From assembly GCF_902705875.1 (NCBI RefSeq), contig NZ_CACSIK010000005.1, forward strand, positions 1-58,274: a DNA stretch of 58,274 nucleotides, in the 5' to 3' direction. Position 1 is the first letter of the stretch. Each line of letters begins with the position of its first letter. The notes beneath the pieces are model-generated. The model had not been told where the DNA came from. It saw only the letters and a program-made list of their open reading frames with translations, and did no database searches. Position numbers and translations under genes: made by a program. This DNA comes from Zhongshania aliphaticivorans (lineage in GTDB: Bacteria > Pseudomonadota > Gammaproteobacteria > Pseudomonadales > Spongiibacteraceae). Shown here in pieces: positions 1 to 58,274 of this stretch.

Positions 1-544
1 CGTCGGAAGCGGGCGGCAATATCGATGTGACGGGCACGGTTGGCGGCGATGCGGCGCCAGGCGACACGGTTAGCTTCACGATCAACGGGAATGATTACAG
101 CGGAGTTGTTGGCGCGGGTAACACGTACAGCATCATTGTGTCGGGCGCGGATTTAGCGGCGGATACGAGCTTCGATGCGACGGTTGTGGGTAGTGATGAA
201 GCGGGTAATCCGTTCAGTGCGAGCACGACGTCGACTCACACGGTTGATGACGTGGCGGCGGCGACGATCACGGTTGACGACATCACGGCGGATGACGTTG
301 TGAATGCGTCGGAAGCGGGCGGCAATATCGATGTGACGGGCACGGTTGGCGGCGATGCGGCGCCAGGCGACACGGTTAGCTTCACGATCAACGGGAATGA
401 TTACAGCGGAGTTGTTGGCGCGGGTAACACGTACAGCATCAGTGTGTCGGGCGCGGATTTAGCGGCGGATACGAGCTTCGATGCGACGGTTGTGGGTAGT
501 GATGAAGCGGGTAATCCGTTCAGTGCGAGCACGACGTCGACTCA
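1..544 (+). repeat. Near-identical 306-bp tandem repeats in the adhesin gene
   Basis: Positions 1-238 and 307-544 are identical except at one base (T at 136, G at 442, changing Ile to Ser). The period is 306 bp, or 102 codons. Identity ends abruptly at 544, where the array runs into unrelated adhesin domains. The array continues off the left edge, so its copy number cannot be read here. Such identity between units implies recent duplication or gene conversion and is prone to assembly collapse. Confidence 0.95.
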
Positions 545-3500
545 TATGGTGCCACCGACCTTGGACCTTGATGGCGATGCTGCGGGTACGGGTTATGTTA
601 CTAATTATGTAGAAGGAGGTAGCGGTGTAGCAATCGCGGACAGCGATATTACTATTGCTGACGTAGATAGTAATAATTTGCAGTCGGCGACGATTACATT
701 AACCAATGCCGAAGCAGGTGATTTGCTCAATGTGGGTACTTTGCCGTCAGGTATTTCAGCATCGGCTTACAATGCTGCAACAGGTGAATTGACGCTCACT
801 GGTAATGCAAGTCTTGCTGATTATCAATCGGCGATTAAAGCCATTCAATTTGAAAATGATGGCAATGGTTCGGATACCACGCGGGTTATTGAGGTTGTGG
901 TTAACGACGGAGTGAGTAGCAGTGAAGTGGCTGTTACAACGATTAATGTCACAACTATCCCAACGGTATCGATAGATGATGTGTTGGTTCAGGAGCCAGA
1001 AACGGGGACGACGACCCTGACCTTCACTGTCGCTATTGATGAGGCATTAACGTCAGATTTAACCTTTGATTTTAATACCGTTGATATTAGTGCCGTAGGC
1101 GGTGCAGATTATCAATCGATAGGCGTTACCCAAGGGACGATTGTTGCGGGAAGCACGACGGCGACGATTTCGGTTACGGTGAATAGTGACGCTAATCAAT
1201 TTGAAGGTGATGAAACATTATCTGTAGATATAAGTAATTTTAATCAAACCGTTAATTTTGAAACCTCAGCTCATACGACGGTAAACGGTATTCAAGGTAT
1301 TGGTACTATCGGTGCAAATAATGGAGCGCCAGTAGCAGAAGACGACAGCTATGTGACCAGTGAGGACACTGATTTACTCATAGACAATGTGCTGTCGAAC
1401 GATACCTTGGTAGACGGTGCGGAGGTTAGTAGCTTTACCCAAGCTAGTAATGGATCGGTGATTGATAACGGTGATGGCACGTTTACGTATTCACCCGATA
1501 GCGGCTTTACTGGCAGCGATACCTTTACCTACACATTAACAGACGCTGACGGTGAGACTGATACCGCAACGGTAACTGTTACCGTAAGTTCAGGAGCAGC
1601 CAACCCGCCTGTAGTTAGTAATGTGCCTGATATCAGCTACACCGAAAATGATGGTGCGACAAATATATTGTCGGGGATATCTATATCCGATTCAGACAGC
1701 ACGAACCTATCCTCTGTGGTGGTGCGTATAGACGGCTATCTGCCCAGCCAAGATGTCTTGGACTTTATTACTGCAGGTACCAGCGTGGTTGCGACAACCT
1801 CCGTATCTGGCGGGACGTGGGAATTGACCTTGAGTGGCGGTGCCGATATCAATGAGTATCTCTCAGTCTTAGGGTCATTAAACTATGAAAATAGCTCTGA
1901 AAACCCTAGCTCTTCGCCAAGAAATATCACTGTTGAAGCTTACGATGACGAGTTTAACAACTTGTTTGGAACAGATGCGGGCACCATTTCTGTTACACCA
2001 GTAAATGATGGGCCAGAGGTTGTTGATGGCTCAGTGTTCGTTCTTGACAGTAGCGATGATAATGCATTGGGGATTGTGGCCCCAACCGATCCTGATACGG
2101 ATGACGCGGCATTAGTGATTACGGTCACGGGTTTACCTACGGGGCTAGGTACGGTGACGTTGGCCGATGGCACGGCGGTGGCGATTGGCGATACCTTAAC
2201 GATAGCGCAACTTGAAAACTTGCAGTTTGATGCTGGCGCCAATCAGGGACAGGGCGACTTCACCTACGATGTCTTCGACGGCGAGATAACGACGTCGGCC
2301 ACGACAACGATAAATGTTGGCTCAACTGAAGCGGATACAGGGACTGTTTACGAAAGCGCATTGAGTGATGGAACCGGTGGCGGTGTTACCACGGTCACAG
2401 GGAATTTATTAGAGAATGATGCTACTGCTACGGGTTCGACCACACTCGATTCAGTAAATGGTGTGTCGCCTTCTGGTGGTGTGATTACGATTACGACTGG
2501 TATTGGCACCTTAACGGTATACGCCGACAATACTACGGCGGGGCACAGTGCCGGTGATTATGAATATGTCCTCAACACGGCAGATAGTAGTGGCAACGAT
2601 GTTGATGAGGTTTTCAGTTACACCTTTACTGAAAATGGGGTTGCACTGTCAGATAACTTAACCATTTCAGTTATCGATGATGTCCCAGTTGCTAACGATG
2701 TTTATGAATCCGTTCCAGAATCTGAAGAGCAGGTATTTAACTTAGTACTAACCTTAGATGTCTCAGGCAGTATGGGATGGCAGCTAGATAGTAATAATGT
2801 CGCCATAGGTGAGCCGTCGCGTTTAGATGTCGCTAAAGAAGCCTTGGGTGCATTGAGTCAGCAATTCTTTAATCAGTCTTCACAGGTAACGGTGACGTTG
2901 CTGTCCTTTGCGAGTAATGCCTCAACGGTTGGCACGTATACTGACTTTGAAAGTTTCGAGACAGCGTTGAATGGCTTGTCCGCAAATGGTGGTACTAACT
3001 ACTCTAATGCGGTTGACCTGATTGAAGATGAATTTAGGGATGATATTTCTGCGCAAAATCCCGCGAATGGAGTGCAGAACATCTCTTATTTTGTGTCTGA
3101 CGGTGTGTCTTCGTCATCACCGATTGGCAGTGGCTTTGATACCTATGTTAATAGCAATGAGATTGATTCTTTTGCTGTTGGTATTGGCCCTGGCTTGGCG
3201 AATGGCAGTGCGGATCTTGATTTTATCCACAATATCGATTCATTGGGGCAGGGTGGGACGACGGACGGTGCCATCATTGTTGCGGATATCAATGAGCTAG
3301 AAGCGGAACTGTTGAATACGGTGCCCACAGCCTTTGGTGGCAGTATTGCGGTGCAAGGCAGTGTGCAAAATATCGCGTTTGGCGCAGACGATGGGTATGT
3401 GCAAAGCATCACTATGGATATCGATGGTACTGATTATACCTTTAGTTATAACGGTACATCGGTTTCAGTTTCTCCTGCCCTGGCGGGCGTTGTCATTGAC

Positions 3501-5405
3501 GGTTCAGAGGTCACTATTGGGCCCAATGTGACAGGCTTTGATTTAGGTACCTTTGCCATTGATTTGGCGGATGGAACATACACCTTTAGCTCGCCCAATG
3601 GTAACGCTGGGAATCAATTGCTGTTTGACTACACCGCAGTGGATGGTGATGGCGATACCGCTAGCGGTCAGGCTACGATTGATATTGAAGATGATGCACC
3701 GACGGCTAATGACGACCTGCACTCCATCAGCGCGGGCGAAATTGCCGAAGGTAATGTGATTAATGCCATGGGTACGGATGGTGGTCCTGCATTAGGGTCT
3801 AACTTTACGCCGTTTGCCGCACAAGGTGATGGCGTTGATAAAGTGGTTGATGACGCAAGCATCACCGAGATGACCTATCGAGGAGAAAGTTTTGATCTTG
3901 ATTTTGATAGTGGCAGTATTCCCGCAAGTGGCACATCGGGTACTCTAAGCTGGGATTACAGTATTACCACCGATGTGTTTGGCAATGAAATTGCTCAGGT
4001 TGTTGTTAAGGATAGCAGTGACTTTGCAGTATTAACCTTTAATAACACCGGTTATTATCGCTTTGCGCCAGCAGCCGAAGTGTCGGTGAATACAACATCG
4101 CAAACCAATGTAAACAATGCAGACTTTGATATTGCGGTCCGTAAAGGTGGTGCGTCGCTTGTCTACAATAATGACGGTGTTGGTGTCTCTGGTGGTAATG
4201 GCGAGTTATTGAGCTCTGGTGAAGCAATCACGCTAACCTTTGACAGCGCGGCATTACCAAATGGGGTTAATAATTTATCTCTGACTTTTGATGATTACCA
4301 ATCCAGTTATGGCGACCGTGTTCGGGTCCTTGTAACTCACGATACTGATGGCGATGGTATTTTTACAACTACGACGATAGATCGAAGTGCGCAAAATAAT
4401 AGCCAAGAAACCTTAGACTTGTCGGCATACTCGTCCGTTACCGTGGTGGATATTGAATACATTGGATCTGGATTTGATACGGGCTTATTTAACGTGACAT
4501 ACAGCCCGCAAGTTGAAGGAAGTGTGACGCCAGAGCCCGAAATTATTGGTTATACATTAACCGATGTTGATGGCCAGTCAGATTCAGCGCAGCTGGCAAT
4601 TTATACCATCGAGAATGAAATAAGCGGAACGGACAACGCTGACAGCATTGCCGGTGGCGACCTGAATGATGCGATTACCGGTGGTGATGGCATGGATATT
4701 CTAAGCGGTGGCGCCGGTCACGATACCTTAAGTGGTGGCTTGGGTGACGATACATTGCTAGGTGGCCAAGGTGTTGATAACTTACTAGGCGGCGAAGGCG
4801 ATGACTCTCTACTCGGTGGTGCGGGCGACGATCATCTAACAGGTGGCACGGGTGATGATACCTTGGATGGTGGTACCGGAGACGACATCCTGCTAGGTGG
4901 CGACGGTGACGATACCTTATACGGCGGTGCAGGTAATGACGAGCTGGAAGGTGGCCGTGGTAATGATGTTTTATACGGTGGTGCTGGTGATGACTCTCTC
5001 TTGGGTGGTGACGGCAGTGATACGCTTTATGGTGGTCAGGGTGACGACACGCTGAGTGGTGGCAGAAATAGTGATACCTTTGTTTGGAATAGTACGGATA
5101 AAGGCAGCACAGCTAGCCCAGCGAGCGACATAATCACTGACTTTACTACCGGTGTTGGCGGTGATGTACTTGATTTATCTGATCTCTTGCAAGGGGAGGA
5201 GAACGGTACCCTTACGGATTACCTCTCGTTCCAAAGTGATGGTAGTGGCAATACTATCTTGAGTATTGATTCTGCAGGTGACTCACCATTTAGTGCTGAT
5301 CAAACGATCACCTTAAGTGGTGTGGATTTAACAGGAGCAGGCACATTGAGTGATCAAGATATTATTAATAACTTACTCTCAAACGGTAATATCATTATCG
5401 ACTGA
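1..5405 (+). CDS. Giant RTX adhesin with Ig-like repeats and vWA domain (5' partial)
   Basis: The reading frame is open from the left edge, so the true start lies upstream; the first in-frame GTG at 27 sits inside a repeat and is not a start. Domains in order: two Bap-type Ig-like repeats (1-548), beta-sandwich and Calx-beta-like segments (about 549-1320), cadherin/VCBS-like domains (about 1320-2690), a vWA domain (about 2730-3330) with MIDAS residues DVSGS at 2757, further T1SS-type repeats, 16 RTX nonapeptides (4653-5084) and a C-terminal type I secretion region. Such proteins are exported by an ABC/MFP/TolC system, bind calcium and mediate surface attachment or biofilm formation. The secretion genes are not in the window. 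The family is clear; the ligand is unknown. Confidence 0.9.
4653..5084 (+). repeat. RTX calcium-binding nonapeptide array
   Basis: There are sixteen 27-bp units coding for GGxGxDxLx-type nonapeptides. The first (GGDLNDAIT) and last (GGRNSDTFV) are degenerate; the 14 between fit the consensus well. Such arrays fold into a parallel beta-roll on binding calcium outside the cell. The array lies just before the C-terminal secretion signal, as usual in RTX adhesins. Confidence 0.95.
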
Positions 5406-5422
5406 AGTGTTATATGAGTTAT

Positions 5423-5449
5423 CTGGTGCCCTGCATAATAGGGCGCCAG
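5423..5449. terminator. Hairpin between convergent genes
   Basis: A 10-bp stem (CTGGTGCCCT with AGGGCGCCAG, one G-T wobble) and a 7-nt loop lie 18 bp after the adhesin stop and before the 3' end of the convergent HDOD gene. No U-run follows on either side, so it is a weak intrinsic terminator candidate. Confidence 0.45.
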
Positions 5450-5552
5450 GTGGTCATAGTGACAGTTCGGGCAGTGTAAATGCGCTTAATGATGATAAAT
5501 GGTGTGGAGTGATAAGGTGAAAATGCGGCTTAGCAGCTGTCTATATTATGCT

Positions 5553-6419
5553 TTATAACAGCGAGTTTTGTAATTCATTAATTTCTTGTTTTGCTTCTGC
5601 TAAAAAAGCCAAGCCTTGTTCTGGCCCCAACTCTTTTAGCCCCAATTTATTAAATGCGGGTAATTGGGTGAGCCGAGGTAATTTACCGTGACGACGTTCT
5701 GCCAAGAAGGTGTGGTATCTAGCAACTAAAATCAAGTCAGCCAAGTCGGGTTTAGCGTGGGTGTCCCGCATCCAGTTTTCTCGGTTTAAACCGACCAGAA
5801 TAAGCTCTTCATCAAAGTGCCATGTGTGCAATATTAATCCGCTGACCTTGCCTGTGTAGTGTTTGATCAGTTCGGGTACTGCTGTGGGGTCATCTTTGAT
5901 TTGCGGAAACGATTTTATATTGGCGAGTAAGGGTAGCGCGCCAATATCTTGGAGTAAGCCCGCAAGTAAGGCTCTGTCAGGATCAAAGCTGCAGTGCCTT
6001 GCCATTACGTGGGCAAGGGCGGCGGTATGAACACTGCGTCGCCAAATTTCTCGAAGATACTGCTTAATGGTGGGGTCATGGATAAGAAATAGCGTCTTAA
6101 GTGCATAGCTAGCGGTAAGATCGCGAGCGGCATTAAGACCGAGTCGACGTATTGCCGCAGCTAGGTCGCGTACGGGGTTGCCGCGACTATAGTGCACGCT
6201 ATGGCTTATTTTTAATAAGTAAGCGCTCAGTCCGGGGTCTTGTTGGATGAGTTTGACGAGAGTGTCAATTTCTAAGTCGGTTTTAGTAATAGCAATGCGA
6301 ATATCAATCGCTATGTCCGGTAGGCTCGGTAGCTCTAAGGTTCCGGCCCGCAACGAATCCGTCACCCGCTTTAAGAGCTGGGCTTTGGGCGTTGTGGTGG
6401 GAATACCGGCAGAAGGCAT
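5553..6419 (-). CDS. HDOD domain protein
   Basis: A 288-residue protein with an HDOD (metal-dependent-hydrolase-related output) domain spanning roughly residues 25-225. Visible landmarks are LPSLPDIAIDIRIAI near the N terminus, the QQDPGLSAYLLKISHS segment and LLAGLLQDIGALPLLA, typical of HDOD proteins, which mostly lack catalytic HD residues and act in signalling, for example cyclic-di-GMP-linked motility or stress control. No other domain is attached. It stands alone, convergent with the adhesin gene. The specific partner and function cannot be told from sequence. Confidence 0.85.
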   Translation of the reverse strand: MPSAGIPTTTPKAQLLKRVTDSLRAGTLELPSLPDIAIDIRIAITKTDLEIDTLVKLIQQDPGLSAYLLKISHSVHYSRGNPVRDLAAAIRRLGLNAARDLTASYALKTLFLIHDPTIKQYLREIWRRSVHTAALAHVMARHCSFDPDRALLAGLLQDIGALPLLANIKSFPQIKDDPTAVPELIKHYTGKVSGLILHTWHFDEELILVGLNRENWMRDTHAKPDLADLILVARYHTFLAERRHGKLPRLTQLPAFNKLGLKELGPEQGLAFLAEAKQEINELQNSLL

Positions 6420-6507
6420 TGCAGGGTCTTTAGAATGAGTGGCTTAATACTGTCGCGTTTACACCATTAATTCTCAATAGGGAATTGCCGTAGGGTGGGA
6501 AGAAAGG

Positions 6508-6529
6508 AGGCCGGTTGAAGTACCGGCCT
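6508..6529 (-). terminator. Intrinsic terminator of ybiT
   Basis: A perfect 8-bp stem AGGCCGGT/ACCGGCCT with a 6-nt loop sits 11 bp past the ybiT stop. Read on the minus strand it is followed by a pyrimidine-rich CCTTTCTT tract, which fits Rho-independent termination of the minus-strand gene. Confidence 0.7.
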
Positions 6530-6539
6530 TAGGCAGTAT

Positions 6540-8135
6540 TTACTTACTTTGAGCGTCTTGGTGCGACAAAAACTCATCGTAATTACCTTGGAAGTCAATC
6601 AGTTGCTCATCTTTGATTTCGACAATCCGCGTTGCTAATGACGAGACAAATTCGCGGTCGTGACTGGCAAAAATAAGCGTTCCTTCGTAATGTTCTAGGG
6701 CGAGGTTGAGCGCCTCGATGGCTTCCATATCTAAGTGGTTGGTGGGCTCATCCATGATTAAGACATTGGTGTCTTGCATCATCAATTTACCAAAAAGTAA
6801 GCGGTTCTTTTCGCCACCAGAGCAGACTTTAGCGCGCTTTTTAAAGTCGTCGGAAGAAAAAAGAAGGCGCCCCAAGGTGGCGCGAACAATTTGGTCGTCG
6901 TGCTCAGGTTTGCGCCATTGGCTCATCCAATCGAACAAGTTGAGGTCGTTGTCAAAGTCGTTGCTACTGTCCTGGGGGCAGTATCCAAGCGTGGCATTCT
7001 CAGCCCACTTAACCACACCCTCTTTGGCACTTAATTCATTGACCAAACAACGCAGGAAGGTAGTTTTCCCCGCGCCATTTTCGCCTAACACGGCTAAACG
7101 TGTACCGGCGTCTAAAATCATATTGCCTTTTTTGAACAAAACTTCATCAAAACCATGGCCAATATTTTCTAGAGTCAGCGCTTGGCGGTGAAGCTTTTTG
7201 TCCTGCTTAAAACGAATATACGGTGATTGGCGACTAGAGGCTTTAATTTCGTCTAGTTGGATTTTGTCTATTTGTTTTGCGCGAGAGGTAGCCTGCTTAG
7301 CTTTGGAGGCATTGGCAGAGAAGCGGCTAACAAAGGCCTGCAAATCAGCAATTTGCGCAGATTTTTTGGCATTTTGAGATTGTAAGCGTTCGCGAGCGGC
7401 TGTCGCTGCCGTCATGAAATCATCGTAATTACCGGGGTAGACACGCAACTCACCGTAATCAATGTCAGCCATGTGGGTGCAGACTTCGTTTAAAAAATGG
7501 CGATCGTGGGAGATGATAACCATGGTGCTTTTACGCTCATTTAGCACACCTTCAAGCCAGCGGATGGTATTGATATCCAAGTTGTTGGTTGGCTCGTCAA
7601 GTAGAAGAACATCCGGATCAGAGAACAAAGCTTGAGCCAGCAGTACACGTAGTTTCCAGCCTGGGGCAACTTCACTCATGGGACCAAAATGAAGGTCTAG
7701 TTCAATGCCTGCGCCTAGTAATATTTCGCCGGCACGACTTTCAGCACTGTAACCATCCATTTCCATGAATTGAGTTTCAAGGTCTGCGACTTTCATGCCG
7801 TCTTCTTCAGACATTTCCGGTAGAGAGTAAATGCGGTCGCGCTCTTGCTTCACTTCCCATAGCTCGGTGTGCCCCATGATTACCGTGTCAATAACCGAAT
7901 ATTGCTCAAAAGCAAATTGGTCTTGGTGCAGCTTGCCTATGCGTTCGTTCGGGTCTAGTGAGACGTTACCGGACGTCGGTTTTAGACTGCCATCCAATAT
8001 CTTCATAAAGGTGGACTTACCGCAGCCATTGGCGCCGATCAGGCCATAGCGATTACCACCGCCAAATTTAACGGAGATGTTTTCAAAAAGCGGCTTGGCA
8101 CCAAACTGCATGGTGATATTTGCGGCGGAAATCAA
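6540..8135 (-). CDS. ybiT: ABC-F family ATPase YbiT
   Basis: A soluble ABC-F protein with two ATPase cassettes and no membrane domain. ABC-F proteins bind the ribosomal E site and tune translation. Visible motifs are Walker [10 protein letters not shown] and GENGAGKTT, signature SGGEKNR in the second half, and Walker [12 protein letters not shown] and [11 protein letters not shown]. The sequence follows E. coli YbiT closely ([35 protein letters not shown]). I chose TTG at 8135 because it gives [11 protein letters not shown] and 531 residues, close to YbiT's 530. The alternative TTG at 8198 adds 21 unconserved residues. Neither has a good ribosome binding site, so the start is less sure than the identity. 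Confidence 0.93.
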
Positions 8136-8441
8136 TGTCGTATACCCAGTGAGTGATGAAATGAAAATAGCGAAAAGAGGACTACTTGCGGGGCGCAAAT
8201 TGTACGTCTTTTGGGCTCTCAGGTCGAGGTGTACGGGTCTTGCGAGTCATATTTATTAAATAAGGGGCGTAAGCGGTAGTCGATTATTGTACGTAAGCGC
8301 GAATGGCCATTTATCGAGCTTGAATGACGTTAAGCAGCTTGTCGTTTATTAACAGTGAAGTCGTCGCACTCCGCTATGTTCAATTTTTCTGATTAAGGTA
8401 GTTTAATGAAAGGAAATAAAACCATAATAAACGAGGTGAAT
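8136..8441. other. Divergent intergenic region upstream of the methyltransferase-like gene
   Basis: About 306 bp between the chosen starts of ybiT (minus) and the membrane protein at 8442 (plus). It holds a paired GTC-N9-CA operator-like element (8341-8376) and the promoters of both genes, which I cannot place firmly. I see no convincing small gene or RNA. Confidence 0.6.
8341..8376 (+). promoter_or_regulatory. Putative AraC operator A
   Basis: Two half-sites of the form GTC-N9-CA start 22 bp apart: GTCGTTTATTAACA (8341) and GTCGCACTCCGCTA (8363; last CA is TA). The first half, followed by GTGAA, matches operator D (17399) in all but two bases over 19 bp. It lies 66-101 bp upstream of the gene at 8442. 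Direct repeats two helical turns apart are typical of AraC-family binding sites. Which regulator binds is inferred. Confidence 0.6.
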
Positions 8442-9230
8442 ATGACGACTGTAACGCGAGAGTCGGTGCCATTCTGGGCACGATTTTTTTTAAAATTTGC
8501 GGATGTAACTATTTTTAATGCCCCTGGCCGGCCATTTATGAAAGTGGCTTGGGCGGTAGATCTACATAAAATATTTACGCTATTTATCATCTACGGAATG
8601 ATGAGTTACTACAGTAATTTCAGTGTAGGTGCGTGGGTGTTTTTAGGTTTACATGGGATTTATGGCTACTGTTGGTTGATTAAAGACTTTGGCTTTAGAG
8701 ATCATCAATTAGAAAATAAGCTTAGCTTTTTAGGGTTTATAAATTTATACGTGTTATTGGTCGCATGGTATTGGTTGATGCCCTGGTTGTTTATTTCACG
8801 CGCAATTGAGCCGAGCGGTCTAATCGTGTTTATTGCTATTGCTATCCACACCCTAGGTGTTGTGACAATGGTGGCAGGAGATGGGCAGCGCCATTGGATT
8901 TTAAAATACCGGACAAAACCCGGTCTGATTACAGAAGGTATGTATAGGTATACGCGTAACCCTAATTACCTTGGTGAATTAATGCTTTATGCGGCATATG
9001 CGCTATTGGCAAATCATTGGATTGCGTGGGTAATTTACGGGTATATGGCGGTCTATTTTCTTGCTCGAATGAAAGGCAAGGATAATGCTATTTCACGTCA
9101 TCCTGGCTGGAAAGAGTACAAAGCACAATCTGGGATGTTGATTCCTTGGGCATTACTTAATGGCAGAGCAGTGTTCGATCGCATGAGTAAAAATGATAAA
9201 AAGATAGCGGAGTATCAGCATGAAAAATAA
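8442..9230 (+). CDS. Membrane methyltransferase/steroid-reductase-like protein (DUF1295/ICMT fold)
   Basis: A multi-pass membrane protein of 262 residues with about five or six hydrophobic segments. Near the C terminus it carries GMYRYTRNPNYLGE and HPGWKEYKAQSG, the hallmark of the isoprenylcysteine methyltransferase / phospholipid methyltransferase / DUF1295 (steroid 5-alpha-reductase C-terminal) superfamily. The reaction cannot be assigned; methyl transfer to, or reduction of, a hydrophobic substrate is likely. The start at 8442 follows GAGGTG; an in-frame ATG at 8406 would add 12 residues. Operator A precedes it and its end overlaps the next gene by 11 bp, suggesting coupled expression. 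Confidence 0.75.
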   Translation: MTTVTRESVPFWARFFLKFADVTIFNAPGRPFMKVAWAVDLHKIFTLFIIYGMMSYYSNFSVGAWVFLGLHGIYGYCWLIKDFGFRDHQLENKLSFLGFINLYVLLVAWYWLMPWLFISRAIEPSGLIVFIAIAIHTLGVVTMVAGDGQRHWILKYRTKPGLITEGMYRYTRNPNYLGELMLYAAYALLANHWIAWVIYGYMAVYFLARMKGKDNAISRHPGWKEYKAQSGMLIPWALLNGRAVFDRMSKNDKKIAEYQHEK

Positions 9231-9606
9231 GCGGATGTGGCGAGGGTTTTTTCAGTTTTCCGCCATTTTTAATTTTTCAGCTGCATTTGCAATGCTGATA
9301 ATCCCTGGTGTGTTTTTTGATCTCTTGATGATGGGGGATACCCTGACCAAAGAGGTCATGCCTTGGTTGCATCAATTTGCTGGTCTAGTCTTGGTGTTTG
9401 GGTTTGGTTATTGGCTAGTCTCTACCAACCCAATGATGCATAAAGATATTGTCTGGATGGGATGCGTGGGGAAAACCGTTGTGTTTTCTCTGGCATGGAT
9501 AGATATCGCGCTGTTTGATGCACCTATTGGCTTCGGAATATTGGTGGTTGCTGATTTAATATTTGCAATGTTCTTTGCAGTAGTTTGGCGATCCAAGGAA
9601 GCTTAG
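9220..9606 (+). CDS. Small four-helix membrane protein, unknown function
   Basis: A 128-residue protein with about four hydrophobic helices (FSAIFNFSAAFAMLIIPGV, FAGLVLVFGFGYWLV, GKTVVFSLAWIDIALF, GFGILVVADLIFAMFFAVV). I do not recognise a family. Its start overlaps the end of the methyltransferase-like gene by 11 bp, so the two are probably translationally coupled and may act together in the inner membrane. It ends 110 bp before a convergent gene, with a hairpin between. Confidence 0.7.
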   Translation: MKNKRMWRGFFQFSAIFNFSAAFAMLIIPGVFFDLLMMGDTLTKEVMPWLHQFAGLVLVFGFGYWLVSTNPMMHKDIVWMGCVGKTVVFSLAWIDIALFDAPIGFGILVVADLIFAMFFAVVWRSKEA

Positions 9607-9652
9607 AAATCTAAGAAAATGCTATATTTGATGTGATTGTAAGAAAAGATAT

Positions 9653-9689
9653 GCGAGTTAGTTGGGTTATTAAAACCTAGCTAACTCGC
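9653..9689. terminator. Hairpin between convergent genes
   Basis: A 16-bp stem (nine perfect outer pairs GCGAGTTAG/CTAACTCGC, then pairs including two G-T wobbles) closes a short loop. On the minus strand it is followed by a U-rich ATATCTTTTCTT tract, so it should terminate the reductase gene at 9716 and may also serve the plus-strand pair. Confidence 0.7.
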
Positions 9690-9715
9690 TAATACTAATT
9701 AACGATACTTACACT

Positions 9716-10831
9716 TTATTGCCAAGGATTGTTCATGTATCCGAGCTGATGGAACTTCTCTATCAGTTCACGATGTCCAAATGCCCCCGCTGCTGATTGA
9801 AAGCCCACCGCTTTCAGTTCACCATTTAATAATCGTTCAGTTGCTTCAGTACATATTTCACCGGTAAACGTATATGGCGCATTAAGCGAAAGTGGGAATA
9901 CCGTAGTGACCTGTCTTCCTTGGCCTATGCATGTGATTACGGTGCGGTGTATGTCTGGGCTGTCTTTTGGTGGTTCTTCTGGCGTCATTTCGTCACCGAA
10001 TTGATTGGTTAATACTTCCTTTTCAGCTTGGTTCATGCCGACGGATTCTTTATTGAAACGATGTATTAATGAAACCACGCTCTCAATAATTTCGTCGCCA
10101 AAAGCAGTGAGTACTTTACAGTTTAATACGCGATCGTCGTGCTCGTACCATACGGGCTCGCAGCCACCGCTCCACGGTAAGGCAAGTGCTGGTTGAGACA
10201 TGTGTGGCACATTAATCGTAAAGTGCCGATCACCCTGCCATTCAATCATTTCATTATTTTTTAATAAATACTGTGGATTGTTAACCATGCGTAAAAATGA
10301 TTTGGTAGAAGCTTGAGATGGGAGTGCATCGTTAATCTGATAAGTAAGGTCTAGGCTGTCAACGCCCTCAGTTTCAAGTGCAACCTCAGCGGCTAATGCG
10401 CCAGCGCACCACATGTAACTATTAGCAGGACTTAGGAGAAGGTTCTTTTCTGCAAAAGCTTTGCCGTATTGATCGCGAACCGCGATAACAAAATCTTGTT
10501 CACCGGTGGTGTCAAGGTAGTGGCAGTTGGTTTCCAAACAGGTTTCAACAACGGGCCAAGCAAGCTGCATAAAGGGGCCAGCGACATTGATAACAACTTC
10601 GACCTTTTCAAATAAAGGCAGGAGTTCTTCGCGAGTATTAGCTGCCTGCACTATGGTCGCAGGAGCTTTGTGTCCTAGTCGCTCTTCTACAATCGCGAGC
10701 GAGGCGTCTAGTTTATCTTTATTTCGGCCAACGAAATAAAATGGCATATTACGTTGAGCAAGGCATTCTGCTACTAGTTTGCCGGTATAGCCGCTGGCGC
10801 CGTAAATTAATACGCGTGGTGAATCTGACAT
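9716..10831 (-). CDS. Saccharopine dehydrogenase-like / trans-acting enoyl reductase family protein
   Basis: A 371-residue protein with an N-terminal Rossmann fold (VLIYGASGYTGKLVAECL) and the saccharopine-dehydrogenase-like segment VVINVAGPF, followed by CHYLDTTGEQDFV. Bacterial and mycobacterial relatives include trans-acting enoyl reductases and membrane lipid reductases rather than true lysine-pathway enzymes. ATG at 10831 follows GGAGCG at proper spacing. It is divergent from the AraC gene at 11001 and shares with it the paired repeat at 10933-10967. Its setting beside fatty-acid-type genes favours a lipid or terpenoid reductase; the substrate is unknown. Confidence 0.75.
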   Translation of the reverse strand: MSDSPRVLIYGASGYTGKLVAECLAQRNMPFYFVGRNKDKLDASLAIVEERLGHKAPATIVQAANTREELLPLFEKVEVVINVAGPFMQLAWPVVETCLETNCHYLDTTGEQDFVIAVRDQYGKAFAEKNLLLSPANSYMWCAGALAAEVALETEGVDSLDLTYQINDALPSQASTKSFLRMVNNPQYLLKNNEMIEWQGDRHFTINVPHMSQPALALPWSGGCEPVWYEHDDRVLNCKVLTAFGDEIIESVVSLIHRFNKESVGMNQAEKEVLTNQFGDEMTPEEPPKDSPDIHRTVITCIGQGRQVTTVFPLSLNAPYTFTGEICTEATERLLNGELKAVGFQSAAGAFGHRELIEKFHQLGYMNNPWQ

Positions 10832-10932
10832 AAATACGCTCCATTATTTTAATTTTTTGGAAATATGATTGTGCCCCATCAAACAATTTGACAAGGGTGA
10901 TTTAAAGTATCTAAAGTGACTGTTCCAAAGAA

Positions 10933-10967
10933 TGCGAAAAACGGACAGGGGCTTGCGAAATGCGGAC
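10933..10967 (-). promoter_or_regulatory. Putative AraC operator B (direct repeat)
   Basis: TGCGAAAAACGGAC (10933) and TGCGAAATGCGGAC (10954) match at 12 of 14 positions and start 21 bp apart. On the minus strand they read GTCCGTTTTTCGCA and GTCCGCATTTCGCA, which fit the same GTC-N9-CA pattern as operators A, C and D. The element lies 34-68 bp upstream of the AraC gene and 102 bp upstream of the divergent reductase start. It could serve autoregulation, activation of the reductase, or both. Confidence 0.6.
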
Positions 10968-11000
10968 GCTGATGATAATTTAAAAAGAAAAGAGCGCACC

Positions 11001-12017
11001 ATGAAGCCAAAATATCATTCGGCAAAAACCATTCTTTCTCCGCTAAGTCGCCTTCGGGAAGAGGGTATCTCTGTTGGGCAGGCATTGACCGGTACGGGGC
11101 TTTCTCTTTCTATTCTCAATAAGCCAGAGCAACATGTTAGTTTGAGCCAAGAGCTCATGTTTCTACGCAACTTGCGCAAGGCAACAGCTAACCCTGCCAT
11201 TGGATTAAAAGTGGGGTCTTGTTATCCACTAAGTTTGTTTGGCATCTATGGTTACGCTTTGATGAGCGCTGCCACTGTTAGTGATGCTTTGAAATTGGCT
11301 TACGAATACGTTGAGTTAAGTTTTGCATTTTTAGAACACAGCTTATCGTTTCGTGGCAGCAATGTCGTAATGAGTATGAGCTCAGACGATTACAGTGCGG
11401 ATGATATTTCGATGCTTAATGAGCGAGAGATGACGGCGACGCTCATGATTTTACGCGGTTTGATTGGAGAGGACTTTAGCCTACATTCGGTGAGTATGCG
11501 TCATTCCCAGCAAGCACCATTAATGGAATATAAAAAATATTTTGATTGCCCTATTCATTTTGATGCAGAGGAAAATACGCTTGTTTTCTCTGCTGAATTA
11601 ATTAATACACCGGTATTGCAGTGCGATAGTGAGACAGCGAATTTATGTATCGACCGTTGCGAGCGATTAAAGGCACGATTAACAGAAGAGTATAATATTG
11701 TTGACGAAGTGCGTGAGCAGATTTTATTGCGGCCTGGTTACTTTCCTAATATTGAAGAGCTGGCGCAAAAATTAAATATGTCGGGAAGAACGTTGAGGCG
11801 AAAACTAAGCAGTCATGGCTCAGGTTACCAGAAGATATTAGATAGCTTACGGTTAGAGTTATCTCGTGAATACTTGTACTCAACTAAGATAAGCGTGGAG
11901 CAGGTGTCGATCTTGCTTGGTTACAGTGATCCCGCACATTTTTCTCATGCTTTTCGCCGTTGGGCGGGAGTGTCGCCATCAGATTTTCGGGCAGCATTTA
12001 TGTTGCAATCACGATGA
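11001..12017 (+). CDS. AraC family transcriptional regulator (OruR-like architecture)
   Basis: A 338-residue regulator with an N-terminal arabinose-binding-type sensor domain (roughly residues 20-200) and a C-terminal double helix-turn-helix (IEELAQKLNMSGRTLRRKL and VEQVSILLGYSDPAHFSHAFRRW, ending VSPSDFR). I start at ATG 11001, giving the usual length of this subfamily; an ATG at 10932 would add 23 charged, atypical residues and run through operator B. Relatives control catabolic operons and bind paired direct repeats. It converges with the second AraC gene, overlapping by 73 bp at the 3' ends. The inducer is unknown. Confidence 0.88.
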   Translation: MKPKYHSAKTILSPLSRLREEGISVGQALTGTGLSLSILNKPEQHVSLSQELMFLRNLRKATANPAIGLKVGSCYPLSLFGIYGYALMSAATVSDALKLAYEYVELSFAFLEHSLSFRGSNVVMSMSSDDYSADDISMLNEREMTATLMILRGLIGEDFSLHSVSMRHSQQAPLMEYKKYFDCPIHFDAEENTLVFSAELINTPVLQCDSETANLCIDRCERLKARLTEEYNIVDEVREQILLRPGYFPNIEELAQKLNMSGRTLRRKLSSHGSGYQKILDSLRLELSREYLYSTKISVEQVSILLGYSDPAHFSHAFRRWAGVSPSDFRAAFMLQSR

Positions 12018-13030
12018 CGCAGCTCGCTAGGGTTAATTCCCGTCCAGCGCTTGTAGGCGTGGCAAAAGCTAGATGAATCCGAGTAGCCTAATCTAACGGC
12101 AATTTCTTCTATCGTGAATGAGGTGCTTTGTAAATATTCAATGGCTAGATTACAGCGTACGTCTTCCAATATATCTTTGTAACTTCTTCCCTCTGCACTA
12201 AGTTTTCGCTGCACTGTTCGTGCTGTCATATTTAGGCGATCAGCAATGGTATCAAGTGTGAAAATGTCTCTGGGAGATGACAAGATATGATTGCGAACGA
12301 TATCTGAGAAAGTGCTGTTCTTGGCTAGTTGCAAACAAATTTTTTCGCATTGATTGCCGTATATTCTCGCGGTTTCGGGTTCTGATTGCGCTAGTGGTTG
12401 ATATAGCAAGCTGCTATCAAAAGCATAATAATTTTCAGAAGAATTAAAATACACTGGGCATTTAAAATATTCAGTATAGAGGTCGGCATAAGTAGGTTTG
12501 TCTTGCTTTAAATGAACTTCAATCACTGGTAATTCTTGGCCAAGGGCTTCCTTGAATATGGTGTGAGATGCAACTAGGCCGCGATCCACCATATATTGGT
12601 AGCTACCGCCAAGGTCTCTTAGCTTTTCAAGGCTAACATAAGCTCGGTCCCCTCTAACCGTTGTATTCCAAAACATATACGTCCATGTCATTAATATGTT
12701 TTTGTACAAAACTGCCATACCTGCCAATAAATTTTCGCTTGTCATAATGGCTAGGCCAAGTAAGCCATAGGCCGAAAGGTGATAACGACGGCCCACAATC
12801 AACCCTATCTCTGGAATATTGATGCCGCGAATAACTTCGGTAGTAAAGCTGAGTTCTTGGTGCGGGGTTAGCTCGTAAGTTGGGTCGTCCAGTGCTTGTA
12901 AAGGAATGCCTGCTACATCAAGCATTTGTGTTGGGTCGAGTTGATGTTCCTTTAAAAGGGAAATCAACGGATTCAGTCCGTAACTTAGGTGTCTTGCTGG
13001 TGGCGTGCTGAGTGACGACCTTAGCTCCAT
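11945..13030 (-). CDS. AraC family transcriptional regulator (second)
   Basis: A 361-residue regulator with the same layout as its neighbour: N-terminal sensor domain and C-terminal AraC helix-turn-helix pair (LDTIADRLNMTARTVQRKL, IEEIAVRLGYSDSSSFCHAYKRW, INPSELR). A tail of about 25 residues after the second helix-turn-helix is coded opposite the C-terminal codons of the convergent AraC gene (overlap 11945-12017). Operator C lies 34-69 bp upstream of its start, between it and the acyl-CoA dehydrogenase operon, so it is the best candidate regulator of that operon and of itself. Confidence 0.88.
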   Translation of the reverse strand: MELRSSLSTPPARHLSYGLNPLISLLKEHQLDPTQMLDVAGIPLQALDDPTYELTPHQELSFTTEVIRGINIPEIGLIVGRRYHLSAYGLLGLAIMTSENLLAGMAVLYKNILMTWTYMFWNTTVRGDRAYVSLEKLRDLGGSYQYMVDRGLVASHTIFKEALGQELPVIEVHLKQDKPTYADLYTEYFKCPVYFNSSENYYAFDSSLLYQPLAQSEPETARIYGNQCEKICLQLAKNSTFSDIVRNHILSSPRDIFTLDTIADRLNMTARTVQRKLSAEGRSYKDILEDVRCNLAIEYLQSTSFTIEEIAVRLGYSDSSSFCHAYKRWTGINPSELRHRDCNINAARKSDGDTPAQRRKA

Positions 13031-13063
13031 GATTGAAATCTCTTATTTTAATTTTAGCGGGCT

Positions 13064-13099
13064 GTCGTAAATTAACAATCATATTGTCCTGTGTAAACA
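13064..13099 (+). promoter_or_regulatory. Putative AraC operator C
   Basis: Half-sites GTCGTAAATTAACA (13064) and GTCCTGTGTAAACA (13086) start 22 bp apart and both fit GTC-N9-CA. The first half with its preceding T is an exact 15-bp match to operator D at 17398. The site lies in the divergent gap between the second AraC gene and the acyl-CoA dehydrogenase gene, 81-116 bp from the latter's start, where an activator site would be expected. Confidence 0.65.
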
Positions 13100-13179
13100 T
13101 CTAACTTCGTAACTTGCGGGGCTAGTATGGTCACCTAATTTAGATTTTTGATAAAAACCATAAAAATAGAGGTGAACAC

Positions 13180-14511
13180 ATGGCTACTCAATCTGCCCAA
13201 GAGATCAATGTCCAATCCCCAGTGGATTATCGTAATTTGGATGCGCCTATTTACTCCTGGGATGCGATACCAAAGTGTCAGCTAGGAATGACCGGTTCAG
13301 AAGCAACGCTGCCCGAGCATATCGCTGAATTCCAGAAAATACTCAGAGATTTTGCCATTAATGTAGCCCGTCCTATTGGGATAAAGTTAGACAGAATGAC
13401 GCCAGAAGAGGTGATCGCAAAAGATTCACATTACTGGGAGTTTCGTAAAAAATATTTAGAGCTCGGCGTGACTGTAGAGGCGCTTGGTGAGATGGAGCCG
13501 CAGGAAGCTGCATTATTATTCTCTATTCTCTTTGAGGAGCTGGGCTATGGTGATGCTGGATTAGCTATTTCAGTTGGGGCTGGAATATTGCCGCAGTGGT
13601 TGTGCGCTAAGTTTGGTCGCAAAGATTTACTAGAAGAGTTTCCCGATGAAGTTCTCGGATGCTGGGGCATTACCGAGCCAGATCATGGCTCGGATATGCT
13701 CGACCCAAGCCGAAGTGTGGTTTATCCGGGGAGCTCCTATGGTAGGCCTAATCTGGTGGCAGACTTAACTGGAGACGATATTATTTTACACGGTCAGAAG
13801 TCTGCGTGGGTGTCTAACGGTGTGATTGCCGATGTCTGTATTATTTATTGTGCGGCAGACTCGGGTGATGGTCCATCGGCAAGCGATGGCTGTGCTTTAG
13901 TGTTTCCAATGAATTTACCCGGTATTAGCCGTGGTAAGCCACTAGATAAATTAGGGCAGCGCGCCTTAAATCAAGGTGAAATATTTTTTGATAATGTGCG
14001 TATCCCTAGAAAGTATTTGCTTGCGGGCCCCGAGGATTATCAGCGCGCAGTATATTGTATTCACGCTGAAGCTAACGCCTTAATGGGCGCGACCTTTACT
14101 GGTCTATCTCAGGCAGCTCTGGACCTTGCCATAGATTATGCGCATGAGCGGGTTGCTGGTGGTGTACCGATTATTCAACATCAATCAGTTCGTAGTCGAT
14201 TATTTCATATGTATCGCAAGGTCGAAGTGTCTCGTTCGATCACCCGTCGAGGGTTGAACTTTAATAATGATCCCCAGCAAGGTACGCCTTCCCTGTGTAC
14301 GGCGATGTTTTCGAAAACAACAGGAACGCAGAATGCATTTGAAGTAACTAGCGATGCATTACAAATTTTTGGTGGCAATGGGCTTACCAAAGAATATCCC
14401 CTAGAAAAAATGCTGCGAGATGCGCGTGCGTCGTTAATCGAAGATGGCTGTAACGAAGTTCTAGCATTGAAAGGCGGAAGCTACCTTATAGACAACGATA
14501 AGCTTTCTTAA
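13180..14511 (+). CDS. Acyl-CoA dehydrogenase
   Basis: A 443-residue flavoprotein of the acyl-CoA dehydrogenase family: FAD-dependent alpha,beta-desaturation of an acyl-CoA, passing electrons to ETF. It shows the signature CWGITEPDHGSDM, the middle beta domain, and the C-terminal helical segment LQIFGGNGLTKEYPLEKMLRDAR. It starts at ATG 13180 behind GAGGTG. At the place of the catalytic glutamate in medium-chain enzymes (IYEG) it reads IEDG, so the base would be Asp422. First gene of an operon with thiolase (12 bp on) and CoA ligase, presumably driven from operator C. The substrate is unknown; the context suggests a bulky or branched acyl-CoA. Confidence 0.9.
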   Translation: MATQSAQEINVQSPVDYRNLDAPIYSWDAIPKCQLGMTGSEATLPEHIAEFQKILRDFAINVARPIGIKLDRMTPEEVIAKDSHYWEFRKKYLELGVTVEALGEMEPQEAALLFSILFEELGYGDAGLAISVGAGILPQWLCAKFGRKDLLEEFPDEVLGCWGITEPDHGSDMLDPSRSVVYPGSSYGRPNLVADLTGDDIILHGQKSAWVSNGVIADVCIIYCAADSGDGPSASDGCALVFPMNLPGISRGKPLDKLGQRALNQGEIFFDNVRIPRKYLLAGPEDYQRAVYCIHAEANALMGATFTGLSQAALDLAIDYAHERVAGGVPIIQHQSVRSRLFHMYRKVEVSRSITRRGLNFNNDPQQGTPSLCTAMFSKTTGTQNAFEVTSDALQIFGGNGLTKEYPLEKMLRDARASLIEDGCNEVLALKGGSYLIDNDKLS

Positions 14512-14523
14512 GGGGGTGTCGTT

Positions 14524-15762
14524 GTGAAGCAGACAGCTTATGTTGCTGGCGTCGGTATGACGCCTTTTGGCAACGCTATGGATAAGACACTAAATGAGCT
14601 AGCCGCTAGCTCAATTCTTGATGCGATAAAGGATGCCGGCATTACGAAAGAGGATTTAAATGCGGCGTATATGGGGAATGCGGCTGGAGGAGTAATTACT
14701 GGTCAGGTTTGCGTGCCAGGACAGGTTGCTTTGCGCAGCATGGGGATTAGCAAGATACCTGTCGTGAATATAGAAAATGCTTGTGCCACTTCGGCTACCG
14801 CGTTTCAGCAAGCGTGCACAATGGTGACCTTAGGTGTTTACGATGTGGTGCTGGTGTGCGGTTACGAAAAGCTTTATCACGAAGATAAAAATAAAACTTT
14901 TTCGGTATTTACTGGTGCAATTGATGTTACTCAGACAGAGGCGATAGCTGCGCGATTAAAAGCACGAAATGATCTCATTGGTGAATCATTGGATATGAGT
15001 GGAGCGGGTTCTAGTCGCTCAATATTCATAGATATTTACGCCACGTGGGCGCGTGAACATATGCATTTGTACGGCACAACACGTGAGCAGTTAGCGGCGG
15101 TATCTGCTAAAAATTCAGTACACGGTAGTCTTAATCCAAAATCTCAATTTCAGAATGTCGTTAGCGTGGAAGAGGTGCTTAGTGCGCGCGAAATTGTCTC
15201 ACCGCTAACCCTACCTATGTGCGCCCCTATTGGTGATGGTGCGGCATCGGTCATTGTTGTTAGTGAGCGTATGGCTAAAAAGTTGGGGAAAAAGCGTTGC
15301 ATAAGAGTTAATGCCTCGAATTTGCACAGCGGGTGGGATGCAGAAGAAGGTGAAACACCTATGGTGACAACTGCCGTCACCGAGCTCTACGAGCAAGCTG
15401 GACTAGGCGCAGAAGACCTCAATTGTGTTGAGTTACATGATGCGTCGGCCATATCAGAAATTAAATATTATGAATACTTAGGCTTATGCGAAACCGGCGC
15501 AGGTGGCGATTATGTGCTCAGCGGCGCCTCATCCTTGGGTGGCAAGGTGCCGGTAAATACCTCGGGTGGTTTGATGCGTAAAGGTCATCCCATTGGCGCA
15601 ACGGGTGCGGCACAAATTGTAGAACTAGTGATGCAGCTACGCGGAGAGGCAGGCAAACGTCAGGTTAGTGGGGCTAGGGTTGCTTTGGCTGAAAATGGCG
15701 GTGGGTATATTGGTACGGATGCCGCGGCGTTGGTATTAAGCATATTGTCAAAAGAAGAATAA
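14524..15762 (+). CDS. Thiolase family protein (SCP2/lipid-transfer type)
   Basis: A 412-residue thiolase-fold enzyme. It has the nucleophile motif NACATSATA, ELHDA and GHPIGATGAAQ, but ends with AENGGGYIG where classical thiolases carry a second catalytic cysteine (CxG). This pattern is common in SCP2-type thiolases, which cleave branched or sterol side-chain 3-ketoacyl-CoAs, and in lipid-transfer proteins of steroid clusters. GTG at 14524 follows AAGGGGGTG. It lies 12 bp after the dehydrogenase gene and 10 bp before the CoA ligase start. It could be a true thiolase or an aldolase-type partner; I prefer side-chain thiolysis. Confidence 0.85.
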   Translation: MKQTAYVAGVGMTPFGNAMDKTLNELAASSILDAIKDAGITKEDLNAAYMGNAAGGVITGQVCVPGQVALRSMGISKIPVVNIENACATSATAFQQACTMVTLGVYDVVLVCGYEKLYHEDKNKTFSVFTGAIDVTQTEAIAARLKARNDLIGESLDMSGAGSSRSIFIDIYATWAREHMHLYGTTREQLAAVSAKNSVHGSLNPKSQFQNVVSVEEVLSAREIVSPLTLPMCAPIGDGAASVIVVSERMAKKLGKKRCIRVNASNLHSGWDAEEGETPMVTTAVTELYEQAGLGAEDLNCVELHDASAISEIKYYEYLGLCETGAGGDYVLSGASSLGGKVPVNTSGGLMRKGHPIGATGAAQIVELVMQLRGEAGKRQVSGARVALAENGGGYIGTDAAALVLSILSKEE

Positions 15763-15772
15763 GGGAATGGAT

Positions 15773-17377
15773 ATGAAAGATCTGAGAATACTAGCCAATT
15801 TAATTGAAGATAAAAAAAATACCAATCCCGATCTTGATGTACTTACTTTTGTAAATGTTCTTCCCTGTGGTGATTTGGAGCATGAAATTAGGACATACAA
15901 AAGTTTGTGGGAGCAGGGGCAGAGGGTGTTTGCTGGTTTAAGAAATGAGGGGATGTCGCCGGGTGATAGCTTTGCGATGGTGATGCAAAATCACCCTGAA
16001 TTTGTAGATTGTATGGTCGGTAGCTCTTTAGCTGGGACGGTGTTTGTGCCGATTGATCCTCGTACAAGCGGTGATCGTCTTGAATATATGCTTAGTTGGG
16101 CAGATTGTAAGGGTGTTATCTGCGCTGATTATTGCCTTAATAGCGTGTTGGCTGCGTGTAAAAATCTACCGCAAATTCGTTGGGTTTGGGTATTGCAGAC
16201 TGGCGAATTAATTAAGTTGCCGACAAGTAATGCGAAATTAAAAAAATGGTCTTCTATCGCCAACGCTACAGTAGTCGAAGCGTCTGGATTGGTGCAAAGC
16301 CCAAATGAAACAATGCAAATGCTTTATACCTCAGGGACGACTGGTGACCCTAAAGCAATACGAGCGCCATACACTCGATATGATGCAGTTTCTTCAATTG
16401 GACCAATGATCGGCTTGAATCAAGATGATCGTCCATATACTGGTCTTTCATTTACCCATGCAAATGCCCAGCTTATTAGCCTTGGTAATATCCTTAAAAT
16501 GGGTTTGCGAGGAGTAATTAGCCGCAGGTTCACAAAATCTCGATTATGGGATATTTGTAGGGCATATGGATGCACCACGTTTAATTTATTGGGCGGTATG
16601 ACTACGGCAATTTACAGCGAGCCGGTGCGAGCTAATGATGCAAATAATCCGGTTCGATTTATCTTAAGTGCGGGTATGCCATCGGCAATCTGGCATGATT
16701 TTAGTGAGCGCTTTAAGGTTGAGTTGTTTGAATTTTATGGCGCCGCGGAAGGCGGCATGATGTTTAATCCACCTGGGGTTGGCCCTGTAGGTAGTATTGG
16801 TAAACCTCCGGCGAGCTTGAAGGCGCGGATTATCGATGAGCAAGGCAATGCCTGTCCCCCGGGTGTGCATGGGGAAATCGTTTTCGAAGCCGTAGAGGGC
16901 GAGCCGCTGGCAGTTGAGTATTATAAGAATCCAGAAGCATCCCTTAAGAAAACTCAAGATGGCGTACTTTATATGGGGGATATAGGTCATCAGGATGAAG
17001 ATGGCTGGTATTACTTTGATAGTCGCAAGGGTGATGAGATTCGCCGAAATGGTGAGTTTGTTGATGTTGCCAGAATAGAAAAAATTATTGCTGAATTTAA
17101 TGATGTTGAGGACGTATTTGTATACGGAATTCCAGCACAAAATGGTGCGCCGGGGGAGAAAGACGTTATTGCTGCAGTGGTTCCCGTTGAGGCAAGATTG
17201 TTTGACCCAGATGTACTGGTAAATCATTGCAGGCAGGTTTTAGGAAGAAATGATCTACCAAGTTACATTCAGGTCATGTCTGAGATACCTAAAACAGCGT
17301 CTGAAAAACCACAATCTAGATTTTGTTATGAGTATTTTCTAGAGCAAAAAAATCATGTTTATGACGTTGCCTCATAA
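15773..17377 (+). CDS. Acyl-CoA synthetase (AMP-dependent CoA ligase)
   Basis: An ANL-superfamily adenylating enzyme of 534 residues. Motifs: P-loop MLYTSGTTGDPKAI, aromatic/acid motif FEFYGAAEGG, MGDIGHQDEDGW, hinge DSRKGDEIRRNGEF, and C-terminal lysine region IPKTASEKPQSR. It activates a carboxylic acid to its CoA thioester, the entry step for the dehydrogenase and thiolase of the same operon. I chose ATG 15773 because AAGGGA directly abuts the alternative ATG 15767 but sits 6 nt before 15773. The sequence resembles the crotonobetaine/long-chain ligase branch; the substrate is not readable. Confidence 0.88.
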   Translation: MKDLRILANLIEDKKNTNPDLDVLTFVNVLPCGDLEHEIRTYKSLWEQGQRVFAGLRNEGMSPGDSFAMVMQNHPEFVDCMVGSSLAGTVFVPIDPRTSGDRLEYMLSWADCKGVICADYCLNSVLAACKNLPQIRWVWVLQTGELIKLPTSNAKLKKWSSIANATVVEASGLVQSPNETMQMLYTSGTTGDPKAIRAPYTRYDAVSSIGPMIGLNQDDRPYTGLSFTHANAQLISLGNILKMGLRGVISRRFTKSRLWDICRAYGCTTFNLLGGMTTAIYSEPVRANDANNPVRFILSAGMPSAIWHDFSERFKVELFEFYGAAEGGMMFNPPGVGPVGSIGKPPASLKARIIDEQGNACPPGVHGEIVFEAVEGEPLAVEYYKNPEASLKKTQDGVLYMGDIGHQDEDGWYYFDSRKGDEIRRNGEFVDVARIEKIIAEFNDVEDVFVYGIPAQNGAPGEKDVIAAVVPVEARLFDPDVLVNHCRQVLGRNDLPSYIQVMSEIPKTASEKPQSRFCYEYFLEQKNHVYDVAS

Positions 17378-17398
17378 TAAAAAAGAAAAAATAATAAT

Positions 17399-17434
17399 GT
17401 CGTAAATTAACAGTGAAAGGGTCGGTAATGATCA
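17399..17434 (+). promoter_or_regulatory. Putative AraC operator D
   Basis: Half-sites GTCGTAAATTAACA (17399) and GTCGGTAATGATCA (17421) start 22 bp apart and agree at 10 of 14 positions; both fit GTC-N9-CA. The upstream half repeats operator C exactly. It lies 135-170 bp before the RND permease gene, in the same orientation as sites A and C relative to their targets. The downstream half is embedded in a perfect palindrome (17421-17442). Confidence 0.65.
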
Positions 17435-17442
17435 TTACCGAC
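17421..17442. repeat. Perfect 22-bp palindrome
   Basis: GTCGGTAATGA followed directly by its exact reverse complement, with no spacer. It could be a dimer-binding operator overlapping operator D, or fold into the terminator of the CoA-ligase operon, whose stop codon is 44 bp upstream. A T-rich tail is absent (ACATTGCTCTTC follows), which favours a protein-binding site. Confidence 0.6.
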
Positions 17443-17568
17443 ATTGCTCTTCAAGGCTAATATCAATTCTAAAATAGATCAGTAATAAATGCTGATAAGT
17501 TGATAGAACAATATTTATATAAAAGTTAATAATTACAATTTATTACATTGATAGGGTAGCCAACCTTA

Positions 17569-20022
17569 ATGAATACAATAAGAAACAGAATAGCCATGGC
17601 TGTTCTGGAAAATAGAAAAACTGCATGGTTATTGTTTACTGTCATCACATTATTCTTTGCGATGGGTTTGAAAAATGTGGAACTGAAAACCATATTCTCG
17701 GATCTTCTTCCTAAGGATGATCCGTTTATAAAAGTCTTTAAAGATCACCCTAACTTCGGTAACCCATTAACATTTACATTAATGGTTAAAACAAAAAATG
17801 GTGATATTTATAACCCTGAGACTCTAGATAAAGTTTGGCAGTTAACGCGTGATATCGATCTGTCGCCTGGTGTAGATCACGACCAGATCCTATCTATTGC
17901 ATCCGCAAAGGCGCGTTATGCGGAGGCGACGCCGTTTGGTATTGATGCCCAGCCATTAATGGGCGACTCAGTGCCAGTAAGTGAGCAGGAAATCGCTAGA
18001 TTTAAAGAGAATGTACGTAAATCACCTAATGCTCAGCAATTTTTAATTTCCGGCGATGAAACCGCAACTCTAATCTCTGCGACGTTTATTGAGCAGCGTC
18101 TTGATTACGGCGAGGCATTTAAATTTGTAAAATCCCTTGCCGATAATGCACGTGATGCTAACCATGATGTGTATATGGCTGGGCAGCCTGCTTTGACAGG
18201 TTGGGTTTATGAATACCAGCATCAGATGATTGGTATTTTTGGTATAACGTTAGCCGCGCTGATTATCGCGCTAGTTTTGTATACACAAAACATTGCAGGT
18301 GTCGTTACGCCTGTATTCGCGAGTATTGTTGCCGCGATATGGGGTTTTGGTTTTGCGGGTTGGATGAAGCTTCCGATAGAGCCACTGTTAATGATTGTGC
18401 CTTTATTGCTGATAGCAAGATCATTTAGCCACTGCGTGCAATTTACAGAGCGTTTCTATGAGGTATTTGCGCAGGTTGGTGATAAAGTTCGTGCGGCGGG
18501 AATTACCACTGGCTTAATGCTGGCGCCGTCTATACTCGGCATCATTACCGACGCGGCAGGTATTTTTCTTATTTCGATTGCGCCTATTCCGGCTATGGAA
18601 AGGTTCTCACTGTTCTGTGGCTTTTGGGCAATGATGCTGGCGCCGACAGGTGTGTTTCTTGCGCCGCTGTTATTGTCAGTTTTACCGGCACCCAAAAACC
18701 TCGATAAAATTATTTCTGAAGAGTCGGGTGGTGTTCACGGCAGAGTTAAATCTGTTTTAGCTTGGATAGCGACTTTTTCTCAAGGTAAGCGTGCTAGATA
18801 CACCACAATAGTCGTTGTTCTTGTAGCTGGTTTTTCATTTTATCACTCCATACGTATTCAAATTGGCAACCCCGTTGAAGGCAGTAATTTGCTGTGGGAA
18901 GACTCAGAATACAATGTGTCTGTTGCAGAAATAAATCAGCATTTTCCTGGTGTAAATACCCTTGAAGTTATCTTGGAGGCAAAGGATTCATCTAATCCAA
19001 ACCGGGTGGCGCGGCAAGCTGAAACAGTAACCACAATGCTGCAACTACAGGCATTGATGGAGGCCGGCGAGGATGCGCCAAGAGCAACACTATCTTTTGG
19101 CGATTTTTTAATGGACGCAAATCGCTTGATATCTGGTGGTCATCCCAAGTGGTTACCTTTGGATAATACTGATTCTGCAGTAAATGCAGCAACCTCTGCT
19201 GTACTTATGGGTACTAGCCCCAAAGCATATTCCCATGTTGTTGATTTTGAGTTGCAGAATTCTACGGTCTCTTTTTGGTATCCCGATAATAAGCAAAATA
19301 CTGTTGATCACGCCCTTGCTTCTGCTGAGGCTGCAATCGCTAAGGTTGGTATAGATCATTCTGATTTCACCGTGCGCTTGGGTAGTGGCACGATTGCGAT
19401 ACAGCAGGCAATCAACCATGTGGTAGAGCGTTATCACTGGTTAATTATGGGGCTGTTGAATGTGGTGATTCTACTTGTTTCTAGCTATGCCTACCGGTCA
19501 CTGGTGGCGGGCATGGTGCTGCTTATTCCTGTCAACCTTTCCAATATGATTTTGACTACATCTATGTCATTCATGGGTATTGGGCTTGATATTAATTCTT
19601 TAATGGTAGCGGCGATTGGTGTCGGTGTTGGTATTGATTACGGAATCTACTTGTTAAGCCGCATGTGCGAAGAATATCAGGAACGTGAAGATTACGGTGC
19701 CTCCATAACGGCTGCGCTTACAACAACAGGGAAGGCCATTATGTTTACCGCGAGCATTATGCTGATCGGTATTCTTCCTTGGTACTTCTTGTCTGGACTT
19801 AAATTCTTAGCAGATATGGGGCTGTTACTCGTACTGGTGATGCTTATCAATATGGTTATTGCCTTGGTCGTATTGCCATTGCTGGTCTGGCTTATCAAGC
19901 CAAAATTTGTGTCCAGTAAAGACATTATGGTGCTGGGTGAAGGTGTCGATATCGCCAAGCTGATGGCAGAAGATGAAGAAAAAAAGAAAACAGTCACTAA
20001 TTTAAGAGCCGAAACGGTGTAA
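17569..20022 (+). CDS. RND superfamily permease (MMPL type)
   Basis: An 817-residue inner-membrane protein with the RND layout: TM1 near residues 17-37, a large periplasmic loop, TM2-6 (about 218-390), a second loop and a final TM group (about 625-780) with VAAIGVGVGIDYGIYLLSRM, the conserved acidic motif of RND proton relays. This type (COG1033, MMPL/HpnN-like) moves lipids or hydrophobic molecules and lacks the AcrB docking features. Operator D lies upstream. The next three genes code for a DUF1329 protein, a propeller and an outer-membrane barrel, so it probably powers an envelope-spanning transport path. The direction of transport is not known. Confidence 0.88.
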   Translation: MNTIRNRIAMAVLENRKTAWLLFTVITLFFAMGLKNVELKTIFSDLLPKDDPFIKVFKDHPNFGNPLTFTLMVKTKNGDIYNPETLDKVWQLTRDIDLSPGVDHDQILSIASAKARYAEATPFGIDAQPLMGDSVPVSEQEIARFKENVRKSPNAQQFLISGDETATLISATFIEQRLDYGEAFKFVKSLADNARDANHDVYMAGQPALTGWVYEYQHQMIGIFGITLAALIIALVLYTQNIAGVVTPVFASIVAAIWGFGFAGWMKLPIEPLLMIVPLLLIARSFSHCVQFTERFYEVFAQVGDKVRAAGITTGLMLAPSILGIITDAAGIFLISIAPIPAMERFSLFCGFWAMMLAPTGVFLAPLLLSVLPAPKNLDKIISEESGGVHGRVKSVLAWIATFSQGKRARYTTIVVVLVAGFSFYHSIRIQIGNPVEGSNLLWEDSEYNVSVAEINQHFPGVNTLEVILEAKDSSNPNRVARQAETVTTMLQLQALMEAGEDAPRATLSFGDFLMDANRLISGGHPKWLPLDNTDSAVNAATSAVLMGTSPKAYSHVVDFELQNSTVSFWYPDNKQNTVDHALASAEAAIAKVGIDHSDFTVRLGSGTIAIQQAINHVVERYHWLIMGLLNVVILLVSSYAYRSLVAGMVLLIPVNLSNMILTTSMSFMGIGLDINSLMVAAIGVGVGIDYGIYLLSRMCEEYQEREDYGASITAALTTTGKAIMFTASIMLIGILPWYFLSGLKFLADMGLLLVLVMLINMVIALVVLPLLVWLIKPKFVSSKDIMVLGEGVDIAKLMAEDEEKKKTVTNLRAETV

Positions 20023-20096
20023 TGGATTTTATTTATTATTCCGTTTTTCAATGCGCAAGATGACAACAATAAAAGGGTTTATCCCGGAGGAATATG

Positions 20097-21476
20097 ATGC
20101 ACATTAAAAAATATGATACCAACTTTAGTCGTCGTCGTTTTATGGAAAACACGATTAAAGGCATAGGGGCTGGTGGTGTTTTGGCACCATTGTGGCCACT
20201 GATTGCTAATGCAGAAGATACTAGCAAGGCTTATCCAGATGAGCTGTTATCCATCGAAATGTATACCAAAGGTAAAGTGAAGCCCGGTGACGTGATAACG
20301 GCTGATAATGTTGAACACGTTAAAGACTTGCTTGACCCCATTGCATATAAGCATGTCAAAGAAATGGGGCGTCGTATTCATATTGTTGAACCTGTGAAAG
20401 ATGTGTCGCGCATTTTCCCGACAGAATATTTAGAGGCAACACTTAAAAACCAAGGTAAAGCGGTTATTGGTAAAGACGGTAATGTGTATACCAAAAGTGG
20501 GGAGCCTTGGATTGGTGGTACGCCTTTCCCTGAGCCAAAGAATGGCGTTGAAGCACAATACAATTTAACCCTGAGTTGGGGACGTCATGATTATTCCCAA
20601 TATGCTGTGCGAGATTGGGATATCGATTCTTCTGGGGGTTTGTCTTATCAATACGATTTTGTGTGGACGGAATTGAATACTACGGCACGTACTGATGGCA
20701 CTGTATGGAAAGGTAAAAAAGACTTACTGCGGTATCAATCAGTTTTCTTTACTGCTCCAAACGACAGTGCAGGTACGTCGTTCCTAAATATCTGGGATTA
20801 CGATCAACGTAAATTTCCCGAGCTGCACGGTTATATTCCCGCTTTCCGTCGCGTCCGTCAGTTCCCTACTAACCAACGCTTTGAGCCGCTGGTTCCCGGT
20901 ATTACTCTATTTTTATCAGACGCTTGGGCAGCTGGTGACCCACTGCAAACGTGGGGAAATTATAAAATTATTGGCCGTCAACCGATGTTGGGTGCGATAG
21001 GTTCTCGAAACTTTCATGGTGGCTACCATGATAATTGGGAGAAACCTGTTCATGGCGGCCCAAAAGATCAAACATTCTTTGATACTTATATGGAGCTTGT
21101 GCCTGAATGTATTGTTCTTGAAGGCGAGCCTACTGGCTATGCGCGAGCACCGGTTGGTAAAAAACGGGTATGGATTGATGTTCGCAATCAAATGTATGTT
21201 GCTTACGTTATTTATGATCGTCGCGGCGAAATTTGGAAGTCGTTTGAGCCGCATTACGCCATGCAGGACAACGATAAAATGACACGTAATGACGGCGCGC
21301 ATCCTGCGTGGTCGTGGTCCAGTGTGCATAGCCATGATATTCAATCTAATCGCATGAGCCGATTTGTTCAGGCTAAGTCTGTCACCGGTGGTTATCAAAG
21401 TAATTACGATCCGGGCGATGTTGATGTCTTTAATAAATACCTTACTGTTCAAGCCATGCAGCGCCTTGGGGGTTGA
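20097..21476 (+). CDS. DUF1329 protein with Tat-type signal (copy 1)
   Basis: A 459-residue exported protein of the DUF1329 family, whose members are predicted periplasmic or outer-membrane lipid-handling proteins (a LolB-like fold is my recollection). The N terminus has FSRRRFMEN followed by a hydrophobic stretch ending near IANAE, a twin-arginine signal rather than a plain Sec one. GGAGG lies 6 nt before ATG 20097 (only 3 before 20094). Shared family blocks include YPDELLSI, LNIWDYDQRKFPELHGYIP and LSDAWAAGDPLQTWGNYK. It follows the RND gene by 74 bp and precedes the propeller gene by 1 bp. A full-length paralogue lies at 24463. Confidence 0.85.
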   Translation: MHIKKYDTNFSRRRFMENTIKGIGAGGVLAPLWPLIANAEDTSKAYPDELLSIEMYTKGKVKPGDVITADNVEHVKDLLDPIAYKHVKEMGRRIHIVEPVKDVSRIFPTEYLEATLKNQGKAVIGKDGNVYTKSGEPWIGGTPFPEPKNGVEAQYNLTLSWGRHDYSQYAVRDWDIDSSGGLSYQYDFVWTELNTTARTDGTVWKGKKDLLRYQSVFFTAPNDSAGTSFLNIWDYDQRKFPELHGYIPAFRRVRQFPTNQRFEPLVPGITLFLSDAWAAGDPLQTWGNYKIIGRQPMLGAIGSRNFHGGYHDNWEKPVHGGPKDQTFFDTYMELVPECIVLEGEPTGYARAPVGKKRVWIDVRNQMYVAYVIYDRRGEIWKSFEPHYAMQDNDKMTRNDGAHPAWSWSSVHSHDIQSNRMSRFVQAKSVTGGYQSNYDPGDVDVFNKYLTVQAMQRLGG

Positions 21477-21477
21477 T

Positions 21478-22428
21478 GTGGACGTAATCGCGAAGCTTGT
21501 CCGGTGTGGGATGGGACTACTTGTTATTACTGTAATCGGTGCTGCAAATGCAGCGCCGTTGCAGGGGCAGCTAGTGAACCGTGGGCATGCACATGAGGCA
21601 TTATTTGCCGTCAATGCCAGTAGTGAGGGTCTCATTGCTGTTGGAGGTGGCGGGCAGATAAGTACCAGCAAAGATGGCGAAAATTGGACAAGGCTTGATA
21701 TAGACCTTGCTGGAAAATCATTGTTGGCAGTGTCTGATCTTGCTGGTAACGCAATTGCTGTTGGTCAGCAAGGCGTCATTGTTCGCCGTGATGGCAGTGG
21801 GTGGCATGAGCAAACCTCACCAACAACAGAGCGCTTATTTTCTGTGGCTCAGGATGGCGAGGGGTTTGTTATTGCCTCCGGTGGCTTTGGTACGGTGTTG
21901 CGGTCTGTTGATGGTGGCATACATTGGGAAAAGTTAGCCATTGATTGGCAGGCACTCATCGGGCAGTCCTATGAGCCTCATGTTTATAACGTGACGGTTG
22001 ATGATCGTGGGCGAGCATACATGGTTGGAGAATTTGGCATGATCGCTAGGTCAGACGACCAAGGGCTTACATGGCAGGCACTGCACAGTGGCGATGAATC
22101 CTTATTTGGCTTTTCTCTAGGCGTGGACGGCTTGGCGTATGCAGTAGGTCAAAGTGGCACTATTTTACGCAGTCGTGACGCGGGGCTTAATTGGGAGAAA
22201 ATAAGCTCGGGCAGTGAGGCTATTTTGCTTGATGTATCTATCCGTAGCGATGGTCGCGCTGTTGTGACAGGCATTCGCGAGGGGCTATCAATCGGTGCAG
22301 AAGACAGCAAGGCAACTCGTTTGGAAGATTCTCCCCTTTTAGTGTCTTGGTATTGTGATGTCAGTGTTTATAAAGGTGATTTTTATGTGGTTGGCGAAAA
22401 AGCCAATGTTATAAAGCTCTCTATTTAA
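21478..22428 (+). CDS. YCF48/BNR-like beta-propeller, exported
   Basis: A 316-residue protein. GTG at 21478 starts 1 bp after the previous stop, behind a G-rich ribosome site (GGGGG), and gives a good Sec signal ending IGAANA-AP. The mature part is a string of about six blades, each with G-x-I/V-x-R/T-S-x-D-x-G-x-x-W (for example VGGGGQISTSKDGENW, GEFGMIARSDDQGLTW, GQSGTILRSRDAGLNW), the YCF48/Hcf136 photosynthesis-assembly-like repeat. Such proteins regularly sit beside RND, DUF1329 and DUF1302 genes, and I infer a scaffold or assembly role in that periplasmic complex. Confidence 0.83.
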   Translation: MDVIAKLVRCGMGLLVITVIGAANAAPLQGQLVNRGHAHEALFAVNASSEGLIAVGGGGQISTSKDGENWTRLDIDLAGKSLLAVSDLAGNAIAVGQQGVIVRRDGSGWHEQTSPTTERLFSVAQDGEGFVIASGGFGTVLRSVDGGIHWEKLAIDWQALIGQSYEPHVYNVTVDDRGRAYMVGEFGMIARSDDQGLTWQALHSGDESLFGFSLGVDGLAYAVGQSGTILRSRDAGLNWEKISSGSEAILLDVSIRSDGRAVVTGIREGLSIGAEDSKATRLEDSPLLVSWYCDVSVYKGDFYVVGEKANVIKLSI

Positions 22429-22452
22429 AATATGTGTTGGAGATATATGGGT

Positions 22453-24363
22453 ATGAAAAATAATAATCAGTTAGCGGCAGCTATTACCCTTGCCACTCTT
22501 GGGGTTAGCAATCCCGCGTGGTCGGCGAATGGTGAGTTATTTGGTATTGACTACAGTTCAAGCGGCTTTATTCGAGTCGAGGCGGCTGCGAAAACGGTTG
22601 GTGATGAGAATCCCTTTAATCAGCGCGGTAATATTTTTAACGGTGAGACCATCGATCGAGATGGTGGTGTCAATGCTGGCACCTTGTTGGGCCTTAATCT
22701 ACCTATTGCGGTCGGCGTACCTATTACCGATCAGGCGACTCGCAATGGCGAGCCTGCAAATAACGATTTTAATTTTACCCAGGTTCGTTTGGAAAATACC
22801 TTGCAATTAAGGTTTAGTGATAACTGGTCTGCGACGGTAAAGTTACGCGGTATTTTTGATGCAGCGCAATATGATGAATTTGATCCCAATAGTGTAAATA
22901 GTGATGCAGCAGGGTATTTATACGGTGAGCCAAATTATTTTGAATACGATGATTATGAAACCGGCGGCGAGCAGAATCGCCTTGAAGTAGCTGGTGATAA
23001 TTACATGATCGATTTTCCATCTCTCTATGTGGATTATCAGAATGGGCCAATTTTGGTGCGCGCTGGTAATCAACAAATAGCGTGGGGACAAGCACTGTTC
23101 TTTCGGGTAATGGATGTAGCTAACGGTTTGGACTTGCGGCGGCATTTAATATTGGACTTCGCTTCCGAAGAATATGCCGACGAACGTATTTCATCACCAG
23201 CTGTGCGTGTTTCTTACCAGTTAACCCCTAGCTGGGAGCTGGATATGTTTGCGCAAGCATTTCAGCCAACCATATATGCAAACCCCAATACGCCATATAA
23301 CGTCATCCCTAGTCAGTTTACTGTTCATGATCGCTATAGCGACGCCAATGAAAAGATTAATAGTGGTTTTAGGCTGAAAGGTAATGTCGGTGATTTTGGT
23401 CTGCAATTTATGTACACCAATCGCTATAACCCTGACGGGGTTATTCGCTGGACGGCATCAGGTGTTAATCGTGATGCACCGGGTTTGCCTGGTACAGGCG
23501 CCATTCTAGCACAGACACCGCTAGAGGTTGATTCTACCGGCGTTTGGAGCGCGGAAGAATGGTTTACTTATGCCAGTATGGCGCGCTTAGATGGAACCGA
23601 AGGTTTAAATAAATTAATTACTGACTTCCCAGCTTCTCAGCTTTTATTGGCTAGACCGGTAAATGGTATAGATGCTGCAAAGGAAGAGCTAGATTTGTTC
23701 TTTATTCTAACGGGTGGTGTGGTTAATAGCCTGACGACAGGCCAAGGCATGGGCGGCTTGCGAGGCCATATCGAGCGAGAATATAAGCGGGAAGATATTT
23801 TTGGTACGGGCTTTAGTTACATCTTTAGCGGTGAGGCGGGCAGCTGGCTTGATCAGTTAATCCTTAACTTTGAAGTGTCTTTCACGCCAGATCGGGTGTT
23901 TACCTCGCCTGATCTTGGTCAGGAATATTTGGTTGAAGATGAGTATATCTCTGCATTGGTATTGGAAAAGTACCAGCGTTTTAGCCGGAAGTTCCCTGCA
24001 ACGTATTTCGTCTTTCAGTGGATGCATCGCACCGAGAGCGATTTATTTGGCCGTCATCTGAGTGGTATGGGTGGGTCAGCAAACAATACACCTGAAGGTG
24101 TTGATGCTTGGGATGGCTTGGTGTTGGCAATTCAACAGCCGTTCCCCGGTTTGGTGTGGCGAGCTGATCTCTCAGTGCTGTACGACACGCGTGGAGGGAT
24201 CTATGTTCAGCCAGCGCTTAAATGGAAGCCTAGTGGTAATTGGAATATTGAGGCCTTTTACAGTTATATCGATGACGATTTAAGCGCTAATGCCAATGAA
24301 AATATTATGCAGACGTTTGATTGGGCTGAAGAGTTTGGTTTGCGGGTTGCTTATCAGTTTTAA
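22453..24363 (+). CDS. DUF1302 outer-membrane beta-barrel
   Basis: A 636-residue protein starting MKNNNQLAAA with a Sec signal ending near NPAWSA (ATG 22453; ATG 22447 is also possible, as GGAG lies between 4 and 10 nt upstream). The body shows alternating amphipathic strands, few charged helices and a C-terminal aromatic strand (FGLRVAYQF), the mark of an outer-membrane porin. DUF1302 proteins almost always pair with DUF1329 genes and are linked to hydrophobic substrate use. It is the probable outer-membrane gate of the local transport path. A strong hairpin with a T-tail ends the operon at 24375. Confidence 0.85.
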   Translation: MKNNNQLAAAITLATLGVSNPAWSANGELFGIDYSSSGFIRVEAAAKTVGDENPFNQRGNIFNGETIDRDGGVNAGTLLGLNLPIAVGVPITDQATRNGEPANNDFNFTQVRLENTLQLRFSDNWSATVKLRGIFDAAQYDEFDPNSVNSDAAGYLYGEPNYFEYDDYETGGEQNRLEVAGDNYMIDFPSLYVDYQNGPILVRAGNQQIAWGQALFFRVMDVANGLDLRRHLILDFASEEYADERISSPAVRVSYQLTPSWELDMFAQAFQPTIYANPNTPYNVIPSQFTVHDRYSDANEKINSGFRLKGNVGDFGLQFMYTNRYNPDGVIRWTASGVNRDAPGLPGTGAILAQTPLEVDSTGVWSAEEWFTYASMARLDGTEGLNKLITDFPASQLLLARPVNGIDAAKEELDLFFILTGGVVNSLTTGQGMGGLRGHIEREYKREDIFGTGFSYIFSGEAGSWLDQLILNFEVSFTPDRVFTSPDLGQEYLVEDEYISALVLEKYQRFSRKFPATYFVFQWMHRTESDLFGRHLSGMGGSANNTPEGVDAWDGLVLAIQQPFPGLVWRADLSVLYDTRGGIYVQPALKWKPSGNWNIEAFYSYIDDDLSANANENIMQTFDWAEEFGLRVAYQF

Positions 24364-24374
24364 TTTTTCTAGCT

Positions 24375-24399
24375 GTCGAGGGTGATGCCCTCGACTTTT
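24375..24399 (+). terminator. Intrinsic terminator after the DUF1302 gene
   Basis: An 8-bp stem GTCGAGGG/CCCTCGAC with a 5-nt loop and a TTTT tail, 12 bp after the DUF1302 stop. Confidence 0.8.
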
Positions 24400-24422
24400 G
24401 TCTAAGTAATAACGGGACCTTT

Positions 24423-24448
24423 CCGGCGGATTTTCCGCCGGCTTTTTT
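24423..24448 (+). terminator. Second intrinsic terminator, just before a start codon
   Basis: A 7-bp GC-rich stem CCGGCGG/CCGCCGG with an ATTTT loop, then C and six T. It is the stronger of the two tandem terminators and ends only 14 bp before the ATG of the next gene (24463), leaving no room for a promoter between. It may therefore act as an attenuator for the second DUF1329 copy. Confidence 0.85.
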
Positions 24449-24462
24449 CAATAGGGCCGGAC

Positions 24463-25839
24463 ATGGTATTTCACATAAAAAAATATAATCAACACTATGC
24501 TCGCCGTCAGTTTATAAAGAAAACAGCGAGCCTTGCTTTGGGTGGTTTGTTAATGCCGGTTTGGAAAACCATGGCAAATAATGGCGATTTCTCGGCTGCC
24601 TACCCTGATGAGTTATTGTCCATTGATGAATACACTGGAGGAAAGTTATCCCCAGGGAATTATATTGATGCAAGCAATGTTGATCTCGTTAAAGATTTGT
24701 TGGAACCGGTTAAGTATTTTCAGATAAAAGAAATGGGTCGTCGTTTGCGTTTGCGAGAAACGACTCGTGACATTATGAAATTGAGTCCTTGGGAATATCT
24801 AGAAGCGAGCTTTAAAAATCGAGGTCAAGCTAAGTTCGACGAAAAGGGCAATGTGGTGACCTTAGAGGGAAAACCTTGGATAGGTGGCCTCCCGTTTCCA
24901 GAAGCGAAAAATGGTTTGGAGTTATTTGCTGGCTTGACCATGAGCTGGGGGCGGCATGATGCTTCCTTTTACGCTATTCGAGAATATGACTTAAGTCGCG
25001 AAGGGAAAATAAACTATCAGTATGAAAATGGTTGGGCTGAGTACGCACCGACCGGTAGATTGGTGTTACCCGAGGTGTACTGGAAGGGGCATGAAGATAA
25101 ATTGCGCTACCAGAGTGTGTTTTTTTCAGAGCCAGACAGTGTTCGCGGTACGTCGTATTTGAATATTTGGCATTACGATCAGAATAAATTTCCTGATTTA
25201 TATGGCTATATTCCCGACTTTAAACGGATTCGCCGTTTTCCAACCGATCAACGTTTTGAGCCATTGGTGCCTGGCTCGAGCTTATATTTGTCAGATGCTT
25301 GGGCCGCGGGCGACCCCTTACATACCTGGGGGAACTACAAAATAGTGTCGCGGGGGCCAATGTTAGCGGCGGTAAGTGGTGGTTGGAACTCTTCATCTGA
25401 CACCTGGGCGCATACGACACATGGTGGGCCTAAGGGAGAGACATTTTGGGATACCGATGTTGAATTAGTTCCTGAGGCAATTGCAGTTGATGCTGAGCCA
25501 ACCGGCTTTCCTCGCGCCCCTGTCGGGAAAAAGCGGGTGTGGTTTGACGCCCGCACGCAATTGCCGCTAGGCATGGTGTCATTTGATCGACGCGGTGAAA
25601 TATTCCGATCGTTTGATGGTGCCTATGGTTTATATGAAGACGGTGATAAAAAAGTGATGGATGGTAAACATCCTTATTGGTCTTGGGGCCATGTTCACGC
25701 CTTTGATGTGCAAACGGGAAAAATGACACGATTAGAACAGCGGGCCAGCATGAGTGGTGGTCACAAAATGATGGTGAATTCGCATGATATCTATGACCGC
25801 TATTTAACGAACGGTGCACTGCGTCGTTTGGGTAATTAA
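24463..25839 (+). CDS. DUF1329 protein with Tat-type signal (copy 2)
   Basis: A 458-residue paralogue of the protein at 20097, colinear end to end (YPDELLSIDEY, KEMGRRLR, LNIWHYDQNKFPDLYGYIP, LSDAWAAGDPLHTWGNYK). The N terminus YARRQFIKKTASLALGGLL is an even better twin-arginine signal than copy 1. ATG 24463 corresponds to the start of copy 1 and is only 14 bp past a strong terminator, with AGGG as a modest ribosome site. It is followed 28 bp on by the AcuI-like reductase. Two diverged copies suggest heteromers or two ligand ranges for the same conduit. Confidence 0.83.
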   Translation: MVFHIKKYNQHYARRQFIKKTASLALGGLLMPVWKTMANNGDFSAAYPDELLSIDEYTGGKLSPGNYIDASNVDLVKDLLEPVKYFQIKEMGRRLRLRETTRDIMKLSPWEYLEASFKNRGQAKFDEKGNVVTLEGKPWIGGLPFPEAKNGLELFAGLTMSWGRHDASFYAIREYDLSREGKINYQYENGWAEYAPTGRLVLPEVYWKGHEDKLRYQSVFFSEPDSVRGTSYLNIWHYDQNKFPDLYGYIPDFKRIRRFPTDQRFEPLVPGSSLYLSDAWAAGDPLHTWGNYKIVSRGPMLAAVSGGWNSSSDTWAHTTHGGPKGETFWDTDVELVPEAIAVDAEPTGFPRAPVGKKRVWFDARTQLPLGMVSFDRRGEIFRSFDGAYGLYEDGDKKVMDGKHPYWSWGHVHAFDVQTGKMTRLEQRASMSGGHKMMVNSHDIYDRYLTNGALRRLGN

Positions 25840-25867
25840 TATTTAATTTTATGGTGAGGTGAATGGC

Positions 25868-26860
25868 ATGACAGAGACATATAAGGCATTAGTAGCAAAC
25901 CGTCAAAATGGAAAGTTAGCCGTCGGTTTTGAGCAATTAAGCGCAACAGAGATTGGTGAGGGTGATGTCGAGGTTGCGGTTGAATACTCAACTTTAAATT
26001 ATAAAGATGGCTTGGCCATGGCTGATGCAATACCTATTGTGCAAAAGGATAAATTGATTCTGGGTATTGATATGGCGGGGACAGTTGTTCGTTCCGAAAG
26101 CACCCGGTTTAAGGTAGGCGATAAAGTGGTCCTGAATGGCTACGGTGCATCGGAAACCCATAATGGGGGTTACACCCAACGGCTAAGAACTAATAGCGAA
26201 TATTTAGTAAAACTACCTGCAGGTATTAGTACGAGGCAAGCAATGGCGATTGGTACGGCGGGTTACACGGCCATGCTATCGGTAATGCGATTAGAGAGTA
26301 TGGGCGTTGTTCCTGAGTCTGGCGTGGTCTTGGTTACAGGCGCGTCTGGCGGTGTCGGTACAGTTGCTATTTCCTTGTTGTCAGCTTTGGGGTATCGGGT
26401 CACGGCATCGACAGGAAGAATGGATGAAGCAGCCTTTTTGAAAGGCTTGGGTGCTAACGATGTCATTAATCGTGAAGAGCTTTCTGAACCCGGTGAAATG
26501 TTGCAGTCCACCCGTTGGGCGGCGGCGGTCGATTCCTGTGGCAGTCACACCTTGGCGAATGTGCTTTCACAGCTGCATTACAGCGGCGTGGTGACGGCAT
26601 GTGGGCTGGCCCAGGGCTTGGATTTGCCCAGCAATATGATGCCTTTTGCACTGCGGAATGTCTCTTTACTAGGCGTGGATTCTGTTCACGCGCCAATGCC
26701 TTTGCGTGAACAAGCTTGGAGCCGCTTGGCCAAAGATTTGGATATGGCTAAGTTGGAAGCGCTCACTGTCAATATCCCCTTTGAGGATCTTCCAGCGGCG
26801 GCGGGAAAAATTCTACAAGGGCAAATACGTGGTCGTGCGGTAGTTGAGATTGTGGCTTGA
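25868..26860 (+). CDS. AcuI/YhdH-type NADPH-dependent acryloyl-CoA (quinone) reductase
   Basis: A 330-residue medium-chain reductase like E. coli YhdH: EYSTLNYKDGLA near the N terminus, the Rossmann motif VLVTGASGGVGTVAISLL, and VSLLGVDSVHAPMPLREQAWSRL near the end. The zinc-binding cysteines of alcohol dehydrogenases are absent. AcuI reduces acryloyl-CoA to propionyl-CoA. ATG 25868 is preceded by GAGG at 8 nt; a GTG at 25859 overlaps that site. In this setting it may remove an enoyl-CoA by-product of side-chain oxidation, which is inference. Confidence 0.85.
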   Translation: MTETYKALVANRQNGKLAVGFEQLSATEIGEGDVEVAVEYSTLNYKDGLAMADAIPIVQKDKLILGIDMAGTVVRSESTRFKVGDKVVLNGYGASETHNGGYTQRLRTNSEYLVKLPAGISTRQAMAIGTAGYTAMLSVMRLESMGVVPESGVVLVTGASGGVGTVAISLLSALGYRVTASTGRMDEAAFLKGLGANDVINREELSEPGEMLQSTRWAAAVDSCGSHTLANVLSQLHYSGVVTACGLAQGLDLPSNMMPFALRNVSLLGVDSVHAPMPLREQAWSRLAKDLDMAKLEALTVNIPFEDLPAAAGKILQGQIRGRAVVEIVA

Positions 26861-26905
26861 TCAATACGTTATTTTCTAAGAAATTAAAATAATAAGGGCA
26901 TGATT

Positions 26906-27727
26906 ATGAATAAAACACTTTCGGTGTTTGGACTGGAAGGAAAGGTTGCCGTGGTGAGCGGAGCCGCGGCGGGCATTGGTGAGGCTTGTGCTAGGGCTTT
27001 TGCACAGGCGGGGGCTGCGGTAATGTTAAGTGATATTGATGTGGCAGCGTGCGAGCGAATCGCCGCTGAACTTAATGAGCAGGGGTTTGAGGCTAAAGCT
27101 ATCCGTTTGGATGTGACTAGCGAGGCCGACTGGCAGGCCTTAACGGTAGTTTTGCAAGATTGGAAAAACCGCTGGGATGTTTTACTTAATAACGCCGGTA
27201 TCTATATAGGCGGTTTGCTAGAAAATAACAGCAGTGCGCAAGTCAGTAAAATTAATCAGGTCAACATTGAGTCGGTATTTTTAGGTACTCGCACAGCAGT
27301 AGAGTGCATGAAGCCCAATGCGATGTTTGGTCATGGTGGTTCTATCATTAATCTGTCATCAATTGCGGGCTTAGTCGGTGTGCCTGGGCATAGTATTTAC
27401 GGTGCCACCAAAGGGGCGGTTCGATCATTAACAAAGCACAGCGCGGTAGAGTTTGCGAAGTTTGGTTATGGGGTGCGGGTGAACTCTTTGCATCCGGGCT
27501 TAATTGAGACGGCGATGGGCGATCAAGCCTTGCAAGACTTTGTGGATATCGGTGTGGTCCCCAATGTTGATGAGGCAGCTACGCTGCTCAAGTCGGCAAT
27601 GATTCCTATGGGGCGGCTTGGTAATGTCCAAGATATTGCCAATGCGGCTTTGTTTTTAGCATCTGATGCTAGCTCCTATGTAACCGGAGTCGAGTTAACC
27701 GTTGATGGCGGGTTTTGCGCTGCGTAA
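26906..27727 (+). CDS. Short-chain dehydrogenase/reductase
   Basis: A 273-residue classical SDR: cofactor motif VVSGAAAGIGEA, acidic residue in MLSDIDV favouring NAD, LNNAGIY, INLSSIAG, and catalytic YGATK. The C-terminal segment SYVTGVELTVDGGF is typical. It probably oxidises or reduces a hydroxyl or keto group of the pathway substrate, as hydroxysteroid or 3-hydroxyacyl dehydrogenases do. ATG 26906 has AAGGG 7 nt upstream; ATG 26900 is too close to it. A second, related SDR gene follows 14 bp on. Confidence 0.87.
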   Translation: MNKTLSVFGLEGKVAVVSGAAAGIGEACARAFAQAGAAVMLSDIDVAACERIAAELNEQGFEAKAIRLDVTSEADWQALTVVLQDWKNRWDVLLNNAGIYIGGLLENNSSAQVSKINQVNIESVFLGTRTAVECMKPNAMFGHGGSIINLSSIAGLVGVPGHSIYGATKGAVRSLTKHSAVEFAKFGYGVRVNSLHPGLIETAMGDQALQDFVDIGVVPNVDEAATLLKSAMIPMGRLGNVQDIANAALFLASDASSYVTGVELTVDGGFCAA

Positions 27728-27741
27728 GCGCTGGAGGTTTT

Positions 27742-28512
27742 ATGAATTGTCAGGATAAAGTCGCGCTGGTCACCGGTGCTGGTGTGGGAATTGGTGAGGC
27801 AACGTGCAAGGCCTTAGCGGCTGCAGGTGCAACGGTTGTGGTTAGTGATATCGATGAGGCGGCGGGGCTGCGAGTTGCAGATGAGCTTACTGCAGCAGGA
27901 TATCAAGCCACATTTATAGCCTTAGATGTTTGCAATGAGGAACAGTGGCGCACTGTGATTAATGAGGTTGTTGAACGTTTTGGGCGTTTACAAATACTGA
28001 TTAACAACGCAGGCATTGCCAATATTTGTGGAATTGAAGAAGAGACGCTCGAAGGTTGGCGAAAAACAAATACTATTAATAATGATGCTGTGTTTCTTGG
28101 CACCCGTGAAGCAATTCGAGTGATGAAAAATTCTGGTGGCAGTATTGTGAATATTTCGTCCATTGAAGGGATTGTTGGTGACCCGATGCTTCCGGCATAT
28201 AACGCGAGTAAGGGCGCGGTGCGCGCCTTCACAAAGTCGATAGCCTTATATTGCGCAGATCGTGGTTACGGTATCAGGGTGAATTCTATGCACCCCGGTT
28301 ATGTTGCAACACCCTTGGTTAGTGGTGCGCTGGCGCGCCTAAGTGCCAATGATGCTGAAGCATTTGCACAGCGAGTGGTGGCGAGTATTCCAATGGGGCG
28401 AATGGCAGAAGCGGATGAGATAGCTAATGGGGTGGTGTTTTTAGCCTCGGATGATGCGTCGTATATGACCGGTTCGGAACTCATTATGGATGGTGGCTAC
28501 ACAGCACGATAG
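27742..28512 (+). CDS. Short-chain dehydrogenase/reductase (second)
   Basis: A 256-residue classical SDR with LVTGAGVGIGEATCKAL, VVSDIDEA (NAD preference), ILINNAGI, VNISSIEG and catalytic YNASK, ending SYMTGSELIMDGGY. It is clearly related to the preceding SDR, most simply an old tandem duplication. ATG 27742 sits behind GGAGG at good spacing; an upstream GTG-type extension overlaps the previous gene and is unlikely. The substrate is unknown; same operon as the AcuI-like reductase. Confidence 0.87.
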   Translation: MNCQDKVALVTGAGVGIGEATCKALAAAGATVVVSDIDEAAGLRVADELTAAGYQATFIALDVCNEEQWRTVINEVVERFGRLQILINNAGIANICGIEEETLEGWRKTNTINNDAVFLGTREAIRVMKNSGGSIVNISSIEGIVGDPMLPAYNASKGAVRAFTKSIALYCADRGYGIRVNSMHPGYVATPLVSGALARLSANDAEAFAQRVVASIPMGRMAEADEIANGVVFLASDDASYMTGSELIMDGGYTAR

Positions 28513-28557
28513 ATTCACCGCTGTTTGATTAATAATACGGTGGCTCAAGGCGGTATT

Positions 28558-29004
28558 ATGCGTGAAGGTTTGCTCTTTCCGATGATTGCTTTACTGATTG
28601 GTGCCTGCATCCCGGTTCAAGCATCATTAAATGCAGCATTGAGTAAGTCGTGGGGTAATGTGTATTACCCCACGCTGGTTCTTTTTACTGTGGCGTTGTT
28701 GTGTATTGGTTTTGTGGTGGTGGCGAAGGGGATTCGGCCACCCAATTTTGCAGCTGTCAGTAGCGCACCTAGTTATGGCTATATGGCGGGATTAATTCTT
28801 GTAAGTAATATTTTGCTGATTACTTATTTGGCGCCAGGAATGGGGATGGGTAACGCCATTTTTTATATTGTAACAGGGCAAATTGTTGCTGCTGTTATTA
28901 TTGATCACTTTGGGATGTTCGGCGTTAGTAAGATCCATCTGTCATGGCATCGTGTGAGTGGCGTGATGTTAATGGTATTAGGTCTAAGTTTAGCAAGACA
29001 CTAG
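28558..29004 (+). CDS. YdcZ/DMT-superfamily membrane protein (DUF606)
   Basis: A 148-residue membrane protein with five hydrophobic helices and the family start MIALLIGACIPVQASLNAAL (Q-x-S-L-N near the first helix). These are half-size members of the drug/metabolite transporter superfamily that probably dimerise. ATG 28558 has AAGG upstream; a TTG at 28525 is less likely. It lies 45 bp after the second SDR and may be part of the same transcript, but its link to the catabolic genes is uncertain. Confidence 0.8.
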   Translation: MREGLLFPMIALLIGACIPVQASLNAALSKSWGNVYYPTLVLFTVALLCIGFVVVAKGIRPPNFAAVSSAPSYGYMAGLILVSNILLITYLAPGMGMGNAIFYIVTGQIVAAVIIDHFGMFGVSKIHLSWHRVSGVMLMVLGLSLARH

Positions 29005-29026
29005 CGAAACGAAGCTAGCGTGTTTT
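29001..29026 (+). terminator. Weak terminator after the YdcZ-like gene
   Basis: A 5-bp stem CTAGC/GCTAG with an 8-nt loop, followed by CGTG and five T. It directly overlaps the stop region of the ydcZ-like gene. Confidence 0.4.
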
Positions 29027-29030
29027 TGAG

Positions 29031-29060
29031 TGTCATCGCTCAGCTTAGCTTGGGTATAAT
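29031..29060 (+). promoter_or_regulatory. Candidate sigma-70 promoter for the small gene and pteridine reductase
   Basis: TGTCAT (29031) and a perfect TATAAT (29055) separated by 18 bp, ending 42 bp before the ATG at 29102. The -35 box is a partial match only. Confidence 0.4.
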
Positions 29061-29101
29061 GGACGGTATCTTTCTGATTTTACAAGAGTGTGCCTTTTCT
29101 T

Positions 29102-29356
29102 ATGCCTGACAATACTGAGTTCACATTATCTCCTTTGAGTCGAACTATCGAGCAAGACGGTAAAAAGCTCCGCGTTGAAATTTCTGACAATAATGCGGGC
29201 GGTTGGTTATTGGAGGTCTTTGACGAATTTAATAATTCGACGGTATGGGAAGACGCCTTTGAATCAGAGCAAGATGCTTTGTTTGAAATTGAGGCAACTA
29301 TACGAGAAGAAGGGATAGATTGTCTTATTGGCCCTGTTGATGGTGGTGTTGTATAG
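29102..29356 (+). CDS. Small conserved-looking protein, unknown function
   Basis: An 84-residue acidic soluble protein (MPDNTEFTLSPLSRTIEQDG...). I do not recognise a named family. It has a plausible beta-strand/helix pattern (LRVEISDNNAGGWLLEVFDEFNN, then an acidic helix SEQDALFEIEATIREEG) and follows a TATAAT-type promoter. ATG 29102 gives a natural start; a GTG at 29090 is possible. It ends 18 bp before the pteridine reductase gene and so is probably co-transcribed. Confidence 0.65.
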   Translation: MPDNTEFTLSPLSRTIEQDGKKLRVEISDNNAGGWLLEVFDEFNNSTVWEDAFESEQDALFEIEATIREEGIDCLIGPVDGGVV

Positions 29357-29374
29357 CGATGGCTAAGGTGTGTT

Positions 29375-30127
29375 ATGAGTGAACTCTTAAATACCCCTGT
29401 TGCCCTCGTCACTGGTGCTGGGCAGCGGTTGGGTGCAGAAATTTGCCGCCACCTTCATGCACGAGGTTATCGTATTGTTATTCATTACCGGCACTCTGCT
29501 GAGTCGGCAGTGCAGCTATGTGAATCGCTTAATGCATTACGAGCTAATTCTGCTATTACCTTAAGCGCTGATATGAATTCTGTTTCTGAAGTCGAGTCTT
29601 TGGCAAAAAAGGCGGTGTCGCAGTGGCAGCGTTTGGATGTATTGGTGAACAATGCGTCGAGTTTTTATCCGACGCCATTGGGTACTGTCACCGAAGCCCA
29701 GTGGGATGATTTGCAGGGTAGCAACTTGAAAGGCGCCTTCTTTTTGGCCCAGGCTCTGGCAATAGACTTGGCGTGTTCGTCTGGTTGTATCGTGAATATG
29801 ATTGATATTTACGGTAGTAAACCGCTTGAAAAATACCCCGCCTACTCCATTGCCAAGGCTGGTGTGGCAATGATGACGCAGTCACTGGCGCTTGAATTGG
29901 CACCTGAAGTACGTGTAAATGGAGTTTCGCCAGGGGCAATTTTATGGCCAAGCGAAGAAACGGAATACAGTATTAACGAAAAGCAGGAGCTTTCGCAGCG
30001 GGTGCCCTTGCAGCGCCAAGGTGAAGCTACTGATATTGCTAAAACCGTCGTATTTCTAGTGGCAGATGCGCCGTATATTACTGGGCAAATGATAGCGGTG
30101 GATGGTGGTCGCTCGGTGGTGTTATAG
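29375..30127 (+). CDS. Pteridine reductase (FolM/PTR1-like SDR)
   Basis: A 250-residue SDR with the pteridine-reductase cofactor motif TGAGQRLG (TGx3RxG instead of TGx3GxG), LVNNASSFYPTPLG, and catalytic Asp in NMIDIYG placed exactly 13 residues before the Tyr of YSIAK, the PTR1 arrangement in place of the usual SDR serine. It should reduce dihydropterins or dihydrofolate with NADPH, giving tetrahydropterin cofactors or backing up dihydrofolate reductase. It follows the small unknown gene by 18 bp and ends with a strong terminator. Confidence 0.88.
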   Translation: MSELLNTPVALVTGAGQRLGAEICRHLHARGYRIVIHYRHSAESAVQLCESLNALRANSAITLSADMNSVSEVESLAKKAVSQWQRLDVLVNNASSFYPTPLGTVTEAQWDDLQGSNLKGAFFLAQALAIDLACSSGCIVNMIDIYGSKPLEKYPAYSIAKAGVAMMTQSLALELAPEVRVNGVSPGAILWPSEETEYSINEKQELSQRVPLQRQGEATDIAKTVVFLVADAPYITGQMIAVDGGRSVVL

Positions 30128-30189
30128 CTCAATGAGCGCTGGACTGAACTGAGGGTCGCAGTTCATGTTTGTTATGGTGGTTTTATTTT

Positions 30190-30224
30190 CGGGGTGTGCC
30201 TATAGGCACACCCCGACATTTTTT
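30190..30224 (+). terminator. Intrinsic terminator after the pteridine reductase gene
   Basis: An 11-bp perfect stem CGGGGTGTGCC/GGCACACCCCG with a TATA loop, followed by ACA and six T. The flanking sequence gives a U-tail only for plus-strand transcription. It ends just short of the acs stop codon. Confidence 0.9.
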
Positions 30225-30227
30225 CTA

Positions 30228-32165
30228 TTAGCGATTCAGGCGGTGATTGATAAGTTCATCAACAACTGTAGGGTCAGCTAAGGTAGATGTGTCGCCTAGG
30301 GTGTCTAACTCATTGGCGGCAATTTTGCGTAATATTCGCCGCATAATTTTGCCTGAGCGTGTTTTCGGAAGGCCTGGCGCCCACTGAATTAGATCAGGTT
30401 TGGCGATAGGGCCAATTTCTTGGACGCAAAGTGCAATGAGTTCGCGAATAAGTTCATCGCTACCCTCGGTGTCGTGCATTAGTGTAACGTAGGCGTAAAT
30501 TCCCTGCCCTTTAACGTCATGTGGATACCCCACCACTGCGGCTTCAGCAATAGCGGGGTGTAGCACAAGTGCACTTTCGACTTCAGCGGTGCCCATGCGG
30601 TGACCAGAGATATTTAAGACATCATCGACGCGCCCCGTAATCCAATAGTCCCCGTCTGCATCACGGCGAGCCCCGTCGCCGGTAAAGTAATAGCCGGGGT
30701 GAGTGCTGAAGTAGGTTTCGATTAAGCGTTGATGATCGCCATAGACACTGCGGATTTGGCCCGGCCAAGAACGCTTGATAACCAATAAGCCTTCGCCTGC
30801 GCCGTCGATTTCATTGCCATCGTTATCCAGTAGTGCTGGCTCAACACCAAAGAAGGGGCGGGTCGCCGACCCTGGTTTCATATCGATTGCGCCAGGTAGC
30901 GGGGTTAGCATGTGCGCCCCAGTCTCTGTTTGCCACCAAGTATCAACGATGGGACAGCGCTCTTCGCCAATAACGCGGTAATACCACTCCCATGCTTCTG
31001 GGTTAATGGGCTCACCAACCGTACCGAGCAGGCGTAGGCTGCTGCGATCAGTTTCGCTAACAAATTCATCGCCAGCCCCCATTAGAGCGCGCAATGCAGT
31101 GGGGGCTGTATAGAAAATGCTGACCTTGTGTTTGTCGACAACTTGCCAGCATCGGGATGCATCTGGATAGGTTGGGACGCCCTCAAACAGCAGCGTGGTT
31201 GCTCCGTTGGCTAGTGGGCCGTAAACAATATAGCTATGGCCTGTTATCCACCCAACATCGGCGGTGCACCAGTACACCTCGCCATCTTTGTAGTCGAAAA
31301 CGTATTTATGGCTCATCGCCGACTGCAGCAAATAACCGGCGCTGGTGTGAAGCACGCCTTTTGGTTTGCCGGTTGAACCCGAGGTGTACAGTATAAAGAG
31401 GGGGGCTTCACTTTCTACTGCGACTGGGGGGCAGTCTGAAGACACCTTGGAAACTTCTTGGTGATACCAGAGGTCGCGTTGTTCCTGCCAATTGATCTCG
31501 CCTCCGGTGCGTTTTACTACCAAACAGGACTCAATACTCGGGCAGTCATTTAAGGCAAGGTCTGCATTAGCTTTAAGCGGGATTTTTTTCCCACCCCGTA
31601 AGCCTTCATCAGCGGTGATCAGCATTTTACACTCTGCATTTTGAATGCGATCCTTGAGTGCCTCGGGTGAAAAACCGCCAAAGACCACTGAGTGCACCGC
31701 ACCAATTCGGGCGCATGCCAGCATTGCATAGGTGGCTTCGGGAATCATTGGCATGTAGATACAGACGCGATCACCTTGGCTTACGCCTTGAGCGAGTAAG
31801 ACATTGGCCAGTTTGCACACCTCGCTATGGAGCGCTTTATAGCTAATAGTTATTGATTCACTAGGATCGTCGCCTTCCCAGATAATGGCTGCTTGGTCTC
31901 CTCTGGTCTCCAAGTGACGGTCAATACAGTTGTAAGAGACGTTAAGTTTACCGCCATCAAACCAGCGGGCATCTCCTTTCTCAAAATCATAACTATTTAC
32001 TGTGTGCCATGGTTTATCCCAGCTTAGAAATGCTGTGGCTTGGTCGGCCCAGAAGGTATCTGGGTTACTGATAGATTGCTGGTACATTTCGTCGTATTGC
32101 TGGCGATTGATGTGAGCATTTTCGGCGAAAGTGGTGGGGACTGGGTGAATAATATGCTTGCTCAT
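30228..32165 (-). CDS. acs: Acetyl-CoA synthetase
   Basis: A 645-residue AMP-forming acetate-CoA ligase, the usual Acs length. Motifs: P-loop [59 protein letters not shown], and the acetylation-controlled lysine in [12 protein letters not shown]. It converts acetate to acetyl-CoA for growth on acetate or to collect acetate released in catabolism. In Pseudomonas an acs gene lies near panD too, and acetate use there is linked to Cbr/Crc carbon control. The 215-bp gap upstream holds no other gene. Confidence 0.96.
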
Positions 32166-32352
32166 GAATCTTGCTCTCTTAGTACGATTGTTATGTTTGT
32201 TAATCTTCTGCGTCAGTGCAGGTATTTATTTTAATGAGTAAAGGCAGGATAACGGCTTGGGCTTGATGATTGAAGCTTAAATTGCGCTCAGTTTAGCGGC
32301 GTGACAATGCCCAGAATATCTTTCCGGGGTTGGTGCTGGTATTGGGGGGGAA

Positions 32353-32374
32353 GGCAGAGGCTGATACCTCTGCC
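32353..32374 (-). terminator. Hairpin downstream of panD
   Basis: An 8-bp perfect stem GGCAGAGG/CCTCTGCC with a 6-nt loop, 6 bp past the panD stop. The minus-strand tail is TTCCCCCCC, poor in U, so efficiency is doubtful. Confidence 0.5.
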
Positions 32375-32380
32375 AATAGA

Positions 32381-32761
32381 TTAGGCGACTTGAACGGGGA
32401 TGGCGTTACTGGCGTGACTGACAGTATTATCCGGATTCATATAAATTAGGCGCGGCTTAAAGTTGATTAGCTCAGCCTCTGAATAGGTGGCGTAGGCGCA
32501 AATGATAATGGTGTCATTGACGCTGGCCTTGTGTGCAGCGGCGCCGTTGATAGAGATAATGCCGCTATTCTCTTCACCGCGAATGGCGTAGGTGGTAAAG
32601 CGCTCGCCATTGGTGACGTTGTAAATCTGAATTTGTTCAAATTCACGGATGCTCGACATATCAAGCAGCTTACCGTCTATGGCGCAGGATCCCTCATAAT
32701 CTAGCACAGCATGAGTGACACAAGCTTTGTGGAGTTTCGCTTTCAGCATGACTGATTGCAT
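32381..32761 (-). CDS. panD: Aspartate 1-decarboxylase
   Basis: A 126-residue pyruvoyl enzyme precursor that makes beta-alanine for pantothenate. The self-cleavage site is visible as YEGSCAID (Gly24-Ser25), with Lys9 in LKAKLHKA and Tyr58 in [15 protein letters not shown], as in the E. coli enzyme. It lies 35 bp downstream of panC, in a panB-panC-panD run interrupted by a 266-bp gap after panB. Confidence 0.96.
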
Positions 32762-32796
32762 AACACTGTTCCTTTCTCTTTAAGTCTAGGCTGGCT

Positions 32797-33681
32797 TTAA
32801 TTTGCTGCCAGCATTCCCCAGTCGGCGCTGGGGTTAACATTTAGGGTTACATTGTCGATCAAGCGCGTAGTGCCTAGTTTGGCTGCGGCGAGAATGACTA
32901 CTTCTTCAGTATCCCCAGTGATTGGACGCAGGGTACGAGCATCGCAAATAGTAAAATAGTCAGATTTTAATCCGGCCTTGTTAAGGCTGATTTTTGCATG
33001 CTGCTCTAAATTACTATAGCTGTCGTAACCGCAGGCAATAGCTTCCCGTGTTTCTTGCAGTACTCGGTGTAAGGTCGGTGCTATGCTACGTTGCTCGGTA
33101 TTTAAATAACCGTTTCGTGAGCTTAATGCTAAACCGTCTTGCGCCCGCGCAGTTGCAACGCCAATAATATTAATTGGCATACATAAGTCGCTTACCATTT
33201 TACGGATAACGCTAAGTTGCTGAAAATCCTTTTCGCCAAACACGGCTGTGTCTGGTTGCACAATATTAAATAATTTGGCCACGATGGTAGCAACGCCGGT
33301 AAAGTGCCCCGGACGACTTGCGCCACAGTGGTTGTCAGACAGCTCGGGCACACTAATTTTTGTGTGGCTGTCCATTCCTTCCGGATAAATCTCACTTGCG
33401 TGGGGAAGGAATAGGTATTGCGCGCCCTCTGCAAACAATTTTTCTTTGTCGGCAGCAAGGGTGCGTGGATAGTTACTGAGGTCTTCGTTAGCGCCAAATT
33501 GAAGGGGGTTCACGAAGATGCTGACAACTACAATGTCGGCGTGCTGCTTGGCATGCTGAACAAGGCGTAGGTGCCCCTCATGTAAGTTGCCCATAGTCGG
33601 TACAAACGCGATGGTTTTTCCACTGCGCTTTTCCGTGTTTATGGCGGCCCTTAATGATGCGGCTGTGCTGTAAGTTTTCAT
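32797..33681 (-). CDS. panC: Pantothenate synthetase
   Basis: A 294-residue ATP-dependent ligase joining pantoate and beta-alanine. Motifs: FVPTMGNLHEGHLRLV (HIGH-like), FVNPLQFGANEDL, FGEKDFQQL and ALSSRNGYL (KMSKS-like). I chose ATG 33681 (MKTYSTAASL) with GGGTGG upstream because it gives the family length; the upstream ATG at 33768 adds 29 unconserved residues. Confidence 0.95.
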   Translation of the reverse strand: MKTYSTAASLRAAINTEKRSGKTIAFVPTMGNLHEGHLRLVQHAKQHADIVVVSIFVNPLQFGANEDLSNYPRTLAADKEKLFAEGAQYLFLPHASEIYPEGMDSHTKISVPELSDNHCGASRPGHFTGVATIVAKLFNIVQPDTAVFGEKDFQQLSVIRKMVSDLCMPINIIGVATARAQDGLALSSRNGYLNTEQRSIAPTLHRVLQETREAIACGYDSYSNLEQHAKISLNKAGLKSDYFTICDARTLRPITGDTEEVVILAAAKLGTTRLIDNVTLNVNPSADWGMLAAN

Positions 33682-33875
33682 ACCACCCAACTTCCCAATC
33701 TCGTACTTCGCAGAGCGAAGGTAGTTTGCTGTGAAGTCAGTCCGCGCACACCGCGGGCTGGCGACCAATACACTGGCAATAAGGTCCTAAAAAGCTGAAA
33801 AGACTGTTCATAATCTGATCAGTTTGGCCAGTGGCGGGCAAGTATGCCCCAATCGGAATGGCCGTTCAATGCTTT

Positions 33876-33928
33876 GGTAACAAAAAATTCATTACTTTGT
33901 TACCTTGGAAAACGTTTCCCGAGGTAAC
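33876..33928. repeat. GGTAAC/GTTACC inverted-repeat cluster between panB and panC
   Basis: GGTAACAAA (33876) pairs with TTTGTTACC (33896), and a further GGTAAC (33923) can pair with the same GTTACC arm around a GGAAAACGTTTCC core. Two mutually exclusive hairpins are possible just past the panB stop. Likely the panB terminator region or an attenuator ahead of panC. The 266-bp gap holds nothing else I can support. Confidence 0.45.
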
Positions 33929-33947
33929 AGTTTAATATTGTAAACCT

Positions 33948-34739
33948 TTAGTTGAAACTATGCTCGTCCGTCGGGAAGCTGCCGTCAAGAACTGCGCTAT
34001 TATAGCGTTTTAGAGCATCTTCTATACTATTACTTCCCTCCGCAAAGTTACGTACAAAGCGTGCGGTTTTCTCAGTAATGCCAAGAAGGTCATGTAACAC
34101 CAGCACTTGCGCATCGGTATCGCAACCGGCGCCTATGCCTACCACAGGAATCTTAAGGGTTGAGCTGATCTCTGCCGCTAACTGGCGGGGGACGCATTCA
34201 AGCACCAGCATGGCTGCACCGGCTGCCTCAAGCGCTATTGCATCGTTGAGAATTGCTTTCGCTTGGCTGTCGTCTCGACCCTGTACTCGATAGCCGCCTA
34301 ATACGTTGACGGACTGTGGGGTGAGCCCCAAATGGCAGCACACTGGAATTCCTGCCTGGTTGAGAAGGCAAATGCTTTCTGCCAGCCAGCTACCGCCTTC
34401 AATTTTGACCATATGAGCACCCGCTCGCATTAGTGTTGCGGCGTTGTCTGCGCATTGCTGGGGGTGGTTATAGCTGCCAAAGGGCATGTCGCTGATAATG
34501 AGCGGTTGTTGGCAGCCGCGCGCAACGCTAGCTGTGTGGTAAGCCATATCGTCAATGGTCACGGCCAGTGTTGAGTCACGCCCTTGAAGTACCATGCCTA
34601 GCGAGTCACCAACCAGAATAGTTTCTATGCCGGCTTTTTCTACAAGCTTTGCAAAACTTGCGTCATAGCACGTTACCATGGCGAATTTTTCCTGCTGTTG
34701 CTTCTTTGACAGCAGTTTGAGTATGTTGACTTTGCTCAT
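33948..34739 (-). CDS. panB: 3-methyl-2-oxobutanoate hydroxymethyltransferase
   Basis: A 263-residue enzyme adding a hydroxymethyl group from methylene-tetrahydrofolate to ketoisovalerate, the first step to pantoate. Landmarks: MVTCYDASFAKLVEKAGI, LVGDSLGMVLQG, metal and substrate residues in DMPFGSY and MVKIEGG, CHLGLTPQSVN, and GIGAGCDTDAQVLV. It lies 18 bp after the deoxynucleoside kinase gene, as in related gammaproteobacteria where folK, kinase and pan genes cluster. Confidence 0.96.
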   Translation of the reverse strand: MSKVNILKLLSKKQQQEKFAMVTCYDASFAKLVEKAGIETILVGDSLGMVLQGRDSTLAVTIDDMAYHTASVARGCQQPLIISDMPFGSYNHPQQCADNAATLMRAGAHMVKIEGGSWLAESICLLNQAGIPVCCHLGLTPQSVNVLGGYRVQGRDDSQAKAILNDAIALEAAGAAMLVLECVPRQLAAEISSTLKIPVVGIGAGCDTDAQVLVLHDLLGITEKTARFVRNFAEGSNSIEDALKRYNSAVLDGSFPTDEHSFN

Positions 34740-34757
34740 AGAGTACCTCGGCAGTGC

Positions 34758-35438
34758 TCAGAAAAATGTGGGGTTAAAATAATGTCGACCACTGCGTATT
34801 TCCAGTAGATATTGAAGTAATTGCTCATATTGACGGTCGTTATTGGCAAAATCTATTTCGCTGGCATTAATAATTAGGAGGGGTGAGTCGTTATAGTTAA
34901 GGAAAAACTCACTGTAAGCGGCGTTTACCCGTTCTAAGTAATCACCATGAATACTCTGCTCAAACTGTACGCCACGATGCTGTATTCGCTCTTTTAACAC
35001 TTTTACTGGGGCTTGTAAGTAGATCACTAAATCGGGGGTGGGAATATCGACCTCAACCTGTTGATACACTTTGTGGTAGAGCTCTAATTCATTCGGCTCT
35101 AAGGTGATTTGGGCAAATAGCGGGTCTTTTTGAAATAGAAAATCAGCGATATGTGTTTGGCTAAACATATCGCTTTGGCGTAAGTCACTCAGTTGTTGTG
35201 CGCGTTGAAATAAAAAGAATAGTTGCGCTGACAATGCGGCGTGACGCTGATTGGCATAAAAGCGCTCAAGAAAAGGGTTATCTTCAGCTTGCTCAAGCAG
35301 CATCTGATAGCCAAGTGACGTGGCTAAACGCCGTGTTAGTGTGCTTTTACCCACCCCGATGGGGCCTTCAATGGCGATGAAGCAGGGTGGTTTTTCGGCG
35401 TTGATAATGGGTTCATTAAGAAGTGATCGCTTTATCAT
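34758..35438 (-). CDS. Deoxynucleoside kinase (deoxyadenosine/deoxyguanosine kinase family)
   Basis: A 226-residue salvage kinase: P-loop IEGPIGVGKSTLTRRLA, the DLVIYLQAPVKVLKERIQHRG segment (lid arginines follow) and an ERVNAAYSEFFLNY helix. It phosphorylates deoxynucleosides with ATP; base preference cannot be read. Its first 23 bp overlap the end of folK, a strong sign of translational coupling in the pcnB-folK-dNK-panB run. Confidence 0.9.
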   Translation of the reverse strand: MIKRSLLNEPIINAEKPPCFIAIEGPIGVGKSTLTRRLATSLGYQMLLEQAEDNPFLERFYANQRHAALSAQLFFLFQRAQQLSDLRQSDMFSQTHIADFLFQKDPLFAQITLEPNELELYHKVYQQVEVDIPTPDLVIYLQAPVKVLKERIQHRGVQFEQSIHGDYLERVNAAYSEFFLNYNDSPLLIINASEIDFANNDRQYEQLLQYLLEIRSGRHYFNPTFF

Positions 35439-35931
35439 CTGGCTCTAAAACCCATAGTTTGTCGTTGTCGGAATAGTGTGTGCTGAATTGTTTTTCAGGT
35501 CCATTTAAACCATGGTGGCTGAGTAATTCTGCTGGTGCAATATCGAAGAGGGGCCGGAGCACGAAATCTCGCTCAAACATTCGTGGGTGGGGAACTGTCA
35601 ATTCAGGCGATTGAATTATGGCTTGGCCGTACAACAGCAAATCAAGATCTAAGGTTCTTGCAGCCCAGCGTACAGTGCGCTGGCGCTGATGTTGAGCTTC
35701 GATGGCCTGCAGTGTGTTGAGAAGCTTGCTTGCCGTCAGGGTGGTATCAATTGCTATTACCGCATTGACGTAGTCATCTTGCTCGCCTGGACCGATAGCT
35801 ACTGAGCCATAAAGGCGAGATTGCGCTATTAAATGACAGCCGGGTGTGGCAGCAATGGTTTTAATAGCGCTCAAAACTTGTTGCCTGGGTGTATTTAAAT
35901 TGCTGCCCAAGCCAATGTAGCTTCGCGTCAT
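35416..35931 (-). CDS. folK: 2-amino-4-hydroxy-6-hydroxymethyldihydropteridine pyrophosphokinase
   Basis: A 171-residue HPPK of the folate pathway: IGLGSNLNTPRQQV at the start, then RWAARTLDLDLLLYG and VPHPRMFERDFVLRPL, the metal and ATP binding motifs. It transfers pyrophosphate from ATP to the pterin. Its start overlaps the pcnB stop by 4 bp (ATGA type) and its end overlaps the kinase by 23 bp, making a tight operon. Confidence 0.95.
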   Translation of the reverse strand: MTRSYIGLGSNLNTPRQQVLSAIKTIAATPGCHLIAQSRLYGSVAIGPGEQDDYVNAVIAIDTTLTASKLLNTLQAIEAQHQRQRTVRWAARTLDLDLLLYGQAIIQSPELTVPHPRMFERDFVLRPLFDIAPAELLSHHGLNGPEKQFSTHYSDNDKLWVLEPDDKAITS

Positions 35932-37301
35932 CGTGCTTTACGAGGGCCGCGGCGGCGTCGAGTCGGACGGGCTTTATCGCCTGCTGGTACTTGAGTCAGC
36001 ATGGCGCCACGGGTATCGCTGTGTGCTTCTTGAAATGCCAGCCACCACTGCCCAAGTCCTGCTTCTATTTCACCGGCTTGTTCGCGCAGTAATAGAAAGT
36101 CAAAGCCGGCGCGGAAGTAGCGATGGCCTAGCAGTAGTTCTGCCCGTTTACCCGAGCGACGGGTTAGGCGGCTTTGCAATTCCCAGATATCTCGCATTGG
36201 CAGCGAGAAGCGCTTGGGGATGGCAACGGTTTGCTGTTGTTTGTGGAGCACGCGCTCAGCGGCTTGGTGAAGTGCTGGGATTTCTGGCACGCCACTGTCG
36301 ATGATTTCTTTATGTGTCTTTTTGACAACCGGCCACAGTAATACGGCGTAGATAAATGCCGGTGTAACGGGTTTACCCTCGGCAATTCGTGCGTCGGTAT
36401 TGATTAGGCCTTGCTGGATAAGTTCCTCGGCCGCTGATGCGGTTTGATTCAGCATCTTATGGGTGGCTGGGAACAGGGGGCGAAACAAGTCGTAGCGCTG
36501 CATTAGGGCGTAGGTTTGAAGTCCTTGGCCCGACATAAGCAATTTGATTACTTCATCAAACATCCGTGCCGCAGAGATATCTGTGAGTAGCGGCGCCAAG
36601 CGTTTAAGCGGCTCTTCGGTATGTTGCTCGATATCGAAATTAAGCTTTGCGGCAAAGCGTACAACTCGCAACATTCGTACCGGGTCTTCGCGGTAACGGG
36701 TTTCTGGATCGCCGATGATGCGGATTAGTTTCTGCTCTAGGTCGTGCATGCCGCCAACGTAGTCATGAACGCAAAAATCGCGGCTTGAATAATAAAGTGC
36801 GTTGATGCTCAGGTCGCGGCGTGCAGCGTCTTCATCTATTGAGCCGTAGACATTGTCGCGAGTAAGCATGCCAGACTCAGTTCGAGCTGAATTTTTGTTG
36901 CGCTGGGTTGACGTGCTCGGCGCGTCGTGACTACCACGAAAAGTCGTAACCTCGATGACCTCTTTGCCAAAGCGGACATGGACAATACGGAAGCGGCGGC
37001 CAATGATCCTGCTGTTACGGAATGCGCCGCGTACTTGTTCTGGCGTGGCATTGGTTGCTATGTCGAAGTCTTTGGGGTGGCCGCCAAGTAAAAGGTCTCT
37101 TACTCCGCCCCCTACTAAATACGCGTCAAAACCTTCGTCATTTAAGCGGCGGATGACTTTGAGTGCGGCGTCGCTTATATGCTTGCGGGATACGCAGTGG
37201 TCGTCTCGCTGAATGATGGTTGCAGCGCTTGATGTATTGTTGGGTTTGGAAAACTTGTTGGAGATTTTTTTCCAGAGCCCGGTTACAGAGCTAGATGTCA
37301 T
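35928..37301 (-). CDS. pcnB: Poly(A) polymerase I
   Basis: A 457-residue nucleotidyltransferase that adds poly(A) tails to RNA and helps its decay. The active site is seen in YLVGGGVRDLLLGGHPKDFDIAT, followed by EVTTFRG, the RRDLSINALYY motif and the RYREDPVRMLRVVRFAAKL segment. The basic tail RPTRRRRGPRKAR fits RNA binding and marks PcnB from CCA-adding enzymes. It sits downstream of cbrB and the sRNA region, the order known in Pseudomonas. Confidence 0.95.
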   Translation of the reverse strand: MTSSSVTGLWKKISNKFSKPNNTSSAATIIQRDDHCVSRKHISDAALKVIRRLNDEGFDAYLVGGGVRDLLLGGHPKDFDIATNATPEQVRGAFRNSRIIGRRFRIVHVRFGKEVIEVTTFRGSHDAPSTSTQRNKNSARTESGMLTRDNVYGSIDEDAARRDLSINALYYSSRDFCVHDYVGGMHDLEQKLIRIIGDPETRYREDPVRMLRVVRFAAKLNFDIEQHTEEPLKRLAPLLTDISAARMFDEVIKLLMSGQGLQTYALMQRYDLFRPLFPATHKMLNQTASAAEELIQQGLINTDARIAEGKPVTPAFIYAVLLWPVVKKTHKEIIDSGVPEIPALHQAAERVLHKQQQTVAIPKRFSLPMRDIWELQSRLTRRSGKRAELLLGHRYFRAGFDFLLLREQAGEIEAGLGQWWLAFQEAHSDTRGAMLTQVPAGDKARPTRRRRGPRKAR

Positions 37302-37431
37302 TGATTTCTGCGTAGCCGATAAATTTTGTAAAGCCGGTATTCTAGCACAGGCGTATTTGTAGTGTTGTTAAAGGAGTGATGGATTTTAGAGGTTAATGAG
37401 TTAGAGCGTGTTGAGGGAAATTGCTAGGGGG

Positions 37432-37464
37432 TAAAACGAAGAAGGGGAAAACAATGTCTTCCCC
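37432..37464 (-). terminator. Intrinsic terminator of the CrcZ-like RNA
   Basis: An 8-bp stem GGGGAAGA/TTTTCCCC (one G-T pair) with a CATTG loop at 37464-37444, followed on the minus strand by TTCTTCGTTTT. Confidence 0.75.
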
Positions 37465-37546
37465 ACCCAGGTCTCTTTGCTTATGTATTATTATTATTCT
37501 TTCTCTATTTTCTTATTATTATTTTCATTTTTTATTATTCTTCGCC
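37432..37546 (-). ncRNA. CrcZ-like Hfq/Crc-decoy small RNA (predicted)
   Basis: In Pseudomonas the sRNA CrcZ, transcribed from a CbrB/sigma-54 promoter between cbrB and pcnB, soaks up Hfq/Crc through repeated AANAANAA motifs and so lifts catabolite repression. Here the same gap carries, on the same strand, a -24/-12 promoter, then nine overlapping AANAANAA matches in three clusters (37542-37529, 37523-37510, 37501-37488; counted by eye), then an intrinsic terminator. The start near 37546 is 12 nt past the -12 box. The product, about 115 nt, would be much shorter than the roughly 400-nt Pseudomonas CrcZ. No open reading frame or ribosome site is seen. Confidence 0.72.
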
Positions 37547-37556
37547 CCTAACATAG

Positions 37557-37572
37557 AGCACTTGCCGTGCCA
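37557..37572 (-). promoter_or_regulatory. Sigma-54 (-24/-12) promoter of the CrcZ-like RNA
   Basis: TGGCACGGCAAGTGCT on the minus strand: GG-N10-GC with the full TGGCACG box and GTGCT against the consensus TTGCW, one mismatch. The upstream gene codes for CbrB, a sigma-54 activator, which makes this its natural target. A CbrB upstream activating site should lie in 37600-37710; I cannot define it. Confidence 0.8.
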
Positions 37573-37709
37573 GCTTTTTAATCTCTTTGTATATCAACAC
37601 CTTACGTTTTTTTGCTAGTTATTATTACTTAGGTGATTATGCGGATTGTTACCTTAATAAACGCCTGTTGTTACGATTACTGGCCTTTGGTAACGCTCGG
37701 CTTGATGGT

Positions 37710-39158
37710 TTATGTTCCTGCGCGAGCACTGACCTTTTTGCGAGGGATTCCAAGCCGTTGACGTCGCTCCCAAAGACATTTTCTGCTCACCCCCAGCTTT
37801 TGGGCTAGTTCGGTTTCGCTCATAGAGTCTTGGTGTTCAAGAACAAAGCGTTGGAAATAATCTTCTAAGGACAGGTCTTCGCTCGGATCGGCGTGATGGG
37901 GTTTGCGCCCATCGCGGCTTCGCGAGTCAGAGTTGGTGTTATTTGTTGGTCGAGAGGGTGAGTCGTTATTACGCCCTCTGATTTGGCTGATATCAACCAG
38001 TTCTAAATCGATGTCGAGCAGTTCGTTGTCGATTTCTTTGCGCTCACACAGTATTACCGCTCGCTCAATGGCATTCTCAAGTTCGCGGATGTTACCCGGC
38101 CATATATAGGTGGTGATGGCCTGAATAGCTTTGGGGCTGAAATGCATTAACGGTTTCTTCATTTTCTCGCAGCGATTTTTGAGTAGTGTCTCTGCAAGCT
38201 CTAAGATATCTTTGCCGCGCTCACGCAGTGGCGGCAATTCTAATTTCATTACGTTAATTCGGTAGTAAAGGTCTTCTCGAAAGTCCCCATCGTGGGCCAT
38301 TTCCTTGAGATCGCGGTGGGTAGCGCAGACCAGCCTAACGTTGACCTTGATTGACTCTACTGAGCCAATGCGGCGTATTTCGTCTTCTTGGATAAATCGA
38401 AGTAGTCGAGCTTGGGCTTCAAGGGGGAGTTCACCAATTTCGTCGAGAAATAGTGTACCGCCGTCGGCGGCTTCAATAAGGCCGGTGCGATTTGCATTTG
38501 CCCCTGTAAACGCCCCTTTCTCATAACCAAAGAGTTCTGACTCTATCAGCGTATCGGGAATGGCGGCGCAGTTAACGCAAATAATGGGTTTGCCTTGGCG
38601 CGGGCTTTGATTGTGGATGGCGCGGGCGACGAGTTCTTTACCGGTGCCGGTTTCGCCGTGGACAAGGACGGTGGCGTCGGTGGGTGCGGCTTTGCGAATG
38701 TAATCATAAAGCTGTTGCATGGCTTTACAGCTGCCAATCATACCGTTGGCGTCGGCAATTTGTTTTCGTTGGTTGCTCGTAGGCTCCAGCGTGTTGACTT
38801 TTTTCTCGCTGCTGGTGGTGCGGATAATACGCTCAACTGTTTCTAGCATTTCGTCGTGATCAAAGGGCTTGGCGATATAATCTATGGCGCCCTTCTTCAT
38901 GGAGTCGACGGCGGATTTAAGACTGGCATAGCTAGTCATAATCAATACCGGTGCATCCGTTTTATTGATTAAGTCGGTGCCCGATGCACCGGGTAGGCGC
39001 AAATCGCTAATGATTAAGGCGTAATCATTAATATTGTAATTGGCAATGGCCTTCGATACGGAGTCCGCTTCATCAACTTGGTAGTCATTTCGCTCAAGCA
39101 GGCGTCGAAGCGCTAGACGGATAACATCTTCGTCTTCGACTATTAGGATTTTAGGCAT
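37710..39158 (-). CDS. cbrB: Sigma-54-dependent response regulator CbrB
   Basis: A 482-residue NtrC-family regulator. N-terminal receiver domain with ILIVEDED acidic pocket, phospho-Asp in LIISDLRLPG and K in AKPFD; central AAA+ domain with Walker A GETGTGKE, the sigma-54 contact loop GAFTGA, and Walker B GGTLFLDEIGELP; C-terminal Fis-type helix-turn-helix ELAQKLGVSRKCLWERRQRLGIPRKK, nearly the same as the Pseudomonas CbrB end. It should answer to CbrA and turn on sigma-54 promoters, foremost the sRNA just downstream. It lies 78 bp after cbrA. Confidence 0.94.
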   Translation of the reverse strand: MPKILIVEDEDVIRLALRRLLERNDYQVDEADSVSKAIANYNINDYALIISDLRLPGASGTDLINKTDAPVLIMTSYASLKSAVDSMKKGAIDYIAKPFDHDEMLETVERIIRTTSSEKKVNTLEPTSNQRKQIADANGMIGSCKAMQQLYDYIRKAAPTDATVLVHGETGTGKELVARAIHNQSPRQGKPIICVNCAAIPDTLIESELFGYEKGAFTGANANRTGLIEAADGGTLFLDEIGELPLEAQARLLRFIQEDEIRRIGSVESIKVNVRLVCATHRDLKEMAHDGDFREDLYYRINVMKLELPPLRERGKDILELAETLLKNRCEKMKKPLMHFSPKAIQAITTYIWPGNIRELENAIERAVILCERKEIDNELLDIDLELVDISQIRGRNNDSPSRPTNNTNSDSRSRDGRKPHHADPSEDLSLEDYFQRFVLEHQDSMSETELAQKLGVSRKCLWERRQRLGIPRKKVSARAGT

Positions 39159-39236
39159 ATTTCTCTCCGTGGATTCGTCTAGCTACTACCGAGCGGGCGC
39201 GTAGCCGAACAACATAACGCGATCAGCTAAATATTT

Positions 39237-42194
39237 CTAGTTTGGCTCGGGCTTACTTAGTGGCAGTCGGATGTGGATACGCGTTCCGTAGGTGCCGAAT
39301 TCCATAACAGGGCTCTCGATACTTACTTCGCCATCGATGTCGTTGATAATGTTGTAGACCAAGGCGAGCCCCAGCCCAGTACCCTTCCCAGGATCTTTGG
39401 TGGTAAAGAAGGGTTCAAATATTCGACTCTGCAACTTTTGATCAATACCCGAACCTTGATCGGTTACGGTGATATGTGTCTCATCGTTTTCGATTCTGGC
39501 ATCTATCGCGATGGTCGCGTTTTCATTGCTCGCATCTCTGGCGTTTGATAGTAGGTTTATGAATACTTGCATTAATTTTTGGTTGTCGCCATCGACAATA
39601 ATGCTCTCAGGGCAGAGGTTGCTATAGAGGATTTGACGGGCCTCGTTGTCCAAGCTAAGTAGCTGAATGGCTTCTGATACACAGTTACGTATGCTGACGG
39701 CTTCGGTTATTTGTGAGCTTACTTCGCGGCCAGTGTGGGCGAAGTTGACCAGGGTGTGGACTATGCTACTGATACGCTGGGTTTGTTTAACGATTTGAGA
39801 TGCGGCTTCTAGGGTGTCGGGGTTCTCGGTGTCGTAGCGTAAGTTTTGAGCTAAGCAGGCAATGCCGGTGACAGGGTTGCCAATTTCGTGTGCTACCCCT
39901 GCTGCTAGGCGACCAATTGAGGCTAGGCGCTCTTGGTGAGTGAGCTCATGTTCGAGTAATTGGGTGTCGGTGATGTCTTCGACAACAATAATCAGTTCAT
40001 CGCGGCCCCACATTTGGGATTCGGTGCGATGTAGGTTAAGCCAGCGCAAGCCTTTTTCGGTCTCAACACAAAACTTGCTGCGGTGGAGGTCGCTGCTAGC
40101 AAGAAAGTTGATGAGGCACGCTGCCCAAGGTCCGGGTAAGCCTGTGAGGCGAGAGCCGGTAATCGCATTGGATTTGATGGCCGTAATGTCGGCCATTGAG
40201 GTATTCCATAGCAATATTTCTTGGTCGTTGCCTAAGGCGCAAACGCCAATGGGAAGGTCTTCTAGGGTTTGGCGATGATAGCGACGTAAGCTATCAAGGT
40301 CGGCAGCGAGCCCGGTGAGATTGGTTTGATAGCGTTCTAAGCGCTCTTCTATATAGGTAATGTCTTCACTATTACCTAATACGCTGTCGGTATAGGGTAA
40401 AACGCGGTCGATCACGCGGCGTGCGCTTGATGGGCCAACCAGTGACGATAAATTAATTTCAATTCTGTCGCGGATGCGGCGTAAAGCATAGGGGCGGGTT
40501 TCTAGCTCACTAAGCTGCAACTCATCGAGTGCTCGTCTGAATTCTTGTTCGGCGGCATGATCCCCCAAGGCCTCTTGTAAGCGTTGTTTTATTTCACCTG
40601 CGGTTTGTAGATTGAGGGTGTGGCGGCTAGGGCGGTTAAGATCGTCTAAAGTACAGGCTTCTGCGGCGCTACGTTCTTCAGATGATGTTTCGCTAAAAAT
40701 CGATACGATGATAAATAAGAGGCTGTTTATACCTAAGGATAAGCTGGCAACAATAACCCAAAATAAGTCGCGGTCTACTGTGTAGGGGTAGAGTTTTTCT
40801 AAGTAAGCAGGGTGGTAGTCACTAAACATTGGCAGTAGTAAACCGAGCCCCCAAACGACAAAGCCTGCACTCAAGCCGCTAATAAAGCCATTGCGGTTGG
40901 CGCGTGGCCAATAAAGTACGGCGAGTACACCAGGTAAAAATTGTAGGCAGCCGCAGGCAGAGGCCATGGTCAGACTGGTAAGGGTTTGGGTGTCTCCTAT
41001 AAATTCATAAAAGACAAAGGCAATTAAAATGATTGCGCAAATCAGCAATTGGCGAGTCATTAATAGCCAGCGGTAAATATCCACCTCGCGGCCTTTGGGG
41101 CGAAGTACTGGCAAGACAATATGATTTAAGCTCATTGAGGCGAGTGCGAGGGTGGTGACAATGATGGCTCCACTCGCCGCGGATAAGCCACCTAGGTAAA
41201 TTAGTGTGGTTAACCATAGGTTGTCGAAATTTAGTGATAAGCCCAGAGCGAAATAACTCGTTGTTATGTCGAGGCCGGCGGCTTTTCCAGCCCAGAGTAT
41301 GGGGAGAACGGGTGCACTTATAATAAGTAAAAATAAGGGGAGGCCCCAGCTAGCGGTAACAAGGTTTTGGCGGCTGGGATTTTCTGCAAATAACATGTGG
41401 AAGACGTGGGGCATACAGACGGATGCAGCGAAAAACATGATAAGCATAAGTCTGCTAGTGTCGGCGGCTTGTGGGGCGCTTAAATTGTTTACTATTTGCG
41501 GGTTGGCATTTAACCATTCCTGTAAGCCGCCAAAACCACCGAATACAGTATTTACGGCAATGATGCCGATTAATACGATGGCCAGCATTTTAACAATAGA
41601 CTCAAAGGCGAGTGCCACCACAAGTCCGCGATGACTGTCTTTGGAGGCAAGATTGCGTGAGCCAAATAGAATTGTAAATACAGTGATGACGACGCAGAAA
41701 AGTAACGCGGCGAGGTTTTTAAAGCGAGAGTGGTCGGCGTTTAATGCGTCGCCAACACTTAAGATCAAGGTGGAGTCAGAGACAATTTTTATTTGTATAG
41801 CAAGCAGTGGCCAAACGGCAAGTGCCAAAAATAGGGTTGCAATAGAGCCCACCCAAGAGCTGCGAAAGCGGAAGCTCAGCAAGTCGGCGAGGGAGTTCAA
41901 GCGATAGCTTTTACAGATTTGGTGTAGGGGCGCTAAAAGTATGGGCAGTAAAATCAGCGCGGCTGAAATACCAATATAATAATTTAGAAAGCTATAGCCG
42001 TAGCGGTCAGCAAAACCAATTGCACCATAAATCGCAAAACCACTGGCGTATACACCAAGTGATAAAACATACACGCTTGGGTGATTGACGAGGCGTGAAG
42101 GTAGTAGTTGGCGTTCGGTGGCGTAGGCAATGGCAAATAAGAGTAATAGGTAGCCAATACCAATAAGAAAGAGTGTGTTGAGGCTAAGGGGCAT
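39237..42194 (-). CDS. cbrA: Sensor histidine kinase CbrA with SSS transporter domain
   Basis: A 985-residue protein fusing a sodium/solute-symporter-like region of about 13 helices (residues about 1-500) to a linker, a PAS domain (about 620-720) and a kinase core: H-box GVAHEIGNPVTGIACL, N-box NLLSNARDAS and G-box GKGTGLGLALVYNII. The Pseudomonas homologue, of very similar length, senses or transports histidine and sets carbon-nitrogen balance. I start at ATG 42194, which overlaps the upstream cbrX-like stop by 11 bp; TTG at 42227 has no ribosome site. Confidence 0.94.
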   Translation of the reverse strand: MPLSLNTLFLIGIGYLLLLFAIAYATERQLLPSRLVNHPSVYVLSLGVYASGFAIYGAIGFADRYGYSFLNYYIGISAALILLPILLAPLHQICKSYRLNSLADLLSFRFRSSWVGSIATLFLALAVWPLLAIQIKIVSDSTLILSVGDALNADHSRFKNLAALLFCVVITVFTILFGSRNLASKDSHRGLVVALAFESIVKMLAIVLIGIIAVNTVFGGFGGLQEWLNANPQIVNNLSAPQAADTSRLMLIMFFAASVCMPHVFHMLFAENPSRQNLVTASWGLPLFLLIISAPVLPILWAGKAAGLDITTSYFALGLSLNFDNLWLTTLIYLGGLSAASGAIIVTTLALASMSLNHIVLPVLRPKGREVDIYRWLLMTRQLLICAIILIAFVFYEFIGDTQTLTSLTMASACGCLQFLPGVLAVLYWPRANRNGFISGLSAGFVVWGLGLLLPMFSDYHPAYLEKLYPYTVDRDLFWVIVASLSLGINSLLFIIVSIFSETSSEERSAAEACTLDDLNRPSRHTLNLQTAGEIKQRLQEALGDHAAEQEFRRALDELQLSELETRPYALRRIRDRIEINLSSLVGPSSARRVIDRVLPYTDSVLGNSEDITYIEERLERYQTNLTGLAADLDSLRRYHRQTLEDLPIGVCALGNDQEILLWNTSMADITAIKSNAITGSRLTGLPGPWAACLINFLASSDLHRSKFCVETEKGLRWLNLHRTESQMWGRDELIIVVEDITDTQLLEHELTHQERLASIGRLAAGVAHEIGNPVTGIACLAQNLRYDTENPDTLEAASQIVKQTQRISSIVHTLVNFAHTGREVSSQITEAVSIRNCVSEAIQLLSLDNEARQILYSNLCPESIIVDGDNQKLMQVFINLLSNARDASNENATIAIDARIENDETHITVTDQGSGIDQKLQSRIFEPFFTTKDPGKGTGLGLALVYNIINDIDGEVSIESPVMEFGTYGTRIHIRLPLSKPEPN

Positions 42195-42360
42195 TGCGGC
42201 GCTGCTGATAGAGGCTGATATAAACAAAAAGAATAATTAGCAACCATACCGCATGATGTCGATACCAAAGTGTACTGGTTTCGTTTAGCCAGCGACCAAG
42301 CGTTGGTGTATAGATAAAGGCAAAGGTGGCTAAAAGCAGTAAAGATGAGTGAATTTGCAT
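42184..42360 (-). CDS. cbrX: CbrX-like small membrane protein
   Basis: A 58-residue frame, ATG at 42360 to TAG at 42184, coding MQIHSSLLLLATFAFIYTPT near the start, a middle WYRHHAVWLLIILFVYISLY helix and a basic end QQRRNAP. Two hydrophobic helices make it a small inner-membrane protein. Its last 11 bp overlap the cbrA ATG, so cbrA translation is probably coupled to it. Pseudomonas has a small gene, cbrX as I recall, in this place. Sequence identity to it was not tested; the assignment rests on position, size and topology. Confidence 0.75.
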   Translation of the reverse strand: MQIHSSLLLLATFAFIYTPTLGRWLNETSTLWYRHHAVWLLIILFVYISLYQQRRNAP

Positions 42361-42426
42361 GGTGCTCGCAACGTTAGCGTAGTCTTTTGGATGTTACTGG
42401 AGCCGCTGTAAAACTGCAAAGTATTG

Positions 42427-43296
42427 CTAGAGGCTAAGGCTGGCGCCAGCGGGAATAAGCTGGGGGCGCCAGTGCTCGATAGCCCATTGCAGTATTTTAG
42501 TTGTGTTTAGTTCGGGTGGTGGTAGCGGTTGATTCAAATAGCTTAACACCTTACGTAGATTTTGACTGGCAAGCTGGTTGTTGATGGCGGGTGCACAGCT
42601 TTGTTTGCTTAGTTTGTGGCCGTCGTCACCGACAATGACCGGCAGGTGTAAATAACGCATTGCTGGGAGTGAAAGCGCTTGTTGGAGATGGAGTTGCCAC
42701 GCTGTTGCATCGAGAAGATCGACACCTCTTACCACGTCGCTGATATGTTGATCGGCATCATCGATGACTACGGCGAGCTGGTAGGCGTAAAGTCCGTCGC
42801 GTCGTTTTAGGACGGGGTCTCCAATTTTGTCGGCAGAATAGCTTTGAGCACCTTGTACGCGATCGGTAAAGCGCACATTGGTATGTGGGATTTTTAGGCG
42901 AATAGCGGAGTCACCCTCTTTGGGTGGGTTTATACATTGCTTAGGGTGTATGCCGCCGTGTTGGGCAAGTTGGGCGCGTGAACAACTACAGTGGTAAGCG
43001 TTTTGAGTGGTCACCAGTTTGGAAAGCGCGGTTTCATAGTTTTTACTGCGTTGGTTTTGCCAGAGAATGTCTCCATCCCAGTATAGCGAATGGGCCTTTA
43101 GGCTGTTGATAATTAACTTTGCAGCACCATCTTGTTCGCGGGGCGGATCTATATTCTCAAGGCGTAGCAACCACTGACCTTGGTTTGCGCGCGCATCTAA
43201 GTAGCTCGCTACTGCTGTAAGCAGAGAGCCTAAGTGGAGGGGACCGCTTGGTGAAGGGGCAAACCGGCCAATGTAGCCAGTGTGTAGTGCTGACAT
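42427..43296 (-). CDS. gluQ: Glutamyl-Q tRNA(Asp) synthetase
   Basis: A 289-residue shortened GluRS paralogue that attaches glutamate to queuosine in tRNA(Asp). HIGH-type motif APSPSGPLHLGSL, substrate residues RLENIDPPRE, zinc ligands YHCSCSRAQ and a later CINP, and KMSKS-like HKLSKQ. It lacks an anticodon-binding domain, as expected. ATG 43296 gives MSALHTGYIGRF, the normal start; an upstream in-frame start at 43332 adds 12 unconserved residues. It is 45 bp downstream of dksA, as in many gammaproteobacteria. Confidence 0.95.
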   Translation of the reverse strand: MSALHTGYIGRFAPSPSGPLHLGSLLTAVASYLDARANQGQWLLRLENIDPPREQDGAAKLIINSLKAHSLYWDGDILWQNQRSKNYETALSKLVTTQNAYHCSCSRAQLAQHGGIHPKQCINPPKEGDSAIRLKIPHTNVRFTDRVQGAQSYSADKIGDPVLKRRDGLYAYQLAVVIDDADQHISDVVRGVDLLDATAWQLHLQQALSLPAMRYLHLPVIVGDDGHKLSKQSCAPAINNQLASQNLRKVLSYLNQPLPPPELNTTKILQWAIEHWRPQLIPAGASLSL

Positions 43297-43341
43297 AAGA
43301 AGCCTGTTAGCGAGGGTGGCCAATAATGCCACCCATGCAGA

Positions 43342-43779
43342 TTAACCGCGTTCTTGGCGCTCTTTAATTTCGTCGAGCGTTTTGCAATCTATGCACAAGG
43401 TTGCAGTAGGTCTAGCCTCAAGACGTTGAATGCCAATGTCTACGCCACAAGTGTTGCAGAAGCCATAGTCATCTTCGTCAATGAGGTCGAGGGTGGAGTC
43501 AATTTTCTTGATTAACTTCCGCTCACGATCACGCGTACGCAACTCAAGGCTAAATTCCTCTTCCTGGGTCGCTCGGTCAGCGGGGTCCGGGAAATTGGCA
43601 GCCTCGTCTTTCATATGGCTTACAGTGCGATCCACTTCTTCCATAAGCTCAGCTTTCCAGCTAAGCAGAATCTGGCGAAAATGCTCCTTTTGATTGTCGT
43701 TCATGTATTCTTCGCCCTTTTTTGCTTTATAGGGGACGAAGGTCTTCAAACTTTCAGGTGTACTCTGCTGTGCAGGCAT
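43342..43779 (-). CDS. dksA: RNA polymerase-binding transcription factor DksA
   Basis: A 145-residue coiled-coil regulator that enters the RNA polymerase secondary channel and works with ppGpp. The acidic tip is seen in FPDPADRATQEEE, and the zinc finger in CNTCGVDIG...CIDCK, four cysteines. ATG 43779 has GAGGG upstream and gives the usual length; the ATG at 43848 would add 23 atypical basic residues. rRNA promoters, a main DksA target, lie at the right end of the window. Confidence 0.96.
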   Translation of the reverse strand: MPAQQSTPESLKTFVPYKAKKGEEYMNDNQKEHFRQILLSWKAELMEEVDRTVSHMKDEAANFPDPADRATQEEEFSLELRTRDRERKLIKKIDSTLDLIDEDDYGFCNTCGVDIGIQRLEARPTATLCIDCKTLDEIKERQERG

Positions 43780-43986
43780 GGCTGGCCCTCTTCTGTACAA
43801 GCCGTTAACCGCAAACTGCGGACATGCGCGACGACGCTGTGTCGCCAAACCGGCAAAACTACCAGATATGTGGCCTTGGCGCCAGACGAAATTTGTCTTA
43901 AGTGTATTTGCTACCCTGTAGCGGTGATGTTCAGGTAGGTGTGATAAAGATAAACTTCAATTTTTGCGTCGATGGGAGTTGTTTAA

Positions 43987-45147
43987 GTGGATAATCGATT
44001 TGCGGATCGACTGGCAGATATCGAGCCATTTCGTGTGGTAGAAGTATTGACGCGGGCTAAGCAGTTGGCGGCGGCAGGTCGAGATAGTGTGCATATGGAG
44101 GCGGGTGAACCAGATTTTAGTACTGTGGATACCATCGTAAATGCCGCTAAGGCCTCATTGGATAGAGGTGAGACACACTACACGCCTGCTGCGGGTATTC
44201 CCGAGTTACGGCAGGCTATTTCGCAATATTATCGAACTGATTACGGCTTAGATATTGCCCCAGAGCGGATTATGATTACCCCTGGCGCGTCGGGTGCGTT
44301 GCTGTTGTTGGCGGGGTTATTGATTAATCCAGGTGAGGGGATGTTAATGACAGACCCTGGCTACCCATGTAATCGACACTTTTTGCGCTTGGTTGAAGGA
44401 GAGGGGCAATTAGTGCCGGTAGGGCCTGAGGATCGTTTTCAGCTCAGCGCGGAAAAAGCGGAGCAGTATTGGCGACCCAATACGAAGGGGATTATGGTGG
44501 CCTCACCGGCAAACCCTACCGGAGAGATATTAACTTCAACTCAGCTTCAAGATTTACATTCGCTGTGTGAGCGCAAACGTGGGTCTTTAATTGTTGATGA
44601 GATATATCACGGTTTAAATTATGACGAAGCAGCCCCCAGTATTTTATCCATAACGGATAAGGCCTTCGTGATTAATAGTTTCTCAAAATACTTTGGTATG
44701 ACGGGCTGGCGTTTGGGCTGGTTGGTGGCGCCTCCAGAAGCTGTGCCGCACTTAGAAAAAATGGCGCAGAACTTTTTTATTTCGATGTCGACTACAGCGC
44801 AATATGCCGCATTGGCTGCGTTTGATACAACGACTCGGCTGGAATTAAATCGGCGTCGTGATGAGTTTGCTGCGCGGCGAGATTTTTTACTGCCAGCGTT
44901 GCGTGAGCTTGGGTTTGAAATCCCGCATTGTCCCGCTGGGGCCTTATATTTGTATGCGGGTATTGAGCGGTTTAAAACTACGAGTCAGCGACTGTGTTTA
45001 GATTTACTTGAGAATCACGGTATTGCCATTACCCCAGGTGAAGACTTTGGGCGTTATCAGGCGGAGCAGCATGTTCGGTTTGCCTACACTACAGGGCTGG
45101 ATCGCTTACAGGAGGCTGTGCTTCGTCTGCGTCGCTTATACGGTTAG
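43987..45147 (+). CDS. PLP-dependent aminotransferase, class I/II
   Basis: A 386-residue fold-type I aminotransferase. Substrate arginine region GWRLGW, internal aldimine lysine in VINSFSKYFGMTGW, cofactor motifs ASPANPTGE and VDEIYHGLNY, and late arginine in VRFAYTTG. Start is GTG 43987 behind GGGAG. It is divergent from dksA, the same arrangement as an aminotransferase gene in Pseudomonas. The amino donor and product cannot be told. Confidence 0.9.
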   Translation: MDNRFADRLADIEPFRVVEVLTRAKQLAAAGRDSVHMEAGEPDFSTVDTIVNAAKASLDRGETHYTPAAGIPELRQAISQYYRTDYGLDIAPERIMITPGASGALLLLAGLLINPGEGMLMTDPGYPCNRHFLRLVEGEGQLVPVGPEDRFQLSAEKAEQYWRPNTKGIMVASPANPTGEILTSTQLQDLHSLCERKRGSLIVDEIYHGLNYDEAAPSILSITDKAFVINSFSKYFGMTGWRLGWLVAPPEAVPHLEKMAQNFFISMSTTAQYAALAAFDTTTRLELNRRRDEFAARRDFLLPALRELGFEIPHCPAGALYLYAGIERFKTTSQRLCLDLLENHGIAITPGEDFGRYQAEQHVRFAYTTGLDRLQEAVLRLRRLYG

Positions 45148-45578
45148 GTTTTTGGGTTATAAAAATGCACGCCATCAAGCAGTGCTCTATCGGCTGTTTT
45201 TTTGATAAGGGCGGTAGCCATAGAGTCTGCTATGCGTTTCGCTCGTATTTTTATTATTTGGCAATTAGTTCCTTCAAAATGGTGATCAATATTGGCATTG
45301 AATAAGTACAACCAGCGTTCAAAGTGGTGGGGGCTGAGGTTTGCTTGTTTGTGGATGTTTTGGTGACGCTCAAATAATTGCCCTTGGTATTGGCTTTCAT
45401 TAAATAAAAATTGGCCCCAAAAGCGAATAACTATTGGCAGATGGTGTTCCAATGAGAAGGGAATAACGTCAGTAAAGTAAAAGCCTATAATAGGGTCGAC
45501 TAATACCTCACGATAAAAATTGCGAAGTAATTTTTCAAGATCGTGATGATCACGAATGTCCGTTTTGTGTGTTGGCAT
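45144..45578 (-). CDS. Group III truncated haemoglobin
   Basis: A 144-residue globin of the compact 2-on-2 fold, group III (trHbP): FYREVLVDPIIGFYFTDVIPFSLEHHLPIVIRFWGQFLF, with the proximal histidine expected in FERHQNIHKQANLSPHHFERWLYLF. Such proteins bind oxygen or NO with high affinity and are linked to microaerobic or nitrosative life. The gene converges on the aminotransferase and overlaps its end by 4 bp. No NO-response gene is beside it. Confidence 0.85.
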   Translation of the reverse strand: MPTHKTDIRDHHDLEKLLRNFYREVLVDPIIGFYFTDVIPFSLEHHLPIVIRFWGQFLFNESQYQGQLFERHQNIHKQANLSPHHFERWLYLFNANIDHHFEGTNCQIIKIRAKRIADSMATALIKKTADRALLDGVHFYNPKT

Positions 45579-45710
45579 AACTTCACGTTTCTGGCGCGTT
45601 GCTGGGTCGTTAGTGTTGTGGCGAGCAATGCTATTATATTGATGATTCTGGGTGGCAATGGTAGCACGAGCCAGTGAGAAGCGTTATTTGATGGGGAGAA
45701 GGGGTGAGTA

Positions 45711-46307
45711 TTGATTGCTAAAACACCGGAAGAAGTCGCGTTACAGCATATCATTGAGCGCTTAAATAATTTTAAGCCGCGTCAGCGATGGTGGCGGCGC
45801 TGGGTCAAGCGGTCCGCCGTTGCGATTATTCTACGAGATTTGAATGACCATATTGAAATTTTAATGATTAAGCGAGCCGATCGCGAAGGGGATCCTTGGT
45901 CGGGGCATATGGCCTTTCCGGGTGGCAGGATGGATCGCGGTGATGTCACCGGTTTACGCACGGCGATGAGGGAAACCGAAGAGGAAATAGGGATTTATTT
46001 GGAAAAGGCCGGTCACTGTATTGGTCGTTTATCCGATATTGTGAGTCGGCCGCATTCTGGCCGCCAGCCCATGGTAGTGACTCCCTATGTTTTTAAGCTG
46101 CATACTGCGGTAGGTATTGATGCAAATCATGAAGTGGCAGAGGCGGTTTGGATTCCATTAAGTTTCTTAATGGATGTTGAGCAACGCGAAACCATGGAGT
46201 TTGGTCGCGGTAAGCTGAAGATGACTCTGCCTTGCTATTTTTATGGTAAACGCCGTATTTGGGGTATGTCTTTAAGAATGTTGGATGAATTACTCAGTCT
46301 CGTTTGA
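45711..46307 (+). CDS. NUDIX hydrolase, coenzyme A pyrophosphatase-like
   Basis: A 198-residue NUDIX protein with the CoA-type preamble IKRADREGDPWSGHMAFPGG and box residues ATxxETxEEIG-like AMRETEEEIG. In the first part of the box an Asp (GGRMDRGD) replaces the usual Glu, as seen in CoA pyrophosphatases (NudL/YeaB). It probably cuts CoA or acyl-CoA to 3',5'-ADP and phosphopantetheine. The start is TTG 45711 with AAGGGG upstream; no better ATG exists. It overlaps the next, convergent gene by 18 bp. Confidence 0.85.
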   Translation: MIAKTPEEVALQHIIERLNNFKPRQRWWRRWVKRSAVAIILRDLNDHIEILMIKRADREGDPWSGHMAFPGGRMDRGDVTGLRTAMRETEEEIGIYLEKAGHCIGRLSDIVSRPHSGRQPMVVTPYVFKLHTAVGIDANHEVAEAVWIPLSFLMDVEQRETMEFGRGKLKMTLPCYFYGKRRIWGMSLRMLDELLSLV

Positions 46308-47009
46308 TTCGGTAGACGTGGTTGGCAACTCTACATCGTCAAGTCTGCTGGGTGGACGAAAATCAAGGTCTTCGGCCTCAGGCAGGGGGTTGCGCTGTTG
46401 TTCCCAGAGGTGAATTTTGGTTTCGTTCAGCAGTTGTCTGGCCTCGGTTTGTGGTTTGGCTGCTTCTGCAATGGCAGAGTCCGGCAGAATCTTGTTAAAC
46501 CACGCTTCGAACACAGGAAAAATCACTGGTGTTTTTTTGGCGTCTATATATTGCCAGCGTGAACCCTCGATGATATTTCCTGATACCCGTTGCTGTTTTA
46601 CGGGCAGCCAATATACACCGCAGCTTGAGAGGCTGAAGTCGTCTTGGCGACCAAAGCTGATATTGGGTTTAAAGGGGTTGAAGGCGTCAGTGGGAGGGTT
46701 GTCAATGCGTTTGAGCGCCATAACCCACTCGCTGCCAGGTGGGAATTGTTCTGCATCGGGGCGACACAAATTGTCTTTTTTTCCCCAAATCCTAATTTTG
46801 TCTCGGTATTCATCACCCTGCAGAATGGTGTCTATTATCAGATCAAAGCCGTTGCCTTGCGAGGCGCTTACTTCGCCGTAAACAACGAGATCAGTCTTGT
46901 TGTAAACCGACGTGAATGGCCCCTCCCAAATACACTCGCAGGCCAGTGACAAAGGGCTGGCTAGCAGCGTGGCGATGAGAGTCAGTGTCTTAGGTAGCAA
47001 GCGAGTCAT
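46290..47009 (-). CDS. Exported protein with an NTR/TIMP-like N-terminal domain
   Basis: A 239-residue protein. ATG 47009 gives a Sec signal (MTRLLPKTLTLIATLLAS, cleaved near SLA) and avoids the terminator hairpin at 47074-47098, which the longer ATG at 47084 would overlap. The mature protein would begin Cys-Glu-Cys, followed by TDLVVYGEV, an IIDTILQGD strand, a Cys in DNLCRPD and SEWVMALKRI: the CxC start and strand order of netrin-like (TIMP/NTR) domains. This is pattern likeness only. The C-terminal half is hydrophilic. Function unknown. Confidence 0.65.
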   Translation of the reverse strand: MTRLLPKTLTLIATLLASPLSLACECIWEGPFTSVYNKTDLVVYGEVSASQGNGFDLIIDTILQGDEYRDKIRIWGKKDNLCRPDAEQFPPGSEWVMALKRIDNPPTDAFNPFKPNISFGRQDDFSLSSCGVYWLPVKQQRVSGNIIEGSRWQYIDAKKTPVIFPVFEAWFNKILPDSAIAEAAKPQTEARQLLNETKIHLWEQQRNPLPEAEDLDFRPPSRLDDVELPTTSTESNETE

Positions 47010-47073
47010 TTTTACAAGGTCTACAAGGCTGCGATTGTTTAGATTATAAATTGCTTTGGCAGTATGAAACAAA

Positions 47074-47098
47074 AAAAGGCGCAAGAGATGCGCCTTTT
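47074..47098 (-). terminator. Intrinsic terminator of the outer-membrane barrel gene
   Basis: A stem of GGCGCA/TGCGCC extended by four A-T pairs, with an AGAGA loop. On the minus strand it is followed by a run of seven T, 24 bp past the stop of the gene at 47122. Confidence 0.92.
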
Positions 47099-47121
47099 GA
47101 GAGTTTCTTGAGTTGATTTAT

Positions 47122-47859
47122 TTAGATGTCTATAACGACACCGAAATAGTATCCGTCGACGGTAAGGCTAGCTTCGTCGTCGTCGTCTTCAAGGTCAACA
47201 TCAAAGTTGCGGTAGCCCAACTCAAGTCCAATGATGCCAAACTCGTAACCTAGGCCAACGGTCATGTCAGTGACAGCGTTGTCGCCATAGGAAATGATAT
47301 TGCCGAGTGCTGACGCGTATAAGCCTGTTAGCGGAAGGTCGAAGCGAGCATTAACGTAAGCCATAGGGACGGGGGCGTCTAGTTCTATCGAACCTTCGCG
47401 GCCAGTAGATGCTAGGCGAACTTCACCATCAAACACCCGCACTGTTAGGCCGACGTCAAGATTAACCCAGTTATCCAATATTTCGTAATACAGGGTGGCG
47501 TCTGTGTGTGATAAATCAGTTGTCGAATCTACGGTGTCAGCAGCAGTGTAGACATCATCGTCAAAGGTGAATGTCCGTGACAGTTGATTGCTTTCACTGA
47601 TATCTAAATCAGTGCGCTGCAAGCGAATATTGGGCAGGACTGGGACGGGGTGCTCAAAGGCAACGAAAAAGCTTTTTCCTGTTTCATCGTCGTAGCCAAG
47701 ATCGTCGTTCATATCGACGCTATCAGAGCCTGATTGAACGTTGCCTTCCCAGCTTTGCTTCCACATATATGCGCCAGCAGTAGCGCCAATAATGTCAGCT
47801 TGCGTGTTTATTGATGCGCATGCCGCGATGACCGCTACGGCTAGTAATCGTTTTTGCAT
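47122..47859 (-). CDS. Outer-membrane beta-barrel protein (TIGR04219-type)
   Basis: A 245-residue protein with a clear Sec signal (MQKRLLAVAVIAACASINTQA-D) and the opening DIIGATAGAYMWKQSWEGNVQSG typical of the TIGR04219 outer-membrane family. Alternating strand patterns (VDLTYYE-like segments, GLGYEFGIIGLELGYRNFDVDL) end in YYFGVVIDI. Role unknown; relatives are small barrels of marine gammaproteobacteria. A single-gene unit with its own terminator. Confidence 0.82.
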   Translation of the reverse strand: MQKRLLAVAVIAACASINTQADIIGATAGAYMWKQSWEGNVQSGSDSVDMNDDLGYDDETGKSFFVAFEHPVPVLPNIRLQRTDLDISESNQLSRTFTFDDDVYTAADTVDSTTDLSHTDATLYYEILDNWVNLDVGLTVRVFDGEVRLASTGREGSIELDAPVPMAYVNARFDLPLTGLYASALGNIISYGDNAVTDMTVGLGYEFGIIGLELGYRNFDVDLEDDDDEASLTVDGYYFGVVIDI

Positions 47860-47925
47860 GGTAGTTTCCCTGTAGTTGTGTTTAATCCACGATAACCATA
47901 AACGCTCTGTATGACAGCGTAAATA

Positions 47926-48945
<1,020 letters not shown>

Positions 48946-50229
48946 TCAGCGCAGGGTTTTAAAAACACGTTCTGCAATATCTAAAGTGTCGTTGATGTCG
49001 GTGTCACTGTGTGCTGCCGACAGAAAACCGGCTTCGTATGAGGCAGGAGCAAGATACACGCCGCCGTCTAGCATGCCGTGAAAAAATCGGTTAAAGCGCT
49101 CGGTATCACAGGCCATGACTTGCTGATAGTTGGTGATCTGCTCGGCGTCGGTGAAAAATACGCCAAACATGCTGCCTACGTGATTGCTGGTCATGGCAAT
49201 TCCCGCTGCGTCCGCACGTTCTTTTAAACCGTTTACCAGCCGGTCTGTGGCATTAAAAACGGGGGCGTAAAAACCGTCTTTTTCAATGTGCTCGAGCATA
49301 CAGAGGCCGGCGGCCATGGCAATGGGATTACCCGATAGGGTTCCCGCCTGATATACCGGCCCCACCGGTGCGATGCATTCCATTATTGCGCGCTTGCCGC
49401 CAAATGCGGCCACCGGCATGCCGCCGCCAATGACTTTACCCAGACAGGTAATGTCGGCGTCTATTCCGTAGTAGCCCTGCGCACCTTGTAGGCCTAGGCG
49501 GAAACCGGTCATTACCTCATCAATAATTAGCACCGCGCCACTTTGGTCGCAGCAGGCTCGCAAGCACTCAAGAAATCCAGGAATGGGTGGGACACAGTTC
49601 ATATTGCCGGCAACGGGCTCGACAATAATACAGGCAACTTGGTCACCGTATTCTGCGAAGGCCGCTTGTACACCTTCAATATCATTGTAGCTAAGGGTGA
49701 TGGTGTGTTCTGCCAGAGCGGCAGGTACGCCTGGTGAGCTCGGTACGCCCATTGTTAGAGCCCCGGAGCCCGCTTTAATAAGAAGAGAATCAGAGTGGCC
49801 GTGGTAGCAGCCTTCAAATTTGATGATTTTGTCTCTATTAGTGTAGCCGCGAGCTAGACGAATGGCGCTCATGGTTGCTTCAGTGCCGGAATTGACCATG
49901 CGAACCATATCCATGCCCGGCATGATGCTGCATAGCTTTTCCGCGAGTTGGGTTTCGATTTCGGTTGGTGCGCCGAAACTTAGACCCTTTTGTAGCTGAG
50001 CGGTAACACTGGCAATGACGTCGGGGTGTGCGTGACCAAGCAGCATTGGACCCCAAGAGAGGACGTAATCTATATATCGTTTACCTTCAACATCATATAG
50101 ATAAGCGCCACTTGCGTGGTCAATAAATTTTGGTGTGCCGCCAACCGCTTTAAACGCGCGAACTGGACTGTTGACTCCACCGGGGATGCGCTGGCGGGCG
50201 GTTTCAAATAATTGCTCAGAGCTAGTCAT
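48946..50229 (-). CDS. hemL: Glutamate-1-semialdehyde 2,1-aminomutase
   Basis: A 427-residue PLP enzyme making 5-aminolevulinate by the C5 route. Motifs: [13 protein letters not shown] at the start, [26 protein letters not shown] cofactor Asp segment, PLP lysine in [17 protein letters not shown], and [14 protein letters not shown]. It precedes hemB by 9 bp and follows hemJ by 84 bp on the same strand. Confidence 0.96.
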
Positions 50230-50313
50230 AAAGATTGTCTTAATAGTAGAGGAGTTAAGCGGGTATTATCCCGCGCTGCTTGAATTATCGCCAGTACGGC
50301 TATTTATATGTCA

Positions 50314-50733
50314 TTAAAAGGGTCTGGTGACCGCCAGAATGACAATAACAAATAAGGCAATCACCGGTGCCTCATTAAGCCAGCGATAAAATACGTGTTG
50401 GTGTTGATTTTGTTCATTGGCGAATTTTTTCACTATTTGCCCACAATATAAATGGTATGCAATGAGGCCAACAACAAACAGTAGCTTTACGTGTAGCCAG
50501 CCGGCTCGAAGATAGTAGTCAGGATTTTGAGCGATGAGGAGCGTGCCAAATACCACTGTTAAGACGGCAAATGGGCTGATGAAGCGATACAGTTTGCGCT
50601 CCATAATTTTGAGGTGGTCGCGTGTTGCCTGATCTTCTGCCATGGCGTGATAAACAAATAACCTTGGCAAATAAAATATTCCCGCAAACCAGCAGATCAC
50701 AGCAATAATGTGGAAGGCTTTTAGCCAGAGCAT
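50314..50733 (-). CDS. hemJ: Protoporphyrinogen oxidase HemJ
   Basis: A 139-residue membrane protein with four helices. The start WLKAFHIIAVICWFAGIFYLPRLFVYH carries the conserved His and Arg of HemJ, followed by ERKLYRFISPFAV and GWLHVKLLFVVGLIAYHLYCG with the conserved Lys and His. HemJ oxidises protoporphyrinogen IX in bacteria lacking HemG and HemY. It lies just upstream of hemL and hemB, which favours HemJ over the general CopD-type annotation. Confidence 0.88.
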   Translation of the reverse strand: MLWLKAFHIIAVICWFAGIFYLPRLFVYHAMAEDQATRDHLKIMERKLYRFISPFAVLTVVFGTLLIAQNPDYYLRAGWLHVKLLFVVGLIAYHLYCGQIVKKFANEQNQHQHVFYRWLNEAPVIALFVIVILAVTRPF

Positions 50734-50966
50734 ATTGATTTACCTATGTTGTGGTCGCAGTGTTGCGCTAAAAAATGGTGTAATTTCATTGCGATATTCG
50801 GCGCGGTAGCAGATTAACTGCGGTGTTTGGTGTAATCACATTTTGGGTACTGGGTGTTAACGATGATTTAGCATACAATATCTGACAGTCAATTGCGGCT
50901 CGCCGCACTATTTTTTATCTTGTGTATTCTTATTTTGTTCAGCCGCCTGCATAGGCCTCTTATTAA

Positions 50967-52388
50967 ATGACCGTCAACAAAAAACGTACTCAAACTGCTC
51001 GTAGGCTCCGCCTGTGGTGGATGTTGGGTAATCGCCATACTCGCCGTCAATTGGGCACGGCTGAAGATTGGAAAGCGCGTGCGGTGTTTTGGGTTGGAGC
51101 GCTATCTGTTGGTTTGGTTATTCAGGGGTTTGCTTGGCTTTCTGAAGAGAGCTATTCATTCACTGAACACGTTTTTGATCATTACCCCTATGCATTTTTG
51201 CTAATAACTCCTTTGGGTTTGATGGCGATCGTGTGGGTAATGAACCTAGGGGGTACAGCTGCCCGTGGCAGCGGTATTCCACAAGTTTTGTTAGCGCATA
51301 AGCAGAGTTACCACTGGCTGCGTGGGCCTTTTTTATCGTTGCGCGTGGCCACGCTGAAGGTTTTGCTAACCTGTGCTGGGCTACTCGTGGGAGCAACCCT
51401 TGGTAGGGAGGGGCCTAGTGTGCACGTGGGCGCCGCGCTAATGTATAAATTTGGTACTTGGGCTAAGTTAAAGCAGCGTCAGGTAGAAAGTAGTTTGATT
51501 GTGGCTGGGGGGGCTGCAGGTGTGTCAGCGGCATTTAACGCGCCGCTTGCCGGTATTGTTTTTGCGATTGAAGAATTGCAGCAGTCAATGGAGGCAAGAA
51601 CTACCGGGACATTCATTATGGCGATTATCCTTTCGGGGGTGGTCGTATTGGCATTTGCAGGGCATTACAGTTATTTCGGGGTGCCAGATGTCTCCGCAGT
51701 GCCGCTCTCGTATTACCCTTATATTATGGGTGTGAGTGCGGCTTGTGGTTTAGCAGGGGGCTTGTTTAGTCTATTTTTGGTTCAAGGGAATCGGGCAATT
51801 GCCCCCTTTGTGATGAAAAAGCCATTGCAAGTAGCAGGGGTGATTGGGATTTTTTTGGCTGGTATGGCAATACTCTCAGATGGTCTTACCATGGGCAGTG
51901 GTTATGTCGAGGCTAAAGCGCTACTTGCGCAGCAGTCGGAGGGGAGTTGGTTAACGGCTGGGGGTAAAATACTGGCGACATTGTTAACATATTTTAGTGG
52001 TATCCCAGGCGGAATTTTCTCACCTAGCTTAGCGGCGGGTGCAGAGCTAGGCTCGGCGATGGGGCCTATGTTTCCTCAGGTGCCGGTGGTGTCTTTAATA
52101 TTGGTGGGAATGGCGAGTTATTTTGCCGGCGTTGTGCAGAGGCCTATCACCGCTTTTGTTATTGTGCTTGAGTTGACCGGTAATAACCACGATATACTCC
52201 CAGCATTAATGGTTAGCGCGTTGGTCGCCACGGCGGTATCAAAGTTGGTGATGAGCGAGCCGGTTTATCATGTGCTGGCGCGAGACTTGGTACGGGGCTG
52301 GGATCACTTGCTAAAGGAACAAAATGAGTCGGTGACGTCAAATGTGGCTGGCGGCTCCGATGTTGAAAAAAAAAATGAACAGATTTAA
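50967..52388 (+). CDS. ClC-type chloride transporter (probable Cl-/H+ antiporter)
   Basis: A 473-residue ClC protein with about 12-18 membrane helices. Chloride-site and gating motifs are ARGSGIPQVL, GATLGREGPSVH (gating Glu) and GIPGGIFSPSLAAGAELG; the proton-path glutamate is present in VFAIEELQ, as in E. coli ClcA. This supports H+/Cl- exchange over a channel. No CBS domains follow. Divergent from hemJ; a hairpin at 50894-50907 with a T-run lies in its leader. argC follows 15 bp on. Confidence 0.9.
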   Translation: MTVNKKRTQTARRLRLWWMLGNRHTRRQLGTAEDWKARAVFWVGALSVGLVIQGFAWLSEESYSFTEHVFDHYPYAFLLITPLGLMAIVWVMNLGGTAARGSGIPQVLLAHKQSYHWLRGPFLSLRVATLKVLLTCAGLLVGATLGREGPSVHVGAALMYKFGTWAKLKQRQVESSLIVAGGAAGVSAAFNAPLAGIVFAIEELQQSMEARTTGTFIMAIILSGVVVLAFAGHYSYFGVPDVSAVPLSYYPYIMGVSAACGLAGGLFSLFLVQGNRAIAPFVMKKPLQVAGVIGIFLAGMAILSDGLTMGSGYVEAKALLAQQSEGSWLTAGGKILATLLTYFSGIPGGIFSPSLAAGAELGSAMGPMFPQVPVVSLILVGMASYFAGVVQRPITAFVIVLELTGNNHDILPALMVSALVATAVSKLVMSEPVYHVLARDLVRGWDHLLKEQNESVTSNVAGGSDVEKKNEQI

Positions 52389-52403
52389 AGAAGGAGTATT
52401 CGG

Positions 52404-53444
52404 GTGTTAAAAGTTGGAATAGTAGGTGGTACGGGTTATACAGGAGCAGAGTTACTGCGGTTATTGTCTACCCATGCGGAGGCTGAAGTGGCGATGATTA
52501 CATCGCGAGCTGAAGATGGTGTTGCCGTTGATGAGTTATTCCCTAGTTTGCGTGGCGCTGTAGATCTGCGCTTTACCACGCCTGATGTTAAGGCGCTCGC
52601 CAGTTGTGATGTTGTGTTTTTTGCTACCCCGCATAATGTTGCAATGAACATGGTGCCCGAGTTGTTAGCGGCGGGAACACGGATCATTGATTTGTCGGCG
52701 GACTTTCGTATCAGTGACGCGGCGTTGTGGTCTAAGTGGTATAACGAAGAGCATGTGTGTCCGGATGTTCTAGCAACAGCGGTTTATGGTCTTCCCGAGA
52801 GTAATGCTGAGCAAATTCGTGACGCAAAATTGATCGCGTGCCCTGGCTGCTATCCAACGGCGGTAGAGCTAGGTTTGATTCCTTTATTGGAGCAGAAATT
52901 AGTCGACCCCAAGCGCTTGATTGCTAGTGCAGCCTCAGGGGTGAGCGGGGCTGGGCGACAGGCGAAAATTGATAACCTATACGCTGAGTTGTCTGAGAGC
53001 TTCAAAGCATATGGTGTTGCTGGGCATCGCCATTTGCCTGAAATTGAGCAGGAGCTGGCAATTGCTGCTGGGGGTCCGGTTGGCCTTACATTTACCCCGC
53101 ACTTGTTACCGCAGGTGAGAGGGATTCATGCAACCCTGTTCACAGAGTTATTGGACCCAGCGGTTCCTTTAGACGAATTGCAGTTTATGTTTGAAAAGCG
53201 GTATGCCGATTCGCCATTTGTGGATGTGATGCCGCTGGGAAGTTTGCCACAAACACGCACTGTTCGTGGTGCTAATACCTGTAGATTGGCGGTGTACCGT
53301 CCCCAGAATCGAGATACTGTTGTGGTATTGTCGGTGATTGATAACTTGGTGAAAGGGGCCTCGGGTCAAGCGATCCAGAATATGAATATTATGTTTGGCT
53401 TGCCGGAAACAATGGGTTTACAGGGCTTGGCGTTGCTTCCATAG
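52404..53444 (+). CDS. argC: N-acetyl-gamma-glutamyl-phosphate reductase
   Basis: A 346-residue NADPH-dependent enzyme of arginine synthesis: Rossmann start [18 protein letters not shown], catalytic Cys in [18 protein letters not shown], and [15 protein letters not shown] with the catalytic His. Start is GTG 52404 behind AAGGAG. It sits between the ClC gene and erpA; argC-erpA-anmK order is shared with Pseudomonas. Confidence 0.96.
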
Positions 53445-53545
53445 AGCCATTGTCCGCGGTCAATACTTGACTGATTTGGTCGGAAAAGCGGATAATCTTA
53501 GCCATAGCTGCGCAAATTTGCGCCAATAGAGTAGTGAGGTGGTAT

Positions 53546-53899
53546 ATGTCTGCGGTTGAGCAATTTACACCGTCAGTCCTGACATTGACGGATAAAGCGG
53601 TGGCTAAGGTGAGAAGTTTGGTCGAGTCTGAGGCCAATGATGATTTGAAGTTACGTGTCTTTGTTACCGGTGGTGGTTGTTCTGGGTTTCAATACGGCTT
53701 TACGTTTGATGAGATTGCTGAGGAAGATGACACCTTGGTTCAGCGTGACGGGGTGACTGTGTTGGTTGATCCATTAAGCTATCAGTATATTGACGGAGCG
53801 CAAGTCGATTATACCGAAGGCTTGGAAGGTTCTCGTTTTATTGTAAGTAATCCCAATGCAAGCACTACTTGTGGTTGTGGTTCTTCGTTCTCGGTTTAA
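53546..53899 (+). CDS. erpA: Iron-sulfur cluster insertion protein ErpA
   Basis: A 117-residue A-type carrier that hands Fe-S clusters to target enzymes. The three ligand cysteines are in [13 protein letters not shown] and [14 protein letters not shown] 53546 has GAGG 8 nt upstream; a GTG at 53534 overlaps that site. The rest ([20 protein letters not shown]) is typical of ErpA rather than IscA. Confidence 0.95.
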
Positions 53900-53964
53900 T
53901 ATTGTTACTGGTCTAACTCTTTTCGGTTGGGCCAGCTCCCCTCAATCTCTCTTCTGATTTTGTT

Positions 53965-53980
53965 GGTAACGTCCGTTACC
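53965..53980 (+). terminator. Hairpin after erpA
   Basis: A 6-bp stem GGTAAC/GTTACC with a GTCC loop, then U-rich TGTTGTTACTTGTTT on the plus strand, 65 bp past the erpA stop and just before the convergent anmK stop. Confidence 0.55.
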
Positions 53981-53993
53981 TGTTGTTACTTGT

Positions 53994-55115
53994 TTATGCC
54001 GGGTAAATAGCGCCGAGAATTCTGCTGCCTTTAGCTCCAGTCACGGCGGGAATGTTTCCTGGCAAATGATTTAATGTTTGATGTGCAATCCATCCAAATG
54101 CTACAGCTTCGACCCAGTCAGGGGGAATGCCTAGTGCGCTGGTGTCGTTAATCGCGTGTGAAGGTAGCAGTATTTTCAGGCGTTGACAGAGTGCTAGGTT
54201 TGCGCTGCCACCGCCACATAAAAATAGTGACGAGTTTGCGGTGCTCGATTTTTCTATTGCATCACAAATACTACGCGCAGTGAGCTCTAATAAAGTGGCC
54301 TGTACATCGGGGGCTGCAATACAGGGAAAGACTTTTAGTGCCTCTTCAATCGTTTGCATATTGAACTGTTCTCGCCCCGTACTTTTTGGGCCGGTTTGAC
54401 GATAGTAATTCGATTGCAAAAAATACTGTAAAAGAGCCGGGTCGACACTGCCGCTGGCGGCCCACTCGCCGTTGCGATCATAATTAAGCTGTTGGCAGTG
54501 CTGTATCCAGCTATCCATAAGGACATTGCCGGGGCCTGTGTCGAAACCTGTAACGTCACCATTTTTTTTGAGGATGCTAACATTGGCCATGCCGCCAATA
54601 TTTAGAATAATGCGTTCTTCTAATGGGTCGGCGAATGCTGCGGCATGAAATGCGGGTACTAGTGGGGCGCCTTGGCCTGCGGCGGCAATATCTCGTCTAC
54701 GAAAATCGCCAACCGTTGTTATGCCGCTTATTTCTGCAATGGTATTGGGGTCGCCGATCTGAAGTGTGAAGGCATTCCTGTAATCTCGGCTATTATCGGG
54801 GGGGCGGTGCCGAACAGTTTGACCGTGACTTCCTACAGCGGTGACATCGGTAGTTTTAATATTGGCGCTTGCGCAGAGCGCAAGCGCTGCCTCGGCAAAT
54901 ACCTGTCCAATTTTCCGATCTGTTTTGCCTAGCAGTTCTATTTCGTCGTGGCTGGTGGAGCATAATTGCAGAATGTCTTTTTTTAATTCTCTGGGAAGCT
55001 CTGCTGATATGCTGTGTTCAAAATGGACACAGCCGTCTTTATCAATGCTTATGAGTGCAGCGTCAATGCCGTCAAGACTGGTCCCAGACATCAATCCTAT
55101 ATATTTTGAGCTCAT
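53994..55115 (-). CDS. anmK: Anhydro-N-acetylmuramic acid kinase
   Basis: A 373-residue sugar kinase of murein recycling that turns anhydro-MurNAc into MurNAc-6-phosphate. Landmarks: GLMSGTSLDGIDAALI at the start, VGSHGQTVRHRP, LNIGGMANVSIL, GFDTGPGNVLMDSW, and LFLCGGGSANLAL. Its ATG shares one base with the stop of the upstream peptidase gene (TAATG), so the two are coupled: one enzyme opens the wall and the other salvages sugar. Confidence 0.96.
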   Translation of the reverse strand: MSSKYIGLMSGTSLDGIDAALISIDKDGCVHFEHSISAELPRELKKDILQLCSTSHDEIELLGKTDRKIGQVFAEAALALCASANIKTTDVTAVGSHGQTVRHRPPDNSRDYRNAFTLQIGDPNTIAEISGITTVGDFRRRDIAAAGQGAPLVPAFHAAAFADPLEERIILNIGGMANVSILKKNGDVTGFDTGPGNVLMDSWIQHCQQLNYDRNGEWAASGSVDPALLQYFLQSNYYRQTGPKSTGREQFNMQTIEEALKVFPCIAAPDVQATLLELTARSICDAIEKSSTANSSLFLCGGGSANLALCQRLKILLPSHAINDTSALGIPPDWVEAVAFGWIAHQTLNHLPGNIPAVTGAKGSRILGAIYPA

Positions 55116-56458
55116 TAGCCTGCGTCAGTATTGGTGTAGTTTCGTTGCGCTGCATACGTTTTGAGTTGTAGCTGCATGCCGGAAATCTGGTCTTTAAAGG
55201 TCGGCATTTCACCGCTGCTTAGTTTTGTTGGCGCAGGTAACTTGGTCACAATCGTGGCGGGGTTGCGGTGAACACCGTTTACTAGGAATTCATAGTGTAA
55301 ATGTGGCCCCGTGGCGTACCCTGTTGAGCCCACCCAGCCAATTGTTTCTCGTTGCCTCACGCGCTCACCTTTTGATACAGCACGCTTATGCAGGTGAAGG
55401 TATTTAGTAACATAGGCCTCGCCGTGTTTGATAAACACGTAGTTACCGTTGGCTTTTGAATAGCCGGCGGCAGAAACTCGGCCATCCCCAGCTGCATAGA
55501 CCGGAGTACCGCGTGGTGCAGCATAGTCTATGCCGCGGTGTGGGCGAACAGTTTTAAAAACGGGGTGAAGGCGTTTGGGATTAAATCCTGAGCTGATGCG
55601 TGTGAAATCGAGTGGCGCGCGTAAAAATGCTTTTCGCATGCTTTCGCCGCTTTCTGAAAAGTAATCGACCTCGCCTTGTGCGTTGATATAGCGGTAAGCT
55701 TCAAAGGAGCGGCCTTGATTGAAATACTGGGCACCAAGAATTTGGCCACTGCCAAGGCGTTCACCGTTTAGGTACAGCTCTTCATATATAACAATGAAGT
55801 AATCGTCTTTGCGAACGTCATACACAAAATCCAGTACGCCGCCGAAGATATTCGCTAACTCCATAATAATACTTTGGTTTACGCCGGCATCTTGCGCTGC
55901 TTTATAGAGTGACGAAGTAATCGTTGCGCTGGCGACCCGTTGACGAATTTCAGGTGTTTCGGTTAGCTCGGTTGTGCCAAAGCCGGTTACCCCGCGCTCA
56001 AAGATAAGGCTATTTAGCTTGTCGACTTGATAGCTCATTGCAGTGAGCTCGCCACTTTCATCTATTTGGAAAGAAAGTTTTTGTCCTGGGCGTATCTTAT
56101 TGAGTGCTTTGGCCTTTGGTGCGGTAGTTAATAATTCGTGGAGAGCTTGGGGCGTTAGGTTTGCGCGGCTAAATATTGCTGACAGTGAGTCGCCTGATTT
56201 AACTTGTACTTCGGTCCATGGTTTTTCGGGTTCTTCTATTGGTGCAGACTCTGCGATATTACTTGCGGCTCGGGTGGGGCTAAGCTCTAGATTCAGTGGG
56301 ATGGCGGTCCGCTTGGCTTCTGCATTTTCACCGGGTAATAGTAGTAAGGATAAACCAAGTGCAATTAGCGTCGATGCAGCAAGAGCCAGGTGGCGCCGCG
56401 GGAACTTGCCGTTAATGTTCTTGCGAACGGCGTGCCTTTTAGGTATCCAGTTTTGCAT
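55115..56458 (-). CDS. M23 family murein endopeptidase (MepM-like)
   Basis: A 447-residue cell-wall hydrolase anchored by an N-terminal helix (about residues 23-42). A LysM-type segment follows (VQVKSGDSLSAIFSRAN...IRPGQKLSF, about 82-135), then a Csd3/OapA-like middle domain and the LytM zinc peptidase domain with HRGIDYAAPRGTPVYA, LHLHKR and GPHLHYEF ligands. It should cut peptide cross-links in the periplasm. It overlaps anmK by one base and is divergent from tyrS, the arrangement known in Pseudomonas. Confidence 0.93.
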   Translation of the reverse strand: MQNWIPKRHAVRKNINGKFPRRHLALAASTLIALGLSLLLLPGENAEAKRTAIPLNLELSPTRAASNIAESAPIEEPEKPWTEVQVKSGDSLSAIFSRANLTPQALHELLTTAPKAKALNKIRPGQKLSFQIDESGELTAMSYQVDKLNSLIFERGVTGFGTTELTETPEIRQRVASATITSSLYKAAQDAGVNQSIIMELANIFGGVLDFVYDVRKDDYFIVIYEELYLNGERLGSGQILGAQYFNQGRSFEAYRYINAQGEVDYFSESGESMRKAFLRAPLDFTRISSGFNPKRLHPVFKTVRPHRGIDYAAPRGTPVYAAGDGRVSAAGYSKANGNYVFIKHGEAYVTKYLHLHKRAVSKGERVRQRETIGWVGSTGYATGPHLHYEFLVNGVHRNPATIVTKLPAPTKLSSGEMPTFKDQISGMQLQLKTYAAQRNYTNTDAG

Positions 56459-56699
56459 AGTTAAATACTACATGCCTGTTGGTGGTTTTTTGCTCAGTAT
56501 AACAAATGTCTTGCGTGTTTGGTGCTCGTAAAAACCGAGAGTTAAAGTAGATTCTAGCTTGAGTGTGCCTTTCTGTCAGCTTTTCCCGGTTTGCATTTGT
56601 CGGTGGTTGTTGTATCTTGCCGGCTCTTCGGTATTTTCCTATTTTTGCAAATCGTCTAAATATGAGGGTTTGCGCTTCTTATAATATGAAGGTCGATGT

Positions 56700-58001
56700 A
56701 TGACAGCAGTAAATGCAGATTTGCTCACTGAATTGGAGGCAAGAGGTCTTGTCGCGCAAATGACGGGCGAGAATGGCTTGTCTGAATATTTGGCTGAAGC
56801 TCCGCGGACCTTGTATTGTGGTTTTGACCCAACTGCCGATAGCCTCCATATTGGCCATCTGGTGCCTTTGTTGGCGCTGCGGCGTTTTCAGCAGGCGGGG
56901 CATAAACCTATTGCATTGGTTGGTGGTGCTACGGGCTTGATTGGTGATCCGAGTTTTAAAGCGCAAGAACGACAGTTGAATACTCCAGATATAGTGGCGG
57001 GATGGGTCGAGCGCCTAAGGGGCCAGGTGTCGCGTTTCATTGATTTTGATTGCGGTGAGAACTCTGCCGAGGTTGCCAATAATTTAGATTGGTTTGGGTC
57101 TATGACGGCATTGGAGTTTTTGCGCGATATAGGCAAGCACTTCTCAGTTAATACAATGGTGGCCAAGGAATCGGTCAAGCAGCGTATAAATAGAGAAGGA
57201 GCAGGGATCTCGTTTACTGAGTTTAGTTATTCATTGCTGCAAGGCATGGACTTCTCTGAGCTTTATAAGCGACATGGTTGCACCTTGCAGCTTGGTGGCT
57301 CTGATCAGTGGGGAAACATTATTGCGGGGGTGGATCTAGCGCGTCGTCAGCATGGTGTTTCTGTTCATGGTTTAACAATGCCCTTGGTGACTAAAGCCGA
57401 TGGTACGAAGTTTGGTAAAACTGAATCGGGTACTGTCTGGCTTGATCCGGAAAAAACATCACCATATGCATTTTATCAGTTTTGGTTAGGTACTGCGGAT
57501 GCTGATGTGTATAAATTTCTGCGCTATTTCACTTTCCTGTCTCTAAAAGAGATTGACGAAATTGAAGCGGCTGATAAAGCGGCGGGGCGACCTGCGGGTC
57601 AAAGGGTTCTGGCAGAAGAGATGGCAGGGCTTATTCATGGTGAGGTGGAGTTAGCTGGAGCGAAGCGCATCACCAATGCGTTGTTTTCGGGAGAATTAGC
57701 TGATTTGTCTGCGGGTGACTTCAGGCAGTTACAGTTAGATGGATTGCCAACCGCGCACTTGAGTCGTCAAGAAATCGAGGGTAAACCCCTAACGCAGTTG
57801 CTTGCGGATATTGGTATGGGGGCGGGTAAGCAAATAAAGGATGCTCTGGGTCGTAATGCGGTCTTAATTAATGGTGATCCGATAGGTTTGGCGGACAATA
57901 TGAATCTAAGTGCGGTGTTTTCGGCGGGGCGGTCACGCTTTAATGATTACTACTTAGTAAAGCTGGGGAAAAAGAAGTATCAGCTGTTGGTGATAAAGTA
58001 G
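56700..58001 (+). CDS. tyrS: Tyrosyl-tRNA synthetase
   Basis: A 433-residue class I synthetase. HIGH-type motif [13 protein letters not shown], tyrosine and ATP residues in [14 protein letters not shown]-type KFGKTESG, and a C-terminal S4 RNA-binding domain (about residues 365-430: [11 protein letters not shown]...NAVLINGDP). ATG 56700 follows AAGG. The next element is an rRNA promoter pair, as after tyrS in several gammaproteobacteria. No firm terminator is seen after the stop. Confidence 0.96.
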
Positions 58002-58102
58002 CCTAAGTGGTTAATTTATCGTCGCTAAGTGGTTGATAGTTAACCGATGTGATTGGAATTTGTACGAAGTAAAAACTTTTTAAAAATCTTTTCAAAAGTA
58101 TG

Positions 58103-58130
58103 TTGACTCTCAGTCCGCCATCTCTATAAT
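58103..58130 (+). promoter_or_regulatory. rRNA-type promoter P1
   Basis: TTGACT and TATAAT separated by 16 bp, with an A/T-rich UP-element-like tract at 58069-58102 and a GC-rich discriminator GCGCCTCCTC right after the -10. This combination marks growth-rate and ppGpp/DksA-controlled rRNA promoters. Confidence 0.85.
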
Positions 58131-58221
58131 GCGCCTCCTCAACTGCTGACGCGGACTTCACCGAGGTGAGGTAAGCAAGAAAACGAAGCGGTTGAGGCGG
58201 CAAGAAAGTTTAAAAAACTAC

Positions 58222-58249
58222 TTGCCACGGAGGATTAAGTATATATAAT
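58222..58249 (+). promoter_or_regulatory. rRNA-type promoter P2
   Basis: TTGCCA and TATAAT separated by 16 bp, preceded by an A/T-rich tract (58203-58219) and followed by ACGCCTCCTC, the same CGCCTCCTC as after P1. The spacing between the two -10 boxes is 119 bp. The rRNA operon itself would begin beyond the right edge. Confidence 0.8.
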
Positions 58250-58274
58250 ACGCCTCCTCGCTTAAGGGCAACAA

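Follow-up and report, generated by a model that had tools for sequence, protein, structure and literature searches.

The window, which is the whole stretch of 58,274 nucleotides analysed here and probably comes from a marine bacterium, carries cbrA, cbrB, pcnB and folK in this order on its minus strand, and the element studied lies in the gap between cbrB and pcnB, the place that the preliminary description had given for a CrcZ-like RNA and the position of the CrcZ-type decoy class. Along the minus strand the gap holds half-sites, a sigma-54 box, clusters of the A-rich motif AANAANAA, the element AGACCTGG, a hairpin and a U-rich tail, in that order. The features, with conservation given for 22 loci of the family, were as follows.

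39237..42227, minus strand: cbrA, sensor histidine kinase with a long N-terminal part (kinase models match from residue ~620 onward)
37710..39158, minus strand: cbrB, NtrC-type response regulator of 482 aa with phospho-acceptor D52 and a GAFTGA motif (named by synteny with cbrA and pcnB and by the Pseudomonas gene order)
37690..37694, minus strand: CbrB subsite F1 (GTTAC); CGTTACC is invariant in the 22 family loci
37670..37674, minus strand: CbrB subsite R1 (GTAAC), 20 bp from F1 (sequence and family alignment)
37647..37652, minus strand: CbrB subsite R2 (GTAACA), 22 bp from R1 and 80 bp upstream of the -24 box (sequence and family alignment)
37557..37572, minus strand: sigma-54 promoter TGGCACGGCAAGTGCT, reading 37572-37557; TGGCAC is invariant in 22/22 family loci
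37432..37546, minus strand: predicted RNA of ~115 nt (start set from the -12 element, end from the hairpin)
37529..37542, minus strand: A-rich cluster 1, three AANAANAA, five consecutive ARN triplets (motif scan)
37510..37523, minus strand: A-rich cluster 2, three AANAANAA, five consecutive ARN triplets (motif scan)
37488..37501, minus strand: A-rich cluster 3, three AANAANAA, within a run of six ARN triplets (motif scan)
37467..37474, minus strand: AGACCTGG, invariant 8-mer ahead of the hairpin (family alignment)
37444..37464, minus strand: terminator-like hairpin GGGGAAGACATTGTTTTCCCC (folding of relatives)
37432..37443, minus strand: U-rich tail, TTCTTCGTTTTA (sequence)
37339..37350, minus strand: separate pcnB promoter -10 region, containing TGCTAGAAT (mean identity 0.93 in 22 loci; promoter reading by eye)
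35928..37301, minus strand: pcnB, poly(A) polymerase, the downstream neighbour (gene list and family models)

None of the family models that matched the window's cbrB product was specific for CbrB, and its name depends partly on the gene order of Pseudomonas. The start of cbrA was annotated as TTG and the true N-terminus is uncertain; its N-terminal part presumably contains a transporter domain, as in Pseudomonas CbrA. PcnB of the window was 83-90% identical to PcnB of the loci named Zhongshania, so that this genus is the probable source of the window.

The -24/-12 promoter (GG-N10-GC) proposed before was found as TGGCACGGCAAGTGCT at 37572-37557 of the minus strand, so transcription would be expected to start at 37546, a G. 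Upstream of it F1, R1 and R2 were arranged with spacings within 20-25 bp, and their half-sites were invariant in the 22 loci. This three-part CbrB enhancer and a conserved AGACCTGGRTGGGG element at the hairpin were both absent from the preliminary description. At crcZ of P. putida, the CbrB subsites are described as TGTTAC/GTAACA in the order F1-R1-R2, 20-25 bp apart (PMC6296734).

The nine AANAANAA matches in three clusters that had been reported were recovered by a scan of the window (37542-37529, 37523-37510 and 37501-37488), and with runs of 5, 5 and 6 ARN triplets they constitute several putative A-rich sites for the Hfq distal face, where six such triplets fill one hexamer (PMC6422490, PMC4063720). 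A tenth match of the gap (37619-37626) lay outside the feature, upstream of the promoter. The whole window contained 90 matches, more than any of 100 shuffles (63.6 +/- 8.0, at most 84), and the densest other group listed in it comprised five. A 151-nt fragment of CrcZ with three A-rich stretches was reported to give three Hfq shifts (PMC4063720). A coding tract in the A-rich part was dismissed by eye, the ATG frame having seven codons and not being common to most of the aligned relatives.

The hairpin followed by a U-rich tail was likewise present as claimed, with GGGGAAGACATTGTTTTCCCC at 37464-37444 and TTCTTCGTTTTA as the tail, which is U-rich and has no strong U run, making a modest terminator. 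A stem of at least 4 bp was formed at GGGG in 125 of 126 distinct 3' segments, a count that leans towards stems because the sequences were folded singly and GGGG was part of the selection. Among these segments inner pairs were altered on both sides, e.g. by replacement of A-U with G-C at pairs five and six; RNAalifold on the alignment of the 22 family loci gave no two-sided changes, since the family is too uniform, and it is the wider set that shows them. In the predicted fold of the window's own sequence the 5' end was paired with the tail and part of cluster 1 was covered, and 5 of 200 shuffles folded equally well; as a general feature this pairing was set aside, being by eye particular to some sequences. 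Titration of Hfq offers no account of the invariance of AGACCTGG at 37467-37474.

Within the family 22 loci from 21 genomes were searched and the element was found every time. The -24/-12 box and the A-rich tract, which had been proposed for comparison among relatives, were kept in 22/22 of these loci and also beyond the family. Five or more bases in a row were invariant at F1, R1, R2 and TGGCAC, at the AATAA core of two of the three A-rich clusters (1 and 2), and at AGACCTGG, TGGGGA and TTCCCCTT. Mean pairwise identity was 0.70 in the enhancer, 0.52 in the interval from enhancer to promoter, 0.80 in the sigma-54 promoter, 0.75 in the A-rich tract, 0.89 in the link and hairpin, 0.30 in the following spacer and 0.93 in the pcnB -10 region; conservation thus peaks at the functional parts, and the spacer behind the hairpin is not conserved. 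The design TGGCAY-N6-TGC-N60-90-GACCTGGRTGGGG, a pattern composed after the relatives had been seen, had a single match in the window and none in 100 dinucleotide shuffles.

All three partner genes whose presence had been proposed as a check, crc, hfq and rpoN, were identified in the genome, hfq and rpoN in one copy each, and the core of Hfq was close to that of P. aeruginosa. The crc gene (L004:1405-2187) was located between rph and pyrE, and the best solved relative of its product was P. aeruginosa Crc (206 bits). Another candidate, L002:1492-2262, was rejected as Crc and read as a DNA-repair paralog, since it matched Neisseria exonuclease III better (312 bits versus 230) and had the full catalytic set. 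Thirty-three Crc-class proteins were aligned; the fetched locus showed a pyrE match for every one of them and an rph match as well for 30. The class was set by synteny and residues because some members, including the Pseudomonas-type L236, score no higher with the Crc of the window's genome than with its ExoIII. The catalytic set E-D-N-S-D-H was kept by 0/33 Crc-class proteins but by all 18 ExoIII-type proteins, and K135, K139, R140 and R141, which contact RNA in the reported cryo-EM complexes of Crc (PMC6422490), were kept in 33/33. Crc of the window's genome lacked the Pseudomonas dimer-interface residues R229, R230 and F231 as well as K155, W161, E193 and R196, so the assembly of Hfq with Crc may differ here. 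In two genomes of one family (G127 and G375) no Crc-class protein was present among the matches at E <= 1e-25.

Rfam gave no CrcZ match in the window at gathering, and RF01675 had none at E <= 10 over 37200-37800, in line with the expectation that the long CrcZ model would miss the element. The covariance score of at least 95 bits was not reached, and the predicted length of 115 nt is not the ~400 nt (398 model positions) of RF01675; for these two reasons the element was not filed under that family. Two other Rfam matches, tpke11 (E 0.08) and sR084 (E 5.4), were far below their gathering scores and were dropped. Elsewhere, Rfam CrcZ was above its cut-off in 2/20 loci of one set and 2/20 of another.

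A covariance model was built from the 22 family sequences and run on 390 genomes of the order Pseudomonadales (E <= 0.01). Matches were obtained in 101 genomes, distributed over 36 of 142 genera, which is a lower bound because stricter filters were used. A CbrB match (E <= 1e-125) existed in 284 of the 390 genomes and 114 of the 142 genera, and all 101 RNA-positive genomes were among them (hypergeometric p 3e-17, a value that ignores kinship and calls CbrB by E-value alone). For 40 matched places from 39 genomes, chosen to cover families, the flanks were cbrB and pcnB in 32 cases, cbrB only in 2 (L072, L089), pcnB only in 3 (L079, L082, L083) and neither in 3. In two of the pcnB-only cases, L082 and L083, the RNA preceded pcnB in a stretch that lacked cbrB, and their genomes (G199 and G178) have a CbrB match. 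Among the places with neither neighbour, L088 was a weak match between the genes of ferrochelatase and Hsp33, while L065 (74 bits) and L071 (70 bits) seem to be unlinked copies. These two strong copies (L065:3062-3198 and L071:583-719) had no cbrB or pcnB in the fetched stretch, that of L065 adjoins an AcrB-type pump gene, and they are perhaps CrcX/CrcY-like paralogs. More than one match was observed in 25 of the 101 RNA-positive genomes (L060, L062, L063, L067 and others), some being full tandem copies with their own sigma-54 box and others possibly pieces of a longer RNA or unlinked.

Twenty cbrB-downstream gaps were also taken from genomes with no model match. TGGCAY-N6-YGC was present in 20/20, together with GTTAC or GTAAC and with 2 to 38 copies of AANAANAA versus 0.4-1.3 expected at the window's rate; one of them, L271, had only two A-rich motifs. 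Since sigma-54 box and AANAANAA occur in all of them, these gaps probably also contain such an RNA in a longer or diverged form.

With the exact pattern TGGCAY-N6-TGC-N60-90-GACCTGGRTGGGG, at least 118 stretches holding 119 places were collected from named genomes. Because selection already demanded a sigma-54 box, GACCTGG and GGGG as the 5' arm in these 118 stretches, only synteny, the A-rich motifs and the 3' arm count as independent. Among the matches listed, 101 places stood, in the correct orientation, behind cbrB and ahead of pcnB, 9 had cbrB only, 1 had pcnB only and 8 had neither. Each of the 111 places beside cbrB and/or pcnB (again among the matches listed) had at least two AANAANAA, whereas the other 8 had none; these lie in MAGs labelled Bacteroidales, Roseomonas (3), Desulfobulbus, Roseicyclus, Planctomycetota and Anaerolineae, and having neither motif nor neighbour they serve as a built-in control. 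The genera of the 111 include Zhongshania, Spongiibacter, Litorivivens, Dasania, Halioglobus, Haliea, Luminiphilus, Pseudohaliea and Chromatocurvus. The module of cbrB, putative decoy and pcnB therefore seems to be spread through the order, so that the compact RNA of the preliminary description stands, while its restriction to one lineage does not: it is part of an order-wide series of cbrB-pcnB RNAs. Two clusters per RNA were counted in 85 of the 111 relatives listed (a Halieaceae-rich set), three in 23 and other numbers in 3, so three clusters are not the least, at least among these pattern-found matches. The enhancer order F1-R1-R2 occurred in 39 of 110 upstream regions of pattern-found loci versus 0 of 2200 simple shuffles; strict half-sites were absent in 34 and incomplete in 37 of the 110, all counted among the matches listed. 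The Rfam family P36 (RF01679) coincided with the CbrB F1-R1-R2 subsites at L268:166-227 and L287:137-197, so P36 may represent DNA of the enhancer instead of a small RNA in its own right.

The sensor kinase gene was missing beside cbrB in some relatives. Asp52 was kept in 84/84 readable CbrB proteins with adjacent cbrA, and among 13 readable CbrB without it, 11 had Glu52 and 2 had Asp52 but had lost an acidic-pocket residue; 10 loci could not be judged for cbrA, and its absence refers to the place beside cbrB only. The loci with Glu52 were L109, L125, L142, L163, L167, L201 (named Luminiphilus), L124, L183, L213, L214 and L120, and those with Asp52 and the changed pocket were L154 and L195. 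In nine listed loci with no adjacent cbrA, gluQRS and dksA were also found. The decoy promoter was still present in loci of this type, and for this reason CbrB and the RNA seem to stay linked there.

We hold it to be very probable that 37432..37546 is a compact CrcZ-type Hfq decoy RNA. Promoter, enhancer, sites and hairpin, together with conservation, synteny and the genes for Hfq, RpoN and a non-catalytic Crc, can all be read from the sequences. By analogy with Pseudomonas, where CrcZ was reported to titrate Hfq in P. aeruginosa (PMC4063720), the RNA would be transcribed, bind Hfq/Crc, titrate them and respond to carbon. When preferred carbon is short, CbrA would activate CbrB, which would bind the three half-sites and drive sigma-54 RNA polymerase from 37572-37557. 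The ~115-nt product, consisting of almost only three Hfq distal-face sites and then the terminator hairpin, could bind up to three Hfq hexamers together with the Crc attached to these, and catabolic mRNAs with the same A-rich motif at their start would be freed.

CrcZ of Pseudomonas and Azotobacter (RF01675; with CrcY and CrcX) shares with the element the place between cbrB and pcnB, the sigma-54 promoter and the AANAANAA sites, and the three CbrB subsites of Pseudomonas CrcZ are described in the same F1-R1-R2 order with 20-25 bp spacing (PMC6296734). However, P. aeruginosa CrcZ is given as 407 nt with six A-rich stretches (PMC4063720), against ~115 nt and three clusters here. The Hfq/Crc sites of amiE-type mRNAs of P. 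aeruginosa are reported as the same ARN-triplet runs fitting the Hfq distal face (PMC6422490, PMC4063720), although they are start regions of mRNAs and the element here is predicted to be a free RNA. From CrcZ the element differs also in GACCTGGRTGGGG, which is present here but was missing in the gaps of three Pseudomonas-type loci that Rfam recognises (L093, L268 and L287). Decoy RNAs of the CsrB/RsmZ type are small RNAs which titrate the RNA-binding repressor CsrA/RsmA, with GGA hairpins and under GacA control; the titration principle is alike, but the protein, the GGA hairpins and the GacA control differ from the element here.

The conserved 3' module bears also on a different reading, by which the RNA acts mainly as a base-pairing small RNA: the invariant AGACCUGGRU beside the hairpin would be its seed for target mRNAs, and the A-rich tract would do no more than recruit Hfq. 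The invariance of AGACCTGG in 22/22 loci and the presence of GACCTGGRTGGGG in 15 of 32 gaps fetched from other families are stricter than a terminator needs, but A-rich RNAs were found with no exact GACCTGGRTGGGG in the remaining 17/32 and in 20/20 gaps without a model match (0/20 with GACCTGGRTGGGG), the two or three A-rich clusters of most relatives (among the matches listed) are beyond the need of one Hfq, and titration is suggested by the crcZ position and by the synteny with cbrB, which makes the base-pairing role unlikely. In most loci the RNA precedes pcnB and points the same way, which would suit a leader or attenuator of that gene instead of a free RNA. Yet the hairpin is followed by a strongly conserved -10 region of pcnB itself, the distance from promoter box to pcnB match runs from 124 to 1005 bp (among the matches listed), tandem copies with their own sigma-54 boxes exist at L060, L063 and L067, the RNA of L089 follows cbrB with no pcnB in the fetched stretch, and the strong copies of L065 and L071 lie elsewhere, so that a leader is very improbable. 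A chance A-rich spacer beside a sigma-54-like sequence, for which the A+T-rich intergenic region might speak, is hardly credible in view of the 0/100 shuffles, the conservation map, the two-sided stem changes and the synteny.

For the decoy RNA so preferred, the class of mechanism is known, and what is new is a compact variant with a much wider range than the relevant passages of a 2022 review state (PMC8871633). In these passages the order cbrA-cbrB-crcZ is described only in Pseudomonas and Azotobacter, and synteny is said to make the Cbr system unique to Pseudomonadaceae (PMC8871633). The range was rated wider because of this limit and because no contrary paper was found, a search of titles and abstract openings in the open-licence PMC literature giving no CrcZ/CbrB-type RNA outside Pseudomonadaceae. 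Rather tentatively, the module of CbrB, decoy RNA and pcnB might be an old order-wide trait, of which Pseudomonas CrcZ would be one enlarged descendant; the invariant 3' module AGACCUGGRUGGGG would have a second function (base pairing or a further protein), and some Luminiphilus-like lineages with no adjacent cbrA and with Glu for Asp in CbrB would have a kinase-independent decoy. If true, Hfq titration by a CbrB-driven RNA would be an order-wide carbon switch that includes marine lineages such as Halieaceae and Spongiibacteraceae, and a natural size series, with six stretches in P. aeruginosa, three clusters here and two in 85/111 relatives listed, could show how few Hfq sites suffice.

Candidate target mRNAs were also observed in the window, where AANAANAA overlaps the start regions of an acyl-CoA ligase gene (15767) and a short-chain dehydrogenase gene (26900). 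The motif upstream of the start was kept in 12/13 ligase and 8/13 dehydrogenase orthologs among the matches listed, the sets leaving out the low-identity ligases L300, L301 and L303 (of 16) and the dehydrogenases L316 and L318 (of 15). As part of the ligase motif is the end of the preceding gene, and as a plain listing gives 15 frames of the window with AANAANAA near a possible start, the link of these two genes to the putative decoy is suggestive only. Both genes lie in the region 13180-28512, probably a cluster for the degradation of lipids or steroids, in which several genes have A-rich motifs at their starts.
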